Positions 1-46,020 of a DNA stretch of 46,020 bases are shown piece by piece. The DNA comes from Fibrobacter sp. UWH4. GTDB lineage: Bacteria; Fibrobacterota; Fibrobacteria; Fibrobacterales; Fibrobacteraceae. The stretch is taken from positions 1 through 46,020 of the forward strand of contig NZ_FRAY01000012.1 of NCBI RefSeq assembly GCF_900142475.1, given 5' to 3'. Every line of letters begins with the position of its first letter. The stretch's first letter is position 1. Made by a program: the position numbers and the translations under genes. A model generated the notes under the pieces. It had not been told where the DNA came from. It worked only from the letters and a program-made list of their open reading frames with translations, and did no database searches.

Positions 1-95
1 TCGCCCCGGTGGCAATGGAAAAGCAGCTCCGCTTCGCAATCCGCGAAGGTGGCCGTACCGTTGGCGCTGGCTCCGTAACCGAAATCATCAAGTAA
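1..95 (+). CDS. tuf: Elongation factor Tu, C-terminal end (partial)
   Basis: Only the last 30 codons are present, read in frame from position 3 to the TAA at 93-95. The translation contains [19 protein letters not shown] and ends in VTEIIK, the conserved end of the third beta-barrel domain of EF-Tu. EF-Tu is the GTPase that delivers aminoacyl-tRNA to the ribosome. The stop lies 9 bases before rpsJ, so this is the copy at the str/S10 operon junction. A second tuf copy begins at the right end of the window. Confidence 0.96.
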
Positions 96-104
96 GGAAT
101 TATC

Positions 105-413
105 ATGGCTGGTGAACGCATTCGTATTCGCTTGAAGAGCTTCGACCATCGTATGATCGACCGCTCCGCTCAAGACATCGTGAATACAGCTAAGAACACT
201 GGGGCACGCATTGCCGGCCCCATCCCTCTTCCGACGAAGATCCAGAAGTATACGGTGATTCGCTCTCCGCATATCAACAAGACTTCCCGTGAACAGTTCG
301 AATCCCGTACGCACAAGCGTCTGATCGACATCCTTGATGCTACGCCGCAGACTGTAGATTCCCTCATGAAACTTGACTTGCCGGCAGGCGTTGAAGTCGA
401 AATTAAGGTTTAA
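105..413 (+). CDS. rpsJ: 30S ribosomal protein S10
   Basis: This 102-residue protein is the usual length for S10, a small-subunit head protein that also acts as NusE in transcription antitermination. The sequence has the family features [14 protein letters not shown] near the N-terminus and [14 protein letters not shown] in the middle. It ends in VEVEIKV. An AGGAAT Shine-Dalgarno-like sequence precedes the ATG. It is the first gene of the S10 block and sits 9 bases after tuf, so it is probably cotranscribed with the str operon upstream. Confidence 0.98.
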
Positions 414-418
414 TAACA

Positions 419-1036
419 ATGAACGGTATTCTCGCAAAGAAATTGGGAATGACCCAAGTGTTCACGGAACAGGGCGAACGCGTCCCTGTAACGGTTCTCG
501 AAGCCGGTCCGTGCGTGGTCGTTTGCCATAAGACAGAAGAGAAGGACGGCTACACTGCTGTCCAGATCGGCTTTGGTCTCAAGAAAGAACAGCGCGCCAA
601 CAAGGCAGAAATCGGCCACTTCAAGAAGGCTGATGTCGCTGTTCGTGAACACCTCGCTGAATTCGATGTCGCTGATCTCGAAGCCTGGCCGGTTGGCAAG
701 GAATTCGGTGCAGCTGACTTCGCCGATGTGAAGATGGTGAATGTCTCTGGCCTCTCCAAGGGTCACGGCTTCTCCGGTACCATCAAGCGCCATAACTTCC
801 ACAGCGGTCCTCGTTCTCACGGTACGCACAACATGCGCGAACCGGGTGGTACGTCCGCTCACTCTTATCCGGGCCGCGTTTTCCCGGGCAAGCGTATGGC
901 CGGTCAGTTCGGTAACAAGAAAGTGACCGTGAAGCACCTCCAGGTCGTCAAGGTTGACGGCGACCGCAACCTGATCTTTGTCCGCGGTGCAGTTCCCGGT
1001 GCAAAGAACAGCATCATCGTGGTGAGGAAAGACTAA
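419..1036 (+). CDS. rplC: 50S ribosomal protein L3
   Basis: The 205-residue product matches L3, an early-assembly large-subunit protein near the peptidyl transferase centre. It begins MNGILAKKLGMTQVF and contains the conserved stretches SKGHGFSGTIKRHNF and GTHNMREPGG. The start is 5 bases after the rpsJ stop. Its TAA shares an A with the ATG of rplD (TAATG), which implies translational coupling of L3 and L4. Confidence 0.98.
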   Translation: MNGILAKKLGMTQVFTEQGERVPVTVLEAGPCVVVCHKTEEKDGYTAVQIGFGLKKEQRANKAEIGHFKKADVAVREHLAEFDVADLEAWPVGKEFGAADFADVKMVNVSGLSKGHGFSGTIKRHNFHSGPRSHGTHNMREPGGTSAHSYPGRVFPGKRMAGQFGNKKVTVKHLQVVKVDGDRNLIFVRGAVPGAKNSIIVVRKD

Positions 1037-1656
1037 TGGCTACAGCAAAGCTTTTCGCCGCTACTGGCGATTTCAAGAATGATATTCAGCTCCCGGCCAT
1101 GTTCGATCAGGAAGTCAACAAGGTCTGCATGTACTTGCATATCAAGGCTATTCTGAACAACAACCGTCAGGGCACTGCCCAGACCAAGAACAAGTCCGCC
1201 GTTAGCGGTGGTGGTCAGAAGCCCTGGAAGCAGAAGGGTACGGGCCGCGCTCGTTCCGGTCAGAACACCTCTGCAGTGTGGGTTCGTGGTGCCAAGGCTC
1301 ATGGTCCGAAGTCCCATGACTACTTTGAAAAGGTGAACAAGAAGGTCAAGAAGATCGCTTTCCGCTCTGCTCTCGCTGCTAAGGCTGCCGAAGGCAAGGT
1401 GCAGGTGTTCGAAGCTCTCGCTTTCGACGCCCCGAAGACCAAGGATCTCCTCGCCGTCCTTTCTAAGGCCGGTCTCGAACAGCGCAACGCTCTCTTCCTC
1501 GTGAGCGAAGCTGACAAGAACCTTTACCTGTCTTCTAACAACATTCCTTGGTGCCGTTGCGCCCGCGTTGCCGATGTCAACACTTACGACATCGTTCGCG
1601 CCAACAACGTCGTCATCTCCCAGGCAGCTCTCGCCGAACTGGAAGGAGGCCGCTAA
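1036..1656 (+). CDS. rplD: 50S ribosomal protein L4
   Basis: This 206-residue protein is L4 (L4/L1e family), which reaches into the peptide exit tunnel. The tunnel-loop signature is visible in VSGGGQKPWKQKGTGRARSG (about residues 53-72). In E. coli L4 also represses its own operon; no equivalent leader can be judged here because the region upstream of tuf is outside the window. The ATG overlaps the rplC stop by one base and its own stop overlaps the rplW start by one base. Confidence 0.98.
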   Translation: MATAKLFAATGDFKNDIQLPAMFDQEVNKVCMYLHIKAILNNNRQGTAQTKNKSAVSGGGQKPWKQKGTGRARSGQNTSAVWVRGAKAHGPKSHDYFEKVNKKVKKIAFRSALAAKAAEGKVQVFEALAFDAPKTKDLLAVLSKAGLEQRNALFLVSEADKNLYLSSNNIPWCRCARVADVNTYDIVRANNVVISQAALAELEGGR

Positions 1657-1964
1657 TGAGTGAACTTCACGAAATCCTCGTTGCACCGCACATTACCGAA
1701 GAGACCATGAAGAACATGGTCAACAAGCGTAACGACGTGCACAAGTATGTTTTCAAGGTTGCCAAGACCGCAACGAAGACCGAGATCAAGGACGCCATCG
1801 AAAAGCGTTTCAATGTCAAGGTCGATTCCGTCAACACCCTTATCAACCGCGGCAAGATGAAGCGCGTTCGTATGGGCATGGTCGCCGGCAAGAAGTCCAA
1901 CTGGAAGAAGGCCTACATCACGCTTAAGGCCGGGCAAAAGATTGCCGAGTTCGAAGGAGTATAA
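1656..1964 (+). CDS. rplW: 50S ribosomal protein L23
   Basis: The ATG at 1656 shares an A with the rplD stop, giving a 102-residue protein starting [17 protein letters not shown]. This is L23, which surrounds the exit tunnel opening and docks trigger factor and SRP. The family core is visible in [20 protein letters not shown] and in [12 protein letters not shown] longer in-frame reading from 1548 exists but lies inside rplD. A GGAGG about 9 bases upstream supports the shorter start. Confidence 0.96.
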
Positions 1965-1966
1965 TC

Positions 1967-2797
1967 ATGGGTCTGAAGTCTTATCGCCCGCTTACCCCGA
2001 CGCTGCGCTACAAGCAGATTGGTGACCGCAAGGAAATCACTGCGGACAAGCCGTACAAGCCGCTCACCGAAGGCATCAAGCGTAGCTCCGGCCGTAACAA
2101 CGCCGGTGAAATCACCTCCCGCCGTCGCGGTGGTGGTCACAAGAAACTGTATCGTATCATCGACTTCAAGCGCAAGTTCGCAGGCATCCCCTGCACGGTT
2201 GAAACGATCGAATACGATCCGAACCGTTCCGCTCGTATCGCCCTGGTCAAGTACCAGAACGGCAAGCGCTGCTACATCATCGCCCCGGCCGAAATCAAGG
2301 TCGGTGACGTGCTGAATTCCGGCGAAGGTGCCGAATTCCGCGTGGGTAACGCTATTCCGCTCCGCGATATTCCGCTGAACACCATTATCCACAACATCGA
2401 AATGAAACCGGGCAAGGGTGCCCAGATCGCCCGTTCCGCCGGTGCCGGTGCAGAACTGGTTGCCAAGGACGGAAAGCTCTGCCAGGTCAAGCTCCCGAGT
2501 GGCGAAGTTCGCTACATTCCGGAAGAATGCCTCGCAGTCGTCGGTCAGGTTTCCAATATCGATCACATGAATGAATCCTCGGGTTCTGCTGGCCGCTCTC
2601 GCTGGCTCGGTATTCGCCCGTCCGTCCGTGGTGTCGTTATGAACCCGGTCGATCACCCCCTTGGTGGTGGTGAAGGTCGTACCTCTGGTGGTCGTCATCC
2701 GTGCTCTCCTTGGGGTAAGAACTCTAAGGGTGCCAAAACTCGTAACAATAAGCGTACCGATAAGTTTATCGTACGTCGTCGTCAGAAGAGGGCCTAA
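1967..2797 (+). CDS. rplB: 50S ribosomal protein L2
   Basis: This 276-residue protein is L2, one of the proteins closest to the peptidyl transferase centre and required for subunit association. The conserved [20 protein letters not shown] near the N-terminus and the histidine-bearing region around [16 protein letters not shown] (about residues 223-238) are both present. It follows rplW by 2 bases and precedes rpsS by 3, inside the S10 block. Confidence 0.98.
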
Positions 2798-2800
2798 TTC

Positions 2801-3085
2801 ATGTCCAGATCCCTTAAAAAAGGCGCTTTCGTGGATTCCCACGTTTTGAGCAAAGCCCAGGCGATGGCCGGTTCCGACAAGAAACAGGCTATCAAGACCT
2901 GGTCCCGTCGTTCCACCATCATTCCTGATATGGTCGGACTTACGTTCTCCGTCTATAACGGCAAGCAGTTCATCCCCGTCTACGTGACCGAAAACATGGT
3001 CGGCCACAAGCTGGGTGAATTCTCCATGACCCGCACTTTCCGCGGTCACCGTAAGACTGAAACCGCCGCTGGAGGAAAGAAATAA
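2801..3085 (+). CDS. rpsS: 30S ribosomal protein S19
   Basis: The 94-residue product is S19 of the small-subunit head, which with S13 contacts the A-site tRNA region. It begins [16 protein letters not shown] and contains the family core [20 protein letters not shown] and [17 protein letters not shown]. The stop overlaps the rplV start by one base (TAATG). Confidence 0.98.
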
Positions 3086-3432
3086 TGCAAGCTGTTGCTA
3101 AAGTGAAAAACGTCCGTTACGGCGTCCGCAAGCTCCGTCGCGTTGTCGACCTGGTTCGCGGCAAGTCCGTTGCAGAAGCATTCGCAATGCTTTCTATTCT
3201 CCACACGCAGACCAAGGGTGCCCCGCTGGTCGAAAATGCTCTGAAGTCCGCTGTCGCTAACTTCAAGCAGAAGGCCGCTGGTGCCGTTGCCGCCGAAGAA
3301 CTGGTCGTCAAGACCATCACTGCCGACGGTGGTACCATCATGAAGCGTATCCACCCGCGTTCCCAGGGCCGTGCTTTCCGTATCGAAAAGCCGCTCTCTC
3401 ACATCACAGTCGTTGTGGCCAACAAGGAGTAA
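3085..3432 (+). CDS. rplV: 50S ribosomal protein L22
   Basis: This 115-residue protein is L22, whose beta-hairpin lines the exit tunnel next to L4. Recognisable stretches are [20 protein letters not shown] (residues 17-36) and the C-terminal hairpin [17 protein letters not shown]. The start overlaps the rpsS stop by one base and rpsC follows after 5 bases. Confidence 0.98.
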
Positions 3433-3437
3433 TTACA

Positions 3438-4097
3438 ATGGGTCAGAAAACTCATCCGAATGGTCTTCGTCTTGGCGTTATCCGCGGCTGGGAATCCAAG
3501 TGGTATGCCGAAGACAAGTTTGCCGATCTTCTTTATGAAGACATCGTGCTCCGTCGCTACTTGATGAAGCGTTTCGAACATGCCTCCCTCTCCAAGGTCG
3601 GCATCGAACGTACCGTCAAGAAGGTGAACGTGAACCTCTTTACCGCCCGTCCGGGTATCGTGATCGGCCGTAAGGGCGAAGAATTGGAGAAGCTCAAGGG
3701 CGAACTCCAGTTCCTCACCGGTAAAGAAATCTATATTAACGTCCAGGAAATCAAGCGTCCCGAAACGGATGCCAAGCTGGTTGCCGAAAACATTGCACGT
3801 CAGCTCGAAAAGCGTATTTCCTTCCGTCGCGCCATGAAGCGCGCCATCCAGTCCGCTATGCGCATGGGTGTGGAAGGTATCAAGGTGCAGTGCGGTGGCC
3901 GTCTCGGTGGTGCCGAAATTGCCCGCGTCGAAAAGTATGCCGAAGGCCGCGTGCCTCTGCACACTCTCCGTGCCGACATCGACTACGCTACTGCAATCGC
4001 CAAGACCGTTTATGGTGCCATCGGTATCAAGGTCTGGATCATGCACGGCGAAAAGATTGGCAAGGACGTCATGAACGATAACAAGAGAGAGAAGTAA
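3438..4097 (+). CDS. rpsC: 30S ribosomal protein S3
   Basis: The 219-residue protein is S3, part of the mRNA entry site with S4 and S5. It begins [20 protein letters not shown]. The KH-type RNA-binding motif is visible in [17 protein letters not shown] (about residues 70-86). The C-terminal domain contains [20 protein letters not shown]. It precedes rplP by 2 bases. Confidence 0.98.
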
Positions 4098-4099
4098 TT

Positions 4100-4513
4100 A
4101 TGCTGAGTCCTAAAAGAACATTACATCGTAAGCAGATGAAAGGCCGCATGAAGGGCATTGCCTCCCGCGGCAATTCCATCGCCTTCGGCGAATTCGGCAT
4201 TCAGGCTCTTGAAAAGTGCTGGCTGACTGCTCGTCAGATTGAAGCCGCTCGTATCGCCATGACCCGTAAGATCAAGCGCGGTGGCCGCGTCTGGATCCGC
4301 GTCTTCCCCGACAAGCCGGTTACCCGTCACCCCGCTGAAGCCCGTATGGGTAAGGGTAAGGGCGCCGTCGAATTCTGGGCAGCCGTTATCCTCCCGGGTC
4401 GCATCATTTTCGAAATGGGTGGTGTCGAACGTGAACTGGCCATGGAAGCTCTCCATGTCGCAGCACAGAAGCTCCCCCTCAAGTGCAAAATCATCGAAGA
4501 ATCGGAGATCTAA
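4100..4513 (+). CDS. rplP: 50S ribosomal protein L16
   Basis: This 137-residue protein is L16, a late-assembly protein near the A site. It begins [19 protein letters not shown] and contains [20 protein letters not shown] and the [13 protein letters not shown] region typical of the family. Its TAA shares an A with the rpmC ATG. Confidence 0.98.
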
Positions 4514-4704
4514 TGAAGGCACGTGAATTAAAGGAACTGGGCGTTGACCAGCTCAAGGAAAAACTGGCTCAGTTGAATCTCGATTTGTTCAATTACCGTA
4601 TGGCTGCCAAGCTCGGTAACTTGGAAAAACCCTCTTCGATCCGCAATACCCGCAAGGATATCGCTAGGGTCAAGACCATCCTCACCGAAAAGGCCAAGGC
4701 ATAA
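4513..4704 (+). CDS. rpmC: 50S ribosomal protein L29
   Basis: Reading from the ATG that overlaps the rplP stop gives a 63-residue protein, [17 protein letters not shown] onward, with the LFNYRMAAKLGNLEKPSSIR core of L29. L29 is a two-helix protein at the tunnel exit beside L23. An earlier in-frame ATG at 4483 would add ten residues inside rplP and is not needed. Confidence 0.96.
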   Translation: MKARELKELGVDQLKEKLAQLNLDLFNYRMAAKLGNLEKPSSIRNTRKDIARVKTILTEKAKA

Positions 4705-4722
4705 GCCGGGCAGGAGCAGGAA

Positions 4723-4977
4723 ATGGATAGAAACCTTCGTAAGGTAAGACAGGGTGTCGTCAGCTCTGACAAGATGGACAAGACCATCACCGTCGTAGTT
4801 GAAAACCGTAAGCGTCACCCGGTGTACAACAAGATCATGACCACCACCAAGAAGCTCAAGGCTCACGATGAAAACAACGAAGCCGGCGAAGGCGACCTGG
4901 TGGAAATCATGGAAACTCGTCCGCTCTCTGCAACGAAGCGCTGGCGCCTCGTTCGCATTGTAGCTAAGAAGAAATAA
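4723..4977 (+). CDS. rpsQ: 30S ribosomal protein S17
   Basis: The 84-residue product is S17, a primary 16S rRNA-binding protein with an OB fold. [19 protein letters not shown] and the later [20 protein letters not shown] are the family signatures. A GCAGGAGCAGGAA purine-rich ribosome binding site fills the 18-base gap after rpmC. Confidence 0.97.
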
Positions 4978-4998
4978 TCGTTTTGGAGTAAGGCGAAT

Positions 4999-5367
4999 AT
5001 GATTCAAGAAGAAACCAGACTCGTCGTGGCCGATAACAGTGGAGCCAAGGAAGTCGCCTGCATCCGCGTTTTGGGTGGCACCAACCGTCGCTATGCCAGC
5101 ATCGGTGATGTCATCAAGGTTGCCGTCAAGGACGCAATCCCCCAGAGCAAGGTGAAGAAGGGTTCCGTAGCTGACGCCGTCGTCGTTCGCACGCGCAAGG
5201 AAATCGCACGTCCGGATGGAACGTTCATCCGTTTCTCGGACAATGCCGTGGTTCTCATCAACAAGGATGGTGAACCCCGTGGAACCCGTATTTTTGGACC
5301 GGTGGCTCGTGAGCTCCGCGACAAGAAATACATGAAGATCATCTCCCTCGCACCTGAGGTTCTCTAA
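4999..5367 (+). CDS. rplN: 50S ribosomal protein L14
   Basis: This 122-residue protein is L14, which forms an intersubunit bridge with L19. It begins [19 protein letters not shown] and contains the conserved [18 protein letters not shown] near its end. The 21 bases after rpsQ hold a TTGGAGTAAGG ribosome binding site. The stop overlaps the rplX start by one base. Confidence 0.98.
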
Positions 5368-5666
5368 TGGCAAACATCAAGAAGAATGATAACGTCAAGG
5401 TGATTTCCGGTGCCAACAAGGGCAAGACCGGCACCGTGATTAGTGTCAAGGATGGCAAGGTGACCGTTTCGGGCGTGAACGTCCGCAAGCGTCATGAAAA
5501 GCCGTCCCAGACCAATCAGACGGGTGGCATCATCGAAAAGGAACTGCCGATCGACATTTCCAACGTGATGCTTCTCGAAGGCAACACTCCTGTCCGTACA
5601 CGTATCGTGCGCGAAGCCGGCAAGAAGGCTTCCCGCGTGAGCGTCAAGTCCGGCAAGGCTATCTAG
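5367..5666 (+). CDS. rplX: 50S ribosomal protein L24
   Basis: The 99-residue protein is L24, an assembly-initiating 23S-binding protein with a KOW motif. The KOW core is visible in [18 protein letters not shown] (residues 7-24). [19 protein letters not shown] follows, as expected for bacterial L24. The ATG overlaps the rplN stop by one base; the gene ends in TAG, unlike most neighbours, which end in TAA. Confidence 0.97.
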
Positions 5667-5675
5667 AGGTAACAC

Positions 5676-6215
5676 ATGAACCAGATGAAGCAATTTTATC
5701 TCGAAAAAGTCGTTCCGGCCTTGCAGCAGAAGTTTGCTTACAAGAACGTGATGGAAATTCCCCGCCTCCAGAAGATCGTGCTCAACATGGGTGTCGGCGC
5801 TGCCGCCTCTAACCGCAAGATCCTGGATGAAGCCGTCGATACCCTGACCGCCATTACCGGTCAGAAGGCCGTCGTCACCAACGCCAAGAAGGCTATCGCC
5901 CAGTTCCACCTGCGCGAAGGCATTGGCATCGGTGCCAAGGTCACCCTGCACGGCGACAACATGTGGGACTTCCTCTTCCGTCTCATCAACATCGACCTTC
6001 CGCGTGTCCGTGACTTCCGTGGTCTCGCACGCCGTGGCTTTGATGGCATGGGTAACTTCACCCTCGGCATCAAGGAACAGACCATCTTTGTTGAAATCGA
6101 CATTGACAAGATTTCTCGTACTTTCGGTATGGACATCTCCTTCGTGACCTCTGCAAAGACGGACGACGAAGGCCGCGCCCTGCTTGAAGAACTTGGACTC
6201 CCCTTCAGGAAGTAA
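5676..6215 (+). CDS. rplE: 50S ribosomal protein L5
   Basis: This 179-residue protein is L5, which binds 5S rRNA and contacts the P-site tRNA. Recognisable segments are [18 protein letters not shown], the glycine-rich [16 protein letters not shown] and the tail [20 protein letters not shown]. An AGAGGTAAC ribosome binding site precedes the ATG. Confidence 0.98.
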
Positions 6216-6224
6216 GGTAATACC

Positions 6225-6410
6225 ATGGCAAGCAAAAGAATGATTGAAAAATGCAAGCGTACTCCGAAGTATACCGTTCGTGGGTACAACCGTTGCAAGC
6301 GTTGCGGTAGGCCGCACGCCTTTATGCGCCGCTTTGGCCTTTGCCGTATTTGCTTCCGCGAAATGGCACTCGCCGGCGAAATCCCCGGTATCACAAAGTC
6401 GTCTTGGTAA
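6225..6410 (+). CDS. rpsN: 30S ribosomal protein S14, zinc-binding short form
   Basis: At 61 residues this is the short (type Z) form of S14. Four cysteines (C24, C27, C40, C43) sit in [20 protein letters not shown] and form a zinc site. S14 lies in the small-subunit head beside S3 and S10. Short zinc-binding S14 is the version usual outside the enteric lineage; no zinc-free duplicate occurs in the window. Confidence 0.97.
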
Positions 6411-6423
6411 GGAGAGTATACTC

Positions 6424-6819
6424 ATGGCAATGACAGATCCTATCGCCGATATGCTCACCCGTATCCGCAATGCCGCTTCGGCAAAGCTCCCCGTGGTGGA
6501 CATTCCTGCCAGCAACTTGAAGCGTGAAATCGCTCGCGTGTTGCAGGAAAAAGGTTTCATTAAAAAGTTCGTCGTCGTCGATGACGGTAAGCAGGGCGTT
6601 CTCAAGGTCCTCCTCCGTTACACGAAGGGCGAATCCGCAATCCAGGGCATCCAGCGCATTTCGTCGCCTGGTCTGCGTCACTACGTTGACGCCGCCAAGC
6701 TTCCGCGCGTCCGTAACGGCCTTGGCTATGCTATCATCTCCACATCTAAAGGCGTGATGACCGACCACGAAGCCCGCAAGGAAAACGTGGGTGGTGAAGT
6801 CATCGCAAAGGTATGGTAA
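6424..6819 (+). CDS. rpsH: 30S ribosomal protein S8
   Basis: The ATG at 6424 gives 131 residues starting [17 protein letters not shown], the normal N-terminus of S8, a central 16S-binding protein. In enteric bacteria S8 is also the translational repressor of the spc operon. [20 protein letters not shown] near the C-terminus is the family signature. AAGGAGAGT lies just upstream. A reading that starts at 6244 runs out of frame through rpsN and is rejected. Confidence 0.97.
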
Positions 6820-6821
6820 AG

Positions 6822-7361
6822 ATGTCCCGTATCGGTAAAGCTATTATCAATATCCCGGCCGGCGTGAAAGTCGCCGTCAATGGTCAGAACATCAAGGTTG
6901 AAGGTCCTCTCGGCAAGCTCGAGACCGACGTTCATGAACTGATTGCAATCAAGCTCGAAGGCAACCAGCTTTCCTTCTCCCGTCCTGACGATCAGAAGTT
7001 CACCCGTGCCATCCACGGCACCACCCGCGCTCTCGTCGCCAACATGGTCGAAGGCGTGACCAAGGGTTTCCAGAAGACGCTCGAAATCGTGGGCGTTGGC
7101 TACCGTGTTGAACAGAAGGGCAAGGACCTCAACCTGGTTCTCGGCTTCTCTCACCCGGTCATCTTCAAGGCTCCCGAAGGTGTCGAACTCAAGGCTCTCG
7201 ACCCGCTGAAGATCTCCATCAAGGGCATCGACAAGCAGAAGGTCGGCCAAGCTGCGGCAGAAATCCGCAAGTACCGCAAGCCTGAACCGTATAAGGGCAA
7301 GGGCATCAAGTACGAAGGCGAAATTGTCCGTCGTAAGCAAGGTAAGAAGACAGGTAAATAA
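6822..7361 (+). CDS. rplF: 50S ribosomal protein L6
   Basis: Starting at the ATG at 6822 gives 179 residues beginning MSRIGKAIINIPAGVKV, the canonical L6 start. An in-frame ATG at 6813 inside the rpsH stop would only add MVK. L6 has two related alpha/beta domains near the sarcin-ricin loop. The C-terminal signature PEPYKGKGIKYEGE is present. GGTAAAG acts as ribosome binding site for the chosen start. Confidence 0.96.
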   Translation: MSRIGKAIINIPAGVKVAVNGQNIKVEGPLGKLETDVHELIAIKLEGNQLSFSRPDDQKFTRAIHGTTRALVANMVEGVTKGFQKTLEIVGVGYRVEQKGKDLNLVLGFSHPVIFKAPEGVELKALDPLKISIKGIDKQKVGQAAAEIRKYRKPEPYKGKGIKYEGEIVRRKQGKKTGK

Positions 7362-7370
7362 GGGTAAACT

Positions 7371-7742
7371 ATGACTGCAATTGCTAAGAAAAGAATCCAG
7401 TCCAGAATCGCACGCCACGAACGTGTGCGCAAGTCTGTTGTCGGAACTGCAGAATGCCCTCGTTTGGCTGTTCGCCGTTCCTTGTCCCACATGGTAGCCC
7501 AGATTATCGACGACGAAAACAACAAGTCTCTCGTCCAGCTCACCACCACCGCCAAGGAATTCCAGGCTAAGTTCGGTGAAATGACGAAGTCGGAACAGAG
7601 CAAGCAGCTCGGTCTCCAGATTGCTGAAGTCGCTAAGTCCAAGGGCATTGAATCCGTGGTCTTTGACCGCGGCGGTTACATCTATCACGGTCGCGTTCAG
7701 GCTCTCGCTGAGGGAGCTCGTGAAGGCGGACTCAAATTCTAG
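7371..7742 (+). CDS. rplR: 50S ribosomal protein L18
   Basis: This 123-residue protein is L18, a 5S rRNA-binding protein that works with L5. It has the basic N-terminus RIQSRIARHERVRKSVVGT. It also has the VFDRGGYIYHGRVQALAEG and AREGGLKF C-terminus typical of bacterial L18. It ends in TAG and is followed at once by rpsE. Confidence 0.97.
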   Translation: MTAIAKKRIQSRIARHERVRKSVVGTAECPRLAVRRSLSHMVAQIIDDENNKSLVQLTTTAKEFQAKFGEMTKSEQSKQLGLQIAEVAKSKGIESVVFDRGGYIYHGRVQALAEGAREGGLKF

Positions 7743-7753
7743 TGAGGTACACT

Positions 7754-8236
7754 TTGGAACGCGAAGCTCAAGTTTCTGAATTTGAAGACAAGGTTGTACA
7801 CATCAACCGTTGCGCGAAAACCGTCAAGGGCGGTCGCCGCATGTCCTTCTCCGCTCTCGTTGTCGTCGGCAACAAGAACGGCAAGGTCGGTGTCGGTCTC
7901 GGCAAGGCTAAGGAAGTTTCCGAAGCCATCCGTAAGGGTACCGAAGCCGCTCAGCGCAACATCGTTGAAGTGCAGCTCCTCGACGGCACCATCCCCCACG
8001 ACATCGAAGTCAAGAGCGGCGCAACCCGCATCCTCTTGATGCCGGCTGCCCCGGGTACTGGTGTTATCGCCGGTGCCGCTGCCCGTGCCGTTCTCGAACT
8101 GGCCGGTGTGCGCAACATCCTCACCAAGATTCACGGTTCTTCCAACCCGAGCACTGTCGTGAGCGCCTGCCTCGAAGGTCTCTTGGCTCAGAAGAACAAA
8201 CAGGACTGCGCCGCTCTCCGCGGTGCCAATGCCTAA
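7754..8236 (+). CDS. rpsE: 30S ribosomal protein S5, probable TTG start
   Basis: The product contains [20 protein letters not shown] and [17 protein letters not shown], the S5 signature of the mRNA entry and decoding region. No ATG lies at the expected N-terminus. A TTG at 7754 ([13 protein letters not shown]) has a GTGAGG ribosome binding site 6 bases upstream and gives 160 residues. A GTG at 7742 that overlaps the rplR stop would add four residues and is the alternative. Either way this gene uses a non-ATG start while nearly all its neighbours use ATG. Confidence 0.94.
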
Positions 8237-8249
8237 GGAGTAATACACG

Positions 8250-8429
8250 ATGAAGAAAGTTCGTATTACTTTGATTAAGGGTACTGTCCGTCGTCTCCCG
8301 ATGCACCGCGCTAACGTGGCTGCTCTCGGCCTCCGCAAGATCGGACAGTCTGTTGAACACGTTTTGACCCCCAGCATCCAGGGCATGATCAATGCCGTGG
8401 CTGACATGGTGAAGGTCGAGGAGATCTAA
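8250..8429 (+). CDS. rpmD: 50S ribosomal protein L30
   Basis: This short gene lies in the gap between rpsE and rplO. The ATG at 8250 follows AAGGAGTAATACACG and opens a 59-residue frame, MKKVRITLIKGTVRRLP onward, ending in VADMVKVEEI. The fold core VAALGLRKIGQSVEH is typical of L30, a small peripheral large-subunit protein. Its position between S5 and L15 is the standard one. Confidence 0.95.
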   Translation: MKKVRITLIKGTVRRLPMHRANVAALGLRKIGQSVEHVLTPSIQGMINAVADMVKVEEI

Positions 8430-8430
8430 G

Positions 8431-8871
8431 ATGGAACTCAATACTCTCAATCCTGGCAAGGCTGCCAAGGGCAAGAGCCGCAAGCGCATTGGTCGCGGTC
8501 CGGGTTCCGGTTGGGGCACCACCGCTGGCCGTGGTCAGAAGGGTGCCGGCGCTCGTAAGAGTGCACGGGCCGGTCGCGTCGCTTTCGAAGGCGGCCAGAT
8601 GCCGATCCACCGTCGCATCCCGAAGCGTGGCTTCAAGCACGCCGGTGTTGAATTCCAGATCGTTAACCTCAAGAAGCTCGCTTCTTGCAGCGTGACGGAC
8701 TTCGACGCCCAGGCTCTGTTTGACCAGGGTTTCATCAAGAACATCGAACTGCCGGTCAAGGTCCTCGCTTTTGGTACCATCGACAAGGCAATCAATGTAA
8801 AGGTTAACGCCATCAGCGAAAAGGCCAAGGCCATGATCGAAGCTGCTGGCGGCAAAGTCGAGATCGTCTAA
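8431..8871 (+). CDS. rplO: 50S ribosomal protein L15
   Basis: The 146-residue protein is L15, an assembly protein with an extended basic glycine-rich N-terminus. RKRIGRGPGSGWGTTAGRGQ (residues 14-33) and FEGGQMPIHRRIPKRGFKH are diagnostic. The start is 1 base after rpmD and the stop overlaps the secY ATG by one base, which couples ribosome and translocon gene expression. Confidence 0.98.
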   Translation: MELNTLNPGKAAKGKSRKRIGRGPGSGWGTTAGRGQKGAGARKSARAGRVAFEGGQMPIHRRIPKRGFKHAGVEFQIVNLKKLASCSVTDFDAQALFDQGFIKNIELPVKVLAFGTIDKAINVKVNAISEKAKAMIEAAGGKVEIV

Positions 8872-10232
8872 TGGAAGCTCTCAAGAAAGCTATCGATGCG
8901 TTCGCCAATGCGTTCAAGATCGAGGACCTGCGTAAAAAGCTCCTTTTTACGCTCGGTGTTCTGATCATCTATCGCCTTGGCGCTCACATCACCATCCCCG
9001 GAGTGAATTCTGCCGTTCTGGCGGAGTTCTTCCGTAACTCGAATAATTTGTTCGGCCTGTATGACTCCTTCACGGGCGGTGCGTTCGCCAAGGCGACCAT
9101 CTTTGCCCTGGGTATCATGCCGTACATCAGCGCGAGCATCATCATCCAGTTGATGGGCTCCGTGATTCCCGCTATCCAGATGCTTCAGAAGGAAGGTCAG
9201 GAGGGGCGCGCTAGGCTGAACCAATATACCCGTTACTTTACGGTAGCACTCGCTGCCTTGCAGGGATGGGGCATTTCTGTGTGGCTTTCGTCCCTTAAGG
9301 TGACAACCGCTACCGGTGCCGGAGTGTCTGTCTTGGCTGATGACTTCTCCTCTGGTGCCGGAAACATCGGTTTCCGCTTACTAGCTACCCTGACCTTCAC
9401 CGCTGGTACGATCTTCGTGATGTACCTGGGCGAGCAGATTACCTCGCACGGTGTGGGTAACGGTATTTCTCTTATCATCTTCGCCGGTATCGTCGGCGGC
9501 CTTCCGCGGGCTGCCCTTGCAGAATTCGAAATGTTTAAGGAAGATATCCAGCCGCTCGCCATCGAGATCTTCATTCTCGCTGTCGTCGTGCTGATTATCG
9601 GCTTTATCGTATTCGTCGAGCAAGCGAACCGTCGCATTCCACTCCAAAGTCCTCGCAGGACGGTCGGCTCCAAGGTCGTGGGCGGTCAGTCCAGCTATCT
9701 GCCTTTCAAGGTGAATACCGCTGGCGTGATTCCCGTGATTTTCGCAAGCTGCATCATGTTCATTCCGGCCATGATCGCTTCCTGGTTCCCGAACGTTTCC
9801 GCGATGCAGTCCTTTGCGGCTGCGTTCATCCCGGGTCACATTACCTACAGTGTGATCTTCGCTCTCCTGATTATATTCTTCACCTACTTCTACACGGCAA
9901 TCCAGTACAACCCTAACGACATTGCCGAAAACCTCAAGAGAAGTGGTGGATTTATACCGGGAATCCGTCCGGGTAACGAAACTGCAAGGTACATAGACCA
10001 CGTTCTCACGAGAATTTCTTTGCCTGGATCGCTTTTCCTCGCTTTAATCAGCGTTGGTCCGCTCCATCTCAAAGACGCACTCAATATGAGTTTCTATATT
10101 GGGGGCACCTCGGTACTTATCGTGGTCGGTGTGGCGCTGGATACGCTCCGTCAACTCGAAGCCCAGTTGCATACCAAGAATTATGAAGGTTTCCTCAAGC
10201 ATGGCCGCATTCGCGGCAGGATGGCGTCTTAG
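8871..10232 (+). CDS. secY: Protein translocase channel SecY
   Basis: This 453-residue inner-membrane protein is SecY, the pore of the Sec translocon. About ten hydrophobic segments are visible. Family signatures include GALFxK-type text around [20 protein letters not shown] (about residues 68-87, the plug and TM2 region) and the cytoplasmic-loop sequence [30 protein letters not shown] is the conserved loop before TM9. It overlaps rplO at its start, and its TAG overlaps the infA GTG by one base. adk and map, which follow secY in many bacteria, are absent. Confidence 0.98.
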
Positions 10233-10450
10233 TGGCTAAAGAAGAAGGAATACAAGTAGAAGGTGTTGTGTTGGAAGCTCTTCCCAACGCCTTCTTCCGT
10301 GTCCAGCTTGGAAATGGCCACGAGATTCTCGCTCATGTTTCAGGAAAAATGCGTCGGCATTTCATTCGAATTTTGCCGGACGACAAAGTGTTGGTAGAGA
10401 TTTCCCCCTACGACCTCAATCGTGGGCGAATCACATACCGTTACAAGTAA
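10232..10450 (+). CDS. infA: Translation initiation factor IF-1, GTG start
   Basis: The 72-residue product [19 protein letters not shown] onward is IF-1, the OB-fold factor that occupies the A site during initiation. The family end [16 protein letters not shown] is intact. The only sensible start is the GTG at 10232, which shares its G with the secY stop (TAGTG), so translation is probably coupled to secY. Confidence 0.98.
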
Positions 10451-10478
10451 TAGGTATTTTCAAAGAAAGGTCAAACCT

Positions 10479-10595
10479 ATGAAAATCAAAGCCTCCATCA
10501 AACCCAGATGTGAAAACTGCAAGATCATCCGCCGCAAGGGTGTATTGCGCATCATCTGTTCGAAGAACCCCCGTCACAAGCAGAAGCAGGGATAA
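10479..10595 (+). CDS. rpmJ: 50S ribosomal protein L36
   Basis: This 38-residue protein starts [19 protein letters not shown]. The residues C11, C14, C27 and H32 match the zinc site of the metal-binding form of L36. The gene sits in its standard place between infA and rpsM. An AAAGAAAGG stretch lies upstream of the ATG, and the TAA is followed 9 bases later by rpsM. Confidence 0.95.
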
Positions 10596-10604
10596 GGAGA
10601 TCGT

Positions 10605-10973
10605 ATGGCACGTATCGCTGGTGTCGATTTACCGAAAAACAAGACCGTCGAGTACGGTCTGACGGCAATCTATGGTGTCGGTCTGTTCACCGCTAACAAG
10701 GTCTGTGCTCAGCTGGGCATCGACAAGAACAAGAAGTGTGACGACCTGACTGAAGAAGAACAAGGTAAGATTCGCCATCTCCTCGAAGACGAATACTCCG
10801 TGGAAGGTCAGCTCCGCGCAGAAATTACCTTGAACATTAAGCGTCTGCAGGATATTGGCTGCTATCGTGGCATCCGCCACCGCAAGGGCCTTCCGGTCCG
10901 CGGTCAGCGCTCCCGTACCAATGCCCGCACTCGTAAGGGCCCCAAGAAGACTGTGGCTAACAAGAAGAAGTAA
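10605..10973 (+). CDS. rpsM: 30S ribosomal protein S13
   Basis: The 122-residue protein is S13, a head protein that contacts P-site tRNA and forms intersubunit bridges. It begins [20 protein letters not shown]. The C-terminal region has the conserved [20 protein letters not shown] and a basic tail. AAGGAGATC is a clear ribosome binding site. Confidence 0.98.
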
Positions 10974-10984
10974 GGAGATTCATC

Positions 10985-11425
10985 GTGGCTGAAGAAGAAA
11001 TTAAGGAAACTGCTGCCGCTGCCGAAGCTCCGGTCGCTGCTGCTACAGAAGAAAAGGTCAAGAAGGGCAAGAAGCGTATTGACATCCAGGGCATCGCCTG
11101 CGTGTTCGCTTCCTTCAACAATACAATCGTTTCTATCACCGATGCTCGCGGCAACGTGGTCGCTTGGGGCTCTCCGGGTAACTCCGGTTTCAAGGGCTCT
11201 CGCAAGAGCACTCCGTTCGCTGCCCAGCTCGCCGCTGAAGTCGCCGCCCACAAGGCTTTCGACCTCGGTATGCGCAAGGTAGATGTCCGCGTCAAGGGCG
11301 CAGGTGGCGGTCGTGAATCCGCTGTCCGTGCTATCAAGAATGCGGGCCTCGAAGTTCTCTCTATTCGAGACGTGACGGGCGTTCCGCACAATGGTTGCCG
11401 TCCTAAAAAGAAGAGAAGAGTCTAA
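10985..11425 (+). CDS. rpsK: 30S ribosomal protein S11 with acidic N-terminal extension, GTG start
   Basis: At 146 residues this is longer than the usual S11 (about 129). The extra residues are an Ala/Glu/Lys-rich N-terminus, [16 protein letters not shown] onward (about residues 1-28). The core is normal: [19 protein letters not shown] and the C-terminus [18 protein letters not shown]11 shapes the mRNA exit channel. The start is GTG with AAGGAG 9 bases upstream. rpsD, the usual next gene, is missing and rpoA follows directly. Confidence 0.97.
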
Positions 11426-11443
11426 TTAAAAGAGGTATCGCCA

Positions 11444-12418
11444 ATGATGTGGAAATCACTTCAGATGCCGCGCAGCTTCCAGAAAGTGGAAACCGGCGAA
11501 GACGGTCGCTACGCCAAGTTTGTCGTAGAGGCTTTGGAACGTGGCTGGGGTATTACCCTCGGTAACGCCCTCCGTCGCTCGCTCCTTTCCTCTCTGCAGG
11601 GTGCGGCTATTGTCTCCGTGAAAATTGAAGGCGTCGATAAGGAATTTTCGACGATTCCGGGTGTGAAGGAAGATGTCACCGACATCATCCTGAATCTCAA
11701 GAGCATCCGCGTGAAGCTCCTGTCCGACCACGATGAAACCCTCCGCCTGGACATGTCCGGCGAAGGCGAAGTCACGGCCAAGGACTTCATGGACAATCCG
11801 AATGTTGCCATCTTGACTCCGGACGTCCATATCGCTACTTTGAACGGTAACGCATCGCTCTCCCTGGAAGTGAAGATTTCCAGCGGTCGCGGCTACGTCA
11901 CTGCCGACGAATTGAAGGACAAGGACGCTCCGATCGGCGTGATCGCCATGGACGCCAACTTCAACCCGGTGCAGAAAGTCGCGATGCACATCAGCGATAC
12001 CCGCGTTGGCCAGAAGACGGACTACAACCGTCTGGAACTGGAAATCACGACTGACGGTTCCATCGATCCGGAAGACGCTCTTGCATACGCTGCAAAGCTC
12101 CTCATGGACCACCTGGAAATCTTCATCAACTTCGAAGGCGATCTCGAAAGCCCCGAAGAACTTGAAATGGATGAAGAACGTCAGCGTATCGCCCAGCTCC
12201 TGCGCACCCGCGTGGACGACCTGGAACTCTCCGTTCGCTCCAGCAACTGCCTCCGTATGGCTAACATCCATACGATTGGCGAACTTGTGCGCAACAAGGA
12301 AAACGATATGCTTAAATACAAGAACTTCGGTCGGAAGTCCTTGGTGGAACTTAACGAGGTGTTGACCTCCATGGGCCTTTCCTTTGGCATGGACGTCGAT
12401 GACTACTTGAAGGATTAA
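11444..12418 (+). CDS. rpoA: RNA polymerase alpha subunit
   Basis: The 324-residue protein is the RNA polymerase alpha subunit. The N-terminal dimerisation domain has LERGWGITLGNALRRSLLSS (about residues 30-49). The C-terminal domain, which binds UP elements and activators, has the DDLELSVRSSNCL and NFGRKSLVELNEVL helix-hairpin-helix text (about residues 255-310). It follows rpsK by 18 bases and precedes rplQ by 2, the standard end of the alpha operon apart from the missing rpsD. Confidence 0.98.
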   Translation: MMWKSLQMPRSFQKVETGEDGRYAKFVVEALERGWGITLGNALRRSLLSSLQGAAIVSVKIEGVDKEFSTIPGVKEDVTDIILNLKSIRVKLLSDHDETLRLDMSGEGEVTAKDFMDNPNVAILTPDVHIATLNGNASLSLEVKISSGRGYVTADELKDKDAPIGVIAMDANFNPVQKVAMHISDTRVGQKTDYNRLELEITTDGSIDPEDALAYAAKLLMDHLEIFINFEGDLESPEELEMDEERQRIAQLLRTRVDDLELSVRSSNCLRMANIHTIGELVRNKENDMLKYKNFGRKSLVELNEVLTSMGLSFGMDVDDYLKD

Positions 12419-12420
12419 AC

Positions 12421-12885
12421 ATGAGACACGGTGTAAAAAACAAGAAATTGGGTGTGAATGCCCAGCACAAGCGTGCCATCCTCCGCGCTCTTACCACTTC
12501 TATTCTTGAGAAGGGCATGGAAGCCGAGCAGAGCAACCGCTACGTGCGCACTACTCTCCACAAGGCTAAGCTCGTCCGCAGCTGCGTGGATCGCATGATC
12601 ACTTATGCAAAGAAGGGTGACCTCTCTGCACGTCGTGAAGCTTCCCGCTTCGTGATGAGCCCGAAGGCCGTGCAGGACCTGTTCGCAACGATCGGTCCTC
12701 GCTATGCTGGCCGTAACGGCGGCTATACCCGTATCATCAAGCTCGGCCCGAACCGCGCTGGTGACGCTTCCGAAATGGCTCTCGTCGGTCTCGTCGAAGA
12801 CGAAATCGTCGTGAAGGCCAAGAAGGCAGCCGAACCTGCCAAGTCCGAAGCCGTGAGCATGGTCGAAGGCGAAAGCAAGGCATAA
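12421..12885 (+). CDS. rplQ: 50S ribosomal protein L17
   Basis: This 154-residue protein is L17, at the tunnel exit region. The conserved start MRHGVKNKKLGVNAQHKRA and the middle GGYTRIIKLGPNRAGDASEM are present. The last 30 or so residues form an Ala/Lys/Glu-rich tail. It closes the ribosomal superoperon, which ends at the hairpin just downstream. Confidence 0.97.
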   Translation: MRHGVKNKKLGVNAQHKRAILRALTTSILEKGMEAEQSNRYVRTTLHKAKLVRSCVDRMITYAKKGDLSARREASRFVMSPKAVQDLFATIGPRYAGRNGGYTRIIKLGPNRAGDASEMALVGLVEDEIVVKAKKAAEPAKSEAVSMVEGESKA

Positions 12886-12912
12886 TTGATCTTTGCAAAA
12901 AGATTGAAAAAC

Positions 12913-12944
12913 AGGGGCCGATATGATTCGGTCCCCGTTTTTTA
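12913..12944 (+). terminator. Terminator after the ribosomal superoperon
   Basis: GGGGCCGA at 12914-12921 and TCGGTCCCC ending at 12936 form a hairpin with one bulged T, followed by GTTTTTTATT. It lies 28 bases after rplQ. The next gene has its ribosome binding site almost on the T-run, so some readthrough into the acyltransferase gene is likely. Confidence 0.75.
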
Positions 12945-12962
12945 TTGAGGAGATCTGGGTTG

Positions 12963-13907
12963 ATGAGAATTGAAACTGCCGACCGTTTGAAGGGTCTATG
13001 CATCGTGTTGATGATTGTGGGGCATTGCCTTATTCCCGAGGCGCTTCACGATGCGATCTACCTTTTTCATATCCCGATGTTTTTCTTTATTGCGGGTTTC
13101 TTCTTCAAGCCCGCTCCTATAGGGGACAGGCTGCGTTCTGACGCGCGTCGGCTGCTTGTTCCTTATGTTGTCTGTATTCTGGCGGTTTCTTTCAGGTACG
13201 GAATAGATTCAGTTCGTTTGGGAGATGGCGAGGCGTTGGTCCGCTACTTGATCAGCGCGCTTGTGGTTGGGCCCGGCATTGATTTTTTGAGGTGGTCTGA
13301 CCTGGATGTGGGGCCGGTCTGGTTCCTGGTTGCCCTATTCTGGTGCAGGACTGTTTTTAATCTGCTGTTGCGGTTGCGTTATGGTATCGGAATTTCCATA
13401 ATGCTGGGCGCTTTGTACTGTTGCGCCGGTTCGGTGGTTTGCCTGCCATTTGGGCTGATGCACGGGATGGTGGGACTTTTCTTTGCCGCCATGGGCCGTG
13501 TTGCCGCAGGTCACCGGGAGAGGTTCCAGGGCAGGGGGGCGCTGCCTGTTGCCGCGCTGTGTACGGTGCCGGCGTTTTTTATCCATTCATTGGATATGCA
13601 TACCGGCCTGTTTCCCTGTTACGCTCTAAATCTGGTCGTTTCTGTGGCCGCGTGCAGTCTGCTCTGGAATGTATTCTATGCTGTTGAATCCTCGAATTAT
13701 AAGATACTGTCGTTTCTGTCCTGGGCAGGTCGGTTCTCCCTGTTGGTGCTCATGGTGCATTATTTCGAGTTCATGGCGCTGTTCTTGAACGAGAAACTTT
13801 CTTTCCTGCCTGGATATGCGTTTGTCGCGTTCCGTGTTGGCATGGATTTGGCAGTTTCGTTTGTGCTTTCGAAGATTCCTTTCGTTAGGAAATTTTGTAT
13901 TTTATAG
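12963..13907 (+). CDS. Acyltransferase family 3 membrane protein
   Basis: The product (314 residues from the ATG at 12963, behind a GAGGAG site) has about ten hydrophobic segments. It opens with LKGLCIVLMIVGHCLIPE and FHIPMFFFIAGFFFKP, the pattern of the acyltransferase_3 (OafA/WecH-like) family with its conserved His. Such inner-membrane enzymes O-acylate sugars of surface polysaccharides. It heads a cluster for polysaccharide export and polymerisation, so modification of that polymer is the likely job. An in-frame TTG at 12945 is less likely as a start. The substrate is unknown. Confidence 0.82.
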   Translation: MRIETADRLKGLCIVLMIVGHCLIPEALHDAIYLFHIPMFFFIAGFFFKPAPIGDRLRSDARRLLVPYVVCILAVSFRYGIDSVRLGDGEALVRYLISALVVGPGIDFLRWSDLDVGPVWFLVALFWCRTVFNLLLRLRYGIGISIMLGALYCCAGSVVCLPFGLMHGMVGLFFAAMGRVAAGHRERFQGRGALPVAALCTVPAFFIHSLDMHTGLFPCYALNLVVSVAACSLLWNVFYAVESSNYKILSFLSWAGRFSLLVLMVHYFEFMALFLNEKLSFLPGYAFVAFRVGMDLAVSFVLSKIPFVRKFCIL

Positions 13908-13911
13908 AAAC

Positions 13912-15087
13912 ATGCGTTATTTTGTCTTATTTATAGCTTTTCTGTGCGTATCGGCTTTTGCGGACGATGATTTATTTCAGTCGTCGGGTGCTTTTTCCGC
14001 GAGGAAGGGCGGTGTCTCGTCGCGTAGCAGCGCGGCCCTGCAGCCGTCCTTTTCGGAAGTTCCCGTGGACTCCACCTACATTCTCGGGCCAGGCGACTTT
14101 CTGGACCTGATGCTCGAGGACAACTACTTGTCGCTGCAGGTGTACCCGGACGGCTCCGTGGCCATCGAGGAATGCGGCGCCGTGGTGGTGGGCGGGCATA
14201 CGCTTGCCGAGGCTCGCGAGATGATCCTGGACCTAGCGGCCAAGCGCTACAAGCGCGAACAGTGCTTTGTGCAGCTCGCGGCGCTGAAGAAGTTCAAGGT
14301 GAATGCGATGGGCGCCATTTCCATGGTGGGCCAGCAGCTGGTGGAACCGCAGACGCGCCTGAGCTATTTCCTGCGCCAGGTGGGCGGTCTCCTTCCGACG
14401 GCCAACAACGAGAACATCATGGTCATCCGTGACAACGACACCCTGCATATCGACTACAGCGCCATGTACATGAAGGGAAATTTCGAGGACGACATCATGC
14501 TCAAGCAGGGCGACAAGGTTTTCGTCCCGTTCGTGGAAATTAGCGACAACGTGTCCCTGTTGTTCCCGGGCTACAGGACGAGCGTCGCCTACCAGGAAGG
14601 CCGCACCCTGCAGGAATACTTTGACCTCGCGGGCGGTGCCCGCATGCAGAACTATGGCTACAAGGCCGTGTGCGTCCGCGAACCGGGGCAGGCTCCCCGC
14701 TGGATTACGATTTCCGAGATGAAGCAGACGAAGGTTGCCCCCAATACGGAAGTCGAGTTCACGGTGCAGGACATGCTCGTGTACGTGGGCGGTGCCGTCA
14801 ACTATATCGGGCGCCATCCGTACGACCCCTCGTGGCACGCAATCGACTACGTGGCCGCATCGGGAATCAACACGATTTCGGGATCCTGGAACCAGATCAA
14901 GGTCTGGCGCGGCAAGAACCCCGAGGCGCTCAAGCTGAGCGTGACCGAGGACCAGATTATGCCGGGAGACTATATCGAGGTTCCCAAGAGCCATTACGAA
15001 TCGTTCAAGGATTTCACCTTGTTCCTCGCGTCGCTCCTGACCGTGATTTCCTCGGCGTTCATCATTTACGTAAACTACAACAACTAG
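13912..15087 (+). CDS. Wza-like polysaccharide export lipoprotein-family protein (Poly_export/SLBB)
   Basis: The ATG at 13912 gives 391 residues with a Sec signal peptide (VLFIAFLCVSAFA, cleavage before about residue 18). The polysaccharide export domain follows: STYILGPGDFLDLMLEDN, then YPDGSVAIEECGAVVVGGHT. Later glycine-rich stretches around FPGYRTSVAYQEGRTLQEYF look like SLBB repeats. There is no lipobox cysteine. The C-terminus has a hydrophobic segment (FLASLLTVISSAFIIYV), which could span a membrane as Wza does. It is followed after 6 bases by the Wzz-like gene. I infer an export channel for capsule or exopolysaccharide. Confidence 0.86.
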   Translation: MRYFVLFIAFLCVSAFADDDLFQSSGAFSARKGGVSSRSSAALQPSFSEVPVDSTYILGPGDFLDLMLEDNYLSLQVYPDGSVAIEECGAVVVGGHTLAEAREMILDLAAKRYKREQCFVQLAALKKFKVNAMGAISMVGQQLVEPQTRLSYFLRQVGGLLPTANNENIMVIRDNDTLHIDYSAMYMKGNFEDDIMLKQGDKVFVPFVEISDNVSLLFPGYRTSVAYQEGRTLQEYFDLAGGARMQNYGYKAVCVREPGQAPRWITISEMKQTKVAPNTEVEFTVQDMLVYVGGAVNYIGRHPYDPSWHAIDYVAASGINTISGSWNQIKVWRGKNPEALKLSVTEDQIMPGDYIEVPKSHYESFKDFTLFLASLLTVISSAFIIYVNYNN

Positions 15088-15093
15088 CGTTTT

Positions 15094-16299
15094 ATGGAAA
15101 GACAATCCTCCATCGGCTTGATTGAAATCCTTTTGAAGGCGATCAACGGCGACCTGAAGCACTTCAAGTTGTTTTCGGCCATAGTCCTGTTGCCTACGCT
15201 TGCCGTTTTTGTGGCGGTCATGTGGGTGATCAAGCCCATGTACGCGGCGACCGCGGTCGTGACGCCTCCGCCCGCCTCGCAGGCATCGCTGAGCGGCCTC
15301 AGTTCCATGATGGGTGGGATGTCCGGGATGAGTTCCCTGCTCGGGTTGACCTCGAGCGACGAGGACGCCAACGCGGTTTCCACGATTTTCAATTCCTGGG
15401 AACTCCATGACCAGGTCATCCGCGAGTTCAACCTGGCGGAGCATTACGAGTTCGACGGAAGGTTCCATGCCGATCTTCTTAAAAAGTTCCGCAAGCACTT
15501 TGGTGTCGAAATGAACAAGGACGACATGTTCGCGGTTTCGATGGAGGACGAGGACTACAAGCTTGCCGCAAGGATGGTCTCGTTCATGCTCGAGAAGGCG
15601 GATTCCGCGTTCAACGCGTTCAAGACGGCGCAGGCGAAGCAGTCCAGGGAATATTTCCAGTCGAGGCTCGACAGCTGCGAACACGCGCTGGATTCGCTCC
15701 TCGAGGATTTCGTGAAGTTCCAGGTGGATAACGATTTCTACGATCCCGAGATACAGCTCGAATCGACTCTCAAGTACATGAGCTCGTTGCAGGCGAAGCG
15801 CGAGGAAGTGGCGATGGAGCTCGCCTTCGAGAAGGCGGACCGCGGCACGGGCAGCAAGCGTTACGATGAACTCAGCAAGCGCTACAGCAGCGTGAATACC
15901 GCGTTGCATGGCGCCCTGAACGGCAAGAACCGCAACGTGGGCATGGTCGCCCTCAAGAAGTCTCCGGGGCTCGGCCTCGAGTACATGCGCCGCGAGAACG
16001 AGATTCGCGTGCAGGAGGCGATGTACAAGCTGCTCCGCCAGCAGAGCGAGCAGATGAAGCTTGAAGAAGCGAAGATGCTGACGAACCTCCACATCCTGGA
16101 GGCTCCCTGGGAAAACGACAAGAAGATCTACCCGCTCCGTGGCGTGACGCTCGTCTTCACCTTTGCCGTCGCCGTGCTCCTGGGAACGATCCTTTGCAAC
16201 CTGCTCGTCTACTTCGAGGAGGAAGAACGCAAGGGTTCCGATGTCGCCCGTGAATGGATCGCCTTCAAGGGATTTTTCCGCAGGAAATCCAAGGGATAG
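15094..16299 (+). CDS. Wzz-like polysaccharide chain-length / co-polymerase protein
   Basis: The 401-residue protein has a membrane segment near each end (about residues 28-48, FSAIVLLPTLAVFVAVMWVI, and 350-375, TLVFTFAVAVLLGTILCNLL) with a long, largely helical periplasmic part between them. A proline-containing stretch (VTPPPASQA) follows TM1. This is the topology of Wzz/PCP chain-length regulators. A Met/Ser/Gly-rich loop (about residues 69-90) is unusual. No Walker motifs or tyrosine-kinase domain follow, so it is not a fused BY-kinase. It lies between the export protein and the polymerase candidate. Confidence 0.85.
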   Translation: MERQSSIGLIEILLKAINGDLKHFKLFSAIVLLPTLAVFVAVMWVIKPMYAATAVVTPPPASQASLSGLSSMMGGMSGMSSLLGLTSSDEDANAVSTIFNSWELHDQVIREFNLAEHYEFDGRFHADLLKKFRKHFGVEMNKDDMFAVSMEDEDYKLAARMVSFMLEKADSAFNAFKTAQAKQSREYFQSRLDSCEHALDSLLEDFVKFQVDNDFYDPEIQLESTLKYMSSLQAKREEVAMELAFEKADRGTGSKRYDELSKRYSSVNTALHGALNGKNRNVGMVALKKSPGLGLEYMRRENEIRVQEAMYKLLRQQSEQMKLEEAKMLTNLHILEAPWENDKKIYPLRGVTLVFTFAVAVLLGTILCNLLVYFEEEERKGSDVAREWIAFKGFFRRKSKG

Positions 16300-16302
16300 T
16301 TG

Positions 16303-17658
16303 ATGTTCTCCTGGGTAACGGAATATCCGGAGTCGACATTCGCCTTTGCGCTGTCCCTTTTTTGTCTGGTGCAGGCGATCTGGCTCAAGAAGGATTTCTT
16401 CAGCCCCATTACCGTCTATGTCTTTTCGCAGAGCCTCACTCTCGGGATTGCGTACCTGCGTCTCGACGAGGCGATGTCGGATTTCAAGCCCAAGACCTGG
16501 ATGATCTGGATTCTCGGGATGCTTTCCTTCTGTACGGGGAGTTTCCTGGTGAAGCTGATCGCCAAGTCGAAACGGGTTCCCTGCGATATCGCCCCGCCCT
16601 CGCCGCCGAGGAACTACAACTGGCGTTTGCACCTGGTGTTCTCGTTTGTGGCCTTTGCCGCTTTTGCCGTCGGTGTTTTCGGCGTGGTGCAGATGGCCGG
16701 GAACCTGCTTATCTTTACGGACGATCCGGCCAAGTGGATGTCGAAGGACATCAACTACGGTTATTATGCGTTGCTGGTCAGTAGCGGCCCGCTGTCGGTT
16801 TTGCTTTTTTCCGTAGCCGCCTTTAAAAAGTTCAATGACGACCGTGCGGTTCGGGTTGTATCGAAGTTCATGGTTCTCTTTACGATAACGCTGAATCTCT
16901 TTGCCTATCCCAACAGAACGTCGCTTTTTTTCAGTGTGGGATTTCTGATTATCCTGGTGAATTACATGTATAAGCGGGTATCCCCGGTGATAATCAGCAT
17001 TTTCCTTGTTCTTGCCGTTGCGGTTTTCGTGGGGATCAGTAGTCTGCGTGCGCAGTATGGCGGCAGCGATGTGCAGGGCAAGGCCATGGACGTGGTGATG
17101 AAGCTTCCGTACATTTACGTGGCGAACAATTACTGGAACCTGGATTACGCGGTCAATTCTCCGACGGACAGGGAAATCCATCCGCATACTTACGGCATAG
17201 ATTTCTTTCATGGTATTTTTGAATATGCCCGTATCGGTGGCAGTTTCAGGCAGAGCTTCCGTTGGGACGATGCGTTCAACGAGCGCATCCAGAAGGTGTA
17301 CGGTTTCAATTCGGTGAGTTACCTCTGGGATGTCTACAAGGACTTCCACATGCTCGGGGTGTTCTTCCTTCCGTTGCTGTGCGGCATGGGGCTTACGCTC
17401 CTGTATCTCAAGCTGTGCGGGCCGTATTCGCCAAGGCAGGTCGCCTTTTATGCGTTCTTTATCTACTTTGTCGGCTGGTGGTTCTTTACGTCAAGCTACA
17501 AACAGGGAATTTACTGCGTCTGGTGCATGTACGTTTTTCTGGCGACGACTGCCTGTGCCTGGAAATTGCCGAAGGGGCGTTTACCAGCGGATACGCCTGT
17601 TTCGGATAAAGTAAGCGGCGAGCTGCAGGCTGAGCAACAGGTCGCCGGTGAGCGTTAG
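16303..17658 (+). CDS. Wzy-like O-antigen / repeat-unit polymerase candidate
   Basis: This membrane protein (451 residues from the ATG at 16303; a TTG directly before it is in frame) has ten or more hydrophobic segments and a large extracytoplasmic loop near the C-terminal half (about residues 275-345). That is the layout of Wzy/O-antigen polymerases, which are poorly conserved in sequence. The call rests on topology and on neighbours: it follows the Wzz-like gene and faces a Wzx-like flippase. Its last 78 bases overlap the 3' end of the convergent flippase gene. Confidence 0.72.
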   Translation: MFSWVTEYPESTFAFALSLFCLVQAIWLKKDFFSPITVYVFSQSLTLGIAYLRLDEAMSDFKPKTWMIWILGMLSFCTGSFLVKLIAKSKRVPCDIAPPSPPRNYNWRLHLVFSFVAFAAFAVGVFGVVQMAGNLLIFTDDPAKWMSKDINYGYYALLVSSGPLSVLLFSVAAFKKFNDDRAVRVVSKFMVLFTITLNLFAYPNRTSLFFSVGFLIILVNYMYKRVSPVIISIFLVLAVAVFVGISSLRAQYGGSDVQGKAMDVVMKLPYIYVANNYWNLDYAVNSPTDREIHPHTYGIDFFHGIFEYARIGGSFRQSFRWDDAFNERIQKVYGFNSVSYLWDVYKDFHMLGVFFLPLLCGMGLTLLYLKLCGPYSPRQVAFYAFFIYFVGWWFFTSSYKQGIYCVWCMYVFLATTACAWKLPKGRLPADTPVSDKVSGELQAEQQVAGER

Positions 17659-18813
17659 CGCCGGGAGATAGGCGGACGGGAGCCTGCTTGCCCCGGTGAT
17701 GCAGACGGCGATGTTCAGGAGCCCGCCTGCGGTAATCATGGCGCCGTAGAGCCAGGTGCGTTTTTCCTTTAGAAGTGTCGAAATCATGCCCATGCGGGTG
17801 GCCTGCAGGATAAGCGAACAGGCGAGGATTCGCAGGCAGTGACAGCTGGTCTCGAGGACGTCGGGAGTCCAGGGCGCCGCAAAGAAGACGATGCGGAGCG
17901 TGTACTGCGGGAAAAGCCAGAAGGGGGTCGTTACCGCGACGATGAACAGCGTGAAGGTGGCCTGGTCGCGCAGGTGGAGCATGCGGCTGTCGGTCTGGTG
18001 CAGCGTGATCAGGCTCGACGAGATGAAGTGTACCATGAGTCCCGAGGCGAGAATGACCAGCTTGTGCGAGAAGTTGTAGGCGCCCAGGAATTCGGGGGTG
18101 GAGAAGTGGGCGACCGTGTAGAGGCCCACGGGCAGGTAGGCGAAGCTCGCGAGGCTCGACAGCGCGTAGGGGCACGCCGCCTTGAACATGAGCTTGAAGA
18201 ACCGCAAGGTGTGCTGGCCCACCTGCAGTACCTTCAGGCTGAAGGCCTGGCCGACACCGAAACCGAACGCGGGGAGCGCCGCGACGATCATGGCGCCCGC
18301 GATGGAGGGGATGGTGTCGAACTTGAAGACGCACAGGGCGACACCCATGACGGTGCAGTACGAAACCGTATGGAGTATTTTGGAGAGCAGGAGCTTTTTC
18401 CAGAACTGGCCGCAGATGAAGAACCAGTCGAAGAAAGCGTGCTGGAACAGGAGCCCGAGCGCAAGGATCAGTTCCCCCTCGAAGATGTCGCTGCCCCTGC
18501 GGACGGTGCACGCGAAAACTGCCATCGCCAGTGCGGCAACGGCGGTCATGGAGAGCCTGAGCTGCAGGACGTTTCTGAAGAGCTGCCCCTGGGTGGCGCG
18601 TTTCCCGAAAAAGGCGAGAATCAGCGTCGCCATGCCGAAATCGGCGATGGCGCAGAAGATGGTGTAGTCGCTCTGTAAAATTCCGAACGATCCGAATTTG
18701 ACAATTCCGAGATTATTGGCGATAATATTCTGTACAAGGACGGACACCCCCTGGATGAGGATGTTGACCAGAGAAATGAAAACACCGATTTTAATGTTCC
18801 TGAGCGCTTGCAA
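17581..18813 (-). CDS. Wzx-like polysaccharide flippase, TTG start
   Basis: The 410-residue product has about twelve membrane segments. Its N-terminus VQNIIANNLGIVKFGSFGIL is the pattern of polysaccharide flippases (Polysacc_synt/MVF superfamily). Such proteins flip lipid-linked repeat units across the inner membrane for Wzy-dependent polymerisation. No ATG is available near the N-terminus; the frame opens with TTG at 18813, and the next Met would remove the first two helices. The gene converges on the polymerase candidate with a 78-base tail overlap. Confidence 0.83.
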   Translation of the reverse strand: MQALRNIKIGVFISLVNILIQGVSVLVQNIIANNLGIVKFGSFGILQSDYTIFCAIADFGMATLILAFFGKRATQGQLFRNVLQLRLSMTAVAALAMAVFACTVRRGSDIFEGELILALGLLFQHAFFDWFFICGQFWKKLLLSKILHTVSYCTVMGVALCVFKFDTIPSIAGAMIVAALPAFGFGVGQAFSLKVLQVGQHTLRFFKLMFKAACPYALSSLASFAYLPVGLYTVAHFSTPEFLGAYNFSHKLVILASGLMVHFISSSLITLHQTDSRMLHLRDQATFTLFIVAVTTPFWLFPQYTLRIVFFAAPWTPDVLETSCHCLRILACSLILQATRMGMISTLLKEKRTWLYGAMITAGGLLNIAVCITGASRLPSAYLPALTLTGDLLLSLQLAAYFIRNRRIRW

Positions 18814-18879
18814 CGTGCCATAAAATAGATGTTTCCGCTGTGCATGTCTTCGAGATTTTGTATCTTTGGGTGCAAAATC

Positions 18880-18959
18880 GCGAGAGTGGCGGAATTGGCA
18901 GACGCACCAGACTTAGGATCTGGCACTTCGGTGTGAGGGTTCGACTCCCTCCTCTCGCA
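18880..18959 (+). tRNA. tRNA-Leu (UAG)
   Basis: The acceptor stem GCGAGAG (18880-18886) pairs with CTCTCGC (18952-18958), with A at 18959 as discriminator. The anticodon arm CCAGA-CTTAGGA-TCTGG gives anticodon TAG. A long variable arm (GGCACTTCGGTGTG) identifies a class II tRNA, consistent with Leu. The T arm contains GGTTCGACTCC. CCA is not encoded. It lies upstream of tig with only about 40 bases between. Confidence 0.95.
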
Positions 18960-19000
18960 TGTTTTTCATTACTCTTTTCAACCGACTCTCGGAGTTCATC

Positions 19001-20260
19001 ATGAGCGTAGAAATCAAAGAAACAAGCGCAACCGTGCGCACCCTCGAAATCACCATCCCGCAGGCGGACCTCACTGCCCCCTTCGAAAAGAAGCTGAACC
19101 AGTACAAGAAGCAGGTCACCATGAAGGGTTTCCGTCAGGGCATGGTGCCGAAGGCAATGGTCCTCAAGCAGTTTGGCGGTGCCATCCGTCAGGAAGCCGT
19201 GGATGAAGTCGTGAACAAGCTCGTTCAGGAAGCGCTCAAGAACGCCAACATCATTCCGGTGGGCCAGATGAAGGTCGTGGATTTCAAGGATGACAAGGAA
19301 AACGACATCGCACTTAAGGTCGAAGTCGAAATGGATCCGGAAATCGACATCAAGGGTTATGCCGACACGGGTATCACCGTTCCGGAAACCGCCGTCCACG
19401 AAGAAGAAGTCAAGGAAGAATACGACCGCCTGATCCAGATGTGGAGCAAGGACGAACATGTGGACCGTGCCGCCAAGAAGGGCGACGTGGTCGTGGGTAA
19501 CTACCTCGAAGTGGTGATCGACGGTGAAAAGCAGGAACTTCCGGAAAACAAGGAATTCCGCAGCCTGCTCGGCCAGTCCGCTTCTCCGGGATTCGACGAA
19601 GGCCTCACCGGTGCATCTGCCGGCGAAACCAAGGAAATCAACTTCAAGTACCCGGATGACCACAAGGACGAACGCTACCGCGGCAAGACCGCCCAGTTCA
19701 AGGTGGAAGTGACCGACGTGCGTGAAATCGTTCCGCCGACCATGGACGAAGAATTCTGCAAGCAGATTGGCGTGAAGGACGTCGAAGAACTCAAGCAGAA
19801 CCTCGCCGAAGGTCTCGCAAGCCAGAAGCAGGACTCCGCGAAGAACAAGGCCATCAACGAAGCCCTCGACAAGATTATCGAAGCCAACCCGTTCGAAGTG
19901 CCGAAGTCCCGCGTTTACGACCTCATCAAGTGGACGCTGAACCGTAACGCCCAGAGCGAACAGGACGTGGTGGAACCGACCGAAGAACAGCTGAACGGTC
20001 TCACTCCGGAAGCTATCCGCGAAATCAAGAAGCACCGCATTCTCGACTTTATTGCAACAAAGGAAAAGATTCGTCCGAACCAGGCTGCCGTTGACGCCCG
20101 CCTGCAGGAAATGGCGAAGGCCTACCATGTGGATTTCGAAACACTGAAGGGCCACTTCCGCCAGTCCGGCCGCATCAACCAGCTGCGTGACGAACTGCGC
20201 GTCCAGATGGCTGCCGACTTTATCGTCGGTATCCGCCCGGCCGCCGAAGAAAACAAGTAA
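19001..20260 (+). CDS. tig: Trigger factor (ribosome-bound chaperone, peptidyl-prolyl isomerase)
   Basis: The ATG at 19001, after a GGAG site, gives 419 residues. The ribosome-binding signature is present in MKGFRQGMVPKAMV (about residues 42-55), the loop that docks on L23. A central FKBP-like domain follows (about 150-240, with AKKGDVVVGNYLEVVIDGE). The rest is the helical C-terminal chaperone domain. It heads a tig-clpP-clpX operon, a common arrangement that links folding with proteolysis. A reading that starts at 18959 overlaps the tRNA and is not used. Confidence 0.97.
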   Translation: MSVEIKETSATVRTLEITIPQADLTAPFEKKLNQYKKQVTMKGFRQGMVPKAMVLKQFGGAIRQEAVDEVVNKLVQEALKNANIIPVGQMKVVDFKDDKENDIALKVEVEMDPEIDIKGYADTGITVPETAVHEEEVKEEYDRLIQMWSKDEHVDRAAKKGDVVVGNYLEVVIDGEKQELPENKEFRSLLGQSASPGFDEGLTGASAGETKEINFKYPDDHKDERYRGKTAQFKVEVTDVREIVPPTMDEEFCKQIGVKDVEELKQNLAEGLASQKQDSAKNKAINEALDKIIEANPFEVPKSRVYDLIKWTLNRNAQSEQDVVEPTEEQLNGLTPEAIREIKKHRILDFIATKEKIRPNQAAVDARLQEMAKAYHVDFETLKGHFRQSGRINQLRDELRVQMAADFIVGIRPAAEENK

Positions 20261-20272
20261 GAGGTAAACTGA

Positions 20273-20863
20273 ATGATCATCCCTACCGTCATAGAGACCA
20301 CCGGACGCGGTGAACGCGCCTACGATATCTACTCCCGTCTCCTCAAGGAACGCATCATCTTTCTGGGCACGCCGATCAACGACGAAGTGGCGAACAACGT
20401 CATGGCCCAGCTGATTTTCCTTGAGTACGAGAATCCGGAAAAGGATATCACGCTGTACATCAACAGCCCGGGTGGTTACGTGTCGGCAGGGCTTGCCATT
20501 TACGATACCATGCAGCACGTGCGCCCGAATATCGCGACCATCTGCATCGGCAGTTGCGCCTCGATGGCCGCCGTGCTCCTTGCCGCGGGAACCAAGGGCA
20601 AGCGTTACGCCTTGCCGCATTCCCGCATCATGCTTCACCAGCCGTCCGGTGCCGCCACCGGTCAGTCTACGGATATCCAGATTACCGCGAAGGAAATCGT
20701 GCGTACCAAGGAGACCCTGACCGAGATCGTCGCGAAGCACACGGGCAAGTCGATTGACGAAGTCCGCGAAAAGACGGACCGCGATTTCTACATGGGCCCC
20801 GAAGAAGCCAAGGCTTTCGGTGTCATCGACGAAATCTTTGTTCCGCGTAAAGAGGGAATTTAA
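20273..20863 (+). CDS. clpP: ATP-dependent Clp protease proteolytic subunit
   Basis: This 196-residue protein is ClpP, the tetradecameric serine protease chamber. The catalytic triad is visible as S97 in GSCASMAA, H122 in HSRIMLHQP and D171 in [31 protein letters not shown] is the substrate-groove region. GAGGTAAACTG precedes the ATG. Its TAA overlaps the clpX ATG by one base, so the pair is translationally coupled. Confidence 0.98.
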
Positions 20864-22212
20864 TGTATCGTAGCGGGAAGAATCACCCGACGGTGACTTG
20901 CAGCTTTTGCGGCAAGCCCGCCGAACGCGTCGAGAAGATGATTACGGGTGCAGGCGTGCAGATCTGCAGCGACTGCATTACCATGTGTAACCGCATTATC
21001 GAGGAAGACCGTGCCCGTGCAAGGCAGGAATCTGCCGCTGCCGAGGTGTCTTCGAAACCGCTTCCGCTCCCGACCGAAATCAAGGCGCACCTGGACGAAT
21101 ATGTAATCGGCCAGGACCAGGCGAAGACCGCCCTTTCCGTGGCAGTGTACAACCACTACAAGCGCCTGCGTTACAAACAAGCTCACCCCGACGCGCAGGA
21201 AGTCGAGAAGTCGAACCTGCTCCTGGTGGGGCCTACCGGTTCGGGCAAGACGCTCCTGGCGCAGACCATGGCGCGCTTCTTGGATGTTCCCTTTACCATT
21301 GCCGACGCGACCGTGCTGACCGAGGCCGGTTACGTGGGCGAAGACGTGGACAGCATCATCGTGCGCCTGTTGCAGGCCGCCGACTATGACGTGGCCCGCG
21401 CCGAACGCGGCATTATCTTCATCGACGAAATCGACAAGATTGCGCGTAAGACGGCGAACCCCTCCATTACTCGCGACGTGAGTGGCGAAGGCGTGCAGCA
21501 GGGACTTCTGAAGCTCCTGGAAGGTACCGTCGCAGCCGTTCCTCCGAAGGGTGGCCGTAAGCATCCGGAACAGCCGCTGGTGCAGGTGAATACCAAGAAC
21601 ATTCTCTTCATTTGCGGTGGCGCCTTCGAGACGCTCGACAAGATTATTTCCCGCCGCGTGAATACAGGCGGCATGGGTTTCGGTGCCGATATCCGCAGCG
21701 CCGAGGAAAACTCGCTCAGCGAACTTTTCAAGATGCTCGAGCCCGATGACCTGATCCAGTTCGGCCTGATTCCCGAAATCGTGGGCCGCTTGCCGGTCGC
21801 AGTCGCCCTCGAGGAACTCGACGAGGCCGCGCTCCTGAATATTCTGACCCAGCCGAAGAACGCGCTCGTGAAGCAGTACAAGAGCCTGTTCGAGATGGAC
21901 GGTATCGAGCTCAAGTTCGAAGACGACGCCCTCAAGGAAATCGTCCGCGAGACGATGGTCCGCAAGACGGGTGCCCGCGGACTCCGCTCCGTGATGGAAA
22001 AGACCTTGCAGCGTGCGATGTTCGAGATGCCGGGATCCGGCAACAAGGAATTCGTGGTGACCGCCGAAATCGTGAAGAACGGTCTCAAGGCTCCCGACAA
22101 GAAGTCCGCCGACAAGACGCTCGCACTTGAAGTTGCCGGGGATGCCGCCAAGGGTGCATCCGGCGATGCCGGCGAGTCGTTGCCCCGCAGGGGCCGCAAG
22201 AAGGCTTCGTAG
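20863..22212 (+). CDS. clpX: ClpX unfoldase subunit of the Clp protease
   Basis: The 449-residue AAA+ protein begins with a four-cysteine zinc-binding domain (CSFCGK at about residues 14-19, CSDCI at 37-41). It has Walker A GPTGSGKT (about 124-131), Walker B IIFIDEID (about 185-192) and the [16 protein letters not shown] region of the small domain. ClpX recognises, unfolds and feeds substrates to ClpP. The C-terminal 35 residues form an Ala/Gly/Lys tail. It is the last gene of tig-clpP-clpX and is closed by a strong hairpin. Confidence 0.98.
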
Positions 22213-22247
22213 GGGCGAATCTCGGATTTATTCCAAGTTCGAAAAGC

Positions 22248-22280
22248 GAAAAAGTTGCCGCAGGAAACGGCAACTTTTTT
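22248..22280. terminator. Bidirectional terminator between clpX and the convergent unknown gene
   Basis: AAAAAGTTGCCG at 22249-22260 and CGGCAACTTTTTT at 22268-22280 form a perfect stem of 12 pairs around the loop CAGGAAA. A T-run lies on each strand. It sits 36 bases after clpX and about 50 bases after the end of the minus-strand gene. Confidence 0.9.
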
Positions 22281-22332
22281 GTATATGCAAATGTCCTTTG
22301 ACGCAGGAAAGGCTTTTCGCCGTTGCGCGTCG

Positions 22333-23361
22333 CTACGCCTGTTCGCTTTCGCCGGAATTTTCGCCCGGTGCGTCCTGCTCGGCGAGGTGGTCCAGGTAAA
22401 GCTGCTGGGCCTTGATGTCGTACATCACCACGTCGTAGAGTTCTCCGTCCTTGCCGGTGCGCGATTCCACCATGAGGCCCGCAAGCGAGCCCTTTTCGGT
22501 GGGTAGGAAGGCGACTTTCCCTTCGGGAGAAGTCTTGAGTTCAAGGTAGCCTCCGGCCACGTACCAGTCGCGGATGACCTTGTAGTAAATGCGTTCCATG
22601 TTGTCCGGGACGAGCGCGTTCAGGCGGCGTGCGATTTCGCTTACGGGAACGGGCGTGTCGTCGGTCGGGTAGTTGCCAAGTTCCTCGACGGTCACGCGGA
22701 ATTTCTGCTTGGCCTTACGGGAGGGTTTTTCTTCCCATTCGTCCTGGTTTGCCTTGCGGTTCGCGAAACGCTCGTTAGCGATGGCGACGCATTTCTGGAT
22801 GTTGTCCAGAATGTACTGCTGTGCCTGCTGCCAGCATTGCGTGTAGATGTTGTGGTGTCCGCGCAGGTCCGATTCGCCCTTCTCGAATCCGTAGGTTTCG
22901 CCTGCGGGCGTAGGGAGGTTCGCTTCCTTGCCGTCTTCGGCGACCTGTCTCGAGAGGATCCCTTCCTGTACCAGGAAATTTGCCACGTCGGCATAGAGCA
23001 GGTGGTTCATGTTGTCGGGAAGCAGTTCGTTGATGTTGCGCACCACGCGTGAAATCGAGACCGGGTAGTCGAAGAAACGGTAGCGCTTGAGCGCCTCGGC
23101 GTCGATCGAAAGTTCCTGCATCTGGGGCCTGGGCGCGCGCTTTGCGGCGCGGGGGGGCTTGTCGGTGACGATGGGGGCGACCTGGTCATGGTTCAGTTGC
23201 TGCTGCAACAGGGAGGCCACGTAGGCGAGGCACTTGCTGATGCGTTCTTGCTTGCAAGAATCCCCTTCGGGCAGGATTTCGTCTGTCAGCGGGTTGATTC
23301 CGCAGGAAAGCTTGCGCAGGTACATTTCGGCACGTTCGACAATCGCATTTTCAGAGGCCAT
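22333..23361 (-). CDS. Unknown protein with an internal repeat
   Basis: The start at 23361 follows GATGGAG and gives 342 residues with no signal peptide or membrane segment. I do not recognise a named family. The N-terminal text RAEMYLRKLSCGINPLTDEI resembles short motifs I have seen in uncharacterised and helicase-associated proteins, which is weak evidence. Two segments look duplicated: about residues 99-155 (YPVSISRVVRNINELLPDNM) and 231-293 (VPVSEIARRLNALVPDNMER). Each is followed by a winged-helix-like stretch ending in a hydrophobic G(I/Y)L. A cytoplasmic nucleic-acid-binding role is possible but not shown. Confidence 0.72.
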   Translation of the reverse strand: MASENAIVERAEMYLRKLSCGINPLTDEILPEGDSCKQERISKCLAYVASLLQQQLNHDQVAPIVTDKPPRAAKRAPRPQMQELSIDAEALKRYRFFDYPVSISRVVRNINELLPDNMNHLLYADVANFLVQEGILSRQVAEDGKEANLPTPAGETYGFEKGESDLRGHHNIYTQCWQQAQQYILDNIQKCVAIANERFANRKANQDEWEEKPSRKAKQKFRVTVEELGNYPTDDTPVPVSEIARRLNALVPDNMERIYYKVIRDWYVAGGYLELKTSPEGKVAFLPTEKGSLAGLMVESRTGKDGELYDVVMYDIKAQQLYLDHLAEQDAPGENSGESEQA

Positions 23362-23439
23362 AAAAACTCCATCGTTGCAAATAGCGGTGCAAAGATAGCT
23401 TTTTTTGGGTCGTCGGTCGCGTTGCCGTTTTCTGGGAAT

Positions 23440-23606
23440 AAAAAAAGGGCATACGCCACGGTGGAACACTCGAAACTACTTCATTAGAAATGATAGCAGT
23501 GCCTCGGTGGTTTGTTTTTCGCGTCGGAGCGCGCCTAAACTGAACACCAAGAGCGACGAGCTTTGATAATACTGTTAGATCGGGCGTTAATCCGTGGGAT
23601 GCCTTT
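23440..23606 (-). ncRNA. ssrS: 6S RNA candidate
   Basis: On the minus strand a 167-base transcript would begin at A 23606, directly after a promoter, and end in a T7 run at 23440. The ends pair: AAAGGCATCCCACGG (23606-23592) with CCGTGGCGTATGCCCTTT. The stem continues inward as AACGCCCGA with TCGAGTGTT. A large central bubble follows, whose 3' side can fold into its own hairpin (ACTGCT...AGTAGT around CATTTCTAATG). An apical arm is closed by CTTGGTG/CACCGAG with an inner CGCG-CTCCGA-CGCG. This is the 6S architecture (closing stem, central bubble, apical arm), which mimics an open promoter and binds RNA polymerase. The call is by structure, not by sequence match. Confidence 0.7.
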
Positions 23607-23641
23607 ACCCCTAATATACCCAACTTGAAACACAAAAACAA
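23607..23641 (-). promoter_or_regulatory. Promoter of the 6S RNA candidate
   Basis: On the minus strand TTGTTT at 23641-23636 and TATATT at 23618-23613 are separated by exactly 17 bases. The start predicted 7 bases after the -10 hexamer is A 23606, which is also the first base of the closing stem of the RNA. Promoter and structure were found independently, so they support each other. Confidence 0.75.
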
Positions 23642-23778
23642 GAGTAAAACGGAAAAATTTTTTTAGGGCTACGGCAAAAATACGCAAAGTAAATAAATGT
23701 TTTCTACGAATGGCGAATTTTGTGTTTAAAGGGCGTTTATAGACAAATGGGCCCTATTCCACCTTGGAGTATTATTTT
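23642..23778. other. Gene-free stretch between uvrC and the 6S RNA promoter
   Basis: This AT-rich stretch lies downstream of uvrC and upstream of the ncRNA promoter. I see no open frame of substance and no convincing terminator hairpin for uvrC. GGGCGTTTATAGACAAATGGGCCC contains only a short GGGC/GCCC pairing. Confidence 0.4.
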
Positions 23779-25677
23779 TTACTGTCCGACGTCGGGGTCG
23801 GCGGTGCTGGCGGCATCTTGTTTTTCATAATCCGGTCTTATAAACTCGGCGCAGTATTCTGCCACTTTTTCGCGGAGGTTGTTGCCGCGGACCTTGCCGA
23901 GCAGCAGTTCGATGTCTTCGAGGGGTGCCGCCATGAAGGCTTCGGCGCTGCGGTACTTCGAGAGGATTTTCACGCGGGTTTCGTGGCCGACGCCAGGCAT
24001 CTTGAGCCATTCGACTTCGAGGTCCTTCTTGCGCTTGCTGCGTTGATAGGTGATGGCGAATCGGTGCGCCTCGTCGCGGGCGTTCTGCAACAGCTTCAGC
24101 GCGGGGCTCGTACGGTGCAGCACGATGCTTTTGCGGTCGTCGGGGAACACGATTTCTTCGAGGCGCTTCGCGAGGCCGATCAGCGGCAGATCCTGATCGT
24201 GGCCTAGCTCCTTCAGAATCTGCATCGTGGCGTCCACCTGGCCCTTGCCGCCGTCGCATACCCACAGGTCGGGCATGGGCACGCCTTCGTTCTCGAGCCT
24301 GCGGATTCGGCGGGTCATCACTTCGCGCATGCTCGCGAAGTCGTCGACGCCTTCGACGGTCTTGATGATAAACTTGCGGTAGTTGCTTTTGTCGGGGCGC
24401 CCGTTCTTGAACGCCACGAGGCTTGCCACGGTATTCGTGCCGCTCAGGTGCGAAATGTCCACGCACTCGATGCGGAAGGGAGTCTTCTTTAATCCGAGAA
24501 CCTTCTGCAGCTCGAAAACGCTCTGGTCGATTTCGCTGTACTTCTGCACCTCGGCGCGCATTTCCACCAGGATCATGTCGGCGTTCGCGCCGGCAAGCCT
24601 CAAGAAGCCGAGTTTTTCGCCGCGCTGGGGAACCGAGAACTGCACCTTACGCCCTGCCTGCTTGCTGAGTGCCGCCTCGAGTTCCTCCTTGTCTTCGGGG
24701 AGCGCGATATCGGTCGCGATTTCGGCCGGGATCAGGGGCGCCTCCATGTACCACGGGAGCACCATCTGCCTGAAGATTTCCGTCTCGTCGTCTTCGAGCT
24801 TGCATTCCAGCCGGTAATGCCTGCGGCCCATGAGCACGCCCTTGCGGTACTCGAGAATCACCGCCGCGGCCATGTCGCCGTTGCGCCGTAGCGTCACCAC
24901 GTCCAGGGAAAGGTTCGGGTCGCTGGTATCGGTTTTCTGGTGCGTGCCCGTCGCCTGCAGCGCCTGGATGGCGTCGCGTTTTTTCATCGCGGTTTCAAAG
25001 TCCAGGTTCGCGCTTGCCTCTTCCATTTCGCGCTGCCATTGATCGATCAGGTCGTCGCGCTTGCCTTCGAGCATGAGCCGCGCGTTGGCGACATCCTTGG
25101 CGTAATCTTCCTGGCTGATGAGTCCTGCGCAAGGGGCGCTGCAGCGGCCGATGTGGTAGTTGAGGCAGGGGCGTACGGGGCGCTTCGAGGGCAGTTCCAT
25201 GGAACATTCCCGCAACTTGAAAAGCCTTGCCCCGAGGTCTATTAGTTTGTCTATAACTCGGGAGCCCATGTAGGGGCCGTAGTACTGGCGGCCGTCCTTC
25301 TTGACCGAACGCGAAAGGGTGAGTCTCGGGAAGGGTTCCTTGACCGAGAACGCGAGGTACGGAAAGTGCTTGTCGTCTTTCAGGAGCACGTTGTACTTGG
25401 GCGTGTGCTTGCGGATCAGGTTCGCTTCGAGGATCAGCGCCTCCTGCTCGCTTTCGGTAATGATCCATTCGATGTCCCGGATGAAGGGGAGCATGAGCGT
25501 TGCCGCGCGGTGCCCGTTGTGCTCGCTGCCGTCGAAGTAGCTGCGCACGCGGTTCTTGAGCACTTTCGCCTTTCCGATGTAAATGATTTTCCCCTGGGCG
25601 TTCTTCATGATGTAAACGCCCGGCCGGTCCGGCAATTCCGTCAGCCGCCGCTGTATATGTTCATTTACAGAAATCAT
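23779..25677 (-). CDS. uvrC: UvrABC excinuclease subunit C
   Basis: Starting at 25677 (MISVNEHIQRRLTELPDRPG) gives 632 residues of UvrC, the nuclease of nucleotide excision repair. Domains in order: GIY-YIG nuclease at the N-terminus (VYIMKN and IIYIGKAKVL, residues 21-40), a UVR domain that binds UvrB (around LDFETAMKKRDAIQAL, about 220-236), the RNase H-like second nuclease (RIECVDISHLSGTNTVAS onward), and a C-terminal helix-hairpin-helix pair (MPGVGHETRVKILSKY). A longer reading to 25743 adds a non-family leader. No clear Shine-Dalgarno sequence precedes the chosen start; CATAAA lies 6 bases before it, so a leaderless transcript is possible. Confidence 0.96.
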   Translation of the reverse strand: MISVNEHIQRRLTELPDRPGVYIMKNAQGKIIYIGKAKVLKNRVRSYFDGSEHNGHRAATLMLPFIRDIEWIITESEQEALILEANLIRKHTPKYNVLLKDDKHFPYLAFSVKEPFPRLTLSRSVKKDGRQYYGPYMGSRVIDKLIDLGARLFKLRECSMELPSKRPVRPCLNYHIGRCSAPCAGLISQEDYAKDVANARLMLEGKRDDLIDQWQREMEEASANLDFETAMKKRDAIQALQATGTHQKTDTSDPNLSLDVVTLRRNGDMAAAVILEYRKGVLMGRRHYRLECKLEDDETEIFRQMVLPWYMEAPLIPAEIATDIALPEDKEELEAALSKQAGRKVQFSVPQRGEKLGFLRLAGANADMILVEMRAEVQKYSEIDQSVFELQKVLGLKKTPFRIECVDISHLSGTNTVASLVAFKNGRPDKSNYRKFIIKTVEGVDDFASMREVMTRRIRRLENEGVPMPDLWVCDGGKGQVDATMQILKELGHDQDLPLIGLAKRLEEIVFPDDRKSIVLHRTSPALKLLQNARDEAHRFAITYQRSKRKKDLEVEWLKMPGVGHETRVKILSKYRSAEAFMAAPLEDIELLLGKVRGNNLREKVAEYCAEFIRPDYEKQDAASTADPDVGQ

Positions 25678-25745
25678 TTGGCTTTTATGCAAAAATTTAG
25701 TTATCTTAATAATGTAAAAGTTCCAAAATGTAAATCGGAGCAAAG

Positions 25746-26621
25746 ATGAATTTAGAAAAAGTGAGCATGTTGTCCCAGAAAATCGAGGGTGTCCTGGGAA
25801 TGGTCCGCACCCTCAAGGAAGAAAATGCAAAAATCAAGCGTGAACTGTCGCAGGCACAGGCCGTGGCCCAGGACAAGTCGCTGTTGCTGGAGGCTGCCAA
25901 GAACGACCTCGCCGACTGCAAGGCGGCCCTTGACGCCCGTGCGAACCAGGTGAACGCCCAGGACGAGATGCTGAACCAGAAGGATGCCGAACTCGCTTCG
26001 CTCAACGAGAAAATCAACGTGTTCGGCCAGCAGCTTATCGAGAAGGACGGCTGCATCGAAAGCCTGAACGCGAAGGTGCAGGAACTGAACTCCAACGCCG
26101 ACCTGCTGAACGGCCAGGTGAACGAGAAGTCCGAACTCCTGAGCTCGCTCAACGCCCAGATGATCGAAAAGGATGCGACCATCGCATCGCTCATGACGCA
26201 GCTCAACGAGAAGAACAACACGATCGAGGGTCTGAACGAACAGCTGCAGGCGCAGAACGACGAAATCGCCGAGGCCCAGGAGAAGTTCAACCAGCTCGTG
26301 GCGACCATCGAAAGCGAACTGGGTACCGACATCGCGCTCGACCAGGGCGATGAAATGGCGCCCGCCGCCGAGGCTGCCACTGAAACTGCGGCGACGGAAG
26401 ATGAATTTACCGAAGTTCCGACAGAGGAACCGGCTGCTGCCGAAGAGCAGGTCGCCGAAGAATCTGCCGACGCGACCGTAGAAGAACCGCAGGTGGACGA
26501 ATCCGTTTCGCAGGAAACCGAGGACGACGTCCCGACCATCGAAGTTCACAGTGCAGACGAAAAAGACAACGACCTGTTCGCGAGCAAGCAGGAGGGCTCG
26601 CAGACAAGTTTTTTCGGATAA
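25746..26621 (+). CDS. Coiled-coil protein upstream of zapA-like gene
   Basis: The 291-residue protein is a long heptad-rich coiled coil over about residues 5-195 with repeating units such as LNEKINVFGQQLIEKDGCIE and SLNAQMIEKDATIASLMTQL. An acidic Ala/Glu-rich tail of about 95 residues follows, ending SQTSFFG. There is no signal peptide or membrane segment. The 43-base spacing to a ZapA-like gene and the shared direction suggest a division-associated partner, as ZapB (also a coiled coil) is for ZapA. The sequence itself shows no ZapB homology that I can see. Confidence 0.7.
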   Translation: MNLEKVSMLSQKIEGVLGMVRTLKEENAKIKRELSQAQAVAQDKSLLLEAAKNDLADCKAALDARANQVNAQDEMLNQKDAELASLNEKINVFGQQLIEKDGCIESLNAKVQELNSNADLLNGQVNEKSELLSSLNAQMIEKDATIASLMTQLNEKNNTIEGLNEQLQAQNDEIAEAQEKFNQLVATIESELGTDIALDQGDEMAPAAEAATETAATEDEFTEVPTEEPAAAEEQVAEESADATVEEPQVDESVSQETEDDVPTIEVHSADEKDNDLFASKQEGSQTSFFG

Positions 26622-26623
26622 GG

Positions 26624-26665
26624 ATGCTGATGGACGATGATCCATTCGGCGTAGGAATAAAGTAA
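26624..26665 (+). other. Possible 13-codon open frame between the coiled-coil and zapA-like genes
   Basis: An ATG at 26624 opens MLMDDDPFGVGIK and stops at TAA 26663-26665, whose last A is the first base of the zapA-like ATG. It starts 2 bases after the coiled-coil gene. The TAATG overlap would couple its translation to the downstream gene. It may equally be chance in a 43-base spacer. Confidence 0.25.
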
Positions 26666-26979
26666 TGGCTAGTATCGAACCTTTGAGATCGGTAAATGTT
26701 TCCGTAGCGCAGGAGACTATCCAGATCCGCACCGACTTGCCCGATGCGGACCTTTCGGATATCGTAAGCAACATCGACCAGCGCTTCGCCCGTTCGGCGA
26801 AGTTCCAGATGGACAACCGCAAGCGTCTTGCGCTTTTGGCGGTGGAGCTGATGTCGGAAAACATGGAACTGCGCAAGCAGCTATCCCGTGCGAAGATTTA
26901 CCATGACCAGATGGAAAAGGAAATCGAGAACGTGTCGCTTCTCCTGGACGAGGGAATGGACCGCATTGGCGGTGTATAG
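26665..26979 (+). CDS. zapA: ZapA-like cell division protein
   Basis: This 104-residue protein has the ZapA layout. A small N-terminal alpha/beta head contains VNVSVAQETIQIRTDLPDAD. A helical, coiled C-terminal half follows (RLALLAVELMSENMELRKQL, then IYHDQMEKEIENVSLLL). ZapA binds and bundles FtsZ filaments at the division ring. GTAGGAATAAAG acts as ribosome binding site. Lack of a longer conserved motif keeps this below certainty. Confidence 0.78.
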   Translation: MASIEPLRSVNVSVAQETIQIRTDLPDADLSDIVSNIDQRFARSAKFQMDNRKRLALLAVELMSENMELRKQLSRAKIYHDQMEKEIENVSLLLDEGMDRIGGV

Positions 26980-27004
26980 GCCCCGTTCCAGCGGAAAAAA
27001 ATTT

Positions 27005-27029
27005 GACCCGGACTTGGTCCGGGTCTTTT
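27005..27029 (+). terminator. Terminator after the zapA-like gene
   Basis: GACCCGGAC at 27005-27013 and GTCCGGGTC at 27017-27025 form a perfect nine-pair stem with a three-base loop, followed by TTTTAGTTTTT. Confidence 0.9.
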
Positions 27030-27095
27030 AGTTTTTATGCGGCGTTCCTGGTCGGAGCGACTTGGATATGCGCCGGTGTCGGCTCTGTGGCGAGG

Positions 27096-27998
27096 CTATT
27101 CGCCTTCGACGCAGCGGACATTAAAGGCGCGGTCAGTTGCGGAAGTAGCTTCTTCGATCTGCTTGTCGGAGTAGTCCTCGACGCGCCAGGCGTTGTTTTC
27201 GGTACCTGCTGCGAGCCAAAGGTATCCCTGTTCGCCATCCAGGCCGTATCCATCGGATTCCCCGCTGGAGGTGAGCTTGAATCTTCCGCCGATAGTCCAC
27301 CAGTCGTGACCTTTTTCCAGGTTTGCAGCTTCGGCTTCGGCCTGGGTCGGGAGTCTCCAACCTGCGGGACAGACCGCTTGGGCCCTGCTGTATGTGTAGA
27401 ATCCGCCGTAAGTTGCGCAGACGTCTTCGCCGTTGTGATCGCAGTACACGCCGCTGCTCGGTTTGTACTTGAGGTTTTCGTTCATCCAATGGACGCCGCC
27501 GATGCGGACCAGGTTGTAGACGCTCTGGTCACGCGCGTCGATCATCTGTGTCTCGGTTACGGTCGGGTACACCGGCGCCTCGACGGACATGCCGATGTCG
27601 ATGGTTATCGAGGAAGACGACTTGGGGGCAGAGGCGGAGGATACGCCCGCCCATTGCTTTTCGCATTCTTCGGTCCAGCAGAAAATTCCGCTGCTGAAAT
27701 AAGGATCGGGGTAGTCGCTAGGAGAGGACGTGATAACGACTTCTTTATGGACGGTATCAATAGTAGCTTCAATCGGCGAGTTTTCGGACGATGCGGGGTT
27801 GCTGGCGTTGCCGGAATTGGAAGATTTGCCGGGAGCCGCAGTCGCGGAGGAACTGGGGGAATTTGAGTTGCTGGAAGATGCCACTTCGGCGGTGGGTTGG
27901 TTTGGATGAACGATTTTCTCCAAATCGTCGTTCGACGAACAACCCGAAATCAAGCACACCACACCCACACATCCCAAAAATGTAGTGATCTTTTTCAT
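27096..27998 (-). CDS. FISUC-domain lipoprotein
   Basis: The 300-residue product has a lipoprotein signal peptide, MKKITTFLGCVGVVCLISGC, with the lipidated cysteine at position 20. A Ser/Asn/Ala-rich spacer follows. The C-terminal half is the Fibrobacter major paralogous domain (about residues 165-297): VHWMNENLKYKPSSGVYC, YTYSRAQAVCPAGWRLPTQA and the end DRAFNVRCVEGE. The domain has a C-type-lectin-like/formylglycine-generating-enzyme-type signature and no proven activity. TATATT lies 7 bases before the ATG with no Shine-Dalgarno sequence, so the mRNA may be leaderless. It is divergent from nuoA, 53 bases away. Confidence 0.9.
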   Translation of the reverse strand: MKKITTFLGCVGVVCLISGCSSNDDLEKIVHPNQPTAEVASSSNSNSPSSSATAAPGKSSNSGNASNPASSENSPIEATIDTVHKEVVITSSPSDYPDPYFSSGIFCWTEECEKQWAGVSSASAPKSSSSITIDIGMSVEAPVYPTVTETQMIDARDQSVYNLVRIGGVHWMNENLKYKPSSGVYCDHNGEDVCATYGGFYTYSRAQAVCPAGWRLPTQAEAEAANLEKGHDWWTIGGRFKLTSSGESDGYGLDGEQGYLWLAAGTENNAWRVEDYSDKQIEEATSATDRAFNVRCVEGE

Positions 27999-28011
27999 GT
28001 TTGCAAATATA
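27999..28011 (-). promoter_or_regulatory. -10 element abutting a start codon (leaderless transcript)
   Basis: On the minus strand TATATT at 28011-28006 lies 7 bases upstream of the lipoprotein ATG at 27998, so transcription should begin at or within one base of the start codon. No ribosome binding site fits in between. Confidence 0.55.
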
Positions 28012-28051
28012 GTTTACATTTTAGCACTTCACTAGCAAAAAGATTTTTACT

Positions 28052-28459
28052 ATGTTTTGCCTCACTATGACGAACGTTGAGATTTTCGATACTACCTTTG
28101 CCATTACCATTCTCGTGGTTCTGGCTCTTGTCGTGCCTACGGCTCTGTTGGTCGCAAACTGGTTCTTGCATCCGGGTAAAATCAAGGGAACTTCCATCAA
28201 GGGAACTTCCTACGAATGTGGCGTGGCCCATGTGTCCGGCACCTCGGGTGAACGTTATCCCGTCAAGTATTACATGGTCGCCATGCTGTTCCTGGTCTTC
28301 GACCTCGAAGTGGCGTTCCTCTACCCCTGGACCGTCCAGTTCCTGAAGGGCGGCTGGGACCTGCTGTTCGTGTTGCTCGGCTTCCTGGTTATTCTCGAAG
28401 CGGGCTACATTTACCTGGTCAAGAAGGGCATCCTTAACTGGACCCGCATCCAAGACTAG
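28052..28459 (+). CDS. nuoA: NADH-quinone oxidoreductase subunit A
   Basis: The 135-residue protein has three membrane helices and the NuoA signature: TSYECGVAHVSG followed by RYPVKYYMVAMLFLVFDLEV (acidic residues in TM2), then FLYPW. NuoA is a membrane subunit of proton-pumping complex I. An in-frame ATG at 28067 (MTNVEIFD) would shorten it by five residues; neither start has a good ribosome binding site. No nuoB or other nuo gene follows, which is unusual. Confidence 0.93.
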   Translation: MFCLTMTNVEIFDTTFAITILVVLALVVPTALLVANWFLHPGKIKGTSIKGTSYECGVAHVSGTSGERYPVKYYMVAMLFLVFDLEVAFLYPWTVQFLKGGWDLLFVLLGFLVILEAGYIYLVKKGILNWTRIQD

Positions 28460-28487
28460 ATTCTGAAGCTTATTCTATCTCAACTAG

Positions 28488-28520
28488 CGAACGCGGTCCT
28501 ACGGGGTCGCGTTCGTTTTA
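28488..28520 (+). terminator. Terminator after nuoA
   Basis: CGAACGCG at 28488-28495 and CGCGTTCG at 28508-28515 form a perfect eight-pair stem with a 12-base loop, followed by TTTTATATA. Confidence 0.85.
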
Positions 28521-28557
28521 TATACATTTCTTTATAAGAAATAAAAAGGAGTTGAAT

Positions 28558-29118
28558 ATGACAGTCGGATTAGTTGTCTCCATCGTGGCGGTCGTCTTTG
28601 TCGCCTGGTTTATCATGATGTACAACGGACTCGTGAAGCTGCGCAACAACCGCGAGAACGCATTCGCGAATATCGACGTGCAGCTCAAGCAGCGCTATGA
28701 CCTGGTGCCGCAGCTGGTGAACACCGTCAAGGGCTATGCGGGGCACGAAAAGGAAACCTTGGAGAAGGTGACCGCCGCCCGTGCCGCCGCCATGAGCGCG
28801 ACGACTGTCGACGAAAAGGTTGCCGCCGACAAGGCGCTGTCCGGTGCGCTTGCGGGGCTCCGTATTTCGCTCGAGGCCTACCCTGAGCTCAAGGCGAACC
28901 AGAACTTCCTGCAGTTGCAGAACGAACTCGCCGATATTGAGAACAAACTCTCTGCCGCCCGCCGCTTCTTCAATTCTACCACTCGCGAATTGAACAACGC
29001 CTGCGAAGTATTCCCGAGCAACATTGTTGCTGGCATGTTCGGCTTCAAGCGTGCCTCCATGTACGAGGCCACCGAAAGCCGCGAAGACCTGAACAAGGCT
29101 CCCGAGGTGAAGTTTTAG
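28558..29118 (+). CDS. lemA: LemA family protein
   Basis: The ATG at 28558 follows AAAAAGGAGTTGAAT and gives 186 residues. One N-terminal membrane helix (VGLVVSIVAVVFVAWFIMMY) is followed by the LemA helical domain: NIDVQLKQRYDLVPQLVNTV, LEKVTAARAAAM and AARRFFNSTTRELNN. The function of LemA is not settled. The family is often encoded beside an M48 (HtpX-like) protease, as here. Confidence 0.92.
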   Translation: MTVGLVVSIVAVVFVAWFIMMYNGLVKLRNNRENAFANIDVQLKQRYDLVPQLVNTVKGYAGHEKETLEKVTAARAAAMSATTVDEKVAADKALSGALAGLRISLEAYPELKANQNFLQLQNELADIENKLSAARRFFNSTTRELNNACEVFPSNIVAGMFGFKRASMYEATESREDLNKAPEVKF

Positions 29119-29298
29119 AGGTATGAGCGGCGAGGTCGGGCTACGCCCTTTGGGGGCGGCATGCGATGCAATACTTTGTGTTAAAGCAACCTGCCTTCGA
29201 TGCAGTTCTGAAAACCTCATGCCTCAAAGGGAACCCTGGAGCGTAGCGATAGGGTGACCGTGCCCACACCTCAAAGCGAGCGACGCGAGCGACCTGTA
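29118..29298. repeat. Spacer with inverted and tandem repeats between lemA and the M48 protease gene
   Basis: GAGGTATGAG at 29118-29127 can pair with CTCATGCCTC at 29216-29225 with one G-T, enclosing about 88 bases. Further on, GCGAGCGAC is tandemly duplicated at about 29276-29293. No gene is needed to explain the stretch. It could be a structured intergenic RNA or a dispersed repeat. Confidence 0.4.
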
Positions 29299-30351
29299 AT
29301 GAAATACGTTGGACTCCAGACCCAGATTTGGCGGAACAACCGCAACAGCATCTTGCTGCTGTGCCTGTTCCCCGTTATTATCTTGGTGATGGTGTTTGCG
29401 GTCATTTTGTGTCTGGACTTTTTTGGCGTACTCTGCCCGATTGTCGAAGGCGGGTGCCCCGAAGGCCACGCCACATACATGAAGTACGGCATTCTGCACT
29501 GGCCCGAAGTGCGGCATAGTTTTTGGGAGGTGCTTCCCTACACTTTGCAGATTGTCGGCGTGTGGTTCATTATCGCCTATTGCGCGAATACCGCCATTAT
29601 ACGGCATGCGACGCATGCGAAACCCCTTGAGCGCAAGGATAACCTGCGCGTCTACAACATTGTCGAGAACCTCTGCATTGCAGGCGGAATCGAGATGCCG
29701 CAAATCAACATCGTCGAGGATAACGGCCTGAATGCGTTTGCGAGCGGAATTGACATTCCCTCGTTCACGATTACGCTTACGACCGGACTTATAGACAAAT
29801 TAAACGATGCGGAACTCGCCGCCGTCGTGGGGCATGAACTCACGCATATCAAGAACCGCGACACGCGACTCATGGTGGTGTGCATCGTGTTCGTTGGAAT
29901 CTTTTCGACCATTCAGATGGTATCGATGAAGCTACTTTCGGCAATGCTCCGCGGCCCCCGCAACCATTCCCGCAACAGACGCGGCGGTGGAAGCGGTGGC
30001 GTCATCATCATCTTTGCGTTGATTCTTGTTTTGATTTGGAGCACAATCGGCTACATTTTCAGCTGGCTCACGCGTCTAGCCATTTCGCGTTCGCGCGAGT
30101 ACGTGGCCGATGCCGGCGGCGCCGAACTCTGTGGCGACCCGTGGGCGCTCGCTTCTGCCCTGCAGAAAATCTCGGATTACCCCGGCCTCGACACCGTGCG
30201 CCGTAGCGATGTGGCGCAACTCTACATCATCCACCCCGACGAAGAATTCGACAACGACATGAAACTCAAGGGCATCATCGCGAAGGCGAACATCATGTTC
30301 TGCACCCATCCCGATACACCTGAAAGGATTAGACTGTTGAAGCAGTTTTAG
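29299..30351 (+). CDS. M48 family (HtpX-like) membrane zinc metalloprotease
   Basis: Starting at the ATG at 29299 gives 350 residues. The zinc motif HELTH in AAVVGHELTHIKNRDTRLM and the third-ligand region SRSREYVADAGGAELCGDP (Glu of EYxAD) are intact. Two N-terminal hydrophobic segments and two more after the active site match the HtpX topology, with catalysis on the cytoplasmic side. HtpX-type proteases remove damaged membrane proteins. Pairing with lemA is a common arrangement. An in-frame GTG at 29254 would add 15 residues derived from a tandem repeat and is unlikely. Confidence 0.93.
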   Translation: MKYVGLQTQIWRNNRNSILLLCLFPVIILVMVFAVILCLDFFGVLCPIVEGGCPEGHATYMKYGILHWPEVRHSFWEVLPYTLQIVGVWFIIAYCANTAIIRHATHAKPLERKDNLRVYNIVENLCIAGGIEMPQINIVEDNGLNAFASGIDIPSFTITLTTGLIDKLNDAELAAVVGHELTHIKNRDTRLMVVCIVFVGIFSTIQMVSMKLLSAMLRGPRNHSRNRRGGGSGGVIIIFALILVLIWSTIGYIFSWLTRLAISRSREYVADAGGAELCGDPWALASALQKISDYPGLDTVRRSDVAQLYIIHPDEEFDNDMKLKGIIAKANIMFCTHPDTPERIRLLKQF

Positions 30352-30392
30352 GGGGGGCTTAAAGAGCCCCCGTTCATTTGGGGGCTGTTTGA
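30352..30392. terminator. Terminator between the protease gene and the convergent nuclease gene
   Basis: AGCCCCC at about 30365-30371 pairs with GGGGGCT at about 30380-30386. The same AGCCCCC can pair with the GGGGGCT of the preceding GGGGGGGCTT, so two alternative hairpins compete. CTGTTTGAG follows. Placement between convergent gene ends supports a terminator for either strand. Confidence 0.65.
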
Positions 30393-30396
30393 GTAA

Positions 30397-31317
30397 TTAT
30401 TTCCCGCGGATCTGCTCTTCAGTCAAGTTGAACCTGCGTACAAGCATATCCATCGCAACGCCATCTTCCAGGAGCCCGCGGGCGGTGCTCAGCTTCTCGG
30501 CTTCGGATTTCGCGCGCTCTTCATCTGCTTTCTTGCGTTCATCGGCAATCCGCTGACGGAAAACATCGCCGGCACTGACGAACCCGTATTTCTGTCCCAC
30601 GCTTACGAATGCCATATCAAGCTCCTTTTGCGCCTCTTCGCTGAGGTACTCTGCCAAATATACACTAATTTTATGTAGCAAGCAAGAGGCCTCGTAGTGC
30701 GGCAACTTGCGCAGGGCGTCTGCGAATTTCGGTAAGATTTCCTTGATTTTCTGCTCGTTGAATGCATATTTCATTGCGATAACGCCCATCCCCGTCGCGA
30801 TATCGTCGCACGCGAAACATGCGCTATCGGGAATGTCTGCCACATTCACGAATGCACACCGGAAAGGCAGAACCCTACCGCGGAAGAATTCGGGATACCC
30901 GTCTTCGAGCTTATCGAGGGGGTTCCAATTAGTGGGGCCATTGTAAATGATGATAGTCATTGTCGGGATTCCGCTGTACGCACGCGTCTTGTCGTAAATC
31001 CTCATAACGGAATGCACGTAATCGGCAATCTGTTCAAAGACATTCGAATCGCGTCCGGACTTGTGTTCCAACAAAACGCCAACAATCAGGGGCGCCCCCG
31101 TGGAGACGTTCACGCGGAAGGCGAGATCCGCCTCGCCAGTATCATCCACCTCCGAATACGAGTCGGGAATACGCACCAGCGTATCGAGGTTCACCGCCTT
31201 GAGAAATTCGGCGATTTCGCAGTTGAATTTTTCAGCAAGTTTGAGCAATGAATGAAGATGGGCTGCTATGGCAAATAGCCAGCGAAAGAAGGAATCATGG
31301 GGTTTACGAATCATCAT
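30397..31317 (-). CDS. Rpn family PD-(D/E)XK nuclease / transposase_31-like protein
   Basis: The ATG at 31317, behind CGGAGATT, gives 306 residues. It begins MMIRKPHDSFFRWLFA, the usual Rpn/transposase_31 opening. The PD-(D/E)XK catalytic pattern is visible as D64 (GEADLAF) and E84-x-K86 (LLEHKSGRD). The C-terminus is a charged coiled region (RKKADEERAKSEAEK) with a short helix-turn-helix-like end. Rpn proteins in E. coli promote RecA-independent recombination and some act in phage defence. Copies are often scattered in one genome. The frame is open for 24 more codons upstream, to 31389. Confidence 0.88.
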   Translation of the reverse strand: MMIRKPHDSFFRWLFAIAAHLHSLLKLAEKFNCEIAEFLKAVNLDTLVRIPDSYSEVDDTGEADLAFRVNVSTGAPLIVGVLLEHKSGRDSNVFEQIADYVHSVMRIYDKTRAYSGIPTMTIIIYNGPTNWNPLDKLEDGYPEFFRGRVLPFRCAFVNVADIPDSACFACDDIATGMGVIAMKYAFNEQKIKEILPKFADALRKLPHYEASCLLHKISVYLAEYLSEEAQKELDMAFVSVGQKYGFVSAGDVFRQRIADERKKADEERAKSEAEKLSTARGLLEDGVAMDMLVRRFNLTEEQIRGK

Positions 31318-31751
31318 AATCTCCGTTCGAAAGTTTTTTGGTTTTGGCTTGCAAACGGAAAATGCTGGGACGTAGAACACCTGCGGCACCAGACGGTTGC
31401 CGCTCGCAAACCAGTTAAATGACTGATTGTTTTACGTCAGGCGAATAATGCACGCCAGACGGTGCTCTACGTTGATAGCCACAGGGCCGGTTCCCTGCAG
31501 GGCAACTGTCGCAATTTGCGAAGTGGTCAACTGCGCAAAGAGTAACGACCTCAAGCAGATAGTGAAACTTCCTGCCCTGAATAGTACTGAGTCGAAAGTC
31601 GCAGTTTTAAGCTTGCTTGAAACGATGACTGAGACTATGATACGGACGCCCTCAGCGTCATTTTCTCGGAGTCAGCAGGATTGTCGGAATTTACAGGGAG
31701 TAATATACAATACTTGCGTGGGAAAAGCAAGAGGCGAGGGATGGAACGTTC
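31318..31751. other. Gene-free 434-base stretch upstream of the Rpn gene
   Basis: No confident gene is visible. On the minus strand the Rpn frame continues open to 31389. CACCGTCTGGCG and AACCGTCTGGTG occur about 70 bases apart, a short degenerate repeat. A small GACGC-CCTCA-GCGTC hairpin sits at 31645-31659, followed by ATTTTC on the plus strand. It could be a long leader, decayed coding sequence or a dispersed element. Confidence 0.35.
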
Positions 31752-32504
31752 TTACTTTTCTCGCACCAACCGGACGGAGAACTTGTAATCCGGGGCGCGG
31801 TAATTCTTTTCCCACCCGTGCTTGCTCAAAGACAAACTATTGACAGCGTGGTGGCCTTCGCTATCGCAATCCGTTGAACTGTCGGCCCAGAAACACGTCA
31901 CCTCGGAATCTCTCGATTCTGCAACATAGACGGATTCTCCAAGGATGTCGACATAGCCTGCGGCATAAATTCCGAAACCGAAATTGTCAATAGGGTACAC
32001 ACCGTCGGTGCCTTTCCAGCCGTCTTTATGCATAAGCGACCTGGTGGAATTGCACGTGATTTCATCGGCAAAATTAATCAGGGAATCCCAATCTTCGATC
32101 GTGGGCAGCCGCCACCCCTCGGGAATGTATTTCTTGGCGTCGTGGTAAGTGTACAGTAGACCGAAAGTGCCTTGATAAATGTTGTTGTCGTCGAGAACGA
32201 CGCTATTTCTGCAATGGAATCGCAAGTTCTCGGCAAACCATTCCCTGCCATCGATAGTGACCGTCTCGTAGAGCTCGCCATCGCGCGGGTCCTCAAATAA
32301 GCCTTGTTCAATGTGCAACGCAGACATTGCGGGTTTTCTCTGAATAATCTCGTCATCAAGAATATCGGTAATAATGTCGTCTCCGTACAAGTCAAAATAA
32401 GGCGACAGGAACTTGTTGATGTCGCTACGGATGTCGTCAAGAGATTTCTTTACTTGGTTCTTGCAAAATGGGCAATACTTTATCGCTTCGTTTTCGCTGT
32501 TCAT
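31752..32504 (-). CDS. Cytosolic FISUC-domain protein with N-terminal zinc-ribbon half
   Basis: The 250-residue product has no signal peptide. It begins MNSENEAIKYCPFCKNQVKK, a CPFC knuckle like half of a zinc ribbon. A helical linker follows, then the FISUC domain from about residue 75: GREWFAENLRFHCRN, YTYHDAKKYIPEGWRLPTIE and the end DYKFSVRLVREK. Most FISUC proteins in Fibrobacter are exported, so a cytosolic form is notable. The start has AAAGGATTC upstream, and an AAGTTCCA inverted repeat lies 68 bases before it. It is divergent from the AT-rich operon. Confidence 0.82.
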   Translation of the reverse strand: MNSENEAIKYCPFCKNQVKKSLDDIRSDINKFLSPYFDLYGDDIITDILDDEIIQRKPAMSALHIEQGLFEDPRDGELYETVTIDGREWFAENLRFHCRNSVVLDDNNIYQGTFGLLYTYHDAKKYIPEGWRLPTIEDWDSLINFADEITCNSTRSLMHKDGWKGTDGVYPIDNFGFGIYAAGYVDILGESVYVAESRDSEVTCFWADSSTDCDSEGHHAVNSLSLSKHGWEKNYRAPDYKFSVRLVREK

Positions 32505-32571
32505 AAGAATCCTTTGGTAGGGAGGATAAATATACCTCGGCTATGGCCGGATTCAAATACACAAAAAATCC

Positions 32572-32592
32572 AAGTTCCAGAAAGTGGAACTT
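32572..32592. repeat. Inverted repeat AAGTTCCA-N5-TGGAACTT
   Basis: AAGTTCCA (32572-32579) and TGGAACTT (32585-32592) are perfect inverted copies around GAAAG. The same AAGTTCCAG core recurs at 38191-38198 and 39970-39978, each time in the spacer before an accessory gene. It may be an operator or a transcript hairpin. Confidence 0.6.
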
Positions 32593-32627
32593 TTATCAAA
32601 AAATGAATTCATGCTTTAAAAATGTGT

Positions 32628-32642
32628 ATTCCAAGTTGGAAT
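32628..32642. repeat. Palindrome ATTCCAA-G-TTGGAAT
   Basis: A perfect seven-base inverted repeat around a central G. It shares the TTCCA/TGGAA half-site with the repeat 40 bases upstream, so both may bind one regulator. It lies before the promoter proposed for the AT-rich operon. Confidence 0.45.
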
Positions 32643-32694
32643 GAGTTTTTTATATATTTTGTTAATATAGGTCATATTGATAATTGTAGAGATT

Positions 32695-32722
32695 TTGTAT
32701 TTTTTTAGAAAGGTGCTAGAAT
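32695..32722 (+). promoter_or_regulatory. Possible promoter of the Zorya-like operon
   Basis: TTGTAT at 32695-32700 and TAGAAT at 32717-32722 are spaced by 16 bases. Transcription would start near 32729 and leave a leader of about 84 bases before the first gene. The region is AT-rich, so chance matches are common. Confidence 0.4.
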
Positions 32723-32812
32723 AAATGTTTTATTCAGAGACAAAAAATATGCTTTGTAAAGGCTCAAAAAAGAAATAGAGCTTGTTTCACAAATTTTAAC
32801 GCTAATCCACCG

Positions 32813-33943
32813 ATGGTATTTAGTTTCAAAAAAAAGAAAACGCAAGAATATTCCTGTCCTAAGTGTGGAGGGAAATGGGTCGGTTCTGCGGGTGGATATG
32901 ACCGAAATAATCCATCCAAAGATATGGAATCAACTTGTAATTATCTTGCAGAAATCGAAGGAAAGAAATGCCCTTTTTGTGCACAAGCAGAAACTAGAAA
33001 ACTTTCTTTACGGAAAGACAAGGATATGATGGACCGACCGAAAGAAAAAACTTTTGTCCTACAACATCCAAGATTCACTCTTGGAGATGTGTATTTAATG
33101 CCAAAGGCAAAGATACAGATAGATGAAGCTCTTTCTAAAATTAAGAACTACAAAAAAATCTATCTAGAATGGAATTTCAAAAGTGCTGATCCCGATGGAG
33201 CGGGGACTATTTTGAATTTTTATGGTAAGCCTGGTACTGGAAAAACATTGACTGCCGAAGCCTTGGCCGGAACGCTTGGAAAAGAAATGCTCTGTCTTGG
33301 CATGTCTGATGTCGAAAGCAAATTTATGGGAGAAACGGCACAGAATATCCAATTGGCTTTTGAATTTGCACAGAAAAAAGATGCTGTACTTTTTTTTGAT
33401 GAAGCTGACACACTTCTTGGAGCAAGACTTTCTAATGTTACGCAAGGCATTGATAACGAAGTCAATTCTTTACGCTCCACGTTACTTATAGAATTAGAGC
33501 GATTTGAAGGAATTGTCATATTTGCAACAAATTTTGAGAGAAACTACGATAAAGCTTTTGTAAGCCGAATAACACAGCATGTGTGTTTTGAACTTCCTGA
33601 TGCAGACGGTCGTCGCCATATTTGGGACAAGTTCCTTGTTTCGGGCATTCCCTTAGGGGACGAACGCGAATCGTTACTGTCTAAGTTGGCCGACAATTCA
33701 GGTGGTTTTTCTGGACGAGATATTCGAACCTGTATGCGCCTCGCGCTACCCAAAGCAATCCATCGATGTGGAGATGACGAAATCAAAGTCTCTTGGACGG
33801 ATTTTGATTCCGCTATTCAAGATGTCAGAACGCAGAACTATTCCGTAGGAATGGAAATAGGCAGCTCTCGACAGGAAGAGAATCGAGCTGCTTTGAAAAT
33901 GCTCGGTGCAAAGATTTCAAATGAAAATTCAACCAATAAATAA
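32813..33943 (+). CDS. AAA+ ATPase with N-terminal zinc ribbons (first gene of Zorya-like operon)
   Basis: This 376-residue protein has two cysteine pairs at the N-terminus, C15/C18 (CPKCGG) and C53/C56 (CPFC), which could form one zinc ribbon. The classical AAA domain follows: Walker A GKPGTGKT at 138-145, Walker B VLFFDEAD at 192-199, sensor Asn in FATN (residue 240), a probable arginine finger in SRITQHVCFE (R252), and the lid GGFSGRDIRTCMRLAL. The closest type is the FtsH/SpoVK/Cdc48-like group, with no protease domain. No Shine-Dalgarno sequence is obvious before the ATG. The next gene starts 12 bases on. A remodelling or signal-relay role in the operon is inferred. Confidence 0.88.
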   Translation: MVFSFKKKKTQEYSCPKCGGKWVGSAGGYDRNNPSKDMESTCNYLAEIEGKKCPFCAQAETRKLSLRKDKDMMDRPKEKTFVLQHPRFTLGDVYLMPKAKIQIDEALSKIKNYKKIYLEWNFKSADPDGAGTILNFYGKPGTGKTLTAEALAGTLGKEMLCLGMSDVESKFMGETAQNIQLAFEFAQKKDAVLFFDEADTLLGARLSNVTQGIDNEVNSLRSTLLIELERFEGIVIFATNFERNYDKAFVSRITQHVCFELPDADGRRHIWDKFLVSGIPLGDERESLLSKLADNSGGFSGRDIRTCMRLALPKAIHRCGDDEIKVSWTDFDSAIQDVRTQNYSVGMEIGSSRQEENRAALKMLGAKISNENSTNK

Positions 33944-33955
33944 TCGGAGTACATA

Positions 33956-35191
33956 ATGGGATTCTTCGGAAACATATGGAATGGCGTAAAAACTTTTGCT
34001 GTCAAGGCGGTTAAAGTTGTTGGAACCGTCTTAACTAAAGTCGCTGAAGTAGGGGAAAAGGTTATTAAAACAGTAAAGGAGGTTTGGCCTAGAATAAAGC
34101 CCTGGTTGGAAGAATTTGGCAGTAAGTTAGCTGAAATACCTGGAATAGGTCCTTATTTGGCTTCTGCGGCACAGGGCCTTTTAGCATTAGATAAATCTCC
34201 TCTTTTAAGAGCTGTCGGATCGTTGGCAGAAAAATGGTTGCCTATAGTTGGTCGCATCGGTGAAAAACTGAAGGATTGGGCTGAGATCAAGGAAGCCGAG
34301 GCTGCTAGAAAAAAAGTAGAGGAGGCAGAACGAGAAGAAATGACGAATCGACAGAGAGAAGAACTTCTCGTTTGCAAGATTCTTCTACACCACAAGATAT
34401 TAGTGTCTAAGGTTGCTGAAAAGATAAAGGAAAATGATGTTAGCTATATGGATAGTTATTTGCAACTTCGTGCGGCAAGTAGGATACTAGAACAAATGCA
34501 GAAAAAATGGAACGCTCATGAATTGAAAGCCTCGGATTTTACAAGCGAAGATGCGTTTGTGTTAAAATTTACAGAGAATTTGATTGTTGGACGGGAAGTT
34601 TCTGAAACTGAAGCGAATAAATTTGGCGATATAGTTGAATCTATGTTTGGAAAGCCAATTCTTGCGATTGTGTTTGATGAAATGGTAAAGCAATGGGCTG
34701 CAGACTTGGAGTTGGATAGAAAGAAAGAAGAAGAAATATCTGATACGATATGCGATATAGAAATAGACAAGGAAACTTTAGAGGAATATCGTAAATTTGG
34801 TAGGATGGATGAAAAGAAGGAAGCGCGTTATAAGGAATTGGTTGAGAAGCTAGAAGCTCTTGCAAACGAACGGGAATTGTTGAAAAAATCCATTAATCAT
34901 AGGCAATGTTATATTGAAGCTGCTGAAGGAATGCTTTTGGTTTACGAAGGTGATGATGCCCTACGTTCTGCACTTGAAGGGCGTGTAGACTTGAATAGGC
35001 TTGTTGAAGCTATAAAGAACCAGATTGAAAATGTTGCTAATGCGATTCTGCAGTGTATGGAAGGTGGAAAAAATTGGGAGGATCTCTCTACCGAAGAAAG
35101 GATGTTGATTCAAGATTTCTCAAATATTTTCAAAATAGCTGCTGCAAAACGAGCTGAAGAAATTGTAAATGTCGTTGTCGGGGTTGCATAA
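33956..35191 (+). CDS. Unknown helical protein with amphipathic glycine/valine N-terminus
   Basis: I do not recognise the family of this 411-residue protein. The first 44 residues (MGFFGNIWNGVKTFAVKAVK onward) form a run of Val/Ala/Lys amphipathic helix with glycines spaced as in membrane-active peptides. Another Gly/Ala-rich stretch follows at about 64-78 (IPGIGPYLASAAQGL). The rest is charged and helical, with likely coiled coil around 105-130 and 265-315. There is no Sec signal. CGGAG precedes the ATG, and the stop overlaps the natural ATG of the zorA-like gene by one base. It could insert into or bind the membrane; that is inference. Confidence 0.8.
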   Translation: MGFFGNIWNGVKTFAVKAVKVVGTVLTKVAEVGEKVIKTVKEVWPRIKPWLEEFGSKLAEIPGIGPYLASAAQGLLALDKSPLLRAVGSLAEKWLPIVGRIGEKLKDWAEIKEAEAARKKVEEAEREEMTNRQREELLVCKILLHHKILVSKVAEKIKENDVSYMDSYLQLRAASRILEQMQKKWNAHELKASDFTSEDAFVLKFTENLIVGREVSETEANKFGDIVESMFGKPILAIVFDEMVKQWAADLELDRKKEEEISDTICDIEIDKETLEEYRKFGRMDEKKEARYKELVEKLEALANERELLKKSINHRQCYIEAAEGMLLVYEGDDALRSALEGRVDLNRLVEAIKNQIENVANAILQCMEGGKNWEDLSTEERMLIQDFSNIFKIAAAKRAEEIVNVVVGVA

Positions 35192-35253
35192 TGAACGAGT
35201 GTATTGAATTTCTCATCCCTCAAAATGGTATTGAAAAGATTTTTTGCGTGTAA
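35191..35253 (+). other. Natural start of the zorA-like gene, out of frame by one base
   Basis: An ATG at 35191 overlaps the previous stop (TAATG) and reads MNECIEFLIPQNGIEKIF, then CV and a TAA at 35251-35253. A run of six Ts (35240-35245) lies just before the stop. Shifting by -1 within the run, or adding one T, joins this peptide to the zorA-like frame as EKIF-LRVIVVLSF. This gives the short leader plus first membrane helix expected of a MotA/ExbB-type protein. It may be a real frameshift mutation, a phase-variable tract, slippage, or a sequence error. Confidence 0.6.
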
Positions 35254-36581
35254 TTGTAGTATTGTCTTTCGGAACTATGCTAATCATTCATTTCAAGGCA
35301 AGAAAGAAATGCTTGAAATTTATAGAATCATGGGAATTTAATTGGATTGGCAAGACGCAAGATACCACAATGGATGATTTGAATGTGGAACATGGCTCTG
35401 TTTTTGAGTTGTCAGAAGCTATCGCTACACCAATAGAAAAATTTGCAAATGCATTACCTAGTATGCTTTTGATTATTGGCTTACTAGGTACATTTTTAGG
35501 TATTGGGCTCTCTTTGAATGAGGCGGCGGGCATTCTCAACAGTCCGGCTTTGTCATTGCAGCCAAATGCGGATATGATAGGGCAAATGAAGCCGATATTG
35601 GCTGGTATGACGGAAATGCTTGACAAGATGGGTGCATTATTTAAGTCCTCCATATATGGAATAATCTTCTTTTTCCTATTCTCTGCATGGCACAGCAAAT
35701 TTGGCACAGATGGGAAAAGGTTAAAATTTTGCATAGAAAAATGTAATGCGTTGCTTGCAAAGAAAAAAATGGATGAAACCGAACCCATAATTGGTGCATT
35801 GAATAATGTGTCCAAAAGTTTGGGAAATGACTTGAAAGAAGTGCTGATAAATGTGTTGAATGAAGGGATGCGTCATATTAACGATTCTTTGTTGACGATT
35901 AATAAAAGTCTGGGAGAATCTATGAAAGAAACTATATCTAAAGGCTTTGAATCGGCTAAAAGGAGTTTAAAGGCTGTTGCGGATGATACTGCAGAAACCG
36001 CTGATGCATTAAAGGAATTGAACCAGACAATGATTAGCTCATTTAACTCTGTTGCAGATTCTGCCAAGGAAATGAGCGAGGCATCTTCATCATTGAAAAA
36101 ATCCGTTGAAAATTTCACACCGGCAGTTCAAACAACTTTAGACAATATTCAGACTAAATTTGTAAATAGCATAAATGCTAGTGGCCAAATAATGGAACGT
36201 GCTGGTGTTGACATCCGAAACGCAGTTGAGAAAATGTCAAAGAAAACAGAAGATGGACAAAACTCTTTAAACTCAACATTAAGTACTTTCAGGACAGAAT
36301 TGGGCGATATTATGATGGACATTTCGAGAATGACAAAAGATATAGGTCGTCAAGCAAAAACATCAAAGGATGAAATGGCCAAGATAAGAGAAGAAATTTG
36401 TGATCGTTTGGTTAGCATTGCCTCTTCCAATATTATGCTGAAAGACGTCATTGATCAAATACCTTTGAATAAAATAAATGAATATATTGATGTTTCCTTG
36501 AAAAATGCAATGCAATCAACTGATTCAAGAAATAAATCAACGCAATCTATAGCTCTAGGACACGAAAAGGCTGGTAAATAA
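35244..36581 (+). CDS. zorA: ZorA-like MotA/TolQ/ExbB proton-channel protein
   Basis: The frame from TTG 35244 codes for 445 residues. Three membrane helices are visible at about residues 3-17, 71-91 (LPSMLLIIGLLGTFLGIGLS, the MotA_ExbB signature) and 134-150. A cytoplasmic tail of about 295 residues, rich in coiled coil (SFNSVADSAKEMSEASSSLK), follows. The long tail distinguishes ZorA from TolQ/ExbB and from flagellar MotA. In Zorya, ZorA5-ZorB2 is an inner-membrane proton-driven motor that senses phage entry. The first codons are separated from the probable true start at 35191 by a T6 frame break. It is followed after 8 bases by the OmpA-type partner. Confidence 0.83.
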   Translation: MRVIVVLSFGTMLIIHFKARKKCLKFIESWEFNWIGKTQDTTMDDLNVEHGSVFELSEAIATPIEKFANALPSMLLIIGLLGTFLGIGLSLNEAAGILNSPALSLQPNADMIGQMKPILAGMTEMLDKMGALFKSSIYGIIFFFLFSAWHSKFGTDGKRLKFCIEKCNALLAKKKMDETEPIIGALNNVSKSLGNDLKEVLINVLNEGMRHINDSLLTINKSLGESMKETISKGFESAKRSLKAVADDTAETADALKELNQTMISSFNSVADSAKEMSEASSSLKKSVENFTPAVQTTLDNIQTKFVNSINASGQIMERAGVDIRNAVEKMSKKTEDGQNSLNSTLSTFRTELGDIMMDISRMTKDIGRQAKTSKDEMAKIREEICDRLVSIASSNIMLKDVIDQIPLNKINEYIDVSLKNAMQSTDSRNKSTQSIALGHEKAGK

Positions 36582-36589
36582 AAAGTTTT

Positions 36590-37225
36590 ATGCGTGAAAA
36601 ACCAAATCCATTCGTTTCTATCTCCGACTTGATGGCTGGAGTTTCTGCAGTAATCATGTTGATGCTGGTTGTTATGGTTGTTCGGACGATGGTAATGTCT
36701 GCACAGGCAGAATTAAACCAAAAAAAAGGTATCTTCTATGCGATAAAAGAAATTAGTGATAGTTTGGATAAAGGTACACAAAATGTTGAAGTGACTGATA
36801 GAGGCCTTACTTTAAAAGATGCTGCGTTTGAGCGCGGAAGTGCATGTTTGAGTGAAAAAATGGATTCAATACTCACGCAAAAAATTGCACCAATCTTATC
36901 AAAGAAGATGAAAGAATACCCGAATATTCGAGTGTATATAGAAGGACATACGGACATTTTGCCTGTAAAAAATATATCTACGGACATTAAAGCAAAATGC
37001 GCCCTTTTTGATGACAATTATAGCCTTTCTGCTGGTCGAGCCAGAGAAGCGCGCAAGGCCATTTTGAATGCTGTAGACAATGATAAAGAGATTGCCCAGA
37101 GAATTGCTGTAGTCGGTTATGCTTCCGATAAGTTAAAGATAAAAAAAAATCCTGAAGCTGCGGAAAACCGCCGAGTAGAAATTCGTTTAGTTGTGCAGGA
37201 GCCGGAAAAAGATGATGCTGAATAA
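36590..37225 (+). CDS. zorB: ZorB-like MotB/OmpA-domain stator partner
   Basis: The 211-residue protein starts MREKPNPFVSISDLMAGVSA. The NPFxSISDLM text and the Asp at position 13, just before the single membrane helix (about 17-37), match the proton-carrying N-terminus of ZorB. The periplasmic part ends in an OmpA-like peptidoglycan-binding domain: VYIEGHTDILPVKN, LSAGRAREARKAIL and NRRVEIRLVV. With the ZorA-like protein it should form a cell-wall-anchored stator complex. The last 14 bases overlap the patatin gene. Confidence 0.87.
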   Translation: MREKPNPFVSISDLMAGVSAVIMLMLVVMVVRTMVMSAQAELNQKKGIFYAIKEISDSLDKGTQNVEVTDRGLTLKDAAFERGSACLSEKMDSILTQKIAPILSKKMKEYPNIRVYIEGHTDILPVKNISTDIKAKCALFDDNYSLSAGRAREARKAILNAVDNDKEIAQRIAVVGYASDKLKIKKNPEAAENRRVEIRLVVQEPEKDDAE

Positions 37226-38144
37226 TTTCGGATTTGTTTTTTCAGGTGGTGGTGCAAAGGGCGCTTGGCAATTAGGTGTATGGAAGGCATTTGAGGAAAA
37301 AGGGTATAGAGCGAAAGTTGTATCAGGCACTTCTGTTGGTGCACTAAACGCTTGTCTATATGCTCAAGGAGATATAAAAAAAGCGACATGTGCTTGGAAT
37401 GAAATAGACTCCTGGAGACTTTTGCACCCCGATCTTTTTAACATTATTATGAAGGGCCTGCCAACAGCTTTTTGGACATGTTACAATTTTTCTGCAACTA
37501 CAATTATGGAATTGTTAGGAATATCTTCAAAAGAAGATGGATTTTGTTTGCAGGATGGGTTACAAGAATTGATAGAACACCATCTGAACTTAAATAGGCG
37601 AAATCTTTGGCTTCCTATTTTTGTTTGTGCACATTCCATTGAAAAATCTTGCCCTGAATATTTCGCGATTAATTCCAAAGATGATTGGTCGCCAAAAGAA
37701 ATAACAGATATTTTATTGGCATCCGCGGCTATTCCCGTAATATATTCTTCTGTAAATATTCGGGGGAAAGAATATAATGATGGTGGTGGCGGAGTTCTAA
37801 ATTTTTTGTTTGACTATGAAAGCGATGAATATGACAATGCCCCTAAAGCTCCTCTGCAAAGGTTGCCGCTTGATCTAATCATTACGCTGGAATTAGAATT
37901 TAAAAACAATAATGATTGCATTCAAAAGACAAAAAAAGGTTTCCATACTGCTAAAATTGTTCCATCTAAACATTTGGGCGATTTTATAGATGGAACGATA
38001 AAATTTGAACAATCGTTTGTGAATGAGTTAATTGATCTTGGGTATAAAGATGGTTTAAAATGGTTGAACCATAACGAGGTTCAATTGGACTTAGAGAGTT
38101 TTTTAAGCAATTCTACGATATTGCCCAAAATTATATTCGACTGA
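37212..38144 (+). CDS. Patatin-like phospholipase (candidate effector)
   Basis: The ATG at 37212 lies behind AGGAG and gives 310 residues. The oxyanion loop SGGGAKGAWQLG (residues 11-22), the nucleophile motif GTSVG (39-43, S41) and the catalytic D190 in NDGGGG make a complete patatin Ser-Asp dyad. Such enzymes hydrolyse membrane lipids. Related patatins serve as suicide effectors in CBASS systems. There is no signal peptide, so it would act on the inner leaflet. The start overlaps zorB by 14 bases, which implies coupled translation and membership of the operon. It is the last gene before a hairpin. Confidence 0.9.
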   Translation: MMLNNFGFVFSGGGAKGAWQLGVWKAFEEKGYRAKVVSGTSVGALNACLYAQGDIKKATCAWNEIDSWRLLHPDLFNIIMKGLPTAFWTCYNFSATTIMELLGISSKEDGFCLQDGLQELIEHHLNLNRRNLWLPIFVCAHSIEKSCPEYFAINSKDDWSPKEITDILLASAAIPVIYSSVNIRGKEYNDGGGGVLNFLFDYESDEYDNAPKAPLQRLPLDLIITLELEFKNNNDCIQKTKKGFHTAKIVPSKHLGDFIDGTIKFEQSFVNELIDLGYKDGLKWLNHNEVQLDLESFLSNSTILPKIIFD

Positions 38145-38166
38145 TGTTTTAAGAATCCGTTCTAAA

Positions 38167-38198
38167 CTGGAACTTTTACATATCCTCAAAAGTTCCAG
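38167..38198. repeat. Eleven-base inverted repeat after the Zorya-like operon
   Basis: CTGGAACTTTT (38167-38177) and AAAAGTTCCAG (38188-38198) are perfect inverted copies with a ten-base loop. No T-run follows, so it is at best a weak terminator for the operon. It shares the AAGTTCCA core with 32572-32592 and lies about 100 bases upstream of the next FISUC gene. Confidence 0.6.
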
Positions 38199-38292
38199 AA
38201 AAATGGCTTAATTTAAAAATCGTTCCTGAAGCATCCCTTTTTACCTAGATTTGCCTTATAGCAAAAGGTAAATCACTTAAAAAGGAAAGCTT

Positions 38293-38925
38293 ATGTCCAT
38301 TATGGTTATGGCCAAGAAAACCGCCCAGCCCCAGGCCGAGGGGGAAAAGACTGCAAAGAGAACCGCCGCCGAAATGGGTACATTCGTTGACACGCGCGAC
38401 GGTACCGAATACAAGACCTGCAAAATCGGCAACCAGGTCTGGTTGGCCGAGAATCTGAAATTCGAGCTGGATTCAGACGACTGCGTCGCCTACGATGAGG
38501 ATTACCAGTATTTTGACAAATACGGTTATCTATATAGCGAAAAAGGCTTGAAGGAAGCGGTTCCCGAGGGTTGGCACTTGCCGAGCAAAAAGGAATGGGA
38601 GACGATGGTCCGCTTTGCAAAGAAGGATTCCCGTTGCAAGGACGTTTTGAGCGTTATTGCCTCGGAGGAATGGATCGAGTCAAGCTCTGACAAGTACGGC
38701 TTTTCTATGGTCGCAGGTGGAATGCGTTGTGAAAACGGAGATTTTGATTTAATTGATTTTTCGGCTTATTTTTGGTGTGTCGAAAAAACGGTTGACCCGA
38801 TAAGCCATGCGATTGGTCGCGAAAAATTCTATACGTGTGTGCGTTTCGAAGACGGCTGTGACGAAATCGATGACGAGGATTATCCGGCTTATGCGTCTGT
38901 CCGTCTGATTAAGGATGCGGAATAA
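38293..38925 (+). CDS. Cytosolic FISUC-domain protein
   Basis: The 210-residue product has no signal peptide; its N-terminus is Lys/Ala-rich (VMAKKTAQPQAEGEKTAK). The FISUC domain spans about residues 28-208: YKTCKIGNQVWLAENLKFEL, YSEKGLKEAVPEGWHLPSKK and the end YPAYASVRLIKDAE. AAAGGAAAGCTT is a good ribosome binding site. It is a paralog of the minus-strand protein at 31752-32504, and the two face away from the operon between them. Function unknown; a binding scaffold with a C-type-lectin-like fold is possible. Confidence 0.82.
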   Translation: MSIMVMAKKTAQPQAEGEKTAKRTAAEMGTFVDTRDGTEYKTCKIGNQVWLAENLKFELDSDDCVAYDEDYQYFDKYGYLYSEKGLKEAVPEGWHLPSKKEWETMVRFAKKDSRCKDVLSVIASEEWIESSSDKYGFSMVAGGMRCENGDFDLIDFSAYFWCVEKTVDPISHAIGREKFYTCVRFEDGCDEIDDEDYPAYASVRLIKDAE

Positions 38926-38933
38926 CGAAATCC

Positions 38934-38966
38934 ATTTAACATTTTGTAGTATACAAAATGTTAAAT
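38934..38966. terminator. Bidirectional terminator, perfect 15-base inverted repeat
   Basis: ATTTAACATTTTGTA (38934-38948) and TACAAAATGTTAAAT (38952-38966) pair perfectly around GTA. It lies between convergent genes and contains the stop codon of the minus-strand gene. The stem is AT-rich, so it may be less stable than a classical terminator. Confidence 0.6.
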
Positions 38967-39914
38967 GCCCTTATACACCCCCGCAGCCTTCTCGAACTCT
39001 TCTTTGAACCAGAGGCGCAGTTCACGCGGGGCGAGGACATCGGCGTCGCTTAGGAATTGCGGAAAATACACCTTTGCGAGTTTCTCGGAGCATTCGAAGG
39101 TGTAGGTGCCGGCGCTGTTTACCTCGGCGGTTGCGGCAGCTTGCGCTGATCCGCTTTCGCCAACTTTGGCGATCACTTTCGGGCGGTTGGTGGTGAGCTT
39201 GTTGTAGCGTTTGGCGCCTTCTTCGGTGAGTTTTACTTTGACACTTTGTCCGTAACACAAAAACGGGTCGAAGTGTTCGCGGAACATTTCCGCCTGGTGC
39301 GAGAGTTCAAAGTTTTCGCAGTGGAACGCCTTGCTTGCGGTATCGGGAGCGACTCCCCGGATGTGGCAGAGCCGCAGTGAATGGAATCGCGCACCGGCAG
39401 CGGTGCAGTCTACTTTGTCGTCGCACACCACCACGTATGCCCGCACCTGCGACGGCGAGAACGCCAAGAAGCAGGGCGAAACGCACTTTCGTTCTCCGCG
39501 GTAGGTGAGTGAAACATTGGTGCGGGACTCCGCGGCGGCGGTCAACTTGTCCAGTTCGTTGCGAAAAATGAAGCATTCGCGCTTGCCGCGGGGCATGTTC
39601 ACGTAGCATTCGAAATAGTAGCGGCAGAGGGTCGCGATTTTGGTGCCCGCGTTCTTGTTAAATGAATTCGCGAAGTTCGCAAAGCTTTCGCCTGCCTGGT
39701 TCAGCGAGAACTGCAGCGGCGGCACGTTTTTGTACAAAGTATCGTCGGCGCCGATTTTGGTCGGGTCGGGCGGCGCAAATTCCGCATAGCGGGCGAGTAT
39801 CCTGTTGCACAGGTCGCTCAGGCTCTTGAGTCCGTAATCTTCGGCGTCGAGTTCCATTTGCGAACGCAGCAGGTGCGATACGGCGACTTTTATTTTCTGC
39901 GATACATTAATCAT
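38961..39914 (-). CDS. WYL-domain-like transcriptional regulator candidate
   Basis: From the ATG at 39914 (MINVSQKIKVAVSHLLRSQM) the protein has 317 residues; an ATG at 39929 adds five. The centre, VSPCFLAFSPSQVRAYVVVC followed by FHSLRLCHIRGV (about residues 145-190), resembles a WYL domain, a ligand-sensing module of defence-associated regulators. The C-terminal part (SDADVLAPRELRLWFKEEFE) resembles the WCX-type extension. No clear helix-turn-helix is visible at the N-terminus, so the call is tentative. It sits beside the accessory island and could regulate it. Confidence 0.6.
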   Translation of the reverse strand: MINVSQKIKVAVSHLLRSQMELDAEDYGLKSLSDLCNRILARYAEFAPPDPTKIGADDTLYKNVPPLQFSLNQAGESFANFANSFNKNAGTKIATLCRYYFECYVNMPRGKRECFIFRNELDKLTAAAESRTNVSLTYRGERKCVSPCFLAFSPSQVRAYVVVCDDKVDCTAAGARFHSLRLCHIRGVAPDTASKAFHCENFELSHQAEMFREHFDPFLCYGQSVKVKLTEEGAKRYNKLTTNRPKVIAKVGESGSAQAAATAEVNSAGTYTFECSEKLAKVYFPQFLSDADVLAPRELRLWFKEEFEKAAGVYKGI

Positions 39915-39968
39915 GTCATAAAGATACATTTCAAAACGCCAAAGAGGAACCCCAGCGCCCTAAAAACG

Positions 39969-40050
39969 AAAGTTCCAGAAAATGGGCCGCTTTATAAAAA
40001 AAATTGCGAATTTCGGTCGTTTTCGCCAAAGTCCATTCTCGTAAAAGTTC
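39969..40050. promoter_or_regulatory. AAGTTCC motifs in the divergent spacer
   Basis: GAAAGTTCCAGAAAATGG (39969-39986) and AAAAGTTCC about 75 bases later lie between the WYL-like gene and the small orphan gene. Both share the core of the inverted repeats at 32572 and 38167. The spacing to either gene start is compatible with a promoter-region site. Confidence 0.4.
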
Positions 40051-40133
40051 CTGCCTGTAGAACAAAAAAATAATGTCTGTTTGAGCAAGCCCCGCCCGAG
40101 GCTAGATTTATTCAAAAAACAAAGGAGGCCGTT

Positions 40134-40454
40134 ATGGCTAAGAAAGAAGAAATCGAATTTGAAACCGAAGAATCGTCAAGCATCCTCGACGACATCTATG
40201 ACATCGCCCATGACATTTTCCCTGATGCGACCGAAAGATTTCACAAGAAGGTGGGCGACATGCTGGAGAGTGCCGTCAACTACATCGAAAACATCACGCC
40301 CTCGTGGGAGGCGGGCTGCGACCGCATCTTCAACAAGGTAATGAACTTTTTGGATGGTGCCGAGGAAAAGAGCCTGAAGGCAATCGACAAGGTGCAGCAC
40401 AGTCCCATCGGGGCCGCGATCGACCAGATCTACGAACGCAATCATCGCGACTAA
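40134..40454 (+). CDS. Small unknown acidic helical protein
   Basis: This 106-residue protein starts MAKKEEIEFETEESSSILDD behind a strong AAAGGAGG site, so it is very likely expressed. It is mostly helical and has no signal peptide or membrane segment. I do not recognise a family. Repeating short helices such as IYDIAHDIFPDATERFHKKV and CDRIFNKVMNFLDGAEEKS are visible. Confidence 0.68.
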   Translation: MAKKEEIEFETEESSSILDDIYDIAHDIFPDATERFHKKVGDMLESAVNYIENITPSWEAGCDRIFNKVMNFLDGAEEKSLKAIDKVQHSPIGAAIDQIYERNHRD

Positions 40455-40471
40455 GCGCAGCGTTTCATACT

Positions 40472-40503
40472 GCTGGTTTCCCTGAACTTGTTTCAGGACC
40501 AGC
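40472..40503. repeat. Interrupted inverted repeat between convergent genes
   Basis: GCTGG (40472-40476) with CCAGC (40499-40503) and CCTGAA (40481-40486) with TTCAGG (40492-40497) form one hairpin with a small internal loop. No T-run follows. It could be a weak bidirectional terminator or a dispersed palindromic repeat. Confidence 0.45.
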
Positions 40504-40512
40504 GTCGGCATG

Positions 40513-41799
40513 TTACTTCTGATTCTTTTCCCGCTTAATCTGTTTTAATTGCGCGAGTCTTTCGCCGAGTTGTTTTTCCTTGCCGTAGGGCTTGGGCGCA
40601 TAAATTTCGACGCCTTCGAGCTGCTTGGGCAAATGTTCCTGGGCGGAGTAAGCGCCGGGGCTGTCGTGATCGTACTGGTAGTCGATTCCGTAGCCCAACT
40701 TTTCGCCGACCTTCGTGACGGAATTGCGGAAGGCGCGAGGTACAGGGAGCGTGCCTGTCTGCTTCACGATTTGGTCGGCTTTCATTCCCGCCAGTTCCAC
40801 GCTGTTGCTCTTGGGAGCAAGCGAAAGGTAAATGGCGAGCTCGTCGAGGGCGATGAGTCCTTCGGGGATTCCCATGAAGTCGTAGGCTTCGCGTGCACTC
40901 GTGGCAAGTAGCAATGCGTTCGGGTCGGCAAGGCCGATGTCTTCCATGCTCATGCGCATGAGTCTGCGCAGAATGAATCGCGGGTCTTCTCCACCTTGCA
41001 GCATACGGTGCAGCCAGTAAAGAGCCGCGTCGGGATCCGAGCCGCGAACGGACTTATGCAAGGCAGAAATTAAATTGTAATGCTCTTCGCCGCCCTTGTC
41101 GTAACGCAGGGGCTTTTTGTACTGGAACTCTTCGAGGAGCTTTTCGTCGATGACTTTCTTGTCGCCAAGATTCTTGCCGATCCATTCGATTTGATTCAGC
41201 AGGAATCTTGCGTCTCCATCGGACTGTGCGATTAACTTGTCTACAACGGCTTCTTCGACTTCCACGTCCTTCAGTTGAAGCCCACGCGGATGGTCGCGGA
41301 GTGCGCTAAAAATCAGCGTGCGCAAATCTTCTTTGCTCAAGGGCGCAAATAAAATCAGCTGGCAGCGGCTAAGCAAGGCGCTGTTGACCTCGAACCCCGG
41401 GTTCTCGGTGGTGGCGCCTATGAGCGTCACCGTGCCGTCCTCGACGGCACCCAACAGCGCATCCTGCTGCCCCTTGTTGAACCGGTGGATTTCGTCGATA
41501 AAGAGGATTGTGTCCTTGAACATCGCCTTCATCTTGCGGGCATCCGCCAAGACTTCCTTGACTTCTTTCACGCCGCTGGCCACCGCCGAAAGTGCCACAA
41601 ACGCCTTCTTGGTATGCTGGCGGATCACGTGGGCGAGGCTCGTCTTTCCGCAGCCCGGCGGGCCCCAGAAAATCATGCTCGGCACGCTGTCGTTTTCAAG
41701 ACTCTTGCGCAACAGGCTCTGCTCGCCCAGAATCTTGTTCTGGCCTAAAAACTCATCGAGGTTCCTGGGGCGTAATCTTTCGGCGAGCGGCTGGTCCAT
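40513..41799 (-). CDS. rarA: Replication-associated recombination protein RarA (MgsA)
   Basis: The 428-residue AAA+ ATPase starts MDQPLAERLRPRNLDEFLGQ. It has Walker A WGPPGCGKTS (about 45-54), Walker B ILFIDEIHRFNKGQQDALL and the family text IGATTENPGFEVNSALLSRC. RarA works at stalled replication forks and is related to clamp-loader ATPases. The C-terminal half contains the tetramerisation region (EHYNLISALHKSVRGSDPDA). TATATT lies exactly 6 bases before the ATG, with no Shine-Dalgarno sequence. Confidence 0.96.
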   Translation of the reverse strand: MDQPLAERLRPRNLDEFLGQNKILGEQSLLRKSLENDSVPSMIFWGPPGCGKTSLAHVIRQHTKKAFVALSAVASGVKEVKEVLADARKMKAMFKDTILFIDEIHRFNKGQQDALLGAVEDGTVTLIGATTENPGFEVNSALLSRCQLILFAPLSKEDLRTLIFSALRDHPRGLQLKDVEVEEAVVDKLIAQSDGDARFLLNQIEWIGKNLGDKKVIDEKLLEEFQYKKPLRYDKGGEEHYNLISALHKSVRGSDPDAALYWLHRMLQGGEDPRFILRRLMRMSMEDIGLADPNALLLATSAREAYDFMGIPEGLIALDELAIYLSLAPKSNSVELAGMKADQIVKQTGTLPVPRAFRNSVTKVGEKLGYGIDYQYDHDSPGAYSAQEHLPKQLEGVEIYAPKPYGKEKQLGERLAQLKQIKREKNQK

Positions 41800-41811
41800 A
41801 ATTCAAATATA
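41800..41811 (-). promoter_or_regulatory. -10 element abutting the rarA start (leaderless transcript)
   Basis: On the minus strand TATATT at 41811-41806 is followed by six bases (TGAATT) and then ATG at 41799. The predicted +1 is the A of the start codon. Confidence 0.6.
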
Positions 41812-41902
41812 CTAAAACGTGTGAATTCCTTCGCAGGGGAGGCCTGGCCTAATCCTGCACTGCACAAATATACACTAAAATTAGGGAGTTTGTCAAGTCT
41901 AT

Positions 41903-41931
41903 CAAAAAAAGCACCGGAAAATCCGGCGCCT
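41903..41931 (-). terminator. Terminator after the type IX-tailed protein gene
   Basis: On the minus strand GCGCCGGA, a short T-rich loop and TCCGGTGC (one G-T) are followed by a run of seven Ts. It lies about 25 bases after the stop of the gene. Confidence 0.8.
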
Positions 41932-41955
41932 TTTCATTTGAAATTTAAAAAGTAG

Positions 41956-42933
41956 TTACTTAAGCAGAATCTTCTGCGCAAGATTCATGGAGCCTGCAAT
42001 GCGCACCATGTACACGCCCGCATCGAGGCGGGAAAGGTCCATTGCCGATGCGGTCGAACCTTTCAGCATGACTTGACCCTGGAGGTTTACGATTTCTACG
42101 CTGGAATCACCACGGATGCCGCTGAAAGAAAGCGTACGGTTCGTAAGGGTCGCCTTGGCGGAATTTGCCCTTGCTGTTTTTAAATAATCAGTACTGATTA
42201 TAGAACATTCGTCTTTCCAACCGAGCTCAACCAGGGTGAAGGTTCCCTTGACTTCTGTGGTACTCGAATTCCTCAGGCGAATCTTCAAACCGACGGACTT
42301 TTCCATGGCGATGGTAATCGGTTTCTTGTCCCAGCCGTTCTGTTTGAAGTCGGACCAAGCAAAGTCAAGGGATTTATATCCCATAGGGAGCTCTGCATAC
42401 CAGGTATCGTAACCGTTGGCATCTTCGTCCCAGGAAAGTTCCATCTGGAGAGGCGTAGGACTGGTCCACTGGTAAAGAATACAGTAACCGTCGTGGCTTA
42501 CAGAAATATCGATTTCGGTTTTGAGTTTCTTCCAGTCAAAACCAATACCGGCAATTGCAGGGGCAGAAAGAGTTCCGCCTGCAGCAGACATGGTCACAAC
42601 AAGGCCGACATCTTTAACAAGGTTTCCGTCGGGAATAATGTCGCCGTCGTCATCGGCCATAATCAACTTGTAGGTTCCGTCATCGTTTTTCGTAATGGGA
42701 TCAAACGATACCACCTCGTTCTCGTTGCCGCTGGAATAGGCATACCACCAACCGGCGTTGTTACTGTAGCAAGCTGCAGTGTAGTCGTCAGTAGTCTTGT
42801 TGCAGGTAATGGGATCATCCGGCATCTGGACCTGGTAAGCATCGACATCCATATTCCAGAGACTGCCCGCAGCCATGGCGAAACCCGCTGCAGAAAGCAC
42901 AACGGCGGGAAGAATAAATTTTGTCTGTTTCAT
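41956..42933 (-). CDS. Secreted protein with carbohydrate-binding-like domain and type IX-like sorting tail
   Basis: The ATG at 42933 follows GGTAAAGGAGTGATT and gives 325 residues with a Sec signal peptide (FILPAVVLSAAGFAMA). The body (about 22-235) is beta-rich with many aromatic residues (NNAGWWYAYSSG, DTWYAELPMGYKSLDFAWSD), like the carbohydrate-binding modules of Fibrobacter cellulolytic proteins. The last 75 residues, RTLSFSGIRGDSSVEIVNLQ, then VYMVRIAGSMNLAQKILLK, match the Por_Secre_tail type sorting domain. I infer a cell-surface or secreted polysaccharide-binding protein. No catalytic domain is visible. Confidence 0.8.
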   Translation of the reverse strand: MKQTKFILPAVVLSAAGFAMAAGSLWNMDVDAYQVQMPDDPITCNKTTDDYTAACYSNNAGWWYAYSSGNENEVVSFDPITKNDDGTYKLIMADDDGDIIPDGNLVKDVGLVVTMSAAGGTLSAPAIAGIGFDWKKLKTEIDISVSHDGYCILYQWTSPTPLQMELSWDEDANGYDTWYAELPMGYKSLDFAWSDFKQNGWDKKPITIAMEKSVGLKIRLRNSSTTEVKGTFTLVELGWKDECSIISTDYLKTARANSAKATLTNRTLSFSGIRGDSSVEIVNLQGQVMLKGSTASAMDLSRLDAGVYMVRIAGSMNLAQKILLK

Positions 42934-43062
42934 AATCACTCCTTTACCTCAAGGGCAACAATCCAAATATATCTTATTTTATACAAATCGAACAACAAAA
43001 TACTTTTATAGCAAAAAAATATATTGCACCTGTGACGATTTTTACGGAAAAATGCATAAACG

Positions 43063-43090
43063 AAAACCCCGACCTTATGGGTCGAGGCTT
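43063..43090 (-). terminator. Terminator after lipoprotein gene 43116-43970
   Basis: On the minus strand CCTCGACC and GGTCGGGG form an eight-pair stem (one T-G) around a five-base loop and are followed by TTTTCG. It lies 26 bases after the stop codon. Confidence 0.75.
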
Positions 43091-43115
43091 ATTCTGTCAA
43101 GGTGAGTCGCTTGAC

Positions 43116-43970
43116 TTATTCTTCGAACATCATGTTCTCTAAAGGAATCAGTCCGTGACGGACCACGAAGCAGCTGAAATTCAATGCCGAGATGAATTTT
43201 TCGAAGGTTACGTCTATCCCGGTTTCTGTATACGTAAGCGTATTTCCTTCGCAGCTGACATTGGAGATGCCTTCCTTGCCGCGATGGCTTTCGCATGCCT
43301 GAAGGAACAAGTCTGAGTCGACTCCTACATAGGTTTCTTCCCAAAGGACCATTCCGCCCTCAAGGTAGGTCGCCTTGACGGTGGCCGCCTTGCTTGCGTA
43401 AAGAGCACTTAGGTAGGCAATGTTCCCTGCGTAGTCGACTGTGCAGGACTGGGCTTTTTCGTAGGAGCCGCTTTCTACCTGCTTGATGTAGTTGTCGCAT
43501 ACGTTGTTCACGTAGGTCTTGATTTCGTCAAGGGTCCTCTTGACGTTGCTTTCGGCGGTGGCGATTATCGCTGTGTCCGAGCACGAGACGTGAGGATTAT
43601 CGAGGCTGGAGTAAGACTGCTTTATTACGGCGCATTGCCCCTGTATCACTTCTTCAAATAAGGGTTCTGTTGTGTGAAACTCGTCCCTGAGTTTCATTTT
43701 TCCTGAAATGTCAATTTCGGAAAAGCTGATGTAGGGGTCCATTCCTTCGGCGCTGGCTGTGCCCACAAAAACGACTTTAGAATCGGTCGCGTAGACTTTG
43801 CATTCCTTATTTAAAAAGTCATCTAAGGTAGCGCTACGTTCGTGAACCAATTCCCCGTAGTAGCCGCCCATAGTGGAGGACGCGCCTAGGGAACCTGTTC
43901 CCGAAGAGGATCCGTCACATGCCCAAAAGGCAAACGGTAAAGTAAGCAATGCGAGCTTGGTGAATTTCAT
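43116..43970 (-). CDS. Putative lipoprotein, paralog of 44503-45387
   Basis: The 284-residue product has a lipoprotein signal, FTKLALLTLPFAFWAC, with the cysteine at position 18, then a Ser/Gly-rich linker. I do not recognise the domain. Paired cysteines suggest disulfides in the periplasm or on the cell surface. It shares a layout with the protein at 44503-45387: CKVYATDSKVVF near the N-terminus, WEETYVGVDSDLFLQACESH and the end IPLENMMFEE. AAAAAGGAATGAGAACAA precedes the ATG. Confidence 0.78.
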   Translation of the reverse strand: MKFTKLALLTLPFAFWACDGSSSGTGSLGASSTMGGYYGELVHERSATLDDFLNKECKVYATDSKVVFVGTASAEGMDPYISFSEIDISGKMKLRDEFHTTEPLFEEVIQGQCAVIKQSYSSLDNPHVSCSDTAIIATAESNVKRTLDEIKTYVNNVCDNYIKQVESGSYEKAQSCTVDYAGNIAYLSALYASKAATVKATYLEGGMVLWEETYVGVDSDLFLQACESHRGKEGISNVSCEGNTLTYTETGIDVTFEKFISALNFSCFVVRHGLIPLENMMFEE

Positions 43971-43989
43971 TTGTTCTCATTCCTTTTTG

Positions 43990-44400
43990 TTATTCGGTCA
44001 CAAATTCAAGTTTGCTAAATCCACTCGGTAGTTCGCGGGTGGGACGGCCGCCCTTGGTCATGCAGTGCAGCGATGATCCCGTGGTGCAGAGCGTCCCGTT
44101 CACGTAAGCCTTGTATTCAAAGCGGAACTTGAGGCTCCCTTCGCGGACCATGGTCGTCTCGATATCCACGAATTCCCCGTAGTGGGTAGGTTGTCTGTAG
44201 CGCACGGAGAGTTCCAGAACTGGAGCGGCAAAGCCCTCGGCTTCCATTTCGGCGTAACCTGCGCCTACGGCGCGAAAAAACTCGGTGCGGGCCTGTTCAA
44301 ACCATACGGGATAAACGGCGTGGTGGACGATTCCCATCTGGTCGGTTTCTGCGTAGCGGACGTCAATCCGCGCGGTGTGCTTGAATGTGCAAATTTCCAT
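43990..44400 (-). CDS. YbgC/4HBT family acyl-CoA thioesterase
   Basis: This 136-residue hot-dog-fold protein has VRYAETDQMGIVHHAVYPVW near the N-terminus; the Asp of AETDQMG is the catalytic residue of the 4-hydroxybenzoyl-CoA thioesterase family. FFRAVGAGYAEMEAEGF and LELSVRYRQPTHYGE also fit YbgC-type enzymes. The true substrate is unknown. TATATT lies exactly 6 bases before the ATG with no ribosome binding site. It ends 20 bases before the downstream lipoprotein start and may be cotranscribed with it. Confidence 0.9.
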   Translation of the reverse strand: MEICTFKHTARIDVRYAETDQMGIVHHAVYPVWFEQARTEFFRAVGAGYAEMEAEGFAAPVLELSVRYRQPTHYGEFVDIETTMVREGSLKFRFEYKAYVNGTLCTTGSSLHCMTKGGRPTRELPSGFSKLEFVTE

Positions 44401-44412
44401 GGCCTAAATATA
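44401..44412 (-). promoter_or_regulatory. -10 element abutting the thioesterase start (leaderless transcript)
   Basis: On the minus strand TATATT at 44412-44407 is followed by TAGGCC and the ATG at 44400. The predicted +1 coincides with the A of the start codon, exactly as at rarA. Confidence 0.6.
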
Positions 44413-44502
44413 TAAAAAAGGGGTGAAAACTCGATGCGAACCTTGTTTTTTTGATTCTGTTTATTACATTATTCATACAAATTGCCAGAAAAAGGAGAAC
44501 AA

Positions 44503-45387
44503 ATGAAAAATACCCTCAAGTATGTGTCTGCGTTTGCTGTTGCAGGGGCTCTCGTCGCTTGCGATTCTTCGACCTCGTCGGACGGCGGTTCCCCGTATGG
44601 TGCAACAAAGTACAGCGCCCCTATAAAACAAGGGAACGTGACGGGGCGTTGCGATGTCTATGCGACGTCCTCGTCGGTGACTAAGATTGCCAGCGCGGAA
44701 GCGTTCGGCTCGACGATTAGAGTGGAAGAATCGGGAACCTGGAATGCAGACGGGTCTTATCGTGTCTTGGTAGACGAGCGTATGTCGGGGGGATACTTGA
44801 TGGTGGTTGACGATGCGTGCGAATGTATGAAGGACAGGTTCGGTGCCGACTATGTCGTGTGTTCCGAAGACCGCGTCAGTGTGGATCGCAGTATTTCGAA
44901 AGACGCTGCGCGTCCTCTGGATGATGAGTTGATTCAGGAAATAGTCGAGGGTCTGAAGAAAAGCTGCGATGATTTCCGCGAAGAAATGCAGAAAGTGGCT
45001 GATAAGTTTAGTGCAACCCCGGGGGATGTTTCCGCGGAGCGGGCGGTTTCTTGCGATGTCGATGTCGCGGGAAATATCGTGACCCAGAAAGTCGTCTTCC
45101 CGAGTAGGACGGTGACTGTCGTGGGCGAGTACAGGGGCGATTACATCACTATCACGGAATCCTATACCGGTGTTGACGCGGCGACCTTGCAGGCTGTATG
45201 CGATGCTTACAAGTCTGATGCGGAATCGGTGAATGTCGTTTGCGACGGTGCGACGATTACCTCGACGGAGCTTACGGAAGGTGCTCCGCTGGAATCGATT
45301 GTTTCTTTCTATAGGGACGGCATGTGCCCGGCCCTCTTGAGTGGAAACCTCACTCTTGAGGAAATGTGGTTCGAGGATTTCGAGTAA
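44503..45387 (+). CDS. Putative lipoprotein, paralog of 43116-43970
   Basis: The ATG at 44503 follows AAAAAGGAGAACAA and gives 294 residues with a lipoprotein signal, KYVSAFAVAGALVAC (cysteine at 20). The mature part has paired cysteines and no domain I can name. It resembles the neighbouring lipoprotein: RCDVYATSSSVTK, ITESYTGVDAATLQAVCDAY and the end NLTLEEMWFEDFE. The two genes diverge around the thioesterase gene. Confidence 0.8.
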   Translation: MKNTLKYVSAFAVAGALVACDSSTSSDGGSPYGATKYSAPIKQGNVTGRCDVYATSSSVTKIASAEAFGSTIRVEESGTWNADGSYRVLVDERMSGGYLMVVDDACECMKDRFGADYVVCSEDRVSVDRSISKDAARPLDDELIQEIVEGLKKSCDDFREEMQKVADKFSATPGDVSAERAVSCDVDVAGNIVTQKVVFPSRTVTVVGEYRGDYITITESYTGVDAATLQAVCDAYKSDAESVNVVCDGATITSTELTEGAPLESIVSFYRDGMCPALLSGNLTLEEMWFEDFE

Positions 45388-45417
45388 TACCAGATAGGGA
45401 AGTTTTATTAGTATTGA

Positions 45418-45449
45418 GGCCTTCTCCGGTAGGGAGAGGGCCTTTTTTA
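45418..45449 (+). terminator. Terminator after lipoprotein gene 44503-45387
   Basis: GGCCTTCTCC (45418-45427) and GGAGAGGGCC form a ten-pair stem with one T-G, followed by TTTTTT. It lies about 30 bases after the stop codon. Confidence 0.88.
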
Positions 45450-45620
45450 GGAGTTTTGAACTTTATCAACAATCTATAAACACTCTTTTGTGCATTGTGT
45501 GTACATAAAATTTGAAAAATTTGATTTTTTTTTGAAAAAAATGCGGTTTTTCGTTGACAAGACGGGGGAAATCTTATTAAATTTGGCTCACTCCTATCTA
45601 CAGTAATGAAAATAGGATAC
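45450..45620. other. AT-rich spacer before the tRNA-tuf operon
   Basis: No gene is visible. It contains long A and T runs just upstream of the promoter described separately, in the position of an UP element, which would suit a highly expressed tRNA-tuf operon. Confidence 0.5.
45554..45582 (+). promoter_or_regulatory. Promoter of the tRNA-tuf operon
   Basis: A perfect -35 TTGACA at 45554-45559 is followed after 17 bases by TTAAAT at 45577-45582; a TATTAA two bases earlier is an alternative -10. Transcription would start near 45589, about 30 bases before tRNA-Thr. A/T tracts precede the -35. Confidence 0.75.
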
Positions 45621-45693
45621 GCCAAAGTAGCTCAGCTGGTAGAGCAGCTGATTTGTAATCAGCCGGTCGTAGGTTCGATTCCTATCTTTGGCT
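45621..45693 (+). tRNA. tRNA-Thr (UGU)
   Basis: The acceptor stem GCCAAAG pairs with CTTTGGC (45686-45692), with T as discriminator. The anticodon arm CTGAT-TTGTAAT-CAG gives anticodon TGT. D arm AGCTCAGCTGGTAGAGC and T arm GGTTCGATTCC are standard. CCA is not encoded. Confidence 0.95.
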
Positions 45694-45702
45694 CGACATA
45701 AT

Positions 45703-45785
45703 GGGTCGTTGCCCGAGTGGTTAAAGGGGACGGACTGTAAATCCGTTGGCTTACGCCTACCGTGGTTCGAAACCACGACGGCCCA
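45703..45785 (+). tRNA. tRNA-Tyr (GUA)
   Basis: The acceptor stem GGGTCGT pairs with ACGGCCC (45778-45784). The anticodon loop CTGTAAA in GGACTGTAAATCC gives anticodon GTA. A long variable arm marks a class II tRNA, as expected for bacterial tRNA-Tyr. The T arm is CGTGGTTCGAAACCACG. Confidence 0.95.
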
Positions 45786-45793
45786 CGATAAAA

Positions 45794-45826
45794 CGCCTGC
45801 TGAAGCAGAGAGTGCTTCAGCAGGCG
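45794..45826 (+). repeat. Perfect 14-base hairpin between tRNA-Tyr and tRNA-Thr
   Basis: CGCCTGCTGAAGCA (45794-45807) and TGCTTCAGCAGGCG (45813-45826) pair without mismatch around GAGAG. No T-run follows and two downstream genes depend on the same transcript, so a processing site is more likely than a terminator. In many bacteria a tRNA-Gly occupies this position. Confidence 0.8.
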
Positions 45827-45831
45827 ATTAA

Positions 45832-45903
<72 letters not shown>

Positions 45904-45925
45904 CTCACTAATTGGAGATAGAATC

Positions 45926-46020
45926 ATGGCAAAAGAACATTTTGACAGAAGCAAGCCGCACTGCAACATCGGCACCATCGGCCACGTTGACCACGGCAAG
46001 ACCACTCTGACCGCCGCAAT
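45926..46020 (+). CDS. tuf: Elongation factor Tu, N-terminal start (partial)
   Basis: The ATG at 45926 follows TTGGAGATAGAATC. The first 31 codons read [20 protein letters not shown], then the G1 nucleotide-binding loop [11 protein letters not shown]. The gene runs off the window. This is the tufB-type copy, downstream of tRNA genes, while the copy at position 1 is the tufA type before rpsJ. Confidence 0.97.

Follow-up and report, generated by a model that had tools for sequence, protein, structure and literature searches.

A frame break in a T6 run at the start of zorA within a Zorya-like gene module of Fibrobacter sp. UWH4

The 46,020-nucleotide stretch of Fibrobacter sp. UWH4 DNA analyzed here (hereafter the window; contig NZ_FRAY01000012.1, positions 1 to 46,020) contains a variable cassette (32643-38163) whose G+C content of 38% contrasts with the 55% of the genes on either side. 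In G005, G030 and G079 the htpX-like and rarA-like genes that flank it lie side by side, with the spot between them empty, while in G020 the same spot is filled by another cassette that includes an Hsp70-like protein and a HerA-like ATPase. This setting is the pattern of a defence island. At the htpX-like/rarA-like hot spot (30354-40500), three species of the genus thus carry no cassette, and others carry different low-G+C cassettes. Elsewhere in the window, positions 1-12943 are 97% identical to G003 and G005, as compared to about 90% for neighbouring conserved genes, reflecting either recent exchange or strong conservation.

All genes of the cassette discussed below are encoded on the forward strand. 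The first gene of the module (32813-33943) encodes an AAA+ ATPase with N-terminal Cys pairs and an AAA domain that resembles those of IetA/IteA and CDC48 (Pfam AAA, 6e-24; PADLOC IetA, 6e-31). It is followed by the gene for protein X (33956-35191), an all-helical, family-less protein with an amphipathic N-terminus that has no family match in Pfam or NCBIfam and whose AlphaFold model matches no PDB entry below E 0.2. The stop codon of X overlaps the start of zorA, the body of which (35244-36581) encodes a MotA/TolQ/ExbB-type protein with a long helical tail. Adjoining zorA is an intact zorB-like gene (36590-37225) for a MotB/OmpA peptidoglycan-binding protein, with a Pfam OmpA match above the cut-off (1e-6), and the best PADLOC matches of the pair are ZorA1 (1.3e-10) and ZorB1 (8.7e-17). 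The end of zorB is overlapped by a gene for a patatin-like phospholipase (37212-38144; Pfam Patatin, 4e-29).

Searches with ZorA identified G088 (44% identity) and G098 (37%), which belong to another genus of the same bacterial family, and a plasmid of Paraburkholderia sp. PGU19 (25%), while a search with an alignment of X identified two IMG/VR contigs, L016 and L017, with the same gene order as the window. These are the five relatives referred to below. The order AAA-X-ZorA-ZorB is also found in PGU19 and L017; L016 has X-ZorA-ZorB on an available stretch that begins at X, and G088 has AAA-X-ZorA, with zorB apparently cut near the contig end. In G088 this apparent cut (L006 1-560) falls near the start of the contig, where a transposase-like reading frame begins. 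zorB follows zorA in G098, PGU19, L016 and L017, and in none of these four relatives with a complete zorB does a patatin gene lie beside it. Downstream of zorA-zorB in G098 lie genes for a 374-aa protein and a HerA-like ATPase. HerA-like ATPases that carry a long Ser/Thr/Gly-rich stretch occur together with a small glycine-rich membrane-type protein (L042 3420-12241, L007 4314-11044), and since these pairs are found both with zorA-zorB (G098) and without it (G020), they suggest a second modular system.

Orthologues of the AAA ATPase in G088, PGU19 and L017 are 46-63% identical to the window protein, and those of protein X are 43% (G088), 28% (PGU19), 26% (L016) and 24% (L017) identical; the zorA body is 41-44% identical to that of G088. 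Two in-frame insertions in the window ZorA are absent from all five relatives, one of six residues that follows the first membrane helix (~35305-35335) and one of seven residues that precedes the GALFKSS motif (~35600-35632). Neither zorA nor X was found in the other genus members examined, no X homologue was present among 398 Pseudomonadota genomes (a thin sample), and searches of viral contigs gave no match to the window X protein used singly or to ZorA alignments. An exact-pattern search of IMG/VR that permitted variable tract length likewise gave no match. The first contig match, L002 (Enterobacteriaceae), was a chance peptide similarity in an unrelated gene.

The junction between X and zorA contains a frame break. 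The X stop (TAA 35189-35191) shares its last base with ATG 35191-35193, which opens a leader, MNECIEFLIPQNGIEKIFCV, that ends after 20 codons at TAA 35251-35253. In the zorA-like frame, the last upstream stop is TGA 35232-35234, after which 445 codons are open up to 36581; the first of the usual start codons in this frame is TTG 35244. A -1 step inside the T6 run at 35240-35245, whose next base is G, fuses the two frames, so that the reading frame that begins at ATG 35191 is lost 18 codons on. Both the overlapping 20-codon reading frame and the fusion by a -1 shift had been described in an earlier note made from the sequence alone, and both were reproduced with the same coordinates. The note had also placed the break exactly where a short leader meets the first membrane helix, and this too proved right.

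In all five relatives, leader and body share one frame across the position of the junction. ZorA begins with MEYLYYLIPSDSIQLVF-LIVIAG in G088, MLETLKFIIPVDLLQGCF-FLIIFG in G098, MSLDEILLFLSPDLHSIQAVF-AAIMVA in PGU19, MNFQEILTFLLPSADPLQLLF-AGLIGI in L016 and MTFHEFFAFILPEFDVIQMLF-GGTMLF in L017, and each continues in a single frame into the body. Against these five N-termini the window leader has a summed BLOSUM62 score of 136, as compared to 69 +/- 9 for shuffled leaders, none of which (0/2000) reached 136; the two other frames, with scores of 46 and 72, do not rise above the shuffle level. Against G088 alone the leader scores 35, no lower than is usual between the relatives themselves (19-56). 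The zorA start overlaps the X stop in 4/5 relatives, by a single base, the arrangement of the window, in G088 and PGU19 and by four bases in L016 and L017. The leader is, on these sequence comparisons, the real N-terminus of this ZorA family, and the leader-frame match together with the start overlaps in relatives indicates that ATG 35191 is the ancestral zorA start, coupled to X, which bears out the earlier note's reading of it as the natural start. Because all five relatives are intact, the frame break is private to the window copy. We consider it probable that this private net -1 break in the T6 run is, most simply, the genuine loss of one base, with ZorA abolished or reduced as a result.

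A private break in a homopolymer within an otherwise intact operon is also what a sequencing or assembly error would produce, in which case the actual gene would be single-frame and ZorA normal. To weigh this reading, ~0.8 Mb of this genome in fetched stretches was compared with G003 orthologues, which matched 148 kb of coding sequence. The comparison revealed no frame break elsewhere in these 148 kb and, given that 66/94 planted one-base deletions were detected by the same procedure, the rate of frame breaks should be below about one per 35 kb. The absence of other frame breaks makes an artefact less likely, and we regard it as evidence against one, short of proof. Moreover, longer runs within the intact genes of the same module, namely A9 in zorB, T8 in the AAA gene and an A8, are all in frame, and six bases is a short run length for homopolymer errors on most sequencing platforms. 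An artefact is accordingly rather unlikely, if still worth bearing in mind.

Two further readings assign a function to the T6 run itself. Homopolymer phase variation is known for phage-resistance and restriction genes, for example in Campylobacter, and the window resembles such cases in that a single-base frame change lies in a homopolymer at the 5' end of a membrane protein gene that is also a putative, potentially toxic, defence gene, where changes in T-tract length could toggle ZorA. It differs in that the tract is short, non-conserved and without known length variants. The window contains 17 T6 and 19 A6 runs, among which the T6 at the junction is unexceptional, and the 5.3 kb module alone has 22 A/T runs of six or more, up to A9, of which the junction run is one. 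Near the junction, G088, PGU19 and L016 lack any run of five or more, and a homologous tract is absent in 4/5 relatives; at the junction of G098 there is a T6 run, and it is in frame. The relatives have diverged too far for a T tract to be shared with the window. With a tract that is neither conserved nor longer than the local background, phase variation is very improbable.

Alternatively, programmed -1 ribosomal frameshifting or transcript slippage at the T6 run could yield full-length ZorA, as a Phe-tRNA paired with TTT 35242-35244 could slip back by one base and the shifted product would be the exact family sequence. Against this, the junction codons (AAG ATT TTT TGC) contain no in-phase X XXY YYZ slippery heptamer and permit only single-tRNA re-pairing, on TTT, and the downstream RNA (35246-35330) folds no better than shuffled sequences (z = +0.84). 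Nor is a frame arrangement conserved that would call for a -1 shift, as 5/5 relatives are in one frame. We regard a programmed shift as extremely improbable. Intact relatives, an ordinary T6 run and the lack of heptamer and structure thus disfavour both of these readings, and of the four options raised in the earlier note it is a mutation that lowers ZorA that is now favoured, while phase variation and slippage are not.

If the break is a real deletion, ribosomes that start at ATG 35191 would terminate after 20 codons, as follows from the sequence itself, and the ZorA body would be made only through restart near the premature stop, at TTG 35244 or later starts, or through low-frequency slippage. 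A start at TTG 35244 would forgo the conserved leader and the beginning of the first membrane helix. The AlphaFold model of G088 ZorA is poor past its initial helices (mean pLDDT 51.5), and of it only the first helix was used. This first long helix comprises residues 12-36 with a local pLDDT of about 70, and the junction corresponds to residue 18, so that a protein started at the junction is predicted to lack the initial six residues of this helix. The best 19-residue hydrophobic stretch (Kyte-Doolittle) scores 1.65 in the TTG-start form as compared to 2.33-3.08 in the relatives, and the Shine-Dalgarno match in front of TTG 35244 is weak. ZorA is therefore expected to be both scarce and impaired, which would shut down or weaken ZorA-ZorB, the part of the system that resembles a motor.

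The same region could also be read as a functional arrangement, in which ribosomes reinitiate at TTG 35244 through coupling to the premature stop and yield a shortened, working ZorA at a lower dose that may suit a potentially toxic system. TTG 35244 lies seven bases upstream of the premature stop, a distance that suits restart, and is preceded by a weak Shine-Dalgarno match (-2.8 kcal/mol) equal to that of zorB. The rest of zorA and all other module genes, zorB and the companion genes included, carry no lesion, from which we infer that the break is probably recent, or else that it is tolerated or the protein is still adequately made. The intact body and module and the features of the TTG start are suggestive points that count against a disabling deletion. 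Conversely, the leader that such a restart would dispense with is conserved across phyla, the first membrane helix would lose its start and part of its hydrophobicity, and the arrangement is used by 0/5 relatives. A working, restarted copy is in our estimation distinctly unlikely, and loss or reduction of ZorA through a deletion remains the preferred reading.

The zorA break itself is then most likely ordinary decay of a putative defence gene, although software that calls the start at TTG 35244 would conceal the true ZorA N-terminus. The main interest of the locus is the uncatalogued module, in which ZorA-ZorB is accompanied by an AAA ATPase together with a new helical protein, and which recurs at four further loci, belonging to a relative of Fibrobacter type, to Paraburkholderia and to prophage-like contigs. 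Its occurrences (window 32813-37225; L006, L011, L016 and L017) extend from Fibrobacter-type genomes to a proteobacterial plasmid and prophage-like contigs. Among the open-access papers searched, we found none that names the gene set AAA-X-ZorA-ZorB. The locus is a probable anti-phage system, and the module would broaden the range of partners coupled to ZorA-ZorB motors. A more ambitious proposal is that AAA-X-ZorA-ZorB constitutes an unnamed, cross-phyla Zorya-like type with swappable partners (patatin here, dynamin-like GTPases in G088) and, in addition, that in this species the frame break, through coupled TTG restart or reversible T-tract changes, sets the dose of ZorA and so holds a costly membrane motor in check; we hold this combination to be speculative and quite improbable.

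Compared with named defence systems, the module shares individual elements with several. Its first gene is closest, in its AAA domain, to IetA/IteA of IetAS, but the AAA score is 97 against a cut-off of 510 and the module is without a subtilisin-like IetS. A link to LeoABC and other dynamin-like systems is seen in G088, where three dynamin-like GTPases lie just upstream of the module and two of these match LeoA/LeoBC, whereas none adjoins the module in the window. The G088 GTPases are found at L006 4852-10876, and the one that is not LeoA/LeoBC-like has, by eye, a C-terminal SUMF1/FGE-like region.

The closest likeness in gene anatomy is to Zorya, whose types are distinguished by their companions to ZorA and ZorB, with ZorC and ZorD in type I, ZorE in type II, and ZorF and ZorG in type III (PMC8565338, PMC11890865). 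The NCBIfam ZorA scores of the relatives G088 and L017 are 30.5 and 33.1, each against a cut-off of 100, and L017 ZorA matches PDB chain 8vvn_C at 0.0014. None of the AAA ATPase, protein X or patatin matched ZorC, ZorD, ZorE, ZorF or ZorG in the PADLOC search. As in Zorya, a ZorA-like protein of MotA type with a long helical tail is paired with a ZorB-like MotB/OmpA protein in a variable island, but an AAA ATPase and protein X take the place of ZorC/D, ZorE or ZorF/G. Judged by its sequence, the locus looks like a Zorya ZorA-ZorB motor in its anatomy, yet one that lies outside every named Zorya type.
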